A stretch of DNA of 43,201 nt, taken from IMG/VR virus record IMGVR_UViG_3300023096_000009, positions 1 to 43,201 of that record; one strand, 5' to 3'. This DNA comes from a virus. Of this stretch, positions 1-43,201 are shown one piece after another. The position numbers and the translations under genes are program-made. The stretch's first letter is position 1, and the number at the start of each line of letters is the position of its first letter. Under the pieces are notes generated by a model. It ran no database searches and was not told where the DNA came from. It was given only the letters and a program-made list of their open reading frames with translations.

Positions 1-126
1 CGCAGCGCATTGAGGAACTGTCGCCAGAAGCTCGCGCCATTCTTGCCGAGATACTTCGCGACATCACCCACTATGCGCGAGAGCACGCCCAGGTCAGTTG
101 GCGTAAAAACAAGGGACCGATGGCCC
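1..126. repeat. Terminal direct repeat, left copy
   Basis: Identical to 43068-43193. The repeat lies inside a small plus-strand gene that begins at 43010 and ends at 209 once the ends are joined. The simplest reading is an assembly overlap of a circular (or terminally redundant) molecule. The integrase-proximal attP lies inside the window, so this repeat is not an att duplication. Confidence 0.95.
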
Positions 127-209
127 TCTATTGGAAGGCGGTCGGCGCCTATTCCGAGCACATCCGTCGCGCCGTCCGACCCGCACGAACGCGGAGGGCT
201 ACCCCATGA
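1..209 (+). CDS. Small phage protein, C-terminal part (gene continues from the right end)
   Basis: Reading from base 3, this is the end of an 88-residue protein whose start is at 43010; the reading frame is continuous through the terminal repeat. The joined product begins MTERSLRPEV and ends RTRRATP, with an acidic, helical middle (EELSPEARAILAEILRDI) and a basic C-terminus. No recognised domain. The stop TGA at 207-209 overlaps the next start as ATGA, so it belongs to the early plus-strand operon leading to excisionase and integrase. Confidence 0.75.
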   Translation, partial: QRIEELSPEARAILAEILRDITHYAREHAQVSWRKNKGPMALYWKAVGAYSEHIRRAVRPARTRRATP

Positions 210-364
210 AGACTCTGGACCGCGCCCTCATCACCTTCACCATCGTGGTGCTAGCCGTCTCCGCCTATGGCAGCTATCGCCAGCGCCAGGCCATGGATGC
301 GCTGATCAAATCCAACCTCATCCTGATCGAGGTGCTGGTGCGCGAGGAAGGGCCAGGCGCATGA
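206..364 (+). CDS. Small single-pass membrane protein, unknown
   Basis: A 52-residue protein starting MKTLDRALITF. Residues about 7-22 (ALITFTIVVLAVSAYG) form one likely transmembrane helix, followed by a basic stretch and an amphipathic helix. The start at 206 is chosen over an upstream in-frame ATG at 131 because it forms an ATGA overlap with the preceding gene; its own stop overlaps the next start at 361 in the same way. Function not recognised. Confidence 0.65.
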   Translation: MKTLDRALITFTIVVLAVSAYGSYRQRQAMDALIKSNLILIEVLVREEGPGA

Positions 365-684
365 GCAAGCCCGTTCCCGCATCGAAGCTGGTCGAGCGCT
401 ACGGCTTCACCGCGCGCCACTGGACGCGGCTCGCGGCGCAAGGCAAGGTTCCAGGCGCTCGTCAGCCCTTTGGCGCCAACGGCCGCTGGGTGTTTGACCC
501 GGAGGCCGTCGCGCGCTGGTGGGAGGCCCAGCGCAAGCAGGTGAACGAATGGCCAATGTCTACAAGCGGGGCAACACGTGGTGGGGCCGGGCGCAAAAGA
601 ACGGTGAAGAGTTTCGCCGTTCCCTCGAAACACGATCTGAGAGCGTCGCTCGCGAGCGTCTTAGGACGTGGCTCGACGAGCTAG
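361..684 (+). CDS. xis: Excisionase-like winged-helix DNA-binding protein
   Basis: A 107-residue protein whose first 60 residues match the MerR/excisionase-type HTH pattern: a start helix (SKLVERYGFTARHWTRLAA), a GKVPGAR turn and a strand-helix ending in FDPEAVARWWEA. It would direct excision together with the integrase. It starts by ATGA overlap with the upstream gene. Odd point: the frame stays open for 136 bp inside the integrase gene, giving an about 40-residue basic tail with no recognised fold; the tail may simply be a by-product of the overlap. Confidence 0.75.
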   Translation: MSKPVPASKLVERYGFTARHWTRLAAQGKVPGARQPFGANGRWVFDPEAVARWWEAQRKQVNEWPMSTSGATRGGAGRKRTVKSFAVPSKHDLRASLASVLGRGSTS

Positions 685-1712
685 ACGCCTCTGCATGGGG
701 CGGCCGGCCGAAGGTCACCTTCAACACCGCCGCCGACGTCTTTATCCGCGAGCACGGCCCCACGCTGCGGCCAGGCTCGCTCAAGCGCTACGGCTCATCC
801 ATCGTCTGGTTGGAAGAGCGCTTCTCCGACAAGCTCATCGCATCGATATCGACAGCGGATCTGCGCGAGTTTGAGACGTGGCGGCGCTCCATGGGCGCGG
901 CGGCGCCGACCGTGCGGCGCGACCTCGCCTGCCTGTCGTCCATCTACGGATTCGCGATCGAGAAGGAATGGGTAGACGCCAACCCGGTGTCGCCCTTCCT
1001 CAAAGCCCGCAAGAAGCGCGGCTTGCGCGAGAGCCCGTCACGCACCCGCTATCTCACCCGCGCGGAAGAGGCCCGGCTGCTGGAAGGCGCCATCGCCCGC
1101 GTGCGCGACGCCATACTGGTGGCGATCTATTCCGGCCTGCGGTCAGACGAGCAATGGGGGCTGACATGGGACCGGGTCGACCTGGCGCGCAAGCAGGTCG
1201 TCATCCCGAAGGAAATGGCCAAGGGCAAGCGCGAGCGCACCGTCATCCTGCTCGATCCGGCAGTCGAGGTGTTGAAGCGGCTCCCCCGGCATATCCGCTC
1301 GCCGTTCGTGTTCTTCCACGGCGGCCCGCTGCCGAGCAAGAAGCCGGGCGATGCACCCCGGCGGGTGTCGCGGACCACGAAGGACGGCGACCGTTTCAAC
1401 CACATGCTGCGCGGTTTGAAGAAGGCGGCCGAGCGGGCCAACGTGCCGGATCTCATCTGGCACGATCTGCGCCGGACCCATGGGTGCCGGTGCATTCAGG
1501 AGCAGAACTTCTCCATGGAGATGGTCCGCGACCAGCTCGGGCACTCCAGCGTGGTGCAGACCGAGAAAGCCTATGCCTTCCTTGAGGTCGAAGCACGCCG
1601 CACACGTGCCGGCACAATTCCCGGCACAGCCGAGAGCGAAACGGTTCACGACGTGCAAAGCGTTGTGAAACCTCAACAGGGCAAGCGGCTGGCGACAACC
1701 AAGAAGAAGTGA
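549..1712 (+). CDS. int: Tyrosine-type phage integrase
   Basis: A 387-residue site-specific recombinase. N-terminal arm-binding-like region (residues 1-45, YKRGNTWWGRAQ), core-binding SAM-like domain (about 55-150), then a catalytic domain with all expected residues: R198 in SGLRSDE, a lysine near 225-227, H305 and R308 in HDLRRTH, H332 in LGHSS and nucleophile Y342 in TEKAYAF. Start at 549 (MANVYKRG) rather than the longer frame at 519, because the family typically begins here. It is the last gene of the plus-strand early operon and its 3' end lies about 95 bp from the attP core, the usual phage arrangement. Direct repeats that may be its arm sites begin within its 3' coding region. Confidence 0.95.
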   Translation: MANVYKRGNTWWGRAQKNGEEFRRSLETRSESVARERLRTWLDELDASAWGGRPKVTFNTAADVFIREHGPTLRPGSLKRYGSSIVWLEERFSDKLIASISTADLREFETWRRSMGAAAPTVRRDLACLSSIYGFAIEKEWVDANPVSPFLKARKKRGLRESPSRTRYLTRAEEARLLEGAIARVRDAILVAIYSGLRSDEQWGLTWDRVDLARKQVVIPKEMAKGKRERTVILLDPAVEVLKRLPRHIRSPFVFFHGGPLPSKKPGDAPRRVSRTTKDGDRFNHMLRGLKKAAERANVPDLIWHDLRRTHGCRCIQEQNFSMEMVRDQLGHSSVVQTEKAYAFLEVEARRTRAGTIPGTAESETVHDVQSVVKPQQGKRLATTKKK

Positions 1713-1945
1713 AGCCAGCCCGTCAGGCCGCACAATAACCGGCACAGTGTAAGGGGATTGCCGCTTTTACCGGCGTAAAATCAATGGCTTATAAGCTGCG
1801 CCAATCGGATTTTGATTCCCCCATGCGGAGGTTCGAATCCTCCCGCCCCAGCCAAAAACTTGAATGAAATCAACGATCTAGTCATCGGACATTTCGGACA
1901 AACCGGAACAGAGCGCGAATTCCGGACGCACAAAAGCCGGCACAG
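1609..1945 (+). repeat. Candidate integrase arm-type sites (CCGGCACA repeats)
   Basis: Four copies of CCGGCACA in the same orientation flank the attP core: 1609-1616 and 1621-1628 inside the integrase 3' end, 1739-1746, and 1937-1944. Three of the four are followed by G. The arrangement (three on the integrase side, one on the other) resembles P and P' arm sites of tyrosine integrases. Binding is inferred only from position and repetition. Confidence 0.45.
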
Positions 1946-2110
1946 TTGGCTCACGGGCGCTCAGCTCTTTTCCCCGATTCTGCGGATATCCCCACTGTCC
2001 ACCGCCCTCGTGATGGACAGTGAGCCACGGCCGGCGCTCGATATAGTCGGGCGGGCCGCCGGACTAGTGAGTCGGAGCCGTCCCTTCCGACAACAGACGG
2101 AGACGCGCCG
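1713..2110. other. Intergenic attachment region
   Basis: About 400 bp without a convincing gene. It holds the attP core (1807-1854) and two of the four CCGGCACA repeats. A 100-residue frame at 1812-2114 begins inside the tRNA fragment, has no ribosome binding site and no recognisable protein character, so it is not called. The leader of the next gene occupies the right end. Confidence 0.7.
1807..1854 (+). other. attP: attP core: 3' half of a tRNA-Gln(TTG) gene
   Basis: The segment holds an anticodon arm with loop TTTTGAT (anticodon TTG), a T-arm GGAGG-TTCGAAT-CCTCC and an acceptor end CGCCCCA-G-CCA. No D-arm or 5' acceptor strand precedes it, so it is not a complete tRNA. The 3' strand TCCCCC of the anticodon stem would need GGGGGA on the 5' side, but only GGA is present (after TC), which places the left edge of host identity near 1807. 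The core would restore the 3' end of the host tRNA-Gln gene on integration. Confidence 0.85.
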
Positions 2111-2335
2111 ATGACGTTTTACGAATTCATATTGAGCCGGAAGGCCTCCGACACCCCGCGTGGAGACTTCGTCGGTGACGTGAAGAGGGATCGGGATTTT
2201 CCCAAGGATGTCGCGGACTGGGACCGGCTTCATCTGTATTTGTCGATGAAGGCAGGCAGCAACGCCGAAGCGGTTCTTAAGGCAGCAAAACCAGTGTGGC
2301 GCGCCTATGAGCGGGAGGTCGGCAAACTGGCGTAG
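2111..2335 (+). CDS. YozE-like (SAM-like fold) small protein
   Basis: A 74-residue protein, MTFYEFILSRKASDTPRG..., with the YozE family layout: N-terminal FYEFIL, an internal DVKRDRDFP segment and the pattern YLSMKAGSNAEAVLKAAKPVW. YozE proteins are small helical proteins of unknown biochemical role, found in Firmicutes and in proteobacterial phages. It lies alone on the plus strand just beyond attP and converges with the minus-strand genes to its right, so it may be expressed from the prophage edge. Confidence 0.8.
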   Translation: MTFYEFILSRKASDTPRGDFVGDVKRDRDFPKDVADWDRLHLYLSMKAGSNAEAVLKAAKPVWRAYEREVGKLA

Positions 2336-2445
2336 CAAAGCGCGGGCGCCAGATTCTCTCCCAGGTTGGAGTTAGGAGAGAAGTGCCCCGAACTAGTGTT
2401 TTCAACGGCTTAGGTATCGGTGAGAAAGATAATTGGCGCAGGGCG

Positions 2446-2461
2446 CTGCAAGGGTTTGCAG
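2446..2461. terminator. Possible bidirectional hairpin between convergent genes
   Basis: CTGCAA-GGGT-TTGCAG forms a 6-bp perfect stem between the convergent genes ending at 2335 (plus) and 2489 (minus); the plus-strand side is followed by a pyrimidine-rich stretch CCTTTCTTTCCC. The stem is short and the U-tract is broken, so the call is weak. Confidence 0.35.
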
Positions 2462-2488
2462 GGCCTTTCTTTCCCACTTTCTGGGCCG

Positions 2489-2734
2489 CTATTCGAGATC
2501 GTCGGGCGTTTCGCCGTAGCGCGCCAACTCCACGGCCGGCTCGAAGTCGCCGAGGTTCGGGTCCCCACTTCGGGAAAACGCAATCGCACCGACGTTGCCT
2601 TCAGCGGCGGCCATCTCACGTGCGCGGCTTTTCGCCTGGGCGGCGTTCTGACACTCGACCGGCTCCAGTCCGAAAAGCTCGTCGAAGCCGTTTCGGATGA
2701 ACGGGATCGCGACGTAATAGGTGACCTTCGCCAT
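2489..2734 (-). CDS. Conserved-looking small protein, unknown
   Basis: An 81-residue protein, MAKVTYYVAIPFIRNGFDEL..., of mixed alpha/beta character with an acidic C-terminus ending TPDDLE. The middle (ECQNAAQAKSRAREMAA) resembles a helix of small phage proteins that pack against a beta sheet; no family is recognised with certainty. It is the last gene of a two-gene minus-strand unit with the one starting at 3010 (12-nt gap), beyond the late-operon terminator at 3063-3097. Confidence 0.6.
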   Translation of the reverse strand: MAKVTYYVAIPFIRNGFDELFGLEPVECQNAAQAKSRAREMAAAEGNVGAIAFSRSGDPNLGDFEPAVELARYGETPDDLE

Positions 2735-2746
2735 AACTTCTCCCTG

Positions 2747-3010
2747 CTACTTGGCCTTGCGATCTCGCCGCAGGGCCTCGCCTTTCCAGGCCGTTGCCGC
2801 ATCCAGTCCATCTAAAGCTACGCCGTTGGCGTCTTTCGCTCCGCAGATGCAGCACCGCATGAGCCGCAGAAGGCGGTCGAGGCTTTCCATCTCGGCGACA
2901 TTGGTCATCTGAATAAGCTCGGCCGGGCTGAATACGGTGCGATGACCGCATGAGCACTGCACGCCCATCAGTTGGTTCTGGTGCCGAAGCCGGTAGATAT
3001 TCCCATCCAT
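2747..3010 (-). CDS. Small protein with Cys pairs (possible zinc ribbon)
   Basis: An 87-residue protein with Cys pairs QCSCGH (about residues 19-22) and CCICGA (about 53-56), spaced as in a small zinc-ribbon or treble-clef fold, and a basic C-terminus (RRDRKAK). Metal binding and DNA or RNA contact are inferred from this pattern only. It starts just downstream of the strong terminator at 3063-3097, so it probably has its own promoter in the about 50-bp gap. Confidence 0.55.
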   Translation of the reverse strand: MDGNIYRLRHQNQLMGVQCSCGHRTVFSPAELIQMTNVAEMESLDRLLRLMRCCICGAKDANGVALDGLDAATAWKGEALRRDRKAK

Positions 3011-3062
3011 GTTCCAACTTTGTTCTCACCCCATAAGGGGTGTCAAGCCCGCCTTGGAACGC

Positions 3063-3097
3063 AAAAAAAGCCCCGCCATCCCGAGGGAAGGCGGGGC
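3063..3097 (-). terminator. Rho-independent terminator of the late operon
   Basis: On the minus strand, an 8-bp GC-rich perfect stem (GCCCCGCC pairing with GGCGGGGC, bases 3090-3097 and 3070-3077), a 12-nt loop and then seven T (A run at 3063-3069 on the plus strand). It follows the last lysis-region gene, which ends at 3119. This is the clearest intrinsic terminator in the window. Confidence 0.9.
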
Positions 3098-3118
3098 CAG
3101 TCAGACAGGGAGGCCACG

Positions 3119-3325
3119 TCAGAGGACGGGGGCCACTACACCCGGCCGGATGGCCGGATCTGTTGCGCCGTTAGAGGGCGGGCGTGGGGATAACTTCCGG
3201 CTGTCATAGGCACAGCGGATCAGTTGCGCGGCCAGGCGCTCAGCCTCTTCCGGAGTCAGCGTCTGGCAGGTTTCGGTTGGCGCGATCACAACGCCGAAGG
3301 GCCTCGCCCAAGCGCGGATCTCCAT
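3119..3325 (-). CDS. Small late-operon protein, unknown
   Basis: A 68-residue protein beginning MEIRAWARPFG, with a helix TPEEAERLAAQLIRCA and a proline-rich end. Its ATG overlaps the stop of the upstream membrane protein by one base (TGATG), so it is translationally coupled. It is the last gene of the late operon before the terminator at 3063-3097. No membrane segment, lipobox or domain is recognised. Confidence 0.5.
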   Translation of the reverse strand: MEIRAWARPFGVVIAPTETCQTLTPEEAERLAAQLIRCAYDSRKLSPRPPSNGATDPAIRPGVVAPVL

Positions 3326-3663
3326 CAGCGCGGCCCTCGCCGACGGGGCGGGCGCACCGGCTTTGGCGGCAACTGATCGAGCTTCACTGAAATCTCTTCC
3401 AGCAGCTCGGTCATGCGGTCCTGCTCGCCCTCGCGGCGGTCGGCGATCGCCTCGCGCACGGCCTTGGTGAGATCCTTGAGAGCCGCCGCCACGTCGCGGA
3501 ACGTGTCGGTGTCGACCAGCGTAGCGCCGAGGATGGACGTGGTCGGGTCTGGCGGGGCGGTCTTGAGAGCGGTGCCGGCAGACTTGTTGCCTGAGAGTGC
3601 CGCGAGCAACGCGAGCGCGAGGCCAACGATGGTGACGGCGTCAGCGACGTTGATACCGAGCAT
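3325..3663 (-). CDS. Membrane-anchored coiled-coil protein of the lysis region
   Basis: A 112-residue protein: hydrophobic segment at about residues 8-23 (AVTIVGLALALLAALS), then a helical, charged region with coiled-coil character (FRDVAAALKDLTKAVREAI, then TELLEEISVKLDQL) and a basic proline-arginine tail. The start at 3663 is preferred over an in-frame ATG at 3714, which would lie deep inside the preceding gene. One TM helix plus a coiled coil next to endolysin and holin-like genes is the layout of inner-membrane spanins, but no partner lipoprotein is seen, so this is only a candidate role. Confidence 0.55.
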   Translation of the reverse strand: MLGINVADAVTIVGLALALLAALSGNKSAGTALKTAPPDPTTSILGATLVDTDTFRDVAAALKDLTKAVREAIADRREGEQDRMTELLEEISVKLDQLPPKPVRPPRRRGPR

Positions 3664-4069
3664 CGAAAGCCGCCCTATAAATCGAGAGAAGGTCGGCCAG
3701 GGCGAGCGGCACATAGACCGCGAGGCCTGTGGTCACTACGCCATCGGCCATGAAGGTGCCGGCGAGCAGGAACAGCGAGATGTTCGTCCACAGCAGGAAG
3801 CCGGCCGTGGCGCCGATCATCCTGACAATGGGCGTGCGCGGGTAACGCCCATTGATGAACAGGGCGGCGACTCGCGCCGCCCCGGCGAGGCCGAACACCA
3901 GCATGATGTCGGACTCGCTCAAGCCGTGGCGAAGCAGCTCATGCATGTTGCCGGCGGCAATGGTGTCGCCGGGTTGCATGAGCACCAGCGCCCAGCCGAT
4001 CATGACAATGGCCGACAGCCATTCGAGGCCGCGATCGGCGTGGGTAGTGGGGCGCGTTCGTTGCCGCAT
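3641..4069 (-). CDS. Four-helix membrane protein of the lysis region
   Basis: A 142-residue protein, MRQRTRPTTHADRGLEWLS..., with four predicted hydrophobic segments (about 18-34, 56-73, 83-104 and 110-128) separated by short charged loops and a basic end. The ATG at 4069 lies just after the holin-like gene (stop at 4075); the longer frame to 4507 is a shadow of that gene and of the endolysin. Position suggests a lysis-related or second holin/antiholin role, but no family is recognised. Confidence 0.6.
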   Translation of the reverse strand: MRQRTRPTTHADRGLEWLSAIVMIGWALVLMQPGDTIAAGNMHELLRHGLSESDIMLVFGLAGAARVAALFINGRYPRTPIVRMIGATAGFLLWTNISLFLLAGTFMADGVVTTGLAVYVPLALADLLSIYRAAFDARYQRR

Positions 4070-4074
4070 GGCCG

Positions 4075-4455
4075 TCAGGCCCCGATCGGCTTCTTGGCCA
4101 CCCAACGGCCGTAAAGGGTGATCGCGCCGCCGACGGCCGTCCCTGCGGCCATGGTGATGCCAATGATGGCCTCGGCATCCTCCGGACTGACGGCAAAGCC
4201 GAAAAGGCCAGCGGCACCCGCACCCATCGACACCAGAGCGCCGATCGTCACGCGAGACTGATACCAGGGCTCGGAATTGGTGGCGTGCGTCGCCTTGGCC
4301 ACGATTTCCTTCACGACAGGGTTCTGGCGAACCTCCTGAATGACCTGCGAGGCGATCTCGCGCGACTGCTCGCGCGGGGCATTGTTGAGGGGCGAGCGAA
4401 CGACTTGCTCGACCGCGCCACGGATGGCGCCGGTAAGGATGTCGGCGACGATCAT
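4075..4455 (-). CDS. Holin-like membrane protein
   Basis: A 126-residue protein with a soluble N-terminal half (MIVADILTGAIRGAVEQVV...) and two C-terminal hydrophobic helices (VTIGALVSMGAGAAGLFGFA; IIGITMAAGTAVGGAITLYG) joined by a short acidic turn, ending in a basic KKP tail. The ATG at 4455 overlaps the endolysin stop as ATGA and is preferred to 4470. Being coupled to the endolysin and having two helices fits a holin; related alphaproteobacterial phage proteins occupy this position. Direct evidence of pore function is lacking. Confidence 0.6.
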   Translation of the reverse strand: MIVADILTGAIRGAVEQVVRSPLNNAPREQSREIASQVIQEVRQNPVVKEIVAKATHATNSEPWYQSRVTIGALVSMGAGAAGLFGFAVSPEDAEAIIGITMAAGTAVGGAITLYGRWVAKKPIGA

Positions 4456-5234
4456 TTGGAAAGCTCCCATGTGAAGGTGTGGCCTGCGGATTCGGCGAGC
4501 ACGGCAAGGGCGGTCGCCATGCCGGCGATCATGGTCAGGGCGGCGTCCTCTGCCGGTGATGGGGCGGGCGGCTCACCCAGCTCCGCATCGCCGCGCCAAC
4601 CGGCAGCGGTCCACCCGGCGGCATTGAGGGCGGCGAGGAAGGACTCGGCGTAGCCGGCGATGGCGGCGGCGCGGTCAGTGCCATTGACGACGGCGCGGGC
4701 ACCGATGAAGTCATGGGCTTCACCGGCGAGGAACTTCTCCATGCTCTTGCCGGTGAAGTCGCCCTTGCCGCTGGCACCGGCAAGCATGCCCTCGAACAGG
4801 ATGCGGGCGGATATGGCCGGATCGAGTGCGAGGCCGGGATTGCTCACGAGATCAATGCCGATGATCTCGCCCAGGCGGCGATAGTTGTCCTCGTGGGTGA
4901 GCTGCACGTCGCCTCGGCCGAACATCGACCGGCCCTTGGCATCGACCCGCCAGTACGGCGTCTTCACGCTTGGCAGCTTGCCGGCCTTCCACGCCTTCTC
5001 CAGCGCAGCGACAGCACCGGCATCCGTCGACGCGAGGGTCTCTCGCACCGGCTGCATGCGCTTGGCGGTCTCGTGGTAGCTGGTCGCCAACGGATAGGCG
5101 ACGAGGTCGCGATCATCGAGATTGAGCCGTGCGGCCTCATCGAGCAGGCGGGTGAGGCCGCTAACTTGTGATTGGGTCAGCCGGCCGCCAAACAGCGACG
5201 AGCGCACCCGGTCAAAGAAGACCGTGCGGTTCAT
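4452..5234 (-). CDS. Endolysin, GH19-like lysozyme/chitinase fold
   Basis: A 260-residue murein hydrolase. N-terminal MNRTVFFDRVRSSLFGG; the catalytic-acid motif ATSYHETAKRM (Glu in YHET, about residue 55) and the GH19 signature GRGDVQLTHEDNYRRLG (about 106-122) identify the family used by many phage endolysins. The C-terminal about 50 residues are hydrophobic (MIAGMATALAVLAES), perhaps a membrane anchor or a helix packing against the holin-like protein. No signal peptide at the N-terminus, so export should depend on a holin. An intrinsic terminator lies just upstream (5265-5290) and a broken copy of its first 70 bases lies at 5537-5607. Confidence 0.9.
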   Translation of the reverse strand: MNRTVFFDRVRSSLFGGRLTQSQVSGLTRLLDEAARLNLDDRDLVAYPLATSYHETAKRMQPVRETLASTDAGAVAALEKAWKAGKLPSVKTPYWRVDAKGRSMFGRGDVQLTHEDNYRRLGEIIGIDLVSNPGLALDPAISARILFEGMLAGASGKGDFTGKSMEKFLAGEAHDFIGARAVVNGTDRAAAIAGYAESFLAALNAAGWTAAGWRGDAELGEPPAPSPAEDAALTMIAGMATALAVLAESAGHTFTWELSK

Positions 5235-5264
5235 GAAGTGCTCCGAATATCAGGGTGCGAACGT

Positions 5265-5290
5265 AAAAAGCCGCCCGGTCAGGGCGGCTT
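5265..5290 (-). terminator. Intrinsic terminator upstream of the endolysin
   Basis: A 9-bp perfect stem (5268-5276 with 5282-5290; AAGCCGCCC on the plus strand), a 5-nt loop, and five T on the minus strand at 5265-5269. It lies between the gene ending at 5326 and the endolysin start at 5234. If active it limits read-through from the tail module into the lysis genes, implying partial termination or a lysis promoter in the about 30 bp that follow. Confidence 0.75.
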
Positions 5291-5325
5291 GGGGTGGTTA
5301 GATTGCTATTAAGCAGCGGACGTCG

Positions 5326-5463
5326 TCAGTGGCCGTAAGCTTTCAGCAGCGCGCCAAGCGCTGCGGCGCCGAGCATGATGAACGACAGGATCATCCTCTG
5401 ACGCGACGGCTGCCTTCGCCAGATCATGGCCATGCGGATGACGATGCGGGCGAGTTTGTCCAT
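5326..5463 (-). CDS. Very small membrane protein, unknown
   Basis: A possible 45-residue protein, MDKLARIVIRMAMIWRRQPS..., with a basic N-terminus and one hydrophobic segment (MILSFIMLGAAALGALL) near the C-terminus, ending AYGH. It lies upstream of the lysis terminator. The start at 5463 is chosen over 5508 because the extension has no membrane or family character. Coding status is uncertain because of its size. Confidence 0.4.
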   Translation of the reverse strand: MDKLARIVIRMAMIWRRQPSRQRMILSFIMLGAAALGALLKAYGH

Positions 5464-5536
5464 GCCCTCGGTGTAGCCAGATCGGCAAACGAGGGAAACC
5501 CACGACATCGGCGGCGCGTCATGCCGCCCACCTGAA

Positions 5537-5607
5537 ATTGGGTCAGCCGGCCGCCAAACAGCGGCGAGCGCAGCCGACCAAAACGACCGTGCGGTTCATG
5601 GAGTGCT
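5537..5607 (-). pseudogene. Broken duplicate of the endolysin 5' end
   Basis: About 71 bp closely matching 5171-5242, which covers the endolysin start codon, its upstream bases and the first about 20 codons. Shared blocks include ATTGGGTCAGCCGGCCGCCA and GACCGTGCGGTTCAT. In this copy the region after the start is one base shorter, so the frame shifts and stops after MNRTV plus 13 other codons. It borders the esterase module at 5683 and looks like a scar of an insertion or duplication at this locus. Confidence 0.85.
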
Positions 5608-5682
5608 GCGGAAATGCAGATTCCGCCAGGTGGGGGCGGCTGGCGGTGTTAATCAAGCATCCGAGCTAAGGAGGCTCTAGGT

Positions 5683-7005
5683 TTAGGGCTTTGTCGCCTC
5701 GAAGATGAGCGCCCAATTCGTCATGGGCCGCAACGTCCCCAATGCATCGGTATAAGCGCCGCCCTCGCTGTCACGGAGGTTTCCACGAGGGCCCAACGAC
5801 CGGCCGCCCCGGTGGGGATCGTCCGGGCGCCCAAACGCATAGCTCAAACGACTGCCACCGGGCGGTTCTTCGTTAAGGACAATGGTCACTTCAGTAGGAG
5901 ACGTCACTGATACCGAGAGGATTGCATTTGGCACCAATGTTCCATCTTTGGTCCAGAGATCGAACCCCATATTGGGTGCCTCACTGATCCAATCCGTATC
6001 CAAAGCGACCGGGGGGACAGGTACGTAGAACGACATTCGAATCCGGGTGCCCGACCAAGTCGCTTCTTTTAGGTCAAGTGCCACAGGGGGCGTCGGTACG
6101 CCGCTTTCCCGCGCATGAACCAACTTGGCGAGTGCCCGACCAAAATACTTTCCGACATGCTGGTACGTCACATTCTTTGCGTGAACATCACCCGCAAAAT
6201 CACCGAGGTACATGGGCAGCACGCAGTAGATTATGTCGCTTGCTAATCCAGCTTCTCGGATCGCAAGGGCAATTTCCGGCCGCTCGGGAGTGCTCGCTCG
6301 ACCACGCGCGAGATATGCGCGATGACTGGCGGGTTGATAGGCAAGAAACGGCGGGACCCAACCATCCTTGGTCAAGGCGGCAGTATCGTTCGATATCGAC
6401 GCAGCGAGTTCCTTCAGCCACTTGGTGTAAGTCTCGCGATCCGTTCCAGCCAGATGGTCGGTTTCACCGTGCGACATCAGCGTCGCCAGATAGCGGTAAT
6501 CTTGACCTTCGGCCCGCGCCAGGCGCGCGCCCGCCTCGGCGTACTGAATGAGCCACCCATAGTTTGCTGACGGTGGCAGCAACACCTTGAGGCGCGCCCC
6601 GGACCGCCCGGCACTGGATCCCAGGATTGAGAAATCGAGCTTATTAGGATCGGCGCCACGCAATTCCGCTAGGGTGAATCGAAAGGTTTCCGCGGCAGCG
6701 GCTATGCCTGTCTCGCCACGCGCACTCTCACGCGTTTCCGCGAGAGGTACAAACCCATCCAGCAGCGGTGCACGCTTGGGCGGGCGCCGGACGCCCTCAC
6801 GAAACATTACGTCGAACTGACTCGGTTGAGTGGTGAGAGCAGGCACGCCCAACGTGCCCAAACTCAAACTTTGCCCATACCCCACGATGTGCCAAATGGG
6901 GCGGCGCGGGCTGTTTTCGTGTTCCGGAGCAGATTCTGCTTCGCTGCCGCATGCCGAGACCACCAGCGCGATGCCGGACACCATTCTCCAGAAAAGCGAG
7001 CGCAC
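5683..7005 (-). CDS. Lipoprotein SGNH/SASA-type carbohydrate esterase-like protein
   Basis: A 440-residue protein with a GTG start directly after the TAG of the upstream gene (TAGGTG), so translationally coupled. It has a lipoprotein signal peptide: MRSLFWR, a hydrophobic core and lipobox VVSAC with Cys19. The enzyme part has the block I motif GYGQSLSLG (Ser46), an MSHGETDH segment like the QGE motif of sialate O-acetylesterase (SASA) enzymes, and a C-terminal DVHAKN segment that can supply the Asp/His pair. The last about 120 residues form a beta-rich domain. Likely removes O-acetyl or similar groups from a cell-envelope or exopolysaccharide glycan; the substrate cannot be told. A lipoprotein is host-directed rather than part of the virion. 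Less GC-rich than the structural genes beside it. Confidence 0.75.
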   Translation of the reverse strand: MRSLFWRMVSGIALVVSACGSEAESAPEHENSPRRPIWHIVGYGQSLSLGTLGVPALTTQPSQFDVMFREGVRRPPKRAPLLDGFVPLAETRESARGETGIAAAAETFRFTLAELRGADPNKLDFSILGSSAGRSGARLKVLLPPSANYGWLIQYAEAGARLARAEGQDYRYLATLMSHGETDHLAGTDRETYTKWLKELAASISNDTAALTKDGWVPPFLAYQPASHRAYLARGRASTPERPEIALAIREAGLASDIIYCVLPMYLGDFAGDVHAKNVTYQHVGKYFGRALAKLVHARESGVPTPPVALDLKEATWSGTRIRMSFYVPVPPVALDTDWISEAPNMGFDLWTKDGTLVPNAILSVSVTSPTEVTIVLNEEPPGGSRLSYAFGRPDDPHRGGRSLGPRGNLRDSEGGAYTDALGTLRPMTNWALIFEATKP

Positions 7006-8097
7006 CTAAGGGGTCACCACCGGCGAGGAAGCATCGGGCGAGCCCACCTTCTTTCGGTGCATTTTGCGTTCATTTATCCTCGCCGCCCTTCGTAAAGCTC
7101 GACGCCTCTGACCCGTCGCTTTGCGCCGGGCCTGCCGCGCCTCTTCGTCCTCGCCGAAGGTGCCTGCGACGGCACCATGCCCAGACTCACCAATCTTTTT
7201 ATCCAAGCGCTGCGCTTTGCGAAAGGACATTTCGAGCTTCTCCTGCGGCAAATCGGATGTGCAGAAAAAGTGTTCGAATATCTTCATATTGAATGCAAGC
7301 ACATGTGCATAAACATGCCGCCGGTCCGCATTCCACTGATGATTGAAGGCATGCATGACGATGTCGTAGCTTGGGAAATAAAAGAGGCGATCATCATTTG
7401 GCGATGCCTCCTGATAGAATTCATCAACTGCCGATCTGATCGTCGCCTTTGAGACGGCATTCGCTGCAATTGCGGTAACCGGCCGGAAAGTGGCCGCAAG
7501 AGGAATCGGCGAAACGGTGAAAACCACCGTTGCATTCGGCCTATATGTTCGGATCAAGCTGTGTATAGCTCTGATATTCGCAAGCGTCTCAGCATGTGTC
7601 GCCACGCGAAATTTGTGTCGAGAAGCGTCGTATTTTTCTTTGGGTATAGCGCGCCAGAACACTTCCCCAGTGGGCTCGTCGTACCAAATCTCGCTCAAGC
7701 CAAGCGTAATAATGAAAACTTCCGCTTCGTTAAAAAGTCTCAGCGTGTCGGCGTGAGCTGACTCCGTATAGCCAAACTCTTCAGCCTCATAGCCATGCCA
7801 TAGATCTTGCGACGGAGTCTTGTTGAGCCACGCCCACTCAAACTGCTGGCGAATGGCATGAGTATGCACCATGCCATCGCCCATGCGGGTAACGTAGGCC
7901 TTGTTATCCTTACGAGTAAGAACGTTGAAGCCCCGTTTATGAAGATACTTACTAATATTACCGGCGAAGCAGGACCCAAACGCAACAATTGGAGCGCTTT
8001 TTGAGATGTATGGCTCCTTAGGCATCCACCCACGCGTCAAATACTGCGCGAGTGCGAACGATTTATCCAACGAGCTGTCATTTGGATAAATGTTCAT
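7006..8097 (-). CDS. GSCFA-domain protein (SGNH-hydrolase relative)
   Basis: A protein of about 363 residues (403 if begun at 8217, 387 from 8169). It has the family signature AFGSCFAGNISKYL (about residues 39-52 from the 8097 start), then HTHAIRQQFEWAW, an ITLGLSEIWYD block and VVFTVSPIPLAATF, all typical of the GSCFA family related to PC-esterase/SGNH enzymes. The C-terminal about 70 residues are strongly basic (RRKATGQRRRALRRAARINE) and look like an added tail. The start at 8097 follows a GGGGGG stretch and fits the conserved region. It precedes the lipoprotein esterase with no gap, so both probably act on the same glycan. Composition is noticeably more AT-rich than the tail genes. Confidence 0.8.
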   Translation of the reverse strand: MNIYPNDSSLDKSFALAQYLTRGWMPKEPYISKSAPIVAFGSCFAGNISKYLHKRGFNVLTRKDNKAYVTRMGDGMVHTHAIRQQFEWAWLNKTPSQDLWHGYEAEEFGYTESAHADTLRLFNEAEVFIITLGLSEIWYDEPTGEVFWRAIPKEKYDASRHKFRVATHAETLANIRAIHSLIRTYRPNATVVFTVSPIPLAATFRPVTAIAANAVSKATIRSAVDEFYQEASPNDDRLFYFPSYDIVMHAFNHQWNADRRHVYAHVLAFNMKIFEHFFCTSDLPQEKLEMSFRKAQRLDKKIGESGHGAVAGTFGEDEEARQARRKATGQRRRALRRAARINERKMHRKKVGSPDASSPVVTP

Positions 8098-8397
8098 GGT
8101 TGCCCCCCGGAAGAAGGAACCACTTACCCTTTTAACGACGCCATCGTGGGTAATATCAGTGCCTGCCATCTGGCCCCCCACCGGTAAATGCGGAATGATC
8201 GAGGCTAGACAGCACATCCCTCTAGGTCAAGGAGAGTCCTAGATGATGCTATTCATTTAATGGTTGGTGGTATCGGAGGAAATACTCCTAGAAGCCCCGT
8301 CCGTTCATCAAGGCCTTTAGGTCAATGTGGGGATCCAAATGGCCTTCGAAGCCCTCAGCCGTTGGTGAGCTTTCGTGGCACTAGCGCCGTATTCTGG
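8098..8397. other. Intergenic stretch upstream of the GSCFA gene
   Basis: About 300 bp that is non-coding if the 8097 start is right; otherwise the part up to 8217 is the 5' end of that gene. The rest (8218-8397) is AT-richer than the surroundings and holds no convincing gene, and I found no clear terminator. It may carry a promoter for the two-enzyme unit. Confidence 0.4.
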
Positions 8398-8787
8398 CTA
8401 GCGAACAAGTCGAAGCGGCACGCGTAATGGACGATCCGGGATACTCTCGTTGATGGTTTCCGGCAAACCCTCCCAGGCAGCCAGTTCATCCATCGCGGAC
8501 GATTCGATCATCGCGAGCGCACTGGCTAAAGCGCGGCGGGCGACCTCACGTCCAGCAATATTCGGGGGGAAACATGATCCGTCCCCATAATCTATAAAAA
8601 TTTCTTGATCAGCAGAGCGAACCAGAACCACTATTGGTATTTCTTCTATTTTCTCCACTGCTTTTGCGAGCCGCTTTGCGGTAATAGCACGCCGCCTTTT
8701 ATCCTTTCTCTCAGCAATACGATTTGCTTTCCGCAGCGCTCGTTTTTCAGCCGCACGCGTTGTCTTTCCGCCTTCAATTAGCTCCAC
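8398..8787 (-). CDS. Basic helical protein downstream of the tail fibre, unknown
   Basis: A 129-residue protein with a GTG start preceded by AGGAG. The first 45 residues are very rich in Lys and Arg with coiled-coil-like character (AAEKRALRKANRIAERKDKR), then a small alpha/beta region with VVLVRSADQEIFIDYGDG, and an acidic helix. It directly follows the receptor-binding protein gene, the usual place for fibre chaperones or assembly factors, but no such domain is seen. Function unknown. Confidence 0.6.
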   Translation of the reverse strand: MELIEGGKTTRAAEKRALRKANRIAERKDKRRRAITAKRLAKAVEKIEEIPIVVLVRSADQEIFIDYGDGSCFPPNIAGREVARRALASALAMIESSAMDELAAWEGLPETINESIPDRPLRVPLRLVR

Positions 8788-8899
8788 GGACGACTCCTGT
8801 TACGGCCATATACGGGCGGCTTCTGTTGCGCGCGAGAAACCTTGCATACGCGAATAAGATTTGTCGAGACACCAAAGCAGCGTTTCGTGTGCTTACCGA

Positions 8900-11800
8900 C
8901 TACGCCTTAATCACCCGCAGGCTCGTGCAGTGCCGGCCCGTGATGGCAGTTTGGCCAGTGCCAAAGCGGATGCCGGCAAAGCCCGCCGAGGCGATGGCCG
9001 CATCGGTCACCGCAATGACGGTCACGCCATTGACCTGCACACTGATCGCCGTGCCCTTCATCGTCAGGCGTACCGTCCGCGAGCCAGCCGACCAGTCGTC
9101 GGGCGAGTTGGCGAGCAGCGTCTGCGCCCCGGCGACGGCTTTATACAGATCCCAGCCGGAGCCGTGCCGGTAGCGGGCAAAGTACAGCGTCTGTTCGGTC
9201 CCGCTAGCTCGCCCGATGACGCCGCAGTCATCGGTCAGCGCGCCGACGAAATCGAACACGCCTTCCACCGCATAGTCGCTACCGGGCGGCGGCGTCAGGT
9301 TGCGATAAACCGAGCTCGACGTTTGCGACCGAACCCGATTGTTCAACACCACTGGCGAAACAGCGGCAGTGAACCCGCTCTGGAGCGCATAGCCCAACCC
9401 AATATCGGGGAGGTGCGCCAGTAGGAGGGCGCCATTCGCTGCCGTGAAGGTGTCCAGCAGCAGCGCAGAGAAGGTCCCCAGCGTGAAGCCGGACAGATGT
9501 ACACCTCCTGTCGAGGACCCTGCCACGCCGAAACGCACGCCGCCGAAGCCGGGCTTGGTGACTTCAGTATCGGTGACGGCGATGCGGGTCGCCCCATCGA
9601 CCTGCACGGATATCGCCGAACCGATCATGGTCAGGGAGAGTTTCCGCACCGTGCCTGCCAAGAAGGCGTCAGCCGAGGACGAACCCAGCAGGGTGGTGAC
9701 GCCGGCAACGGTCTTGCTCAACTCGAAGGCAGCGCCGGCGCGGCTGTAATGCGCCCAATAGAAGGTGTTCAGCCGGGGGCTGGCACGGCCGATCACGCCG
9801 ACATCGGCGGCACTGGTGTCGAGGCACACCATCTCGATCTCGACCGAATAGTCGGCCGAGGCCGGGGCGGTCAGATTTCGATAGACCGCATTCGTGGCCG
9901 GCCCGAACAGGCGGCCATTGGCGAACTGGGCATCGAGCGTCGGCGCGTAACCGGTCTGGCGTTCCCACCCGAGCCCGACGTCCGGCATCCGTGAGACGAG
10001 CGCGGCACCATCGGCACCATCGAGGAAGTCGACGACGGTCGCCGCCACGTCGGGATCGGGGCGCTTGGTCGCCGCCAGGACGGCCGTCGCGATAATCTGG
10101 TGACCAGCATCGTTCGGATGAATCTTGTCGGCGCCTATGATCGTTTGCCCCGCCAGCACCGCCGCCTTCATCGGCGTGTAGCTGTCGGCCCAATACACCC
10201 CGAATTCATCGGCAACCTGCTTGGACGCAGCGACATAAGCTTCGAAGCCGGCGCGCGACTGGCCATAGAAGCCCGCCGTTCCCGCCGTCGCCAGCCCATC
10301 GTCGATCATGTAGTGCGGCGTGACCACCACGATGCGGTTGCGCGGATAGCCCTCGGCGAGAATGCCCCCGAGAACCTCCCGGTAGTCGTTTATGTAGGCA
10401 GAGACGTTGAACCTGTCCGGGTTGGCGACATAGCGGGCATCATTGAAGCCGTAGGCGCTTATGACCAACTCGGCGGCGTTCGCCCCCATCACCGCCGTGG
10501 TGTAGCGGTCACGCCCATTGCTGGCGCGGGGTGAGCCGGACGAATCCGGGCTGTTCTGCAGCACCGTGCCCGAACTGCCCTGATTGTTCGGCACACCAGC
10601 GCTCAGCGCGGCAGCAACCAGATCGATGAACTGCTTGGCGTCAACCGTCGCTCCTTGGCCGCGCATGATGCTGTCGCCGAAGCCGACGAGGTTGACGACC
10701 GTCGCCGGCATCGGTGCCATCACGCGCGCCGTCGCCGTTACCCGGCGGGTTCCAGCCACCTCGGTGACCGAGATCACTGCCGTGATAGTCTTGCCGACAT
10801 CGCCCGAGGCGACGACATAGGTGGGCCCTGTTGCGCCGGCGATCGGCACGCCGTTCTGCATCCACTGCCACACATAGGCGACGGACACCGGCCACAGCCC
10901 CAGATCGATCGTGAGCGCCTGCGCCAGCACGACCTGGCCGAGGATGACCGGCCGTATGAGCGGCCTTAGGTCGTTCACCGCGTAGAGATCGGCCTTGCGA
11001 GCGACCGATTGCGTGAGCGCGCTGAGGGCGGCAGCGCCGCCCAGCTGCGCGCCCAGCAGCGCCACGAGGCTGGAATAGCTGATGCTCCGCAGCAGGCCAT
11101 CCGAGGTGCGCCGCACGGCGACCTGATCGGTATCCACCAGCGACGTGACGGGCGCCGCGCCAGCAATGGAGCTTGGCACGTCGACATTCTCGATGTCGCC
11201 GATGCGCGCCCACCCGATGGGATCGAAATTCCAGGCAAACTGCCCGCGATCGGAAACGGTCAGACCCGTCACCGGGTCCGTGTGCTCGCCGGCGTCGGCA
11301 AAGCTGCGCGCGGGCTGGCCGGCATAGCTGCCGGTGATCGCGGCAAGGCCGGCCCATGAGCCTTGGTCGATCGGCTCGGCCGCCGGCCCGGTCGGGCCTT
11401 CTGGTCCGGCAGCGCCCTCGGAAGCCCAGAAGTCGATCGACGCGATATCGACCGAGCCATCCTCGCCATAGGTCCGCGTCATGGCGCGGGCGTACCGCGC
11501 GTTCGCCGGGATCACATAATCGGCCGCCTGGTCGATCGAGAACGTTGCCTGGGTGATGTGCAGGCCCGACGCCACGGTGATAACGCCCTCGTACACGATC
11601 AGCGTCGAGATGGTCGCCATATTGGCGTCCAGCCAGCGGATGGCGCACTGGATGGCATGGCCGACCGGGTCGGCTGGCGTGACGGTGCGACGAGCGGTCC
11701 AGCGGCAGGAATACAGCAACCCCGGCTCGATCGCGTCGTTCTGCCGGCGGGCAATGATGCCCACGCCGACGATGCGACGGACCATGCCATCGGCACCGAC

Positions 11801-12052
11801 CACTGACGTGCCGATCGTGAGCGGCGCCAGCGCCTCGGCACGGCCGCTGATCGACGAGGTGAAGGCCTCGGGATTGTCACCAGGCCGCGCCGTGGCTGAT
11901 CGATTGATGCCGGCCCGGAGCAGCAGCTTGGCCGCTTCGAGCGACGTCAAGGAGGCCTTGCTGTCGACCTCGTTGGCCTTAGAAATTGCGGAGTTGGTCT
12001 TGGTTCGGATCACAGCTGCGCCGTCGCCCGATCCGATGGGATCAATCGCCAT
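8900..12052 (-). CDS. Receptor-binding tail protein with an SGNH hydrolase and two lectin-like domains
   Basis: A 1050-residue virion protein. Residues 1-380: tail-attachment part with a short collagen-like GPEGPTGPA stretch at about 216-224. About 385-450: Ig-like domain (WQWMQNGVPIAGATGPTY). About 452-670: SGNH/GDSL hydrolase with GFGDSIMRG (Ser461), GFND (N537, D538) and DKIHP (D642, H645), so all catalytic blocks are present. About 676-1050: two tandem concanavalin/LamG-like beta domains that share PDVGLG/PDIGLG, SVYRNLT-type and AISVQV-motif blocks. Likely binds the host surface and deacylates a glycan. It ends the tail module, just before two further SGNH-type genes. Confidence 0.85.
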   Translation of the reverse strand: MAIDPIGSGDGAAVIRTKTNSAISKANEVDSKASLTSLEAAKLLLRAGINRSATARPGDNPEAFTSSISGRAEALAPLTIGTSVVGADGMVRRIVGVGIIARRQNDAIEPGLLYSCRWTARRTVTPADPVGHAIQCAIRWLDANMATISTLIVYEGVITVASGLHITQATFSIDQAADYVIPANARYARAMTRTYGEDGSVDIASIDFWASEGAAGPEGPTGPAAEPIDQGSWAGLAAITGSYAGQPARSFADAGEHTDPVTGLTVSDRGQFAWNFDPIGWARIGDIENVDVPSSIAGAAPVTSLVDTDQVAVRRTSDGLLRSISYSSLVALLGAQLGGAAALSALTQSVARKADLYAVNDLRPLIRPVILGQVVLAQALTIDLGLWPVSVAYVWQWMQNGVPIAGATGPTYVVASGDVGKTITAVISVTEVAGTRRVTATARVMAPMPATVVNLVGFGDSIMRGQGATVDAKQFIDLVAAALSAGVPNNQGSSGTVLQNSPDSSGSPRASNGRDRYTTAVMGANAAELVISAYGFNDARYVANPDRFNVSAYINDYREVLGGILAEGYPRNRIVVVTPHYMIDDGLATAGTAGFYGQSRAGFEAYVAASKQVADEFGVYWADSYTPMKAAVLAGQTIIGADKIHPNDAGHQIIATAVLAATKRPDPDVAATVVDFLDGADGAALVSRMPDVGLGWERQTGYAPTLDAQFANGRLFGPATNAVYRNLTAPASADYSVEIEMVCLDTSAADVGVIGRASPRLNTFYWAHYSRAGAAFELSKTVAGVTTLLGSSSADAFLAGTVRKLSLTMIGSAISVQVDGATRIAVTDTEVTKPGFGGVRFGVAGSSTGGVHLSGFTLGTFSALLLDTFTAANGALLLAHLPDIGLGYALQSGFTAAVSPVVLNNRVRSQTSSSVYRNLTPPPGSDYAVEGVFDFVGALTDDCGVIGRASGTEQTLYFARYRHGSGWDLYKAVAGAQTLLANSPDDWSAGSRTVRLTMKGTAISVQVNGVTVIAVTDAAIASAGFAGIRFGTGQTAITGRHCTSLRVIKA

Positions 12053-12228
12053 GTCGCTCTCACATTTTCAGGAGGTAAGGCAGCGACCTGGCATGCTGAG
12101 CTGCCGATGCCGCAGGGAAAGACTGGATGAAATGTCTATGTTAAAGGCCTGTCAGAGTGCCCGCGCAGGAGAGCATTACCCGTGTCTGCCGCACCTCGAA
12201 GAAGCCGATCTTATGAAGGAATAGGTCA

Positions 12229-12690
12229 ATGGCTATTCAAGTGACAGCGATCAAAAGCGCTCAGTTCCGCGAGGAAGACGCTTCGCTATTCATGACGTTG
12301 GCGGACGATGCCGGGGATGAATGCACCCTTGAACTGTCCGGGTCATTGATCGTCGTGCTTGCCGGGTTCGCGGGGATGGCGACACAGGCACTTGCAAGCG
12401 AAGCCACCTCCGCCAGAGCGACGGGTTTTCGGCACGTGAACAAAATGGCGGCAGATGCGGACGGCGCTTCGGTCAGCATCCAAATCACCGACGCTCATGA
12501 AGAAGTCCACGAATTCGGATTGAATGAGCGTATCGCCAGTACTCTCCACCAGGGCCTCCGGAAATCGCTCGAAGTGCTACGCAGAAAAATGACAGAGAGC
12601 GACGTCGAATTCGACGGTCCACTCGCCAAACTGTTGGAGATGCGCAAGCGGGGACAACGGTCATCGCCCTTCCCCGCTCCCCGTTCATAG
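12229..12690 (+). CDS. Plus-strand accessory gene inside the late operon, unknown
   Basis: A 153-residue protein (MAIQVTAIKSAQFREEDASL...) on the opposite strand to all tail genes around it. It has a ribosome site AAGGAATAGG before the ATG, an acidic beta-rich N-terminus, a hydrophobic alanine-rich helix (SLIVVLAGFAGMATQALA), and a charged helical C-terminal part (LHQGLRKSLEVLRRKM). It ends by overlapping the convergent tail gene by 6 bp. The inverse orientation, presumably own promoter and no structural hallmark fit a moron, expressed in the lysogen. No domain recognised. Confidence 0.65.
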   Translation: MAIQVTAIKSAQFREEDASLFMTLADDAGDECTLELSGSLIVVLAGFAGMATQALASEATSARATGFRHVNKMAADADGASVSIQITDAHEEVHEFGLNERIASTLHQGLRKSLEVLRRKMTESDVEFDGPLAKLLEMRKRGQRSSPFPAPRS

Positions 12691-13326
12691 TGCTTCGATG
12701 AAGCTGATGGTCGGGTCGGCGAACCGGCCGAGGTCAAGGTCGAGATCGCCGGTGTTCATGTCCGCCGGTACGCACAGGCAGACGATATCCTTAAAGCGAA
12801 GCTGGGCAGTGACGGCCAGAGATGCCCGCAGTGGCGGCATGATATCCACCTCATAGGTGGCGACGTCCTGCGCAACGGCATCGGTGGTCGGCAGACCGGC
12901 TTCCGCTGCCTGGTAAAAACCGGTCGTGCTTACGATCCGGTTGATGCGGTACATCTGCGAACCGCGATTGAAATAATGCCCGGCCTTAAGGATCAGCGCA
13001 GTCTCGAACGTCAGTCGAGTGGCGCGGCGAGCGGCGGCAACGGTCAGCGATGCCGTACTGGTGACGTCGATGCCCTGCGGCGCCTCGCCCCCGCACACCT
13101 TCACGTCGATGTCCTCACCCGAGCGCAGCCGGTCCAGCATCGAATTCCAGTCGCGAACCTGCTGCGGCGTGCGGATCGGCACCGTGTAGGAGATGCGCCA
13201 GAACCCAGCGTCGCTCATTACCCGCTGCTCGCGCCCGGTGCTGGTACGCCCTCCGCTCTTGGTGAAGCTCGAAAGGGTCACCGCAGCATTGCGCGGCACC
13301 AGCGAGGTTGGCCACGTGACTGTCAT
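12685..13326 (-). CDS. Tail-tip associated protein
   Basis: A 213-residue protein, MTVTWPTSLVPRNAAVTLSS..., with a beta-rich layout and repeated phrases typical of phage tail-base proteins (FWRISYTVPIRTPQQVRDWN; FETALILKAGHYF). It starts 2 bases after the stop of the tail-tip protein and precedes the receptor-binding protein gene. Probably links tip and fibre; the family is not named. Confidence 0.65.
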   Translation of the reverse strand: MTVTWPTSLVPRNAAVTLSSFTKSGGRTSTGREQRVMSDAGFWRISYTVPIRTPQQVRDWNSMLDRLRSGEDIDVKVCGGEAPQGIDVTSTASLTVAAARRATRLTFETALILKAGHYFNRGSQMYRINRIVSTTGFYQAAEAGLPTTDAVAQDVATYEVDIMPPLRASLAVTAQLRFKDIVCLCVPADMNTGDLDLDLGRFADPTISFIEAL

Positions 13327-13328
13327 GG

Positions 13329-15407
13329 CTATTCCTCAATAACGGGAACGACGACACTGCCGGCCGATACCGGCGGGGTCGTTTCAATTCCGGAGCCGTT
13401 GAAGGCGGTCACCCACACGCGATAAGTGTCGGGATCGAGGCCTTCAATGGTGAAGGTGTCTATGGTGTTCGCCGCGCCGTAGCGCGTCGCCACCAGATCG
13501 GCGGAGGTGAACACGGACGACGTGCCGAGATAAATCTTGGCGCCCCGATAGTTCGCGCTGTTGCCGCCGCGCCAGCGCACATCGATGTCGCCGGTGTCCT
13601 CATCCGCCGAAACCGTGGTGACTTGCGCCGCCGGGGTCGGGTCGACCGCATTGGCGACAGCGTTCTCAACCATGGCCCAATTCGACACCCGACCGCCCGT
13701 GCCGCGATACCTGACGCGAAGGTCATAGGCCGCACCTGCGCTGACGCCGACGGCCTCGGCCGTGTTGTCATCCTGCGACACCGGAATGCTAGTCCAGGCG
13801 TTCGCCCCGTGCGGCGATATCTGTGCTTCGGCCTGAAGATCAAGCCGTGGCTTGGCGTCCCATGACAGTAGAATGGCCGCCACAAGATCACCGCCGCCGG
13901 TGGCACGAGACGACGAAGCCCAGATGACACCCGCAGGCGGAAACAGGGTGAAGACAGGCGCGGGGGCAGGCACGGCCGGTGCCGTACCTTCCTCGGTAGC
14001 CGGGTCGAACGCATAGGCGTCGGGTCCGAATGACGACAACTGCAGCGAGACCGACATCGTGCCGGGATCAAGCTCCACGTTGAGCACCTCGAACGTCTCG
14101 TCGATGCCGGCATCGCTTATTTGCACGCGGATCCAGCGCTGATCCCAGGCATTGAGACCGTGCAGGTTCGTGCGCAGCGTGATCTGCCAGCGCGGGCTAT
14201 TGCGGTGCTGGATGATCTTGGCCAGCCGGCGGGCGAGATTGTGGTGTTGAACCTCGTAGGTGTCGACGCTTTGGGACAGTTCGCCCTGCTCGGCTATCAG
14301 GGCCTCATCGCGCCACGGATCGGAGGTGGCCTCTGAGTAATCCTTGGCCGGGTTGGTGTACTTGATGATGACGATATTCGAGGCGGAGAACGGCCCGCTG
14401 CCATCGGTGATCTCGTAACCGAGGATGTGATCGTCGGAAATGGTGACGCTGGTCGCCACCCATTTGCCTGCCAGCACCCCGATCTTGCCTTCGCCGGTCA
14501 GGAACAACCGGCCATCCATGGCGCGCAGGATGCGCTCGATCACCGAAGCCGGGTCGGCCTCGAAGCTGTAGGACAGCGAGCCGTGATAGCGCGGTATGGA
14601 GCCGCCTGCCTTCAGCCCGGTTGCCTCGTCGCAGACATTGGCGGCCGCGATGAACAGATCGGTGTCGATCAGGCTGGACGAGATTCGCGCGCCATCGGCG
14701 TGGGTGAGATAGTCCCGCAGGATGAGCGCCATATTGGCGGTCCAGGCCGTGGAGCCGCTGCGCGGGTCATACACCCGCACCCCGCGCATGACGGCGTTCA
14801 CCTGCGGAATGCGCTCCGGGTAGACTGCGCTGAAATCCTCCTGCACCACGGCGCGGGCCAGGATATGGGCATAAGCCAGACCCTTGAGCTGGTGCGCCGT
14901 CGACCAGACGTCGGTCCCGAAGCGCTCTATCAGCATGGCGACCGCGCTTTGAGTGCTTGACCCGCGATAGGGATAGATACCGACGCCGCGCGAATTCTGC
15001 GGCGCATCGACCGCCATGCCGCTGTCGCCGCCGGACAGCGAGTAGATATTATTGTCGATGTAGAAGGTCTCATAGGCGTCGATGAGACCCTGACCAAACA
15101 CCAGCAGCTGGTGCAGATTGCCGTTCTCGGTCTCGATAAACACCAGCGACCCGCCCGCCTTCAGGCGGCCATAGTGCCGGGTGCGGGCTGACACCGATTG
15201 CCGAATGATGCCGGACACATCCTGCGGGCGGGGCGATGTCGGCTTCTCCCCGAATAGCGCATTGGCTGCATAAGACAGGCCGAGAGACAGGCCGATCCCG
15301 ATGACGCCGGAAGCGATCACACCGAGCCCGGTGAGTGCGGCCGCCGTACCGAAGAGCGCCGTGGTTCCCGTGGCGACCGCGAGCGCGCCGACGATAGCTC
15401 CGGGCAT
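13329..15407 (-). CDS. Tail tip / central fibre (host-specificity J-like) protein
   Basis: A 692-residue protein, start at 15407 (MPGAIVGALAVATG) where its ATG overlaps the stop of the upstream gene by one base; a longer frame to 15890 is a shadow of that gene. Residues 1-60 are a hydrophobic alanine/glycine-rich segment, as in many tail-tip proteins that enter the membrane. Then a baseplate-hub-like core (about 75-440) and fibronectin type III-like modules in the C-terminal third (PPAGVIWASSS..., and DPDTYRVWVTAFNGSGIE). The order after tape measure and the DUF6950-type gene fits siphovirus tail tips. It probably forms the tip and positions the receptor-binding protein. Confidence 0.8.
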   Translation of the reverse strand: MPGAIVGALAVATGTTALFGTAAALTGLGVIASGVIGIGLSLGLSYAANALFGEKPTSPRPQDVSGIIRQSVSARTRHYGRLKAGGSLVFIETENGNLHQLLVFGQGLIDAYETFYIDNNIYSLSGGDSGMAVDAPQNSRGVGIYPYRGSSTQSAVAMLIERFGTDVWSTAHQLKGLAYAHILARAVVQEDFSAVYPERIPQVNAVMRGVRVYDPRSGSTAWTANMALILRDYLTHADGARISSSLIDTDLFIAAANVCDEATGLKAGGSIPRYHGSLSYSFEADPASVIERILRAMDGRLFLTGEGKIGVLAGKWVATSVTISDDHILGYEITDGSGPFSASNIVIIKYTNPAKDYSEATSDPWRDEALIAEQGELSQSVDTYEVQHHNLARRLAKIIQHRNSPRWQITLRTNLHGLNAWDQRWIRVQISDAGIDETFEVLNVELDPGTMSVSLQLSSFGPDAYAFDPATEEGTAPAVPAPAPVFTLFPPAGVIWASSSRATGGGDLVAAILLSWDAKPRLDLQAEAQISPHGANAWTSIPVSQDDNTAEAVGVSAGAAYDLRVRYRGTGGRVSNWAMVENAVANAVDPTPAAQVTTVSADEDTGDIDVRWRGGNSANYRGAKIYLGTSSVFTSADLVATRYGAANTIDTFTIEGLDPDTYRVWVTAFNGSGIETTPPVSAGSVVVPVIEE

Positions 15408-15805
15408 CAGATGCTCCACGCCGCGACGACGCGGCAGTCTCGAATGGCGGCGATGCCGCGATGTGCCTTGATTGCCCAGAAGCCGGCCTGCGTGCGGATG
15501 GCGCCCCACCACCGGCCAGCATGGCGAACAACTGCAAAATCTCCGGGCACCGGTTTCGTGGTGCGGCGCGCTCCAACGGATCGGGCCAACTTCTCCACCA
15601 GCCGCGGCAGGTTCCGATTTGCCGAGAGAATGGCCGAGCAGCTCGCTTCGTCGACATAGGCGCCGCGAAGGTGTGCGGCCGGGTCGGAGCCGTGATTGAC
15701 CTGCCACCAATCCGCGAGCATCAGCGCGCAATCGAGCACGCCATAGCCGAAGGGCTGCCGCGCCAGGTCGGCGAGGAAGTCGGAAAGCGAGGCGCGCATG
15801 CTCAA
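15407..15805 (-). CDS. DUF6950-like tail component (Cys-His, NlpC/P60-like)
   Basis: A 132-residue protein with the motif FGYGVLDCALMLADWW (Cys at about residue 26) and a later GDFAVVRHAGRWWGAI segment supplying a His; this Cys-His arrangement and position are those of the small phage tail protein family DUF6950, related to papain-like peptidoglycan peptidases. It could open the cell wall during entry or assist tail assembly. Its start at 15805 overlaps the stop of the preceding gene, and its stop overlaps the tip gene start. Confidence 0.75.
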   Translation of the reverse strand: MSMRASLSDFLADLARQPFGYGVLDCALMLADWWQVNHGSDPAAHLRGAYVDEASCSAILSANRNLPRLVEKLARSVGARRTTKPVPGDFAVVRHAGRWWGAIRTQAGFWAIKAHRGIAAIRDCRVVAAWSI

Positions 15806-16380
15806 TAATCCGGGAAGATAATGGTCTTCTGGTCGATGCCGGCGACGCGCTCCAGCCCCCGATCGCCGGGGTAGCGCTGTTGCTGGTCACGGTCGGTGAG
15901 GTATCCGAAGCCAGGCCGCCGACGGGTCACGAAGGGTGTCTCCGCCGACACCGACACGGTGTAAACCGGCCCGTCTTCTCCCTGCGCCATGGTCTGCGTC
16001 AGGCGATCCATTAAGCGCATCGAGACGGCGTAGGGCGAGTCGAGCGTCTGCCACGCCTCATCGAAAAACTGGAGATAGACCAGCACGGCGCGCCCGTAAT
16101 ATTCCTCGCGCTCTCCGCGTGCGATCGACGCGAAGCGTGCATCGACGCCGGAAAGGGTGAGCGTTTGTTCCGGCGCGGTGCCGTTGATGGCCTGCTGTAG
16201 CCCGGTCAGCGAGCCAAGACCCGCCAGTCCTTCCCAAACCTTGCTGTCCTGCGTGCCCAGCGGGCCGAACCCATTCCAAAGCCGTACGGTGCTGGAGGCG
16301 AACCGGAACTCGACAAGATAATCGAGCCGCACCAGCCGGCCCTCCATCTGCTCTTTGACAGCAGCGGAGAAATTCATCAC
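15802..16380 (-). CDS. Minor tail / distal tail protein (DUF2163-like)
   Basis: A 192-residue protein with features of minor tail proteins between tape measure and tip: YLVEFRFASSTVRLWNGFG, an AINGTAPEQTLTLSGVD block, and the C-terminal pattern RRRPGFGYLTDRDQQQRYPG. In gene-transfer-agent-like gene order this position holds the distal tail protein. It overlaps the tape measure stop by 4 bp. The family assignment is by pattern and order. Confidence 0.7.
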   Translation of the reverse strand: MMNFSAAVKEQMEGRLVRLDYLVEFRFASSTVRLWNGFGPLGTQDSKVWEGLAGLGSLTGLQQAINGTAPEQTLTLSGVDARFASIARGEREEYYGRAVLVYLQFFDEAWQTLDSPYAVSMRLMDRLTQTMAQGEDGPVYTVSVSAETPFVTRRRPGFGYLTDRDQQQRYPGDRGLERVAGIDQKTIIFPDY

Positions 16381-18506
16381 GCGCCCCGCTGCTGGAAGCT
16401 GCCGCCGATGCCCGGCACCGCTCGCTTCATCTGCTGGGCAAGGCGGGCATCGCGAGCGTCAAGCTCGCCGCGCATCTGCCGCAGGACACGATCATCCACC
16501 GAGCCCTGCACAACGATCGAGGTGCCGCCGATCGTGATGGGGCCGCCACCCCTTCCCGAAAGGCTGGGCAGGTTCGGCACACCGACCGGGCCACCAGAGG
16601 CCATCCGGCCGATGCGGCCGGAATTGATGGCATCGAGCAGCGGGCCGAATTTGCGCGCCTGTGAAGCACGCACGACGAACTCCCCATTGCTCAGCATCAT
16701 CGGGATGCTGTCCGATGTCCCCGTGCCACGGCCCCTTATGCCGCCGCCAGTCGCAGCGTGACCGATGCCGCCAGCGCCAACGCTGCCCCCGGTGGCGAGC
16801 CCACCGAACAGGGCGCCCAGTACCCCGCCGCCGCCACCTGCGTCGAAGAGGCTGTTCAGCGCCATGTCGAGCATCTTGTCGAGAACGCCGTCCAACGCGT
16901 TCGACAGAGCTTCCGCCGCGCTCGTGCCTTGCCGCAAATCCGAGACGAATCCACCAAGGGCGCTGCGGCCCATATCGTTGATGTCACCGAAGGTCTGCCG
17001 AGCATCCCCAAGCGCCGCCGTCTGCTGGCCATACGCATCGGCGACCTGCTTGATGGCCGCTATCTGCTCCGGAGCGAGCTCAATGCTCGCCAGGTCGGTC
17101 TCGCCTTTACGGCGGGCTTCCTCGCGGAGGTCATAGAGCGCCGACTGTTCGAGTTCGAGCGCCACCCGGCGGCTTTCCTGTACGGCGGCCCCCTGGCCAA
17201 TCATCTGCTGCTCGGCGGCGAGCGCGGCGGTGCGATCGCGTACCGCCTGAATGTCGGCGGTGAAACGGTCATCAGCATCACGACGCGGAACCTTGGCGCC
17301 GCCGGCCTTTTTCTGCCGCTTGCCTAAATCGGCGGGTCGGGCGGTTGGTGTCGGGGCGCCCGGCATCGCGATGCCGCCCGAGAAGTTCAAGCCATCCTGG
17401 GCGCCGCCGCCATAGGCTTCGATCGCCGCCGTGGCGACAGCATCGATGCGCGCAACTACCTGCTTCTCAAGCGCCGCCTCGTCGGCGGCGAGCTGGGTGC
17501 GAAGTTCAGTGACACCCGCAGCCGACATTCCCCCTCGGGCTGGCCGGCCTGTAGTATTGACGTTAAGCCGGCGCTGCGTCTCGGCGAGTTGACCTTGCGC
17601 CGCGGCGACTGGGTCGCTGATGGCGAGGCCGTTGATAATGCCGGCCATCGCCTGGAAGGCCTGCGCAACCCGTCCAGAAGCCCCAACGGCTTGATCCATC
17701 TTTCCAACAATCGTGGCGAGCGAGGTACCGAGATTGCTAAGGGCCTGATCGACAGTCGGTATCGAGGTCGAAAAAGCCCGCTCGATATCGGGCGCACTCT
17801 TGATGATGGCGTTGAACACTCGATCGGCAACGAGTTCACCGGCCTCGGCCATTTCGCGCAGCGCGCTGACATTGACGCCAAACTCGGCCGCGATCGCCTT
17901 CGCGATGGGCGGGGCATTCTCCATAATGGAGTTGAATTCGTCGCCGCGCAGCACGCCGCTGGCAAGTGCCTGGCTGAACTGTCTGGATGCGGAAGAGGCC
18001 TCGGCAGCCGCCGTTCCCGAAAGGATAAAGCCCTTGGTGATGGTCTCGGTCGCGACACCGACCGCCGCCTGCGACACGCCGAGTTCTGCTGTCGTCGACA
18101 GCAGCCGTGTGTAAAGCTGACCCACACCCTCAAGTGGCGCCCGAGCCCGCATTGCAATGGCAACAATCTCATTCTGTGTGCGAGCGACGCCCTCGCCCTC
18201 AACGCCGAGCGCGCGCAGCCGATTGCCCAGGTTAGTATAGGCGTCGGCCGCCTTGGTGATTTCCGCCACAGTGATGATGCCGGCCGCAGCTCCCGCCCAT
18301 CCCTTTAAGCTGCTGCCGATCGATGCCTTGATGGTCGTGGCCAACCGAGACATGGAGGCGTCAATTTTCTTGCCCATGGTAGAGAATTCTCGCTCGACCC
18401 GGTTTGTGGTGCCAGCGATGTCCGATTCCAGCTTCTTGAGCTGGCGCCGAATGTTGGCCGTGTCGGTGCTGATCGAGATGATCAGGTCATCGGTTTTGTC
18501 GGCCAT
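16377..18506 (-). CDS. Tape measure protein
   Basis: A 709-residue protein with the N-terminal tape-measure domain: SISTDTANIRRQLKKLE, AADAYTNLGNRLRALG, VGQLYTRLLSTTAELGV and LRGDEFNSIMENAPPI are hallmark phrases of the family (about residues 10-220). The centre is helical and alanine-rich, then glycine-rich runs and a C-terminal helical segment. It sets tail length and is threaded into the cell during injection; at 709 residues a tail of about 100 nm would be expected. It follows directly on the chaperone genes, the normal order. Confidence 0.9.
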   Translation of the reverse strand: MADKTDDLIISISTDTANIRRQLKKLESDIAGTTNRVEREFSTMGKKIDASMSRLATTIKASIGSSLKGWAGAAAGIITVAEITKAADAYTNLGNRLRALGVEGEGVARTQNEIVAIAMRARAPLEGVGQLYTRLLSTTAELGVSQAAVGVATETITKGFILSGTAAAEASSASRQFSQALASGVLRGDEFNSIMENAPPIAKAIAAEFGVNVSALREMAEAGELVADRVFNAIIKSAPDIERAFSTSIPTVDQALSNLGTSLATIVGKMDQAVGASGRVAQAFQAMAGIINGLAISDPVAAAQGQLAETQRRLNVNTTGRPARGGMSAAGVTELRTQLAADEAALEKQVVARIDAVATAAIEAYGGGAQDGLNFSGGIAMPGAPTPTARPADLGKRQKKAGGAKVPRRDADDRFTADIQAVRDRTAALAAEQQMIGQGAAVQESRRVALELEQSALYDLREEARRKGETDLASIELAPEQIAAIKQVADAYGQQTAALGDARQTFGDINDMGRSALGGFVSDLRQGTSAAEALSNALDGVLDKMLDMALNSLFDAGGGGGVLGALFGGLATGGSVGAGGIGHAATGGGIRGRGTGTSDSIPMMLSNGEFVVRASQARKFGPLLDAINSGRIGRMASGGPVGVPNLPSLSGRGGGPITIGGTSIVVQGSVDDRVLRQMRGELDARDARLAQQMKRAVPGIGGSFQQRGA

Positions 18507-18509
18507 AGG

Positions 18510-18734
18510 TCACCCGTATTTTGCGAGAAGGTCAGCGATCTCGTCGTCGCTCGGCGGCTCAATGGCCGGCTTCGCGCCATTGGCTTCAGCGAAGCCCTCA
18601 TGCGCGGCGACAAACTCAGTGAGGGTGGCCGCCCAGAACTCCGCCGGCTTCCAGTGCAGCGCTCCGAAGGCGATTTTCATCCATCGCCGCCAGGGGAAGG
18701 GCTCGCTCAGCCCGTTGTCCCGGCGGCTTCGGCG
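18510..18734 (-). CDS. Tail assembly chaperone, frameshift extension (T-like)
   Basis: A second reading frame overlapping the end of the chaperone gene. It encodes FPW-RRWMKIAFGALHWKP-FWAAT..., matching small GTA-type proteins with an FPW/W..M/FW pattern (TIGR02216-like), and ends at 18510-18512. It has no ATG/GTG/TTG before the FPW motif; only a CTG at 18710 or an internal ATG at 18680, which would cut off FPW. It lies in the -1 frame of the upstream gene and is open from the GGGAAAC heptamer, so a fused 177-residue product is the likely form, as with lambda G-T. Confidence 0.75.
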   Translation of the reverse strand, partial: RRSRRDNGLSEPFPWRRWMKIAFGALHWKPAEFWAATLTEFVAAHEGFAEANGAKPAIEPPSDDEIADLLAKYG

Positions 18735-19042
18735 TTTCCCGACTGGCCCTCAAAATGATGGCCCAGCGCCAAGGTGATCGCGTCGGCGATGGCGTCGAAG
18801 TGGGAGAGCTTCAACTGACGCAGCGCCGCCTCGCGGTCGCCCCCAACAGTCATAAATTGAATGGCGGCCATGGCGGCCGCCACCTCCACCCGCGTGAGCC
18901 GGTCGAAAAGCTCCTCCATGGATTTGCAGCCGAGCTGGGTCGAGACTGAGGCCAGACCTTCCATAGTAGCGGCGATAACCAGTTCGGTATCGCCGATGGT
19001 GAGCGCGACTTCGCCGCGCGCCCCGTTTACCGGAAGTGCCAT
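18707..19042 (-). CDS. Tail assembly chaperone, zero-frame product (G-like)
   Basis: A 111-residue protein, MALPVNGARGEVALTIGDTE..., of the gene-transfer-agent/phage family found between major tail protein and tape measure (a short N-terminal beta part, then helical AAAMAAIQFMTVGGDREAAL). It binds the tape measure during tail tube growth. The stop lies after the frameshift heptamer at 18734-18740; a fraction of ribosomes would switch frame and add the 74-residue extension. Confidence 0.8.
   Translation of the reverse strand: MALPVNGARGEVALTIGDTELVIAATMEGLASVSTQLGCKSMEELFDRLTRVEVAAAMAAIQFMTVGGDREAALRQLKLSHFDAIADAITLALGHHFEGQSGNAEAAGTTG
18734..18740 (-). promoter_or_regulatory. Programmed -1 ribosomal frameshift slippery site GGGAAAC
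   Basis: Read on the minus strand in the zero frame of the chaperone gene as G GGA AAC, the exact X XXY YYZ form. Lambda uses GGGAAAG at the corresponding point between G and T. It occurs 9 codons before the zero-frame stop (18707-18709), within the open overlap with the downstream frame. Confidence 0.75.
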
Positions 19043-19044
19043 GA

Positions 19045-19470
19045 TCAGACCTCAGCGGTGAAGGTCAGCTTGCCGGCAGCGGAGAAGGTGGCGGAGAACT
19101 CCATATTGCCTTCCAGTTCGCCGGAAAACTCGAAGTCGGAGACCATCCACGGCCCCTTGAAGCTGCCGACGCCAGGCACGACGACATCGGCATTGAAGAT
19201 CGTGCCGTCCTGCACATGACCGAGCAGGATGCCGCTGGGACCGCCGCTGACAAACTTGCCCGAGCCGCTGAAGGTGCGGCTGAGAATGCCGGGCACCGAG
19301 GTCTTCTGCACCGGGCCGGCAGGGTTGGTGCAGTCGGCCGTCGTGGTGTCGACCTCATTGGCCGACAGATTGAAAGTGCGCGCCGCGAAGCCGCACAGAT
19401 TGGCGAAGACTTCGGGATCTGCCGCGTTGCCGATCTTGATGAGAAGGGCGCGACCGACAACCTGGGGCAT
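19045..19470 (-). CDS. Major tail tube protein
   Basis: A 141-residue protein beginning MPQVVGRALLIKIGNAADPE, with the tail-tube pattern VFANLCGFAARTFNLSANEVDTT and a beta-rich C-terminal half (MVSDFEFSGELEGNMEFSAT), the usual layout of phage major tail protein. The ATG at 19470 follows TGAGGTTTG, a good ribosome site, and is preferred to a TTG at 19476. It lies just upstream of the chaperones and tape measure. An intrinsic terminator at 19484-19506 separates it from the gene before. Confidence 0.85.
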   Translation of the reverse strand: MPQVVGRALLIKIGNAADPEVFANLCGFAARTFNLSANEVDTTTADCTNPAGPVQKTSVPGILSRTFSGSGKFVSGGPSGILLGHVQDGTIFNADVVVPGVGSFKGPWMVSDFEFSGELEGNMEFSATFSAAGKLTFTAEV

Positions 19471-19483
19471 GATCAAACCTCAT

Positions 19484-19506
19484 AAAAAAGCCCGCGCGAG
19501 GCGGGC
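19484..19506 (-). terminator. Internal intrinsic terminator upstream of the major tail protein
   Basis: A 6-bp GC stem (GCCCGC with GCGGGC; 19490-19495 and 19501-19506), a 5-nt loop, and six T on the minus strand (A run at 19484-19489). It lies between the DUF3168 gene (stop 19531) and the tail tube gene. In a continuous late operon it would be an attenuator or read-through terminator that separates head and tail expression levels. Confidence 0.7.
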
Positions 19507-19530
19507 GGCTGGGCGGGATGGGAGCGACGG

Positions 19531-19938
19531 CTATTGCCGTTGCACGTAGGCGGCGAATTCCATGACGGCGTGGGTCGTCAGGCCGTCGGGGTCGGTAAAC
19601 ACCCGGTTCAACCGGTGCTCGATTGAACTAAGTATAAATGGCATCGGGAGCGTCACTGGCGCCTGATGCAGGGCGTCGGTCACAGCGTCGGCGATGGAGT
19701 TCGCCTCGTCGGCGTTTGGCTCTACCGACCAGCCGTGCAGCGTGATGTTGACATCGAAGGCGCGGAGGCATGTGCCATCGGCAGGCCGGACATCGACCGC
19801 GCCGTAATTGACATACGGCATCTTTCTGCCGGCCTTCACGCGGTCGAATATCTTCGCGCCGACGATGGCAGAAATGGCGCTGTCAGCTGCCAGCCAGGCT
19901 ATGATCGCGGCCTTCAATTCGTTCTGCAGCGACGCCAT
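19531..19938 (-). CDS. Tail completion protein (DUF3168)
   Basis: A 135-residue protein: MASLQNELKAAIIAWLAADS, then VGAKIFDRVKAGRKMPYVNYG and FDVNITLHGWSVEPN, the pattern of the DUF3168 tail-terminator family that caps the tail tube and joins it to the head. Position between the HK97 gp10-like gene and the tail tube protein agrees. Confidence 0.85.
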   Translation of the reverse strand: MASLQNELKAAIIAWLAADSAISAIVGAKIFDRVKAGRKMPYVNYGAVDVRPADGTCLRAFDVNITLHGWSVEPNADEANSIADAVTDALHQAPVTLPMPFILSSIEHRLNRVFTDPDGLTTHAVMEFAAYVQRQ

Positions 19939-19940
19939 TG

Positions 19941-20405
19941 CTAACCCTTCCGCACCTTGCGCACCGCTTTATTCACGGCCGTGGCGATCTTGCGCTTGGC
20001 CTTCCGCCGCATCGCCCGCCACGTAGGAAAGATGTGGGGCTGTGCCGCCGTGCCAGGGTGCTTGCTGCCGGCGAACTTGCCGCCATTGACGTGAGGGGCC
20101 GTGCCGAATTCGAGAAACCGCCAGATGTACTGGGCGAATAGGCCGGCGGCATCCAGGTCTTTGCTGGCACCGATACCCGTCAGCTTCTTGGCAGCGGGAT
20201 TGTCCCGGAGATACCCACCCGCGATGCTATCCGCATACTTGTCAGTGGTACTCGATCCACGCGGTGCGCGGCTGCGAATGGCATTGGCAAGGTCGCGCGC
20301 GACGGCAAGCTTTGCGACTTCGGCCTGCTTTTCGGCCTCGGGCGCCAGGGTGCGAAGCCGGCGGTTCAGTTCCTCGCGCCCCAGAACCTTAGCCCGGATA
20401 GCCAT
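19941..20405 (-). CDS. HK97 gp10-like neck/tail protein
   Basis: A 154-residue basic protein beginning MAIRAKVLGREELNRRLRTL with YIWRFLEFGTAPHVNGGKFA, a hallmark (FLEFGT) of the HK97 gp10 family. The start at 20405 is used since it overlaps the preceding stop; the 20444 frame would extend into the upstream gene. It sits between the head-tail adaptor and tail completion genes, where the family always occurs. Confidence 0.85.
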   Translation of the reverse strand: MAIRAKVLGREELNRRLRTLAPEAEKQAEVAKLAVARDLANAIRSRAPRGSSTTDKYADSIAGGYLRDNPAAKKLTGIGASKDLDAAGLFAQYIWRFLEFGTAPHVNGGKFAGSKHPGTAAQPHIFPTWRAMRRKAKRKIATAVNKAVRKVRKG

Positions 20406-20737
20406 CAGGTCGCGACGCCGTCTTGCACGAGGATATCGAACCATTCGCGCAGGTCGTCGGGGTCGCTGATGGCGCGGATGTTGAATTCCCGTGAGACGTC
20501 CCGCGCATCGACCATGCGCCAGTCGGTGTCGACCTTCACCGCGCGGGTCTGCGAGCTTTGCCGCACGGTGATGATGTAGGGCTGCACGCCCGATAGCCGC
20601 GACGCCATAACATCCTCGCCGCCACGCAGCGGCTTGAAGCCGGCCGCGACGGTGAACACCGTCTCGAACGGCCCGTCGCCATCATTGGTGCGCTGCTGGA
20701 AATGCACGCGGTGTCGAAGGTTGCGCGGCTTTACCAT
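20405..20737 (-). CDS. Head-tail adaptor (head closure) protein
   Basis: A 110-residue protein with RNLRHRVHFQQRTNDGDGPF near the start and FDILVQDG at the end, the pattern of the phage head-tail joining/adaptor family (SPP1 gp16-like). It closes the connector after packaging. The ATG overlaps the upstream stop at 20737 and its stop overlaps the next start. Confidence 0.85.
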   Translation of the reverse strand: MVKPRNLRHRVHFQQRTNDGDGPFETVFTVAAGFKPLRGGEDVMASRLSGVQPYIITVRQSSQTRAVKVDTDWRMVDARDVSREFNIRAISDPDDLREWFDILVQDGVAT

Positions 20738-21273
20738 CAGCCGAATTTCCGAAGAGACGACAGCAGCGCGTCGAAGGCCCCGCGCCAGGCGTCGCCCTCG
20801 CGGTCATAATGGCCACGCACGTGCATCTTGATCGCGAGTTTCATGCGCTCTAGCGCGGCTTCGTCTAACTCGGTGCTGGCCTTGTACTGCACCCTGACGC
20901 TGTCACAGCCGAAGGTCACCGCCGGCCAGGTTGCACCCGATTTCAACCGGATGGCATTGCCGACAATCTCATAAAGCGCAGCACTTGCGGTTGCCGACGC
21001 TCCAGCGGTGTTGATGTAGAAAACCGACACTATTTCTTTGAGGTCTGGGTATGGCAGAGGCATCCAGCTATGGAAGCTGTCGAATGTCGCTTCCAGCGTC
21101 TGGAGTCCGATCGCGCGCCCGAGCCAGCCAAGCGGCCCGTCAATCTCGCTCTGCGCGGCGACGATAAGATCGTCGATCATCTCATTGTCGTCGGCGTGGT
21201 CTACACGAAGGAACGCCTTGGCGTCGTCGAGCGTGACGACCGGCTCGGGCGAAGAGATGACGCGCACCGGCAT
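20737..21273 (-). CDS. Head-tail connector protein (gp6-like)
   Basis: A 178-residue protein with the pattern of HK97 gp6-type connectors: SPEPVVTLDDAKAFLRVD, DDLIVAAQSEIDGPLGWLG and a helical C-terminus. It would form the ring attached to the portal. It lies just after the small capsid-region gene and before the adaptor. Confidence 0.85.
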   Translation of the reverse strand: MPVRVISSPEPVVTLDDAKAFLRVDHADDNEMIDDLIVAAQSEIDGPLGWLGRAIGLQTLEATFDSFHSWMPLPYPDLKEIVSVFYINTAGASATASAALYEIVGNAIRLKSGATWPAVTFGCDSVRVQYKASTELDEAALERMKLAIKMHVRGHYDREGDAWRGAFDALLSSLRKFG

Positions 21274-21276
21274 AGC

Positions 21277-21474
21277 TCAGCCGGCCTTGTTGGCGAGCTT
21301 GCGGTCGGCCTTGTTCTTCGGCGGCACCGCGGCTTTTTCGCCAGCGGTAATGGCGAGTCCGCGCGTCACCAGCGACCGGCCAGCGCCGTCTTCGACCTCG
21401 AATTCATCGCCTGGACGGATGCTGTCGGAACGCACCGCTGAGATATGCAGGGTGTCGATGGCCTTGAGCTTCAT
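21277..21474 (-). CDS. Small capsid-region protein, unknown
   Basis: A 65-residue basic protein: MKLKAIDTLHISAVRSDSIR, a beta-barrel-like part (GDEFEVEDGAGRSLVTRGLA) and a lysine-rich tail. Small proteins of this kind between the major capsid and connector genes are common in alphaproteobacterial siphoviruses, sometimes capsid decoration or head-completion proteins. No family recognised. Confidence 0.6.
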   Translation of the reverse strand: MKLKAIDTLHISAVRSDSIRPGDEFEVEDGAGRSLVTRGLAITAGEKAAVPPKNKADRKLANKAG

Positions 21475-21498
21475 GGCAGTGACCTCCGTGGATGGTAA

Positions 21499-21520
21499 GA
21501 GCCCGGCCGAAGCCGGGCTC
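21499..21520 (-). terminator. UUCG-loop hairpin after the major capsid gene
   Basis: A 9-bp perfect stem (GAGCCCGGC with GCCGGGCTC) closed by TTCG on the minus strand, followed by CTTACC with only a weak T-run. It lies between the major capsid gene (stop 21547) and the next gene. UUCG hairpins are very stable, so it could be a weak terminator or protect the capsid mRNA 3' end. Confidence 0.5.
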
Positions 21521-21546
21521 CATGCTGCTGCGGCCGAGGCCGGCTA

Positions 21547-22887
21547 TCAGGGGGTCGTCGAAGCCGTGATGGCATCGCTGAAGTCGCCCTTGATGAAGGC
21601 TTCCGGACGGAACACCGCGAGCGCCAGGCGCTCTTCCGCCCGGATGGTCACGAGATTCTTGCGGAAGTTGTCGCTGTCCTCGGTCGAAATCTCGACGTTG
21701 GCCTCTTCGCGATCGAACACCTGCGCGCCGAGCTTGAACGCGCCGGTGAGGAACTTGTCGATCGTCATCGCCGGGGTCTCGACCACCGGCAGGCGCCACA
21801 GCGTGGACGGCCCGCCATTGACCGGGTTGCCGATGATGTGGCGACCGGTGGTGTCCTTCACCAGCTCGATGGTCGCCCAGTCGCTGGGATGCATCACGAC
21901 GCCGGTCGGGGGCAGCTCAGCGAGGAAGGCCTGCAGCATGGCGAGGCGGATGACGTCGATCTTGGTGACGCCGGCGGGCAGGGTGATCGGCGGGGCATAG
22001 GCAGTCGCCTGCGTGTAAATGCCGTTCAGATCGGTGCCGGTGCCGCCGCCGTTGAGCAGCTGGCCTTCCTCGACATATTCCAGGCCGTAACGCAGCCGCC
22101 CATCGATGTACGAGCGAAGCTGCGGCACGTCGTCGAGGATCTGCTTGGTGGCGAGCACCCAGTGCGCGATCGTGGTCACCGGAGTGGTCACGATGTCGAA
22201 CTTGATCTCCGACTGCGGCTTGGTCGCGCCGGAGGTTTCCGACACGGTCGCGGCACTGTTGGTGAAGCCGGTTTCCTTGACGTACTGGATCGCGTTCGAC
22301 GAGGTGTTGCCGGGCGTCAGCAGGTCGCGGATGGTCATGCGGCGCTGCGGCGGCGTGATTATGCCATCGACCCGCTGCGGCACGATAAGGTCGCCGGCCG
22401 AGCCGTTCGCATCGGTGGCGAGCGCCGAGATGATCGCCTTCACCTGAATGCTCAGCGTGCCCTTGCGGCTACCGGCAAGCCAGTTCTTCAGTTCCTCGCT
22501 TTCGGCGACAAACTGACCAGCGGACTTGCGGCCCTGGCCGGCCTCGTCGCCGCTGGGGCGCACCATCTTCTGCTCGAGCGCGGTCATGCGCGCCGACAGT
22601 TCGCCATGCTTCGCCAGCGCGTCATCGGCCGACTTCTTGGTCTCTTCGCTGACCTTGCCGAGATTCTTGAGTTCGAGCAGCGTGGTTTCGCCGCTCTTTT
22701 TCACTTCGTCGGCCGCGCTCTTGAGGTCGAGCGCGAGCTTGCCGAAATCGACATCGGCGGCGCCGGCAGCGGCGGTTGCGGCGATGATGCCCATGGAGTG
22801 AGCATCGCCGGGGGCGAGGAACAGGAAGCCTGCAACGAGCAGGCACACAATCGCGCTCAGCGCGAAGTAGCGGTTGCGGTTGGACAT
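21547..22887 (-). CDS. Major capsid protein, HK97 fold
   Basis: A 446-residue protein of the HK97 family. The capsid core begins at about residue 140 (ITPPQRRMTIRDLLTPGNTS and later LRYGLEYVEEGQLLNGGGTG, VVMHPSDWATIELVKDT, ending RLALAVFRPEAFIKGD). Residues about 33-125 are a helical delta/scaffold-like region usually cut by the protease. Odd: residues about 8-30 (ALSAIVCLLVAGFLFLAPGD) form a hydrophobic signal-like segment, unusual for a capsid protein. The start at 22887 is favoured by an ACGGAGACC ribosome site; a shorter start at 22794 lacks one. Confidence 0.9.
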   Translation of the reverse strand: MSNRNRYFALSAIVCLLVAGFLFLAPGDAHSMGIIAATAAAGAADVDFGKLALDLKSAADEVKKSGETTLLELKNLGKVSEETKKSADDALAKHGELSARMTALEQKMVRPSGDEAGQGRKSAGQFVAESEELKNWLAGSRKGTLSIQVKAIISALATDANGSAGDLIVPQRVDGIITPPQRRMTIRDLLTPGNTSSNAIQYVKETGFTNSAATVSETSGATKPQSEIKFDIVTTPVTTIAHWVLATKQILDDVPQLRSYIDGRLRYGLEYVEEGQLLNGGGTGTDLNGIYTQATAYAPPITLPAGVTKIDVIRLAMLQAFLAELPPTGVVMHPSDWATIELVKDTTGRHIIGNPVNGGPSTLWRLPVVETPAMTIDKFLTGAFKLGAQVFDREEANVEISTEDSDNFRKNLVTIRAEERLALAVFRPEAFIKGDFSDAITASTTP

Positions 22888-22898
22888 CGGGGTCTCCG

Positions 22899-23585
22899 TC
22901 AGGTCCGGGGAAGGAAGGCCTGCACGGCGGCATGGAGCGCGCCGAGGGCCGGATCGGTCGCCTTGCCCTCGGACTCACTCCGAATGGCCTTCGCATAGCC
23001 GACAGAGGCGATCTGTACGGCCATCGCTTTGGGGACCCCTGCCTCACGCAGGAGGTCCTCGAATTCCTTGATCGGCATGGGATCGCCATCGCGCAGGCGG
23101 CGGGCGAATTCTTCCATGCGCTCGGATTTCACATTCTCGACGCCGGCTCGGCGATTGGCCGGAAACGACACGATCGAGACCTCCATCAAACTCACCTCGA
23201 GGAGTTTGCGGGGGCCGCCATTCTCGGCCGGCTGTGTATCGACTTCGTGATAGCCGATCGACAGGCCACGGATGGCGCCCGCCTTGAGCAGGATTTTGGC
23301 CTCGTCCGCCTTCTGCACGCCGGTGAGCAGGCGACCCTTACCCCACAGGCCCTTGCCGTCCTCGGCCATGTCTTCCCAAACGCCGATCGGCGTCCAGGGA
23401 TCATGCTGCCACAGCATCAGCGGCTTGGTGCCTTCGCGACGGTGCTTCGCCAGACTGGTGGCGAAGGCGCCGGGCTCGACGCTCTCGTTGTAGCTGTCGC
23501 GGACACCGAATACCGAGCCGTAGCCCTCAAAGGTGCCGTCTTCCGACAGATCCTTGATCTGCAGGGCAAACGCTTTGGTCTTCAT
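22899..23585 (-). CDS. Prohead protease (HK97 type, U35)
   Basis: A 228-residue protease: MKTKAFALQIKDLSEDGTFE, the catalytic-region phrases MLWQHDPWTPIG (His), IRGLSIGYHEVD (Ser) and LLEVSLMEVSIVSFPANRRA, all family hallmarks. It processes the capsid delta domain during prohead maturation. It precedes the major capsid gene by 11 bp, normal for this family. Confidence 0.92.
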   Translation of the reverse strand: MKTKAFALQIKDLSEDGTFEGYGSVFGVRDSYNESVEPGAFATSLAKHRREGTKPLMLWQHDPWTPIGVWEDMAEDGKGLWGKGRLLTGVQKADEAKILLKAGAIRGLSIGYHEVDTQPAENGGPRKLLEVSLMEVSIVSFPANRRAGVENVKSERMEEFARRLRDGDPMPIKEFEDLLREAGVPKAMAVQIASVGYAKAIRSESEGKATDPALGALHAAVQAFLPRT

Positions 23586-23594
23586 CTATGGCTC

Positions 23595-24839
23595 CTAGAC
23601 GGGCTCGCCGGGGGCAGGCTGCACCGCGCGGGGCGGCGTTTTGCCAAGCTGGTCGAGGGGGACGAGGTTCGATTGCACGGTGAGCGCGTCGGCGCCGTCC
23701 CGACGCTGCAGGTTCTCTTTCCCGCGAATCTCGTTGCGGTCCATGATGCCGTTCTGAGCGAAGGTGTTGTAGAGCGCAGCGCGGCCTTGGCTGTCGGCGC
23801 GCAACAGGCCTTCAAGGTTGAATTCAGCGAAATAGCGAAGGCGCTCGGACGGCGACAACAGCTGCTTTTTCACCGCCTGCTCTATCCGCGTCAGGTAAGG
23901 ACGCAGCGAGAAGGTCAGAAATCCGATCATCTGCTGTTCAAGCCCAGTGCCCCAGCTGGTCGACTTTTCGGTGTGGCCGACCATGAAGGGCGGCACGCGG
24001 AACCACCGGCAGATTTCCTCGACGTGGAAGGCCCGCGTCATCAGCAGCTGCGCATCCTCGGGGTTCATCCCCAACGGCGCGAACTTCATGCCGGCTTCCA
24101 GCACCATAAGCTTGCCGGCATTGGTGGAGCCCATGAAGCGCTCGAACAGCTTGGCTATTTCGCCGCGCTGGTCGGGGGTAAGCCTCGCTTGTCCGCTGTC
24201 GATGAAGCCGGCGATCTGCAGCCCACTGCCAAATATCTTGGCGGCGGCTTCATCGGCCGCCATGGCGGCGCCCATGGTCTGGCGCGCATAGCTGACAGGC
24301 GAGAGCCCAACATCGCCGCCGACGCCGAACCCACGCAAATGGAAAACCTGATCCTCATCGAGCTCGCGCTCGCCTTTCGGCCCGGCATAACGATAGATTC
24401 GGCGACCGGTTGTCGAGCGGCGCACCTTCATGCGGTCGGGTCGCAGCGGAGAAAGTGACACCAGGCGGTCGCCGATCATCGACTTTTCCGCGTAGCCATT
24501 TCCCTCAAGGCAGAGGCAGGCGACCATTCCCTCCCAGAATTCGGCCGCCGTCTGGTCGCTGTTCGGGCTGTCATGCAGCAGGTCGTACAACGCCGAATCT
24601 CGTGCTGGCCGCTTGTCCTCGCCATCCCTCTCGAAAACACCCAGCGGCAGGGTGCCGATGGTCTCGGAGAGCAGGCGAACGCAAGCCCAGGCAGTCGCCA
24701 GCTGCAACGCTGTGTCGGGCGTGACTGACTTGCCGCTGGCACTTACACCTCCCGCCAAGGCCGATGCGAGGGTTTCAGCGTCGTCTCGGTTCGACAGCTT
24801 GACGTTCCGCCGGCCGAATATTCCATCCCAGATGCTCAT
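23595..24839 (-). CDS. Portal protein (HK97 family)
   Basis: A 414-residue portal: ATAWACVRLLSETIGTLPLG near the N-terminus, LYDLLHDSPNSDQTAAEFWE, a VSYARQTMGAA segment and the clip/wing part RVPPFMVGHTEKSTSWG, then LEQQMIGFLTFSLRPYLTRI. It forms the dodecameric DNA channel. Its ATG overlaps the terminase stop as ATGA. Confidence 0.92.
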   Translation of the reverse strand: MSIWDGIFGRRNVKLSNRDDAETLASALAGGVSASGKSVTPDTALQLATAWACVRLLSETIGTLPLGVFERDGEDKRPARDSALYDLLHDSPNSDQTAAEFWEGMVACLCLEGNGYAEKSMIGDRLVSLSPLRPDRMKVRRSTTGRRIYRYAGPKGERELDEDQVFHLRGFGVGGDVGLSPVSYARQTMGAAMAADEAAAKIFGSGLQIAGFIDSGQARLTPDQRGEIAKLFERFMGSTNAGKLMVLEAGMKFAPLGMNPEDAQLLMTRAFHVEEICRWFRVPPFMVGHTEKSTSWGTGLEQQMIGFLTFSLRPYLTRIEQAVKKQLLSPSERLRYFAEFNLEGLLRADSQGRAALYNTFAQNGIMDRNEIRGKENLQRRDGADALTVQSNLVPLDQLGKTPPRAVQPAPGEPV

Positions 24840-26524
24840 CCGACCATCACCGCATTCTTGAGATAGTCGTCGAGGTCAGCGACGACGGCAGCGGTCGGAT
24901 TCCGGCTCATCAGCATGGCCGCATTGAAGGCCGCAACGAGCGGATCGATCTTCGCCTTGCCGGCAATTTCCTTGGTGATGAGGATGGCGTTGCCACGCTG
25001 AACAGCCGCCGCATTGCCCACGCACCACGTCATCAGATCCGAACCATCATGCCAGAACGTCCCATCCTTGAGCTTCCGCTCCAGCCCCCAGACCGCTGGT
25101 GACAGTCGCGAGCCCTGGCCGATCGACGCCAGTTCGTCATCCACGATGCCGTGCGCCGCGAGTTCGTCGACCAGCGAGGCCACACCGAACGGGTCGAGGC
25201 CGACGCCGTATTTCTCCGGCAGAAGACCTGCTTCCTTGACGCGCTTCACGATTTGAACCGCCTCGACGATGTCTTCCGTCGCGTTGATGCACAGCTTCAG
25301 CGTGCCTTCATTCTGAAGGTCGAGCAGCTTTTGCGAGATATCCTTGCGCAGCGCGAGCACGTCGGATTGCACCCACGCCCGGCACCAAAGCAGCCAGTCG
25401 CGCGTGGTTTTGCACCGGCCGATGACGGCGAGGCCAAGCAAATCGTCGAGGCCGCCGCCGTCGATACCGACCGTCGCCACGTCACAGCGCTCGATCAATG
25501 AATCCAGCGTGATGCTGTCGTCGGCGGCAGCGAGCCAATAATCGGCACCCCGCCAGCGCCCATCGCTGGTGGCAAGGCCGATTTGCACATTGAAGTGCTG
25601 CGAGGCGAGCAGCGCGAGTTCGGCCGGACCCTTGTGCTCGGCCTTCATCAGTTCGTCCCGCAGAAACGCCTCATCGACCGAACGATTGAGGTTCGGATTG
25701 ACCAGCGGCCACGTCTTCGGATCCTTCCACCCGCCATTTTCCGCGCGGCTCAAGGGGAGCTCGTACAGGATCGGCAGCAGCGGCAGCACCATCCGGCCGG
25801 CGCGGACCTCCCGGGCGATATCGAGCTCGGCCTTGAACACGCCGGACGGCGGGGCCTTCGACTGCGTCGTGATCTGCAGCAGGAAGCCATCCGGGCGAGA
25901 GGCGAGGGAGCCGCGTATCTCGACGAAGATGTCGGCGGCCTTGGCCTTGGTCGAAAAGACGTGTGTCTCATCGATCAGGATGAAGGTGGCCTTGGAGCCG
26001 GTGATCACGTCGGCGTCGGCCGCCTTGATGATGATGACGGCCAGCGAGATGCGGTGCGTTAGCGTGCGCTGGTGCGTCTGCAGGTGGAAGAGCTTGGTCA
26101 GCTCTGGGTCCAAGCGAATGATGCCGGCAGCCTGCTTGAAGGCGATGTCGGCGATCTTCTTTGTCGGGGCGATCAGCAGCAATTCCGCTTCCGGCCGACG
26201 ATTCAGGATGGCGGCGGTCACCATGATGGCGGCCGCTATGCTCGACTTCCCGTTCTTCTTCGGGATGAGCAAGAAGAACTCGCGGATCATTCTCCGCTGC
26301 AGCTTCACATCGTAACAGCCGAACAAGGCCCTTACGAAATCGAACACCCACTCGCCGCAGGCCTCGCCATAGGTCGGCGTGCCGATGATGTCAGGGACGC
26401 GCAGCCGCTTGAATATCCGCAGCGCGCGCTCTGCTTCCTCCGGAAACAGCGGGAGGTCGGGCACCAGCGAGAGGCCCGAAAGAATGCGATCCTCCCAGTC
26501 CGGACAGGCGGTGCTCCAGTCCAT
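24836..26524 (-). CDS. terL: Terminase large subunit
   Basis: A 562-residue packaging ATPase and nuclease. Walker A-like PKKNGKSS at residues 88-95, Walker B FILIDETH at 181-188 (D185, E186), and nuclease aspartates D355 in GIDGGG, D444 in GLDPFG and D527 in KIDPLVAAFNA. The family resembles HK97-like TerL. It overlaps the small subunit stop by one base and the portal start by four, so head genes are translationally linked. Confidence 0.95.
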   Translation of the reverse strand: MDWSTACPDWEDRILSGLSLVPDLPLFPEEAERALRIFKRLRVPDIIGTPTYGEACGEWVFDFVRALFGCYDVKLQRRMIREFFLLIPKKNGKSSIAAAIMVTAAILNRRPEAELLLIAPTKKIADIAFKQAAGIIRLDPELTKLFHLQTHQRTLTHRISLAVIIIKAADADVITGSKATFILIDETHVFSTKAKAADIFVEIRGSLASRPDGFLLQITTQSKAPPSGVFKAELDIAREVRAGRMVLPLLPILYELPLSRAENGGWKDPKTWPLVNPNLNRSVDEAFLRDELMKAEHKGPAELALLASQHFNVQIGLATSDGRWRGADYWLAAADDSITLDSLIERCDVATVGIDGGGLDDLLGLAVIGRCKTTRDWLLWCRAWVQSDVLALRKDISQKLLDLQNEGTLKLCINATEDIVEAVQIVKRVKEAGLLPEKYGVGLDPFGVASLVDELAAHGIVDDELASIGQGSRLSPAVWGLERKLKDGTFWHDGSDLMTWCVGNAAAVQRGNAILITKEIAGKAKIDPLVAAFNAAMLMSRNPTAAVVADLDDYLKNAVMVG

Positions 26525-26994
26525 CAGTTGAGGGTGAGGTCGTCACCCCAGCCGGTGTTCTGACCGGCGGTCTCAGCGGCCTGGGTAGCCTCTTCCTTCT
26601 TGCCCATGCGCGGCTGAGCCGGGGCAGGGCGGGACTGCTGGGCTCCGATGAAGTCGTTCTGGCCCTTCATGATGTCGTTCCGCTCGACCAGCTTGCGAAA
26701 TTCCTTCATGGCCGCGACGTTGCCTTCGGTGGCACTCGTCCACAGCATCGTGGCGAGGCTCGCGTCGAGGCGATCACGCGCCGCCTCACGAACCTTCAGC
26801 TCGCGAAAATAATTCTTCCGCAGCGTCGGAGCGGTGATGGAAAGAGCCGCCGCGATGCGCTCGTTGTTCCAGCCGAGGGCCAGTAACATCATGACTTTGT
26901 TACGGTTTTTCTCGGTGGCGATGTGAGGCGGCCGACCACGCTTACCCCAGCCATCCGGGATCGGGTCGCCGAGCAGGTCGAAATTCGCGCTCAT
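26524..26994 (-). CDS. terS: Terminase small subunit
   Basis: A 156-residue protein with an HTH: MLLALGWNNERIAAALSITA-type phrase at about residues 36-60, followed by a helical oligomerisation part (AARDRLDASLATMLWTSATE) and a Gln/Ala/Pro-rich tail. It recognises phage DNA for packaging and delivers it to TerL. The neighbouring HNH gene and TerL support the role. Confidence 0.88.
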   Translation of the reverse strand: MSANFDLLGDPIPDGWGKRGRPPHIATEKNRNKVMMLLALGWNNERIAAALSITAPTLRKNYFRELKVREAARDRLDASLATMLWTSATEGNVAAMKEFRKLVERNDIMKGQNDFIGAQQSRPAPAQPRMGKKEEATQAAETAGQNTGWGDDLTLN

Positions 26995-27123
26995 CGAAAA
27001 AAAATCTCCGCATGGGGGGGACGCGGGTGCGCGAGGAAGGGGGCTTGGGAACTTTCGACCCCCCCACCCCTCACGATGGTTTGGGCTTAGAACACACTAA
27101 GATTCTTGCGGTTCTAAGCCTCG
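26995..27123. other. Non-coding gap between terS and HNH gene: candidate cos region
   Basis: A 129-bp gap with a seven-G run (27014-27020), a C-rich stretch around 27059-27065, and a 10-bp perfect inverted repeat (GGCTTAGAAC at 27084-27093 with GTTCTAAGCC at 27111-27120) around a 17-nt loop. HNH proteins beside terminase genes are characteristic of cos-type phages, whose cos site lies in this place. The cut point cannot be read from the sequence. Confidence 0.45.
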
Positions 27124-27486
27124 CTACCACTCACCGTTGGTGCGTTCCTCTGCCTGCTTGCGCCCGTCATGACAGGGCTTGCACAACGTCTGTAGGTTCC
27201 GCTCATCCCAGAACAGCCGCTCATCACCGCTGTGGCGGCGCTTGTGGTCGCACACCAGTTGCGCGGTGTTGCCGACCACCCGGCCACATCCCACCATCTG
27301 ACACGTGAACAGGTCGCGGCCGAAGATGGTGAGACGCAGGGCCTTCCATCGAGCCGTCTTGTACCACTTGCGCCAAGGCGTGGTGGCGTCGCGCAGTCGG
27401 CTACGGTCAGGGCCATCATGCGTCTGCATGACGATGCGGGTTGGAGCGGGCGAGAGGCGAGAGGGCGGCGCCTTCAATCGGGCCAT
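27124..27486 (-). CDS. HNH endonuclease of the packaging region
   Basis: A 120-residue protein beginning MARLKAPPSRLSPAPTRIVM, with WKALRLTIFGRDLFTCQM, CGRVVGNTAQLVCDHKRRHS, then LQTLCKPCHDGRKQ: the HNH fold with its Cys pairs for structural zinc. HNH proteins next to terS/terL take part in DNA cutting at cos sites. The start at 27486 is favoured because the family begins MxRLxxxPSRL; the longer frame to 27738 crosses the terminator. Confidence 0.9.
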   Translation of the reverse strand: MARLKAPPSRLSPAPTRIVMQTHDGPDRSRLRDATTPWRKWYKTARWKALRLTIFGRDLFTCQMVGCGRVVGNTAQLVCDHKRRHSGDERLFWDERNLQTLCKPCHDGRKQAEERTNGEW

Positions 27487-27505
27487 GCCTACTCCACCAA
27501 AGAGA

Positions 27506-27536
27506 AAGGCCCGAAAGCGTTTCCGCCTCGGGCCTT
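27506..27536 (-). terminator. Terminator separating replication and late operons
   Basis: A 9-bp perfect stem (AAGGCCCGA at 27506-27514 with TCGGGCCTT at 27528-27536), a 13-nt loop and, on the minus strand, a T-rich tail TTTCTCTTT. It lies between the end of the 282-residue protein (27579) and the HNH start (27486), marking the border of the replication unit and the packaging unit. A late promoter should follow it. Confidence 0.75.
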
Positions 27537-27578
27537 CTTCGTATCCGTGCACAGAAGGCACCAAACGACTGCCGCAAG

Positions 27579-28427
27579 TCAACTGGCCCCTGTGCGTATC
27601 TTCAGCAATGACGGGAGAATGCGGCTTTGCGGGGCATCGGCCAGCCACGGCCGGGCCGGGCAACGCGGACCTGTCACGCATTTTGTCGTCAGTGATTCGG
27701 AAAGCTCGTCGGCCAGCAGGGTCAAAGCAGCGTGCCACACCTCATGCTCGGCACGGTCGCATGCGGTCCCGAATGGCGAGGGGGACAGTTCCTGACGCTG
27801 ATAAGCGCCGGTCATCGGGCGCTTGGCCTTGGGGCAATACCCATCACCCTCGACCTCGATGGTGCCGATGATCTCGCCATGCACCATCTGCGGCACCAGG
27901 CGCCGCACGAACCACTTCGGCTTGCCGCGCTCGCGCACCCATTGCAGCACGGTCGTCTCGGCTTCCCACACCGGCGTCGTGCCCATCATGGCGTGCTTCT
28001 GCACCAGCCATGCCGCCGAGCATTTGAAGCGCCGCACGCCGTCCTCACCGACAGCGCTCATGCGGTCGAGTGCATTGGCGACCACGGCCTCGCCGAGCAG
28101 GCCCCATTCTTCCACCGTCGCCATATCGCCAAACGGCCACCAATCGGCAGGGACGTCCAAGGTGAGCCCAGCAAGGCCCTCGACCGCGTGGGCGACCGCA
28201 AGGGCGTCAGCGTGCGGCCCTACAAGCGCCGAGCGGTCAGGCGTCACCCCGAAGAGGTTCCGCACATCGGGGCCGTCGATCACAGCAAGGTGCCGGCCAT
28301 AGGACGAAACCGAGTCCCAACCCTTAGCCAGTTCCAGCGCCATGGTGCGCGCCTCTACCGGCTCTTTCGGCAGCTCGGTCCGATAAGCCCACACCAGCAA
28401 GTCTTCGATGTCGATGGTGGATTTCAT
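27579..28427 (-). CDS. Unknown protein beside the iteron block
   Basis: A 282-residue protein beginning MKSTIDIEDLLVWAYRTELP. It has an alpha-helical N-terminal half, a run AAWLVQKHAMMGTTPVWEAE, and a central charged region with WVRERGKPKWFVRRLVPQMV, then a helical C-terminus. The start at 28427 gives a gap holding the iterons upstream; the longer frame to 28556 would run through them. It sits downstream of the primase-helicase pair on the same strand. I recognise no domain; origin recognition is a possibility from position only. Confidence 0.6.
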   Translation of the reverse strand: MKSTIDIEDLLVWAYRTELPKEPVEARTMALELAKGWDSVSSYGRHLAVIDGPDVRNLFGVTPDRSALVGPHADALAVAHAVEGLAGLTLDVPADWWPFGDMATVEEWGLLGEAVVANALDRMSAVGEDGVRRFKCSAAWLVQKHAMMGTTPVWEAETTVLQWVRERGKPKWFVRRLVPQMVHGEIIGTIEVEGDGYCPKAKRPMTGAYQRQELSPSPFGTACDRAEHEVWHAALTLLADELSESLTTKCVTGPRCPARPWLADAPQSRILPSLLKIRTGAS

Positions 28428-28749
28428 GGCTCTTACCAGTGTTTCGAGGGTTTCGAGAGTATATCGAGGGTATGTTAAAACCCTCGAAGCCGGAAAAGAA
28501 CAACAATTACAATATATTACAGAACTTAATCGAGGGTATCGAGGGTTTAAAGTCACCTAACACATAAGAAATAGAGCCTGCTAAACTTCCAATTCCCCGA
28601 ACCCCCACCAACATCCCTTACGCGCGCGAAACCCTCGATACCCTCGATTGATCCCGCTAAGCCATTGAATGCCATTCAGAATTCGGTGTTCGAGGGTTTT
28701 TGGGCGACCCTCGATAACCCTCGAAACTATCGATGCAATTATGCAAGTG
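28428..28749. repeat. Iteron block with AT-rich segment: candidate replication origin
   Basis: Eleven copies of TCGAGGGT or its complement: direct at 28444, 28453 (TCGAGAGT), 28464, 28530, 28539 and 28690; inverted at 28480, 28631, 28640, 28707 and 28717. Neighbouring copies are spaced 9 to 11 bases. Between copies 4 and 5 lies a strongly AT-rich segment (28494-28530), unlike the GC-rich surroundings. Block boundaries are the helicase gene end (28750) and the start at 28427. Repeats in both orientations around an AT-rich stretch are typical of replication origins of phages and plasmids. Confidence 0.65.
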
Positions 28750-30621
28750 TCAGGGGTGCCTATCCCAATCGGATGGCGAATATGCACGGTCGGGAGGGTT
28801 CGAACCCATGCCGCCAGAACTGCTTCCGGGGCTGCGGGGCGGCTCGGGTCGATCAGGAACGGAATGGAGGCGGCAATTGAGGTAGGCACGCAGATTGCCG
28901 ACCTCGCCATGGGCCAGTTTCTTCTTGGCCTCCTTGCCGAACCGCGTCTCGAACACCGGCTTTTCGCCATTGGCCAGCGCCCACGATTCATAGGCCTGGT
29001 ACATCACCCGGGCCTTGACGTGCTCGCCTTCGGCAGGCTCCACGCAGGCCGCGATGAACGGCCCGACCTTGTCCATCTCATCGCGATATTCCTGTGTCGC
29101 CGCTTTCACCTCGGCCGGCGTCACCAGCCCGTCGCGCAGATAGGTGAGTGCGCCTTCGATCAGCCAGTTGAGAATGCCAGGGCCTTCCGCCACCAGCTCG
29201 CTGACCACTTCCTCGAAGTCGCGCTGTTCGTGTTCTTCCAGCGTGATCGGCCAGTGCACGACGGCGATACGGCGCCAGATGCCGTTATCGGTGCCGGTGA
29301 TCTTGGGATAGCCGTTGCCGCTCATATGGGCGATGAACACCGGCTGGAACTCGAAATAGCCCTTGAACAGGTTGCGCACCGGGATGGCCTCGCCGCCTGT
29401 CAGCTTCTTGACCACGGCTTCCTTCAGCGGCTCATCGGCCGGCAATTCCAGTACGCGGACGAACCGGACATTGTAGAGCCGGGCGAGTTCGGGGCTGGCC
29501 TGGCCGCCCTGCCGCTCACCGACGCCGGTAATGGCCTCGGTGGGCAGCGATGACGCCAGCGAGCCCAGCACCCGCACCATGGTTTCCAGAAACACCGACT
29601 TGCCGTTGGCGCCATTGCCGTAGTGAAAGAACACCTTCTGCACCGGCAGGCCGAGCAGCCCGAGGCCAGCGCCGACCTGCACGAAGTCACGCACCGCCTT
29701 GTTCGGCAGGAAGCGGTCCATGAAGGCGCGGAAACGCGGGCAGGTGGCATCCTTGTCATAGGCCACCGGCATCAGCTTGGTGATGAGGTCGTCGCGCGTG
29801 TGGCCGGGCGTGGCCACGCAATCCACCCTGAAACGACGGGCTTCCGGGTCCGGGCATTCGCGGTCGAGTTCCCGGCGGAACCGCAGCGTGTGAGTGCTGG
29901 TGGCCATCTTGTAGGGGTCGGCATCGAAGGCAGACGGCTTTTCGGTCAGATCGCACGCCGCCAACGTCTTCAGCGCGTTGATCCGCGACATGTTCTTCGA
30001 TGAAATGCCGAACTTGCGGCGCGTTACCTTGCGCTTGTCGAGCGCCGAGCGGGCATCCTTGCCGGCGTCAATGGCACGCTCCAGCAGCTTGGCGCGGACC
30101 TTCTCTTCATCGGTCCATTCGGCCTTACGGGCTTCCAGGGCGACATAGTCGCGCTGCGCCTGTTCGCCGTCTTCCATGTCGCGCCGCTCCTGCGGCGTGT
30201 GGGAAAGATAGTCGGCTTCGAGAGCGATCAGCCCGCCGACACGCTTGGCGAGGCGCACGGCCGCATCATTGCCGCCGGCCATATCCCAGACCTGCCCGCC
30301 CCAGGTGAAATAGTCGGTATTCACCACGCCTTCGGTTTCTAGCACCACCAGATCATCGCCGAAGTGGATGACATAGCGGCGCGCGTTGTCGGTGTCGGAG
30401 TGGTCGAGCGGCGCGCACTCCTCCACCCGGCCCATGTCGACAGCCGCCGGCGTGCGTCCGCCATCGCGGCCATCGGAAGGGCCGGCTTCATCCTCGAGGT
30501 CGAGATCGTCGAACGTCCCGTCATCATCGGGGGCACCGATAGGGGGCTGCGGGGCATCGACCGGGTCGACCCGGTCGGCAATGGCGCGCAGGGCCTCGAT
30601 ATTTGGGAGATCATCCATCAC
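28750..30621 (-). CDS. SF3 helicase / phage-plasmid primase C-terminal type (D5-like)
   Basis: A 623-residue protein. N-terminal part acidic and unstructured (DDLDLEDEAGPSDGRDG), then a D5-N-like domain, and an SF3 ATPase: Walker A GNGANGKS (about 328-335), then ELPADEP and a PVFIAHMSGNGYPKITGTDN block, ending GIWRRIAVVHW. The C-terminal about 120 residues are helical and may bind DNA. It starts with an ATGA overlap with the primase gene. Together they would open and prime the origin; no polymerase gene is present. Confidence 0.85.
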   Translation of the reverse strand: MMDDLPNIEALRAIADRVDPVDAPQPPIGAPDDDGTFDDLDLEDEAGPSDGRDGGRTPAAVDMGRVEECAPLDHSDTDNARRYVIHFGDDLVVLETEGVVNTDYFTWGGQVWDMAGGNDAAVRLAKRVGGLIALEADYLSHTPQERRDMEDGEQAQRDYVALEARKAEWTDEEKVRAKLLERAIDAGKDARSALDKRKVTRRKFGISSKNMSRINALKTLAACDLTEKPSAFDADPYKMATSTHTLRFRRELDRECPDPEARRFRVDCVATPGHTRDDLITKLMPVAYDKDATCPRFRAFMDRFLPNKAVRDFVQVGAGLGLLGLPVQKVFFHYGNGANGKSVFLETMVRVLGSLASSLPTEAITGVGERQGGQASPELARLYNVRFVRVLELPADEPLKEAVVKKLTGGEAIPVRNLFKGYFEFQPVFIAHMSGNGYPKITGTDNGIWRRIAVVHWPITLEEHEQRDFEEVVSELVAEGPGILNWLIEGALTYLRDGLVTPAEVKAATQEYRDEMDKVGPFIAACVEPAEGEHVKARVMYQAYESWALANGEKPVFETRFGKEAKKKLAHGEVGNLRAYLNCRLHSVPDRPEPPRSPGSSSGGMGSNPPDRAYSPSDWDRHP

Positions 30622-31784
30622 GCCACCAGCATCGAATTGAAGTCCTTGCCGCTATCCGGCCAGGAGATGGAAATGCGCCGGCCGTCCCGCGCATGGCGGG
30701 CGCGAGCCCGTTCCATCGCGAGATTGGTGGCGAACGGGTCGCTGTCGCCGTCGCCGAGCAGGCGGAGATCGACAACGGAATCGGGGATGGTGACCGCATC
30801 GCTGGCGAAGTCAGGTTCGGCGCCAGGCACCCGCATGGTGCGGCCGGAGCGGTCCTTCGCGGTCGGGTGCGGCACGCGGTTGTCTTTCGCCGCGGCGCCG
30901 CAGAGGTTGCCGAGATCCGCAGATGCCCAGAAGGCCGTGCCGTCCAGCGAGCGCCCCAACGCCAGCATTGCGATATAGGCGGAAAGGACGGTCTCGATCC
31001 CCTCGCCGATGAAAAGACGATGCGGCTTAGCGCAGCGCACGAGCTCGATATGCCCGCCATTCTTGGTGCCGCGCACCTTCTTGGAAGGTTGCACCTCACC
31101 CGTTTCCGGGTCAGCGACCACCAGCTTGCCCTTGGGCTGGAGGAGGTCCACCCAAGTGATGTGCAGGCCGGAAAACCGCCCATCGGCGCCGATAATCGCC
31201 GCCAGCATCGCCGGGCCGGTATGTATGCGCTGCCAGGGCGCGCGCCCGCCACCGGCCCGGCTGCGCTGGATGAAATAGGGCATGTGCGCGTGCGCTCGCA
31301 GCCGCGCGCCGGGCGGGGCGACAAGCCCGCGCAGCCCGAGATAGGCCTCGATCGGCGTGCCCGCGACAGGCCCCGCCGCGCGCCAATAGGTGTGCAGCCG
31401 CTCGCGTTCCTGCTCGCGAAAATACGCGCTCGCGGATTCGGCCTTCGCCCGCTTTTGAGCGGCTGTAGCCTCGCGCCGTGCCGCCTCAGCAGGGTCGATT
31501 GCCTGCGCACCGCCGAGCCAGGCGACGGCACCTCGGAAGTCCATGCTTTCGCGCAGCATAACCAGCTTGATGACGTCGCCGCCATCTTGGCAGGTGGCGC
31601 ACACCCAGCGATCCGGCCAGCACTCGAATGAGGTGCTGTCGCGGGCGTTTGGGTCGGGTGAGTGCAGAGGGCAGGGGCCAACTAAGCCCCCGGCCTTGCC
31701 CGGGCGCAGGCTAACCCAGCGCCCGGCGAGGTCGGTCACCGGGTTGCGGTCGCGCAGGTCCTGCTTCGCGGCTTCGCTGATCAT
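30618..31784 (-). CDS. CHC2-type/Toprim DNA primase
   Basis: A 388-residue primase with start at 31784 (MISEAAKQDLRDRNPVTDLA). Zinc finger CHC2-like: GPCPLHSP (C, H) and WVCATCQDGG (Cys pair), at about residues 36-68. Then helical linker, and Toprim part with LFIGEGIETVLSAY and FWASADLGN at about 255-290. It makes RNA primers for phage DNA replication. The stop overlaps the helicase start. The upstream longer frame to 31859 has no family character. Confidence 0.88.
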   Translation of the reverse strand: MISEAAKQDLRDRNPVTDLAGRWVSLRPGKAGGLVGPCPLHSPDPNARDSTSFECWPDRWVCATCQDGGDVIKLVMLRESMDFRGAVAWLGGAQAIDPAEAARREATAAQKRAKAESASAYFREQERERLHTYWRAAGPVAGTPIEAYLGLRGLVAPPGARLRAHAHMPYFIQRSRAGGGRAPWQRIHTGPAMLAAIIGADGRFSGLHITWVDLLQPKGKLVVADPETGEVQPSKKVRGTKNGGHIELVRCAKPHRLFIGEGIETVLSAYIAMLALGRSLDGTAFWASADLGNLCGAAAKDNRVPHPTAKDRSGRTMRVPGAEPDFASDAVTIPDSVVDLRLLGDGDSDPFATNLAMERARARHARDGRRISISWPDSGKDFNSMLVA

Positions 31785-31810
31785 GGGCGCCCCGCAACGA
31801 ATCGGCCGGC

Positions 31811-32080
31811 ATGGCGTTGAGTCGCGCCATGGCTGACCACTGGGACGAACCGCTCGCATCGGAGATCAAGCTGAAGGGTCGCCTTGCCGGGGTGACGCTG
31901 ACGACGTTGCGCGATGCCGGCCGCTTCGTGTCGGAGCACTTCCGGACGGTGACCCACCACGCCGCGCTGGATGCGGCGATCGCGGATCTGATGCAGGCCG
32001 CCGAAACCGGCGACGCCGGCGACATCGTTGAGGCCACCAACCAACTCTGGCGCGTTCTGAAATTCAACGAGCTCGTCTAG
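31811..32080 (+). CDS. Small plus-strand helical protein, unknown
   Basis: An 89-residue protein (83 if begun at 31829, MADHWDEPL). Helical, with TTLRDAGRFVSEHFRTVTHH and a C-terminal ATNQLWRVLKFNELV. It is divergent from the primase operon, sharing the about 25-bp gap. Function not recognised; it may regulate or accompany replication genes. Confidence 0.55.
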   Translation: MALSRAMADHWDEPLASEIKLKGRLAGVTLTTLRDAGRFVSEHFRTVTHHAALDAAIADLMQAAETGDAGDIVEATNQLWRVLKFNELV

Positions 32081-32161
32081 CCCAGATGCAATTGCCGAAA
32101 AGCGTGAAGTCTTTCCGTCGATGCTATCGACAGCCGCAATCTGAAAGGGCAGCTTCGAAGC

Positions 32162-32824
32162 ATGATGGACACAGCGCAGCAGTTCTGGGCCTTTCTCGGT
32201 GAGTACGCCCGCGCTGCGGGCGATATTCTCGCGGACAATTCGTTTGCCACCGAATGGAAGACGGGGGGGCTGTACGGCCTCATGCGGGACATGGGCGGTA
32301 TGGCGGGAGCCTCTATGGCCCTTCTGGCGGGCTGGTTTACCTACCGCGCGGCCATGATACCTGTGAAACAAGCCGCACAAGAGAGGAGCGCGAATGTGCG
32401 CGATTCCTTGATGGTTCTGCACCATTACGCTGGCAATCTTGAGCGCGTCGCCGTTCGACTTGCGAATTTTTTCGAGAAAAGCCGAAGTGGTCTCGCGGAG
32501 CCCCTGCCGGTAGAGAGCGTAAATCTTGAAATAAGAAGGGCGCTCCAAGAAATTGATTCCCCGCCGGGGACTAAGGAGGTCGAGATCGCGCTCGCTCGCC
32601 TTACGATTCAACTCCGGTATATTGGAAGAAGTTGTACGCAGTCTGAAACAGTGCTTCGGACTGAACTTGCTAAAATTTATGAGGCGATAGAAGGGCTGGA
32701 CTTCGTGCAGTGGTATGACAGTCAATCGCTTTTGATCGCAGCAACCAGCGCAACGTTCTCTGCACAACAATGTCAGGGAATGGCTTGGATAGCCCAAGGG
32801 CAGGCGTCTAAGCCCCCCAACTAG
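32162..32824 (+). CDS. Membrane-anchored protein with helical cytoplasmic domain, unknown
   Basis: A 220-residue protein. Residues about 41-65 (LMRDMGGMAGASMALLAGWFTYRAAM) include one hydrophobic segment; the rest is helical (MVLHHYAGNLERVAVRLANF; YIGRSCTQSETVLRTELAK). No domain. The 3' half is visibly more AT-rich than neighbours, hinting at transfer. Lone plus-strand position near the immunity region, membrane location and odd composition fit a moron such as a superinfection-exclusion protein, but this is inference. Confidence 0.55.
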   Translation: MMDTAQQFWAFLGEYARAAGDILADNSFATEWKTGGLYGLMRDMGGMAGASMALLAGWFTYRAAMIPVKQAAQERSANVRDSLMVLHHYAGNLERVAVRLANFFEKSRSGLAEPLPVESVNLEIRRALQEIDSPPGTKEVEIALARLTIQLRYIGRSCTQSETVLRTELAKIYEAIEGLDFVQWYDSQSLLIAATSATFSAQQCQGMAWIAQGQASKPPN

Positions 32825-32856
32825 ACCACCAGCAAAGCTGTCAATAACGAGCTCAT

Positions 32857-33447
32857 TCACTGCCCGCACTCCGCCCAATCAAACCAATGGATTTCGGGCG
32901 CGCCGATGTGCCGGGCGTCCCAGACGAACCAAGCGAACGCGATCGCGCTGCCGGTCTTTTCGCCTTCCCAGCCATGGCGATGCATCATCGGCATGCGGCG
33001 GCTGGAAACGTGCACCCGCGCCAGCGGCCCGGCCTCGAACCACGGCTTGCGGGCAATCCCTTCAAGGAAGGACACCCGCAGCAGCATCGCGACGTAGGGC
33101 GCGATCAGCAGGGACTTTTCGATGAACTCGACCGCATTCTTGAACGGCGGGTTGCTGATGACGCCGCCAATACCCTGCGGCACCGGAAAGGGCATAAGGA
33201 AGTCGACGCCCGCCTCACTGTCGGGGCACCCGCGCGCGACGAGGTCGGAGGCATGCACGTCGAACCCGGCGGCTCGCATGGGCATTACGATGGCGCCGTC
33301 ACCGCAGGCCGGCTCCCATATCCTGCGCGGCAGGAAAGCCGCCTCGATCGCGAGCAGCGCGCGCACCGCTTCCGGCGGGCTGGCATAGAAGTCATCGCCG
33401 CGCTCTTTCAGCGCGTGCATGGTTTCCTTGGAGGCAAGCCGCGTCAT
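32857..33447 (-). CDS. SAM-dependent DNA methyltransferase-like protein (adenine-N6 type)
   Basis: A 196-residue protein starting MTRLASKETMHALKERGDDF. Motif I WEPACGDGAIVMPM (about residues 40-53), an NPPF catalytic motif (SNPPFKNAVEFIE, about 90-95) and C-terminal YVAMLLRVSFLEGIARKPWF: an N6-adenine-type methyltransferase fold without a clear target-recognition domain. The start at 33447 overlaps the stop of the upstream gene. Could modify phage DNA for protection or change host methylation; linked with a GcrA homologue two genes upstream. Confidence 0.8.
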   Translation of the reverse strand: MTRLASKETMHALKERGDDFYASPPEAVRALLAIEAAFLPRRIWEPACGDGAIVMPMRAAGFDVHASDLVARGCPDSEAGVDFLMPFPVPQGIGGVISNPPFKNAVEFIEKSLLIAPYVAMLLRVSFLEGIARKPWFEAGPLARVHVSSRRMPMMHRHGWEGEKTGSAIAFAWFVWDARHIGAPEIHWFDWAECGQ

Positions 33448-33686
33448 CGTCCCGCCTCCGCATCGAACGCCGCGCGCATCCGCGCCCACTCCTTGGGCGA
33501 CCAGATCCCGGCGCCATCTTTCAGCGCCAGGCGCACCAGTTCGCGGCGCATGCCCAGCCGCTGTGCGACATGCCATTCAGGCAAGCCGAGGTTGAGCCGC
33601 ATAAAGCGGGCGCAGCGCACCAGGCGCCGATAGCGCGACCGCAGGCGGACAATCTTGAAGGGCGGGCAGGGCGAGCGGGCGAGCAT
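33444..33686 (-). CDS. Small HTH-like regulatory protein
   Basis: An 80-residue basic protein, MLARSPCPPFKIVRLRSRYR, with a likely helix-turn-helix part (LGLPEWHVAQRLGMRRELVR) and an acidic helix near its end. The start at 33686 comes two bases after the stop of the GcrA-like gene; a longer frame to 33707 overlaps it. It may regulate the early minus-strand genes. Family not named. Confidence 0.55.
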   Translation of the reverse strand: MLARSPCPPFKIVRLRSRYRRLVRCARFMRLNLGLPEWHVAQRLGMRRELVRLALKDGAGIWSPKEWARMRAAFDAEAGR

Positions 33687-33688
33687 GC

Positions 33689-34291
33689 TCAAGCCATCTC
33701 CGCGCACAGGTCGGGCGTCTCATCGGCCTGCCGCGCCGCACGCACGCCGTCATGCATCGAATATTTGCGGGCGTTCCGCTCGAACCCGATGCGCGGCAGC
33801 GGCTGGTAGACGATGCCATGGCACGCCGGGCAATAGGAACCACCGGGAATGGCCGGCGCGCCGCACACCCGGCGCGCATCGATCGACATCGGCCCGTCAC
33901 CCCACAGCGGATAAGCGCACTGCGCCCGCGTCGCGGTGCGGTAGGGAACGCCGGGCCGGTCAAACGGCAAAGGGGCCGGTGGCGTCTCGGGTTTCACCAC
34001 CACCACGGACGGCTTGGCAGGGGCCGGCGCAACGCCGGAACCGAACCGCCCATTGAAGCGCAGAGCCTGCCGTGCCGGCTTCGCCCGGGTCGCATGGGGC
34101 TTCACCACCTTGGGGGTAGACAGGCCCGCCCGGCCCGGGCCGAACCCCTGCCGGAACGCCCGGCCGATGTGAGCATGGCGCGAGCGCGCGGGAAAACCTT
34201 CGAGCGCCAGCTGCGCCGCGCATTGGTCATAGGTCAGGCCATCATCGAGCAGGGCTTTGAGACGGGCGTCCTCATTGGTGCGATCGCTCAT
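33689..34291 (-). CDS. gcrA: GcrA-family cell cycle regulator homologue
   Basis: A 200-residue protein with the GcrA layout. Residues 1-50: HTH start MSDRTNEDARLKALLDDGLT, then YDQCAAQLALEGFP; end: QCAYPLWGDGP, then RRVCGAPAIPGGSYCPACH, the Cys-rich motif of GcrA. In Alphaproteobacteria GcrA works with sigma-70 at promoters methylated by CcrM (GANTC). The middle is a proline/alanine-rich linker. Start at 34291 by family length. A phage copy next to a methyltransferase-like gene suggests steering of host transcription or cell cycle. Confidence 0.85.
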   Translation of the reverse strand: MSDRTNEDARLKALLDDGLTYDQCAAQLALEGFPARSRHAHIGRAFRQGFGPGRAGLSTPKVVKPHATRAKPARQALRFNGRFGSGVAPAPAKPSVVVVKPETPPAPLPFDRPGVPYRTATRAQCAYPLWGDGPMSIDARRVCGAPAIPGGSYCPACHGIVYQPLPRIGFERNARKYSMHDGVRAARQADETPDLCAEMA

Positions 34292-34770
34292 TCCGCACCT
34301 CCGGCCAGCATGGCGCCGGCACGGCACGAGGCGCGCAGCGATTGCACCTGGGCGTCGAGGTCGGCAAGGTCGCGCTCGCAGTCCATCCACTCGCGCGGCG
34401 TCATCTTGCCGTCCGCGAGGCACTGGGCGAGGCGGCTGATCGCATCGCCGCTCTCGCGCGCAAGGCCGGCCAGATGCTGCGCCGGCTCGGCCTGCATGAT
34501 CGGCGCCGTCAAAGGCACCACGTCATAGCCAAGCCGGGACGCAAGGGCGCGAAGGATGATCGGCTCACCGGCAAGGCTGTCGAGGTCGAGCGCCACATCG
34601 ATCGGCGCGAACTGGTCGGAGTTGAGGTCACCGAAGCGGGAAAGCTGCGCCGAGCCAAGCCGGGTAGAGCCCGCGAGTTCGCGCAGGCCGCCGCCAGCCT
34701 GCTGGCAGGCGCGCCGAAAGGCGTTCTTCAGCGCGGCATAGTCGGGAATGGTGAAGATGCGCCCGCTCAT
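34288..34770 (-). CDS. CII-like phage regulatory protein
   Basis: A 160-residue protein whose first about 90 residues resemble the phage regulatory CII family: LKNAFRRACQQAGGGLRELA, LGSAQLSRFGDLNSD, PIDVALDLDSLAGEPIILRA and LASRLGYDVVPL. The C-terminal part is helical and acidic, with CERDLADLDAQVQ. It overlaps the preceding stop and is followed by the GcrA gene (ATGA overlap). Likely a transcription regulator for lysogeny. Confidence 0.65.
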   Translation of the reverse strand: MSGRIFTIPDYAALKNAFRRACQQAGGGLRELAGSTRLGSAQLSRFGDLNSDQFAPIDVALDLDSLAGEPIILRALASRLGYDVVPLTAPIMQAEPAQHLAGLARESGDAISRLAQCLADGKMTPREWMDCERDLADLDAQVQSLRASCRAGAMLAGGAE

Positions 34771-35054
34771 GCAACACCGCCTTCGACGGTTTCATGGTGC
34801 GCCGCAGGTTCGCCACATACGGTCATGTGGTCGGGGCGGGGCACATCGGCGGGCCACTCCGCCCCGTCCGGCCAGTTGTCCGAAAGCCACGCCATGGCCC
34901 GCTCGAACGTGCTGGTAGTGAGGTCACCCCCAGCCGCTAGCAGCGCCAGCCGTTTGCCGTCGTTGAATACAAGCGTTGAGACACGAGACGCGGATAGGCC
35001 GCGAGCGTGGCAGAAGGCTTCGGATACGCGGAGCATCTGGGAAATGAGCGTCAT
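34767..35054 (-). CDS. Cro-position protein, divergent from the repressor
   Basis: A 95-residue protein, MTLISQMLRVSEAFCHARGL, with an HTH-like sequence (GLSASRVSTLVFNDGKRLAL) and a helix TTSTFERAMAWLSDNWPDG. It is the first gene of the left early operon and is divergent from the repressor, where lambda has cro. Its promoter contains one operator in the spacer (35067-35086). Cro-like function is inferred from position and operator; the family is not named. Confidence 0.65.
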   Translation of the reverse strand: MTLISQMLRVSEAFCHARGLSASRVSTLVFNDGKRLALLAAGGDLTTSTFERAMAWLSDNWPDGAEWPADVPRPDHMTVCGEPAAHHETVEGGVA

Positions 35055-35063
35055 GATGACAAC

Positions 35064-35154
35064 AGCATGCGGTTATCTAACCGCATCGTCAAGCCCAGAT
35101 CGCGGTCACGAAACCGCTAAAAGCTACACTTGTTCGCGGTTAGAATACCGCGCG
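35064..35154. promoter_or_regulatory. Immunity operator-promoter region between cro-like gene and repressor
   Basis: Three inverted repeats with half-site GCGGTTA: ATGCGGTTA-TC-TAACCGCAT at 35067-35086 (perfect), GCGGTCA-CG-AAACCGC at 35102-35117 and GCGGTTA-GA-ATACCGC at 35136-35151. A minus-strand promoter has -35 TTGACG (35087-35092), 17-bp spacer filled by the first operator, and -10-like CATGCT (35064-35069). On the plus strand TAGAAT (35141-35146) may be the -10 for the repressor. The operators lie over both promoters, so the repressor can control itself and the cro-like gene. Confidence 0.85.
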
Positions 35155-35919
35155 ATGAGCCATGGTGAAGAGATTCTTGAGCGGATCAATCAGCGGCTGA
35201 CAGCTCTGGGGCTGGCAGAGTCCGCTGCTGCGTTGCGCGCTGGCATGTCGCGCGACGGCATTCGGTCAATGCGGCGCGGTATTCTTTCCGGCAAGCACCA
35301 GGGCGTTCTGTCCAGCACCTTGGAGAAGCTGGCGCCAGTTCTAGAAACCACATCGCAATGGCTTCTGACGGGCGAGGGCAACGATATTGCCAAGAGCGCT
35401 CATCCCGAGGAGGATGAAGTCGCAGGGCCTCCGATGATCGATATCGCTGGCCTTCCGTCGAATGTTGAGTTCGCTGATGTCGACTTGCTGCCAAGAGCCG
35501 CCTTCGTTCGCGACGTACCGGTCTATGGAACCGCGATGGGCTCAATCGTGAAACGGGTCGAGGGGTTTCAGATGGAGCCAGAGATCGTCGACCACGTCCG
35601 GCGACCTCCCGCTCTCAACGGGGTGAAAGGTGCGTATTCCCTTATCGTAACCGGCCAGTCCATGTTTCCCCTGCACAAGGATCGCGACTTGTGCTTCGTC
35701 AATCCCCATCAGCGGCCAATGATTGACGATAGCGTTATCGTTTTCACCAAGCATCACGAAAACGATCCCGGGCAAGCGTATATCAAGATACTGAAGAAAA
35801 GAACCCTCAGTTCGGTTGTCGTAGAGCAGTTAAACCCGCCAGCAATTTTGGAAATACCGTTAAAGTACGTCGTAAGCGTGCATCGCGTGCTTACGATGAG
35901 CGATCTATTCAGTATATGA
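35155..35919 (+). CDS. CI-like repressor, S24 peptidase type
   Basis: A 254-residue protein. N-terminal DNA-binding HTH domain (about 5-50): ILERINQRLTALGLAESAAA, DGIRSMRRGILSGK. C-terminal S24 domain with catalytic Ser169 in VTGQSMFP and Lys211 in AYIKILKK; an Ala90-Gly91 (or Ala98-Gly99) bond offers a RecA-triggered self-cleavage site. Start at 35155, immediately after the third operator; no Shine-Dalgarno, so the transcript may be leaderless as lambda cI from PRM. The longer frame reaching 34342 is a shadow. It is controlled by operators on both sides. Confidence 0.9.
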   Translation: MSHGEEILERINQRLTALGLAESAAALRAGMSRDGIRSMRRGILSGKHQGVLSSTLEKLAPVLETTSQWLLTGEGNDIAKSAHPEEDEVAGPPMIDIAGLPSNVEFADVDLLPRAAFVRDVPVYGTAMGSIVKRVEGFQMEPEIVDHVRRPPALNGVKGAYSLIVTGQSMFPLHKDRDLCFVNPHQRPMIDDSVIVFTKHHENDPGQAYIKILKKRTLSSVVVEQLNPPAILEIPLKYVVSVHRVLTMSDLFSI

Positions 35920-36106
35920 GCATTCATAGCGCCCCGACCATGATGCAGAATTGGCTGCGCGCTGAAGTCCTCGCCCGAGATGAGCGGGTGAGGGGGCGGG
36001 CGAGGCCCGTTAAGACCAAAGCGGTTTTGTAACCGCATTAGAGCTTGACGCGGTTTTGTAACCGCATTAGCGTTTGTCCCAATCACCGCGATTGGGAGCA
36101 GCCGCT
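35920..36106. promoter_or_regulatory. Right early promoter with two operator copies
   Basis: GCGGTTTTGTAACCGCATTA occurs twice, at 36021-36040 and 36050-36069 (29-bp period), each carrying the same operator dyad as the repressor region. A promoter has -35 TTGACG at 36045-36050, 17-bp spacer (36051-36067) covered by the second operator, and a weak -10 TAGCGT (36068-36073). It reads into the plus-strand early operon starting at 36107, with an SD GGGAG at 36094-36098. The rest of the gap holds no gene. Confidence 0.8.
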
Positions 36107-36619
36107 ATGCAGCCCGCACACTACGAACAGGCGCTCGTCGCCTTCTTTCTCCGCCACAACCTCATCGCACCGGTCACCGATGCCGACGCGCTGATCACGC
36201 GCCACGGCCTGGTGCTCGCCATGGCGGTTGCGCTGCGCGATGGCGGCTTCCGCGTCTCCACCGGGCCGATCACCGCCACCATCGACGGCGTGAGCTTCAC
36301 CCGCGATGAAGTCGCCCTTGCCGGGGCCGAGGCGCACAAGCTCGCGCACCTGATCGAGGACATCCTCGACGGCCGCGCCGCCGATCCCGACGGCACCATG
36401 GTCGACCGCATGGCCTTCATCATGCGCCGCATGGCCCGCGCCTCGGTCGACATCACCCCCGATGCCCTGGTGCGCGAGGGCATCCCCGAAGCCATCGTCA
36501 TCGAATACGCCATCGAGGCCGCCCAGCTGGCCGAGGCCATGAAGGTCGGAGTGGCGCACTGGTGGAAAGCCAGCCGCGCCCGCGAGGCTCTCGCTGCCGA
36601 CATTCGCGAGGCCGCATGA
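36107..36619 (+). CDS. First gene of the right early operon, unknown
   Basis: A 170-residue protein, MQPAHYEQALVAFFLRHNLI, mostly helical, with a small beta part (FRVSTGPITATIDGVSFTRD) and a hydrophobic-helical C-terminal part (AIEAAQLAEAMKVGVAHWWK). Start at 36107 because of SD GGGAG 9 bases upstream; an in-frame ATG at 36074 lies over the -10. As the first gene under the operators it is expected to be the most tightly repressed. No domain recognised. Confidence 0.65.
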   Translation: MQPAHYEQALVAFFLRHNLIAPVTDADALITRHGLVLAMAVALRDGGFRVSTGPITATIDGVSFTRDEVALAGAEAHKLAHLIEDILDGRAADPDGTMVDRMAFIMRRMARASVDITPDALVREGIPEAIVIEYAIEAAQLAEAMKVGVAHWWKASRAREALAADIREAA

Positions 36620-36921
36620 TGGGCATCGATCGCGAGTTGCACGCGCAGTGCGCCGAAAGGCACGCCTCGGACATCGTGAAAGCGATGTGGTCGGTGGCCT
36701 ACGACACCGACGCCGATAACTCGGCAAACCTCTTTGTAGCCATTTTGGCTTGCGCGCTCGGTACCGGCCTCGGCCTTCTCGAAACGATGGACGACGTCCC
36801 GGCGAACTTCGCCGAGACCGCCCTCGGCCAGCTTGAGCCGTACATTCTGGCCCTGGCAGAAGAGACCTCTGGACGCGCGCCAGCCAATCCCTTTCCGTTC
36901 GAGACCCGGGGCACGGCATGA
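36616..36921 (+). CDS. Early operon helical protein, unknown
   Basis: A 101-residue protein starting MMGIDRELHAQCAERHASDI by ATGA overlap with the previous stop. Helical, with a hydrophobic middle (LFVAILACALGTGLGLLETM) that could be a membrane or buried helix and a second helix ENFAETALGQLEP-like region. No family recognised. Confidence 0.6.
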   Translation: MMGIDRELHAQCAERHASDIVKAMWSVAYDTDADNSANLFVAILACALGTGLGLLETMDDVPANFAETALGQLEPYILALAEETSGRAPANPFPFETRGTA

Positions 36922-37064
36922 GCACGCGCCCCGTCAGCATCCCTCAGATGATCGCGCGCGCCGTGGCCTTCGGCATCGCGGCGCCACTCATCGCCGCCGG
37001 CCTTGCGCTGGCGGCGGTGTGGCTTTCGATCAACGTGTGGCCTTTTCTGCGGGGGCTAGCATGA
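36918..37064 (+). CDS. 48-residue membrane protein, unknown
   Basis: A 48-residue protein with a basic N-terminus (MSTRPVSIPQMIARAVA) and one long hydrophobic helix (AAPLIAAGLALAAVWLSIN). Start overlaps the previous stop as ATGA; its own stop overlaps the next start. One of two consecutive one-helix membrane microproteins. Confidence 0.6.
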   Translation: MSTRPVSIPQMIARAVAFGIAAPLIAAGLALAAVWLSINVWPFLRGLA

Positions 37065-37186
37065 GAGCGCGCCCCTCCACCCGTTCCAAGATCGCCGAGG
37101 CGCTTGCCGTCACCATCGGCGGCACAGTCGCCTCGGTCGTCGGCGGCATCGCGGGCGCCGCCCTTTGGCTGTGGGTGTTCGGATGA
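37061..37186 (+). CDS. 41-residue membrane protein, unknown
   Basis: A 41-residue protein, MRARPSTRSKIAEALAVTIG, with a glycine-rich hydrophobic helix (GGTVASVVGGIAGAALWLWV). ATGA overlap with both neighbours. GxxxG-like spacing suggests helix packing with its neighbour. Function unknown. Confidence 0.55.
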   Translation: MRARPSTRSKIAEALAVTIGGTVASVVGGIAGAALWLWVFG

Positions 37187-37848
37187 GCGCCGCCCCGAAG
37201 ATCTGGCTGCAGTCCCGCAAGGGCCGCGTCATCGACATGGTCGAACCCCGCGCCGTCGAGGTCGACTTTGCTGAGATCGCCGACCAGCTGGCGGACGTAA
37301 ACCGCTATGCCGGCTCGGCCGATCGTGCCGTCTCGGTCGCCAACCACACGCTGATCGCGGATGCCTGCGCCGTGGCCTTCGGGGCGACCATCCGCCAGCG
37401 TCAGGTCGTGGTGCTGCACGATCTGCATGAGAGCCGCATTGGCGAAGCCCCGACCCCCTCGACCCACGCCAAGGTGGCGATAGCGGTCGAGATGTTCGGC
37501 TTATCCGCTGGCGACATGCTGCGGCAGGTGTTGGACGAAGAGAAGCGCCGGCACGACATCGCCATCTATTCCGCCGCCGGCATCCCCATGCCGACCACTG
37601 AAGAGCGGCTGTTCATTCATCGCTGCGACCTCGCCGCGCTGAAAACCGAGCGCCGCGACTACCTCGCGCGCCAGCCCATGCCATGGGCGCCTCACATCGA
37701 GGCCGCCGTTGCTCTGCCGCGCCGCATCAAGCTGCTGTCGCCGGCCGAGGCCAGCCTCGCGCTGCACAAGCTCTTTCTCATCCTACTGCCCGGAGCCCGC
37801 GCTCAGAGCGACCGCGACCCGGGACAGGGCGCCCGGAGGTCCGCATGA
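37183..37848 (+). CDS. HD-domain hydrolase-like protein (YfbR-type)
   Basis: A 221-residue protein with HD-superfamily features: RAVSVANHTLIADACA (His), VVVLHDLHESRIGEAPTPST (HD plus Glu), then a helical bundle and a later KTERRDYLARQ segment. Related phage proteins are annotated as HD family hydrolases, similar to YfbR 5'-nucleotidase. It may remove phosphates from nucleotides; the substrate cannot be given. Start at 37183 by ATGA overlap; an upstream frame from 37165 adds only six residues. Confidence 0.75.
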   Translation: MSAAPKIWLQSRKGRVIDMVEPRAVEVDFAEIADQLADVNRYAGSADRAVSVANHTLIADACAVAFGATIRQRQVVVLHDLHESRIGEAPTPSTHAKVAIAVEMFGLSAGDMLRQVLDEEKRRHDIAIYSAAGIPMPTTEERLFIHRCDLAALKTERRDYLARQPMPWAPHIEAAVALPRRIKLLSPAEASLALHKLFLILLPGARAQSDRDPGQGARRSA

Positions 37849-38099
37849 GCAAGCATGACATCGCCGAAGAGTTGGCCCAGCGCATCTATGGGCTCGTTGG
37901 TGAGCTCCAGTCGACCGGCCAGAACGTCACGAACTTGGACGTGCATTGCGCGTGCCTAGCTGTGATTGCCGGGGCCGTGGGTGAAGAGAGCGACCACGAA
38001 ATCCGCGAACTCTTGCTTGCGGATTTGGCCGCTCGGCTGAAGCACATGGTTGCCACCACGTGCCCCCATCCGAGCACAGCCGGTGAGGCGATCCAATGA
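37845..38099 (+). CDS. Small helical early protein, unknown
   Basis: An 84-residue protein, MSKHDIAEELAQRIYGLVGE, helical throughout, with a central HCACLAVIAGAVGEESDHEI segment and a C-terminal Cys/His-containing stretch (TTCPHPSTAGE). Starts by ATGA overlap; ends overlapping the next start. No family recognised. Confidence 0.6.
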   Translation: MSKHDIAEELAQRIYGLVGELQSTGQNVTNLDVHCACLAVIAGAVGEESDHEIRELLLADLAARLKHMVATTCPHPSTAGEAIQ

Positions 38100-38320
38100 A
38101 ATCGCGCATCGTCTACCTCGCCGACAAGCGCCAGCGGCTGGCCGCGGACTATGGCAACCGCCGCAAGGCGCACCGCGAGCGCGCCGGCACCGCGCAGAAG
38201 CTCAAGCGCACCACGACCGAGCTTCTCGTCGCCGAACTCCGTGCCCAGCGCGAGGCCGCCAAGCGCGCCGCCAAGGCCGGCACGCTGACCGGCGACCTCG
38301 ACCTTTTCCTCAACCCCTGA
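38096..38320 (+). CDS. Basic coiled-coil-like small protein, unknown
   Basis: A 74-residue protein, very rich in Lys, Arg and Ala (LADKRQRLAADYGNRRKAHR), with an acidic end GDLDLFLNP. A long charged helix, perhaps a nucleic acid or coiled-coil protein. Starts by ATGA overlap with the previous gene. Confidence 0.6.
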   Translation: MKSRIVYLADKRQRLAADYGNRRKAHRERAGTAQKLKRTTTELLVAELRAQREAAKRAAKAGTLTGDLDLFLNP

Positions 38321-38353
38321 TCGCCGCGCGGCACCGCCGCCATAGGAGCCGTC

Positions 38354-38701
38354 ATGTCCGCCAATCGCGTCATCCGCAGCCTGTTTCAGGCCCTCGGCCT
38401 GATGAACCGCACGCGCTTCGAAGAGAAGTGCAACGCGGAAATGCAGCGCGTCATCGAGGCGCTGCAGGAGCATCCCGAGGAAAAGGCCAAGGCCACGCTC
38501 ACCATCACGGTCGACTTCACGAAGCTCGGCGATCGCATCGACATGAAGCCGGCGGTCAAGGCCAAGCTGCCGGATGACAAGGGCTTCGCCTCGACCGCCT
38601 TCTGGCCGCTGGAAGGTGGCTTGTCGGTCCAGCACCCCAGCCAGACCGACATGTTCGCCGGCCCGCGCGAGACGCGCACCAGCGCCGCCGACTCCGCCTG
38701 A
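38354..38701 (+). CDS. Phage protein preceding DUF2303 gene
   Basis: A 115-residue protein with MSANRVIRSLFQALGLMNRT, MQRVIEALQEHPEEKAKATL, DFTKLGDRIDMKPAVKAKLP and LSVQHPSQTDMFAGP. This type commonly precedes DUF2303 genes in phage early regions (replication or recombination context), but its role is not known. SD AGGAG before the ATG. Ends 36 bp before the DUF2303 start. Confidence 0.65.
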   Translation: MSANRVIRSLFQALGLMNRTRFEEKCNAEMQRVIEALQEHPEEKAKATLTITVDFTKLGDRIDMKPAVKAKLPDDKGFASTAFWPLEGGLSVQHPSQTDMFAGPRETRTSAADSA

Positions 38702-38737
38702 CCCCGCCATCCCCTCTCATTTGCCAGGAGCGATTCA

Positions 38738-39679
38738 GTGAGCACCGAAGCTATCAAAAACGACATCCCGGCGGCCTCCGCCGCCGGGCTCATTGCCAAC
38801 CTCGCCAAGGCCGGGTCGGCGCCGGAGATCGTCATGATCCCCACCAAGGGGCTGGGCGGCGGTTTGCCCGAGCAGATCCCCGTGCTGTGGGACCGCAACG
38901 CCCAGCGCATCGTGCCGCTCGGCAGCGAGATCGAAAGCCATCGGCTCGCACCGCGCCGGATCAAAGGCACCGCCAAGGTCGAGACGCTGGAAAGCTTCAT
39001 CGAACTGGTGAACCGCCACAAGAACGACGACAGCGCCATTTTCGCCGCAACGGCATGGCCCAGCCCGTCTCTGACGGCGGTGATCGACTATTACACGCTC
39101 GACCATGGCACCGCGTGGGGGCAGCATCGCGTGCACTACGCCTTCCCGCTCACCGAAGAATTCAAGGTGTGGGTCGGCAAGAACGGCAAGGCGATGCCGC
39201 AGATCGAGTTCGCCGCCTTCCTCGAGGATCACGCCGCCGAGCTCGCCGCGCCGATGGATGGTGAGCGCACCGAATTCGAGGGGCTGTTCAAGGAACGCTT
39301 CGCCGCTCCGAATGAACTCATCGACCTGTCCCGCAGCCTCGAAGTCTTCGTTGGGGCCAAGGTGAAGCAGGGTATCCGGCCCGCCAGCGGCGAGCGCCAG
39401 GTGCTGTTCGAGACCGAGCACATGAACGGCAAGGGCGAGCCGGTCGACATCCCCGGCATCTTCATGCTGTCGGTGCAGCCGTTCGTCGACGGCGACCTTG
39501 TGCGCATTCCGGCCCGCATCCGCTACCGCATCGCTGGCGGCGAGATCAGTTGGTTCTACCAGCTCTACCGCTGGGAATATTGGCTCCGCACCCGCGTGCA
39601 GAACGACCTGCTTCGCGCGGCCGAATGCACCATCCTGCCCACCTTCGAAGGCTCGCCCGAGACCGGCTCCGGGGCCTGA
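38738..39679 (+). CDS. DUF2303 family protein
   Basis: A 313-residue protein with a GTG start preceded by CCAGGAG. Typical phrases: DIPAASAAGLIANLAKAGSA, PSLTAVIDYYTLDHGTAWGQ, HYAFPLTEEFKVWVGKNG and FYQLYRWEYWLRTRVQNDLL, matching the DUF2303 family common in phage early regions. Biochemical role unknown; its neighbours suggest DNA metabolism. Confidence 0.85.
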   Translation: MSTEAIKNDIPAASAAGLIANLAKAGSAPEIVMIPTKGLGGGLPEQIPVLWDRNAQRIVPLGSEIESHRLAPRRIKGTAKVETLESFIELVNRHKNDDSAIFAATAWPSPSLTAVIDYYTLDHGTAWGQHRVHYAFPLTEEFKVWVGKNGKAMPQIEFAAFLEDHAAELAAPMDGERTEFEGLFKERFAAPNELIDLSRSLEVFVGAKVKQGIRPASGERQVLFETEHMNGKGEPVDIPGIFMLSVQPFVDGDLVRIPARIRYRIAGGEISWFYQLYRWEYWLRTRVQNDLLRAAECTILPTFEGSPETGSGA

Positions 39680-39698
39680 CCGGCCCCCCGGCGCCTTG

Positions 39699-39736
39699 CC
39701 GGGCGGCGCTTCCTCCCGCCGCCCGGTCCTTTTCCC
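39699..39736 (+). terminator. Terminator/attenuator between DUF2303 and dnaN genes
   Basis: A 10-bp perfect stem (CCGGGCGGCG at 39699-39708 with CGCCGCCCGG at 39717-39726), an 8-nt loop, then TCCTTTTCCCTCTT. On the plus strand it follows the DUF2303 stop by 20 bp. If active it lowers expression of dnaN and the genes after it. Confidence 0.6.
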
Positions 39737-39753
39737 TCTTCGGATTGTTCGCC

Positions 39754-40887
39754 ATGAAACTCACACTGGAACGCGCATCGCTGCTCAAAGCCCTCGGGCG
39801 CGCCGTGCGAGCGGTCGAGCGCCGCAACACCATCCCGATTCTCGCCAACGTGCTGCTGCGCGCCGAGGGTGATACCGCCACCATCATCGCCACCGATCTG
39901 GATATCCAGATCAGCGTCACCATCGACGGCGCCAAGGTCGATGCCCCGGGCGAGACCACGCTGCCGGGCCACACGCTGCACGAGATCGTCCGCAAGCTGC
40001 CGGATGGCGCGCAGGTCTTGATCGAGGATGACGGCCAGGGGCAGACCACGCTGAAAGCCGGCCGCTCGCGCTTCAAGCTGCAGTCTCTGCCCTCATCGGA
40101 ATTTCCGGATCTGGCGAAGGTCGAGCACGGCTTCAGCTTCCAGCTGCGCGACACCGACCTTGCCGCCGCCATCGGCCGCGTGTCCTTCGCCATCTCGACG
40201 GAAGAGACCCGGTATTATCTCAACGGCATCTATTTCCACCTCCATGCAGGTGATGACGGCCCCGCGCTGCGCATGGTCGCGACGGACGGGCATCGCCTGT
40301 CACTCGCCAGCATCCTCGCGCCGGAACGCAGCACGGGCATGCCGGGCGTCATCATCCCGCGCAAGGCCGTGGCGGAGATCGAGCGCCTGGCCGGCGAGGG
40401 TGATGGTGCCGATATCGAGATCGAGGTGTCTGCCCACAAGATGGCGGTCGCCGCCGGCGGCACCCGCATCGTCACCAAGCTGATCGACGGCACCTTCCCG
40501 GATTATGGCCGCGTGATCCCGCAGGGCGGCAAGATCACCGCGCAGATGCAGGCCATCGAGCTCGCGGCGGCGGTCGACCGCGTCGGCACCATGTCCCCGG
40601 AAAAGGGCAGGGCGATCAAGTGCGACTTCGCGGATGTCACCCTCACCGTCTCGGTCGCCAACCCCGATGCCGGAGACGCCTCCGACGAGGTGAGCGCGAC
40701 GATCGACGGCGAAGGCGAGGGCGGCTTCACCATCGGGTTCAACGGCCGCTACGTGCTCGACATGCTCGCCGCCATGAAGGCGAAAGGCCCCGTCGCGTTC
40801 ACCCTGACCGACCCAGGAAGCCCCGCCGTCGTCCGCGACCCGGACGCCCCCGACGCCCTGTGCGTCCTCATGCCGATGAGGGTTTGA
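39754..40887 (+). CDS. dnaN: DnaN-like DNA polymerase III sliding clamp (beta)
   Basis: A 377-residue protein with the three-domain clamp layout: MKLTLERASLLKALGRAVRA, NTIPILANVLLRAEGDTATI, then RYYLNGIYFHLHAGDDGP and LRMVATDGHRLSLAS, and the C-terminal clamp ending VLMPMRV. Length agrees with bacterial clamps (about 370). A ring of two such proteins tethers Pol III to DNA; no phage polymerase or clamp loader is seen, so it should work with host Pol III or replace the host clamp. Start at 39754 (MKLTLERA) since the longer frame begins far upstream. Confidence 0.9.
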   Translation: MKLTLERASLLKALGRAVRAVERRNTIPILANVLLRAEGDTATIIATDLDIQISVTIDGAKVDAPGETTLPGHTLHEIVRKLPDGAQVLIEDDGQGQTTLKAGRSRFKLQSLPSSEFPDLAKVEHGFSFQLRDTDLAAAIGRVSFAISTEETRYYLNGIYFHLHAGDDGPALRMVATDGHRLSLASILAPERSTGMPGVIIPRKAVAEIERLAGEGDGADIEIEVSAHKMAVAAGGTRIVTKLIDGTFPDYGRVIPQGGKITAQMQAIELAAAVDRVGTMSPEKGRAIKCDFADVTLTVSVANPDAGDASDEVSATIDGEGEGGFTIGFNGRYVLDMLAAMKAKGPVAFTLTDPGSPAVVRDPDAPDALCVLMPMRV

Positions 40888-40890
40888 GCG

Positions 40891-41772
40891 ATGCACAAGG
40901 GTGAGAAGCGCGCGTCCCCCTACCTTATCGAAGGTCCTGCTCTCATTAGCTTTAGCGGCGGTCGAACGTCCGGCTACATGCTGTATCAGATAACCCAAGC
41001 GCACGGCGGCGTGCTGCCAGCCGATGTGTACGTCGTCTTCGCCAACACCGGCAAGGAGCGCACTGAGACGCTTCGGTTCGTGCATGAGTGCGAAACTCGC
41101 TGGGGTGTTCGCATCCGGTGGGTCGAATGGACCCCCAACGCGCCCGGCTTCATCGAAGTAGGATTTAACAGCGCCTCACGTGCCGGCGAGCCCTTCGCTG
41201 CGCTGATCGAGAAAAAGAAACGGCTACCCAATTGGAAAGAGAGATGGTGTACCGCGAACCTCAAGGTGCAGCCGATGACCGACTTTGCGGCATCGATCGG
41301 GTTGCTGCCCGGCCAATATGCCGAGGTCGTCGGGCTCCGCGACGACGAGGGGTTCCGCATCCTTCGCGGCATCGAAAACGCGGAGAAGCACGGCAGGCGG
41401 ATGCTCTACCCGTTGGCGCGCGCGAAGGTCGTCAAGGCTGACGTGATGGCCTTTTGGGCGGTTCAAGATTTCGATCTCGGGCTTGAGCCTTGGGAGGGAA
41501 ACTGCGATCTCTGCTTTCTCAAGGGGCGGGCGATCAAGAAGCGCATCTTGCGCGACAACCCGAGCTTTGGCTTTTGGTGGGCATCGCTCGAAGGCGTCCA
41601 CAAAGGGAAGCAGTCGCGCGGGTGGTTCGACCGCCGAGACAGCGTCGCGGGTCTGTTGGACGAAGTTTCAGCCTCACCCGACTTCTTCGACCTGCCGGCC
41701 GCTGACGAATACGACGTGGAATGCGGTTCAATCTGCGCCCTCGCCGCCGAGGGGGACACCTCCCATGGGTGA
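40891..41772 (+). CDS. PAPS-reductase-like PP-loop protein
   Basis: A 293-residue protein with the PP-loop SFSGGRTSGYM at residues 20-30, VYVVFANTGKERTETLRFVH, WCTANLKVQPM and NCDLCFLKGRAI with paired Cys in the C-terminal third. Family: phosphoadenosine phosphosulfate reductase-like, adenylating ATP pyrophosphatases. In phages such proteins are linked by context to nucleic-acid modification, but the substrate is unknown. It overlaps the Gp37/Gp68 gene by 8 bp, so the two are likely a functional pair. Confidence 0.8.
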   Translation: MHKGEKRASPYLIEGPALISFSGGRTSGYMLYQITQAHGGVLPADVYVVFANTGKERTETLRFVHECETRWGVRIRWVEWTPNAPGFIEVGFNSASRAGEPFAALIEKKKRLPNWKERWCTANLKVQPMTDFAASIGLLPGQYAEVVGLRDDEGFRILRGIENAEKHGRRMLYPLARAKVVKADVMAFWAVQDFDLGLEPWEGNCDLCFLKGRAIKKRILRDNPSFGFWWASLEGVHKGKQSRGWFDRRDSVAGLLDEVSASPDFFDLPAADEYDVECGSICALAAEGDTSHG

Positions 41773-42844
41773 CGCCACCGGCATCGAATGGACCGACGCG
41801 ACGTGGAATCCGGTCGTGGGCTGCAGCATCGTCTCGCCCGGCTGCACCAACTGCTACGCCATGAGCATGGCGGCGCGGATCGAGCGCATGCAGCCCGGCT
41901 CGCACTATGCAGGCACAACCCAGCCCAGCAAGGCCGGCCCGGTGTGGACCGGCAAGCTCGCGCTCGCACCGGAGCACATCCTGCTGGCGCCGCTACGCTG
42001 GCGGAAGCCGCGCCGCATCTTCGTCAATTCCATGGGCGACCTGTTCCATGAAGACGTACCGGATGCGTGGATCGACCAGGTGTTAGCCATCATGGCGATG
42101 TCACCGCAGCACACCTATCAGGTGCTGACCAAGCGCGCGGCGCGCATGCGGGCTTACTTCGATGCGCGACGCACCGGCGACCCATGGGCAGAGGCCGCCG
42201 ACTTGGTAGCCGATGCGCTGGGTCTCGCCGATCACCCCGCTGTGCTGGAGCCAAGCGGCCTGCCCCTGCCGAACGTCTGGCTCGGCGTCTCGACCGAGGA
42301 TCAGCGCCGCGCCGATGAGCGCGTGCCGGATCTGCTCGCCACGCCGGCGGCCGTCCGCTTCGTCAGCGCCGAGCCGCTGCTCGGGCCGATCAAGTTCTAT
42401 TCCCTCACCCCTGTCCGTAACGAACAGGGTGCGACGGAAGCATGGCTCGACCCCCTACGCGGGCTCCAGTTCGGCCCGGGGCAGCACGAGACCGCGAAGC
42501 TCGACCTTGTCATCGTCGGCGGCGAGAACGGCCCCAGGCCGATGCATCCCGACTGGGCGCGTGACCTTCGCGACCAGTGCGCAGCGGCCGGCACAGCGTT
42601 CTTCTTCAAGCAGTGGGGCTCGTATGAGCCGGCCGTCGACCGTGAGCGTGACGATCCGGATTGGCGGCTGGACTACAGCTGGAAGTTCGCCGACGGCGAC
42701 AAGATGAAGTGGCTCAACCTGGCCGGCGGCACCGGCTTCCACGGCGAGCGCTTCCACGTCATGCGCCGCGTCGGCAAAGCCAACGCCGGCCGGCTTCTCG
42801 ACGGCGCCGAGCACAACGCCATGCCGGAGGTGCGGCATGGTTGA
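41765..42844 (+). CDS. Gp37/Gp68 (DUF5131) family protein
   Basis: A 359-residue protein beginning MGDATGIEWTDATWNPVVGC. Family signature C-x6-C-x2-C (Cys20, Cys27, Cys30 in GCSIVSPGCTNCYA), then KPRRIFVNSMGDLFHEDVPD, TYQVLTKRAARM, NVWLGVSTEDQRRADERVPD and VSAEPLLGPI, with FFFKQWGSYEPA near the end. The Cys cluster suggests an Fe-S centre; a radical-SAM-like mechanism is only an inference. Follows the PP-loop gene with overlapping ends. Confidence 0.85.
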   Translation: MGDATGIEWTDATWNPVVGCSIVSPGCTNCYAMSMAARIERMQPGSHYAGTTQPSKAGPVWTGKLALAPEHILLAPLRWRKPRRIFVNSMGDLFHEDVPDAWIDQVLAIMAMSPQHTYQVLTKRAARMRAYFDARRTGDPWAEAADLVADALGLADHPAVLEPSGLPLPNVWLGVSTEDQRRADERVPDLLATPAAVRFVSAEPLLGPIKFYSLTPVRNEQGATEAWLDPLRGLQFGPGQHETAKLDLVIVGGENGPRPMHPDWARDLRDQCAAAGTAFFFKQWGSYEPAVDRERDDPDWRLDYSWKFADGDKMKWLNLAGGTGFHGERFHVMRRVGKANAGRLLDGAEHNAMPEVRHG

Positions 42845-43013
42845 GATGACGCACACCTATCGCTGGGACCGCTGCGGCCGGAAGGGGCAGGAATGCCGGC
42901 TGCTGGTCAGCGGCGGGCGCAACACGGTCTACATCGAGTTCGCAGACGGCTTTCGCATGATCACCGGCCGCTATGGCCTCCGCCGCTTACGGGCAGGGGC
43001 GGCGCAGCCATGA
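42837..43013 (+). CDS. 58-residue early operon protein, unknown
   Basis: A 58-residue protein, MVEMTHTYRWDRCGRKGQEC, with a Cys pair and a beta-rich core (CRLLVSGGRNTVYIEFADGF) and a basic end. The start overlaps the stop of the DUF5131 gene, and its own stop overlaps the next start as ATGA. Too short for the ordinary frame search. Function unknown. Confidence 0.6.
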   Translation: MVEMTHTYRWDRCGRKGQECRLLVSGGRNTVYIEFADGFRMITGRYGLRRLRAGAAQP

Positions 43014-43201
43014 CAGAACGCAGCCTGCGTCCCGAGGTTCGTAACCCCGTCCTCGGCCTTCCAGCCGCGCAGCGCATTGAGGAACTGTCGCCAGAAGCTC
43101 GCGCCATTCTTGCCGAGATACTTCGCGACATCACCCACTATGCGCGAGAGCACGCCCAGGTCAGTTGGCGTAAAAACAAGGGACCGATGGCCCGGGCCAT
43201 C
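43010..43201 (+). CDS. Small early protein, N-terminal part (continues at base 3)
   Basis: The start of the 88-residue protein whose end is at 207-209. It begins MTERSLRPEVRNPVLGLPAA by ATGA overlap. The last eight bases of the window (43194-43201) do not match the continuation at 127 onwards and give a false end ARAI. Joining 43067 to 1 keeps the frame open. Confidence 0.75.
   Translation, partial: MTERSLRPEVRNPVLGLPAAQRIEELSPEARAILAEILRDITHYAREHAQVSWRKNKGPMARAI
43068..43193. repeat. Terminal direct repeat, right copy
   Basis: Identical to 1-126; see the left copy. It is followed by eight extra bases that are the reverse complement of the preceding eight. Confidence 0.95.
43186..43201. repeat. 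Perfect 16-bp palindrome at the contig end
   Basis: GATGGCCCGGGCCATC: the last eight bases are the exact reverse complement of the eight before. The genome continues with TCTATTGG at this place in the left copy, so the fold-back is probably a read or amplification artefact. Confidence 0.85.

Follow-up and report, generated by a model that had tools for sequence, protein, structure and literature searches.

A low-GC gene pair for a GSCFA-family protein and a predicted exported SASA-type esterase beside a phage tail fibre gene: candidate modifiers of host surface polysaccharide

Gene organization between the tail fibre and endolysin genes

The window analysed was the whole stretch of 43,201 nucleotides of the IMG/VR virus record IMGVR_UViG_3300023096_000009 (positions 1 to 43,201), whose ends both lie close to copies of a 126-bp direct repeat, as would fit a phage genome in circular form. 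The open reading frames (ORFs) for a receptor-binding protein (RBP), a GSCFA-family protein and a SASA-like protein were all located on the minus strand, and the region was annotated as follows.

4452..5234, minus strand: GH19-type endolysin gene, downstream of the cassette (PF00182, 5.5e-8; phrog_181 endolysin, 4.5e-31)
5268..5290, minus strand: intrinsic-terminator-like hairpin and then a T run, in the gap that separates the cassette from the endolysin gene (AAGCCGCCCTGACCGGGCGGCTT-TTTACG; 9 pairs, 7 of them GC)
5683..7005, minus strand: predicted SASA-like esterase of 440 aa that stands alone and has a signal peptide with the lipobox-like sequence VSAC (phrog_4201, 9vyh profile, alignment)
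7006..8169, minus strand: GSCFA-family protein (PF08885, invariant motifs, AlphaFold, Foldseek)
8187..8231, minus strand: weak promoter-like stretch upstream of the GSCFA gene, CTTGAC-N17-TAGCCT (by eye, a guess only)
8398..8787, minus strand: small basic ORF, 129 aa, GTG start, between the RBP and GSCFA genes
8900..12052, minus strand: RBP or tail-fibre protein, 1050 aa (Pfam, phrog, motifs, position)

The cassette was ruled out as host flank by the presence of integrase, terminase, portal, capsid and tape-measure genes on both sides. A sequence-only reading had described the region as three genes in sequence for SGNH-type hydrolase-like proteins that could act as one glycan-editing set. The three ORFs and their hydrolase-like families proved real, with Pfam and phrog scores far above chance; the genes are not strictly consecutive, however, since the ORF at 8398-8787 lies between the RBP and GSCFA genes. 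This small ORF is only a putative gene. At its N terminus it is similar to the basic helix that ends the GSCFA protein (local alignment matched or exceeded in 3 of 2000 shuffles), and no relatives of it were found, phages included. The SASA-like gene begins right at the GSCFA stop codon, and a consensus promoter scan for this pair gave nothing above threshold.

Domains, folds and active-site motifs

In the RBP, a Pfam search detected Lipase_GDSL_2 (PF13472; E=2.3e-15, residues 458-653) at 58 bits, above the curated cut-off of 32.9, and the esterase domain extends over residues ~456-657. As had been read from the sequence, the GDSL/SGNH motif set is complete, with GDS at 459 (block I), GFND at 535 (block III) and DKIH at 642 (block V), which supply S461, N537, D642 and H645. 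The protein also matched phrog_5240 (tail fiber, 1.4e-12) and, weakly, acetyl xylan esterases among solved structures, and two repeated lectin-like domains were read by eye on the C-terminal side of the esterase domain. The gene adjoins the distal-tail and tail-tip genes, i.e., the tail-fibre slot. By its architecture the RBP is an ordinary member of the SGNH-domain tail fibres, among which are Klebsiella prophage fibres that act as esterases and the deacetylase G7C gp63.1 (PMC13123978).

The GSCFA protein was matched to PF08885 with E=7.5e-41 and 140.9 bits (cut-off, 25) and carries the GSCFA motif, which make it a clear family member. Its open frame extends upstream to an ATG at 8217, from which residues are numbered here. 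The start previously placed at 8097 is too late, because it would remove the N-terminal DG..(K/R)..S.S(F/Y)(F/Y)RG stretch common to the homologues; the ATG at 8169 (M17) is most likely the start. No signal peptide was seen. The C-terminal helix is basic; this tail was excluded as a phage-specific trait by its presence in chromosomal members of the clade.

Alignment of 46 GSCFA sequences showed that G81-S82-C83-F84-A85, S175, E176, D298 and H301 are invariant, the last two forming a DxxH block V (D298-R-R-H301). The AlphaFold model (pLDDT 87.4) places the first core strand at residues 77-81 and starts the helix that comes next at C83. By this secondary structure, rather than by coordinates, Cys83 was assigned to the place of the usual nucleophilic Ser, with Ser82 just before it. 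Foldseek matched ten solved structures at E<=1e-3, all of them SGNH enzymes and with TMt values of 0.39-0.53, EstL5 being nearest and PatB next, and a viral structure library likewise returned esterases and GDSL proteins. The model thus has an SGNH fold (clan CL0264). The SGNH-type label given earlier is supported in fold and block V, whereas the classical SGNH Ser is absent. GSCFA was counted in 2022 among five SGNH families without known activity, and had then no known function or structure (PMC9487903).

The peptidoglycan O-acetyltransferase PatB (7tjb) shows that a fold of this kind is able to transfer acetyl groups, but its substrate is peptidoglycan and its identity to the GSCFA protein is only about 13%. 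WcbI of Burkholderia capsule synthesis, a proposed acetyltransferase, has a Cys/His pair (PMC4104973). Although it is likewise a capsule-linked protein, its overall fold differs, and kinship with GSCFA is not supported: WcbI was absent from the top 50 matches to solved structures and gave no sequence match.

The 5683-7005 protein itself had no match in Pfam, including SASA / CE6 (PF03629), while of the seven proteins aligned as its relatives four matched the SASA family (best E-value, 2e-9). It matched the C-terminal half of phrog_4201 'tail fiber protein' (E=1.4e-71) and, by profile, the tail-spike structure 9vyh (E=1.8e-13). Its N terminus (MRSLFWRMVSGIALVVSAC followed by G) fits a V-S-A-C lipobox when read by eye. 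SASA / CE6 enzymes are marked by GQS in block I and (H)QGE in block III (PMC9487903). In the present protein GQS is kept (S46), SHGE replaces the Q of (H)QGE by H (H179-G180-E181), and block V reads GDVH (H275), so that the Asp three residues before His275 is missing; the Ancylobacter copies described below have DDVH or DDIH there, with the Asp present. Loss of this usual Asp suggests a perhaps weak or inactive enzyme, although EcNanS also lacks it (PMC9487903). AlphaFold, run with three sequences, reached a pLDDT of only 37, so that structure prediction helped for the GSCFA protein and not for this one. The earlier description as a SASA-like lipoprotein fits the export signal and the lipobox-like VSAC; the block V Asp and a Pfam SASA match of its own are missing.

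On these motifs and profiles it is best described as a predicted, divergent SASA-type esterase of a kind that elsewhere makes up the C-terminal half of tail fibres in phages, such as those of VvAW1 and Serratia Opt-155. It shares homology with the enzymatic half of SGNH-domain fibres (G7C gp63.1, Klebsiella RBPs) but is detached from any fibre: like the Ancylobacter copies, it has an N-terminal export signal in place of a fibre or attachment domain. No profile-level similarity was detected between the GSCFA protein and the RBP domain or between the SASA-like protein and the RBP domain. The superfamily is their shared trait, and recognisable duplication was ruled out for the pairs compared.

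Base composition, relatives and gene neighbourhoods

The GC content was 51.9% for the GSCFA gene, 52.3% for the small ORF and 59.5% for the SASA-like gene against 63-68% around them, and GC3 was 0.57, 0.45 and 0.63, respectively, against about 0.72-0.87 in most phage genes. The RBP gene has a GC3 of 0.81, as in most of this phage; this composition and its place beside the tail-tip genes assign it to the phage backbone.

The GSCFA and SASA pair was found in the same order, 57-71% identical, on two Ancylobacter chromosomes. Homology to proteins of this and related phages revealed no phage genes in its 10-kb flanks, so that a prophage setting is unsupported there; tRNA genes follow the pair at distances of ~0.1 and ~0.7 kb, which makes a degraded island possible. 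The pair is rare: among 199 genomes sampled from the Ancylobacter family, a single one has the SASA gene. In the tree, the GSCFA protein of the window and the Ancylobacter copies form sister groups (SH-aLRT 94), and that of phage L004 is nested with Methylopila chromosomal copies (100), placements which suggest independent entries into phages.

Phage L004, with a related tail tip and terminase, carries its GSCFA gene at the same slot. The gene is co-directional with neighbouring late genes in L004 and L148 and lies on the strand opposite to neighbouring lysis genes in L016 and L002. In temperate phages of Alphaproteobacteria, the tail/lysis region has received this gene on several occasions, in two cases on the opposite strand. 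Occurrence in related phages, on which the island proposal had been made to depend, was thus found for GSCFA, though when 20 prophage regions were sampled through homology of the tail tip, only one had it. The other GSCFA-bearing phages lack the SASA partner, the full trio was found in no other phage searched, and INPHARED phages contained no GSCFA protein. The viral contigs searched contained no relatives of the RBP, the SASA-like protein or the tail-tip protein.

By composition and rarity, the genes have the look of a moron (foreign base composition; GSCFA in 1 of 20 prophage regions). The GSCFA and SASA-like genes are best read as a cargo cassette acquired separately from the RBP: a terminator-like hairpin lies directly behind the pair, its GC content is low, the ordered pair recurs in Ancylobacter, and the L016 and L002 copies are on the opposite strand. 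A single set of three genes is consequently not supported, since the RBP belongs to the backbone and the pair also stands on chromosomes without recognised phage genes.

GSCFA relatives lie beside capsule export/pyruvyl-transferase genes on Polaromonas and Pararhizobium plasmids and in Zavarzinia and Mesorhizobium, and in large phages among genes for GT25, GT8, pyruvyl transferase, cytidylyltransferase and GDP-mannose dehydratase; one of these phages also has a UDP-GlcNAc epimerase gene at a distance of ~3.6 kb. A tie of GSCFA to surface glycans is supported by this recurrent neighbourhood. Around many chromosomal copies (Rhodobacteraceae, Inquilinus, Methylopila, Ancylobacter), which stand alone, no glycan genes were recognised. 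Nor is the family confined to glycans, since it has members in biosynthetic clusters of the detoxin type (PMC12828459).

Candidate roles in infected and lysogenic cells

Foreign-looking cargo, one gene kin to capsule-cluster proteins and the other encoding an exported fibre enzyme, suggests that the phage probably alters host surface sugars. By analogy with other SGNH tail fibres, the RBP GDSL domain would probably remove acyl groups of the receptor polysaccharide during adsorption. The GSCFA protein and the exported esterase would most likely work in the infected or lysogenic cell, the former in the cytoplasm on a polysaccharide or precursor via Cys83-His301-Asp298 chemistry, the latter on the finished glycan outside the cytoplasmic membrane. 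We infer that both would be catalytically active, would transfer or remove acyl groups of such a substrate, would be expressed in the lysogen and might affect superinfection. Their joint outcome would be altered acylation of surface polysaccharide, from which the phage would most likely benefit through the masking of phage receptors.

A lysogenic-conversion cassette that changes the acylation of host surface polysaccharide is accordingly the reading we prefer, with moderate confidence. The conversion idea proposed earlier fits the cargo look of both downstream genes, but not as a set of three. Against a conversion cassette stand the co-direction of the pair with the late genes, the lack of a consensus promoter in the scan, the absence of any GSCFA activity known in 2022, the stand-alone chromosomal GSCFA copies, the GSCFA proteins of detoxin-type clusters and the missing SASA-like Asp. 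A more specific form is tentative and rather doubtful: GSCFA proteins would be cytoplasmic, Cys-dependent SGNH acyltransferases decorating (often pyruvylated) capsules, and together with an exported esterase loosed from a fibre they would let the lysogen edit or shave the receptor glycan that it bears itself, on the inner as well as the outer side of the membrane.

The pair could instead be transcribed with the late genes and act in lysis or assembly, for instance by stripping receptor glycans so that virions avoid debris and sibling cells. We consider this unlikely: the position on the late-gene strand between fibre and endolysin, the lack of a consensus promoter in the scan, the co-directional L004 and L148 copies and the fibre-enzyme nature of the SASA domain agree with it, but a lysis role is hard to fit for a cytoplasmic GSCFA enzyme, the L016 and L002 copies point away from the lysis genes, and the pair is present on chromosomes without recognised phage genes. 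It is quite unlikely that the genes are recent hitch-hikers with no phage role, from a host cassette acquired by chance or already decaying; the rarity of the pair, the trio's absence from the other phages searched, the lost block V Asp and a small ORF that is perhaps a fragment would suit such an origin, whereas both frames are intact (440 and 387 codons), conservation of the GSCFA active-site set is complete, and GSCFA genes entered comparable slots in several phages independently. That all three proteins are virion components, esterases of one tail tip with differing specificities, is highly improbable despite their common superfamily and the usual place of SASA-like domains in tail fibres, given the export signal and missing attachment domain of the SASA-like protein, the capsule-biosynthesis company of GSCFA relatives and the differing base composition of the pair and the RBP.

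The preferred conversion reading has precedents in the O-antigen converting prophages D3 (Oac), P22 (GtrABC) and Shigella phage Sf6 (PMC11436027). There too, prophage cargo alters the host surface polysaccharide and hence the receptor of other phages, but the enzymes are acetylases or glucosyltransferase operons, in contrast to the soluble GSCFA protein and exported SASA-type esterase here. The O-antigen acetylases and the products of the glucosyltransferase operons are membrane proteins. In the literature, we found no description of GSCFA and SASA-type families in such a role and no paper on phage-borne GSCFA copies at the tail/lysis junction.

Surface-sugar alteration would thus probably be a known kind of phage trick performed with unstudied enzymes. 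The neighbourhoods of GSCFA genes (capsule/pyruvyl genes, glycosyltransferase clusters and tail/lysis cargo) offer the family a role that is concrete and open to testing. From the exported SASA-like protein it seems that a fibre's enzymatic head can be reused as a cell-expressed surface editor, which would connect the virion's use of a receptor with a change of that receptor in the lysogen. If an acyltransferase indeed acts with an exported fibre esterase, this would be a first function for GSCFA and a route from fibre enzymes to exclusion proteins.

Phage genome and tail fibre

The 43.2-kb virus record carries integrase, terminase, portal, capsid, tape measure, tail tip, and lysis genes. A 126-bp direct repeat was found near both ends (1-126 and 43068-43193, with 8 stray bases beyond the right copy) and is what a linear contig assembled from a circular genome should show; the record is accordingly consistent with an essentially complete, circular genome of a temperate siphophage.

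Features of the window (from the tail tip onward in minus-strand order)
519-1712, plus strand: integrase
13329-15890, minus strand: tail tip
12685-13326, minus strand: distal tail protein
8900-12052, minus strand: receptor-binding protein (RBP)
8398-8787, minus strand: small basic ORF, between RBP and GSCFA
7006-8169, minus strand: GSCFA-family protein
5683-7005, minus strand: SASA-like protein
5290-5268, minus strand: terminator, a strong hairpin between the SASA-like protein and the endolysin
4452-5234, minus strand: GH19 endolysin
next after the endolysin, minus strand: holin-like gene

Between RBP and the distal tail protein, a plus-strand ORF of lower GC (12229-12690, 153 aa, 57.6%) reads opposite to the late genes and is possibly another cargo gene; PAPS_reduct-like and DUF5131 genes lie on the plus strand at the right end (40891-42844).

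The sequence-only reading had assigned a full hydrolase to RBP, and this was borne out: the motifs of SGNH blocks I, III, and V were all complete, and Lipase_GDSL_2 matched residues 458-653 (Pfam, E=2.3e-15). Solved acetyl xylan esterases were weak sequence matches of this domain, the PHROG label of which is tail fiber, and the gene has phage-backbone base composition (GC 66%; GC at third codon positions, 0.81). RBP is a common type of tail fibre; SGNH-bearing fibres are frequent in prophages, with active esterase shown for two (PMC13123978).

The GSCFA and SASA-like proteins

GSCFA matched PF08885 (Pfam, E=7.5e-41), and its AlphaFold model, obtained with 46 sequences as input, was good (pLDDT 87.4), with SGNH enzymes (EstL5, the O-acetyltransferase PatB, and PAF acetylhydrolases) as the best solved-structure matches. 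In SGNH enzymes, the catalytic Ser sits where the first helix begins after the first core strand. In the model, G81 (counted from the ATG at 8217) ends this strand and C83 begins the helix. Since C83 lies, by secondary structure, at the catalytic-Ser position and C83, D298, and H301 were invariant in all 46 GSCFA sequences, the predicted nucleophile is Cys. As of 2022, neither activity nor structure was known for the family (PMC9487903). The basic motif KRALRKANRIAERKDKRRR of the small ORF (8398-8787) shared over half of its residues with RRALRRAARINERKMHRKK, the basic helix at the GSCFA C terminus (7006-7130), 3 of 2000 shuffles scoring as well; it could be a docking helix shared by both or a gene remnant.

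The SASA-like protein had no Pfam hit of its own in the Pfam search, and its link to Pfam SASA runs via its relatives. Homology to phage tail fibres (phrog_4201, 1.4e-71) covered nearly the entire protein and, on the fibre side, the C-terminal half. Matches were obtained in 34 phage records (23-31% identity), and homologues included fibre genes adjoining gpJ-like or distal-tail genes (Serratia phage Opt-155, Hyphomicrobiales prophages), an Inquilinus fibre (39% identity), and the solved tail spike 9vyh. Among the homologues examined, the stand-alone form with a signal peptide was confined to the window copy and two Ancylobacter copies, and a lipobox-like Cys occurs only in the window copy. Esterase activity cannot be assumed, because block V is without Asp at -3, as is that of EcNanS (PMC9487903).

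The pair is cargo: GC is 52-60% across 5683-8787 vs 63-68% in the surroundings, the SASA-like start abuts the GSCFA stop, and the strong terminator follows directly 3'. The same gene order was found at unrelated chromosomal sites in Ancylobacter moscoviensis and A. mangrovi. Of 199 genomes sampled from the Ancylobacter family, only 1 had SASA.

Relatives of GSCFA in phages and bacteria

In the GSCFA tree, the window copy grouped with Ancylobacter (SH-aLRT 94), adjacent to a prophage group (L002, L003/L066, and the Methylobacterium prophage L016), and the copy of phage L004 grouped with Methylopila chromosomal copies (support 100); these positions imply several independent entries into phages. 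L004 is related to the window phage in tail tip, terminase (49% identity), and endolysin and carries GSCFA in the same slot. Of 20 Hyphomicrobiales prophage regions sampled via the tail-tip gene, one has GSCFA in this slot, and four have a fibre-sized gene with a SASA-type domain just behind the tail tip. FAD-dependent-oxidoreductase-like proteins, unusual for a tail region, are encoded directly behind the fibre gene in several GSCFA-carrying phages (L004 5545-7125, L005 2620-4500, L002 5981-7576, L148 6321-7901).

Capsule export and pyruvyl transferase genes adjoin GSCFA relatives on a Polaromonas plasmid and in two Zavarzinia genomes, and pyruvyl transferase genes do so on a Pararhizobium plasmid and in Mesorhizobium. 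In large phages (L082-L088, L091, L092), the relatives lie within glycosyltransferase/nucleotide-sugar clusters, and an epimerase gene lies near that of L089. These neighbourhoods suggest that GSCFA is connected with glycans. However, in Rhodobacteraceae, Inquilinus, and Methylopila, most copies are solitary, and some GSCFA proteins are part of detoxin-type clusters (PMC12828459). L082-L088 carry UvsX- and single-strand-binding-protein-like genes; glycosyltransferases, pyruvyl transferase, a cytidylyltransferase/mannose-isomerase fusion, and GSCFA form a block between their replication genes. Zavarzinia GSCFA relatives at L023 13313-15436 and L024 14574-16772 exceed 700 aa, contain extra sequence, and lie in a block with methyltransferase genes.

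Proposed role of the pair

The pair is most likely a lysogenic-conversion cassette. A late helper role is unlikely; in L016 and L002, GSCFA is oriented away from the lysis genes, which argues for transcription separate from the late operon there. Hitch-hiking of the pair seems slightly less probable still. That all three proteins, RBP included, are virion components is highly improbable.

For the lysogenic-conversion cassette, we infer that GSCFA would alter the acylation of a polysaccharide or its precursor in the cytoplasm and that the exported SASA-type esterase would work on the finished glycan. The changed surface would hinder phages needing the original glycan form, and the virion fibre esterase would act on that type of glycan as the phage enters.
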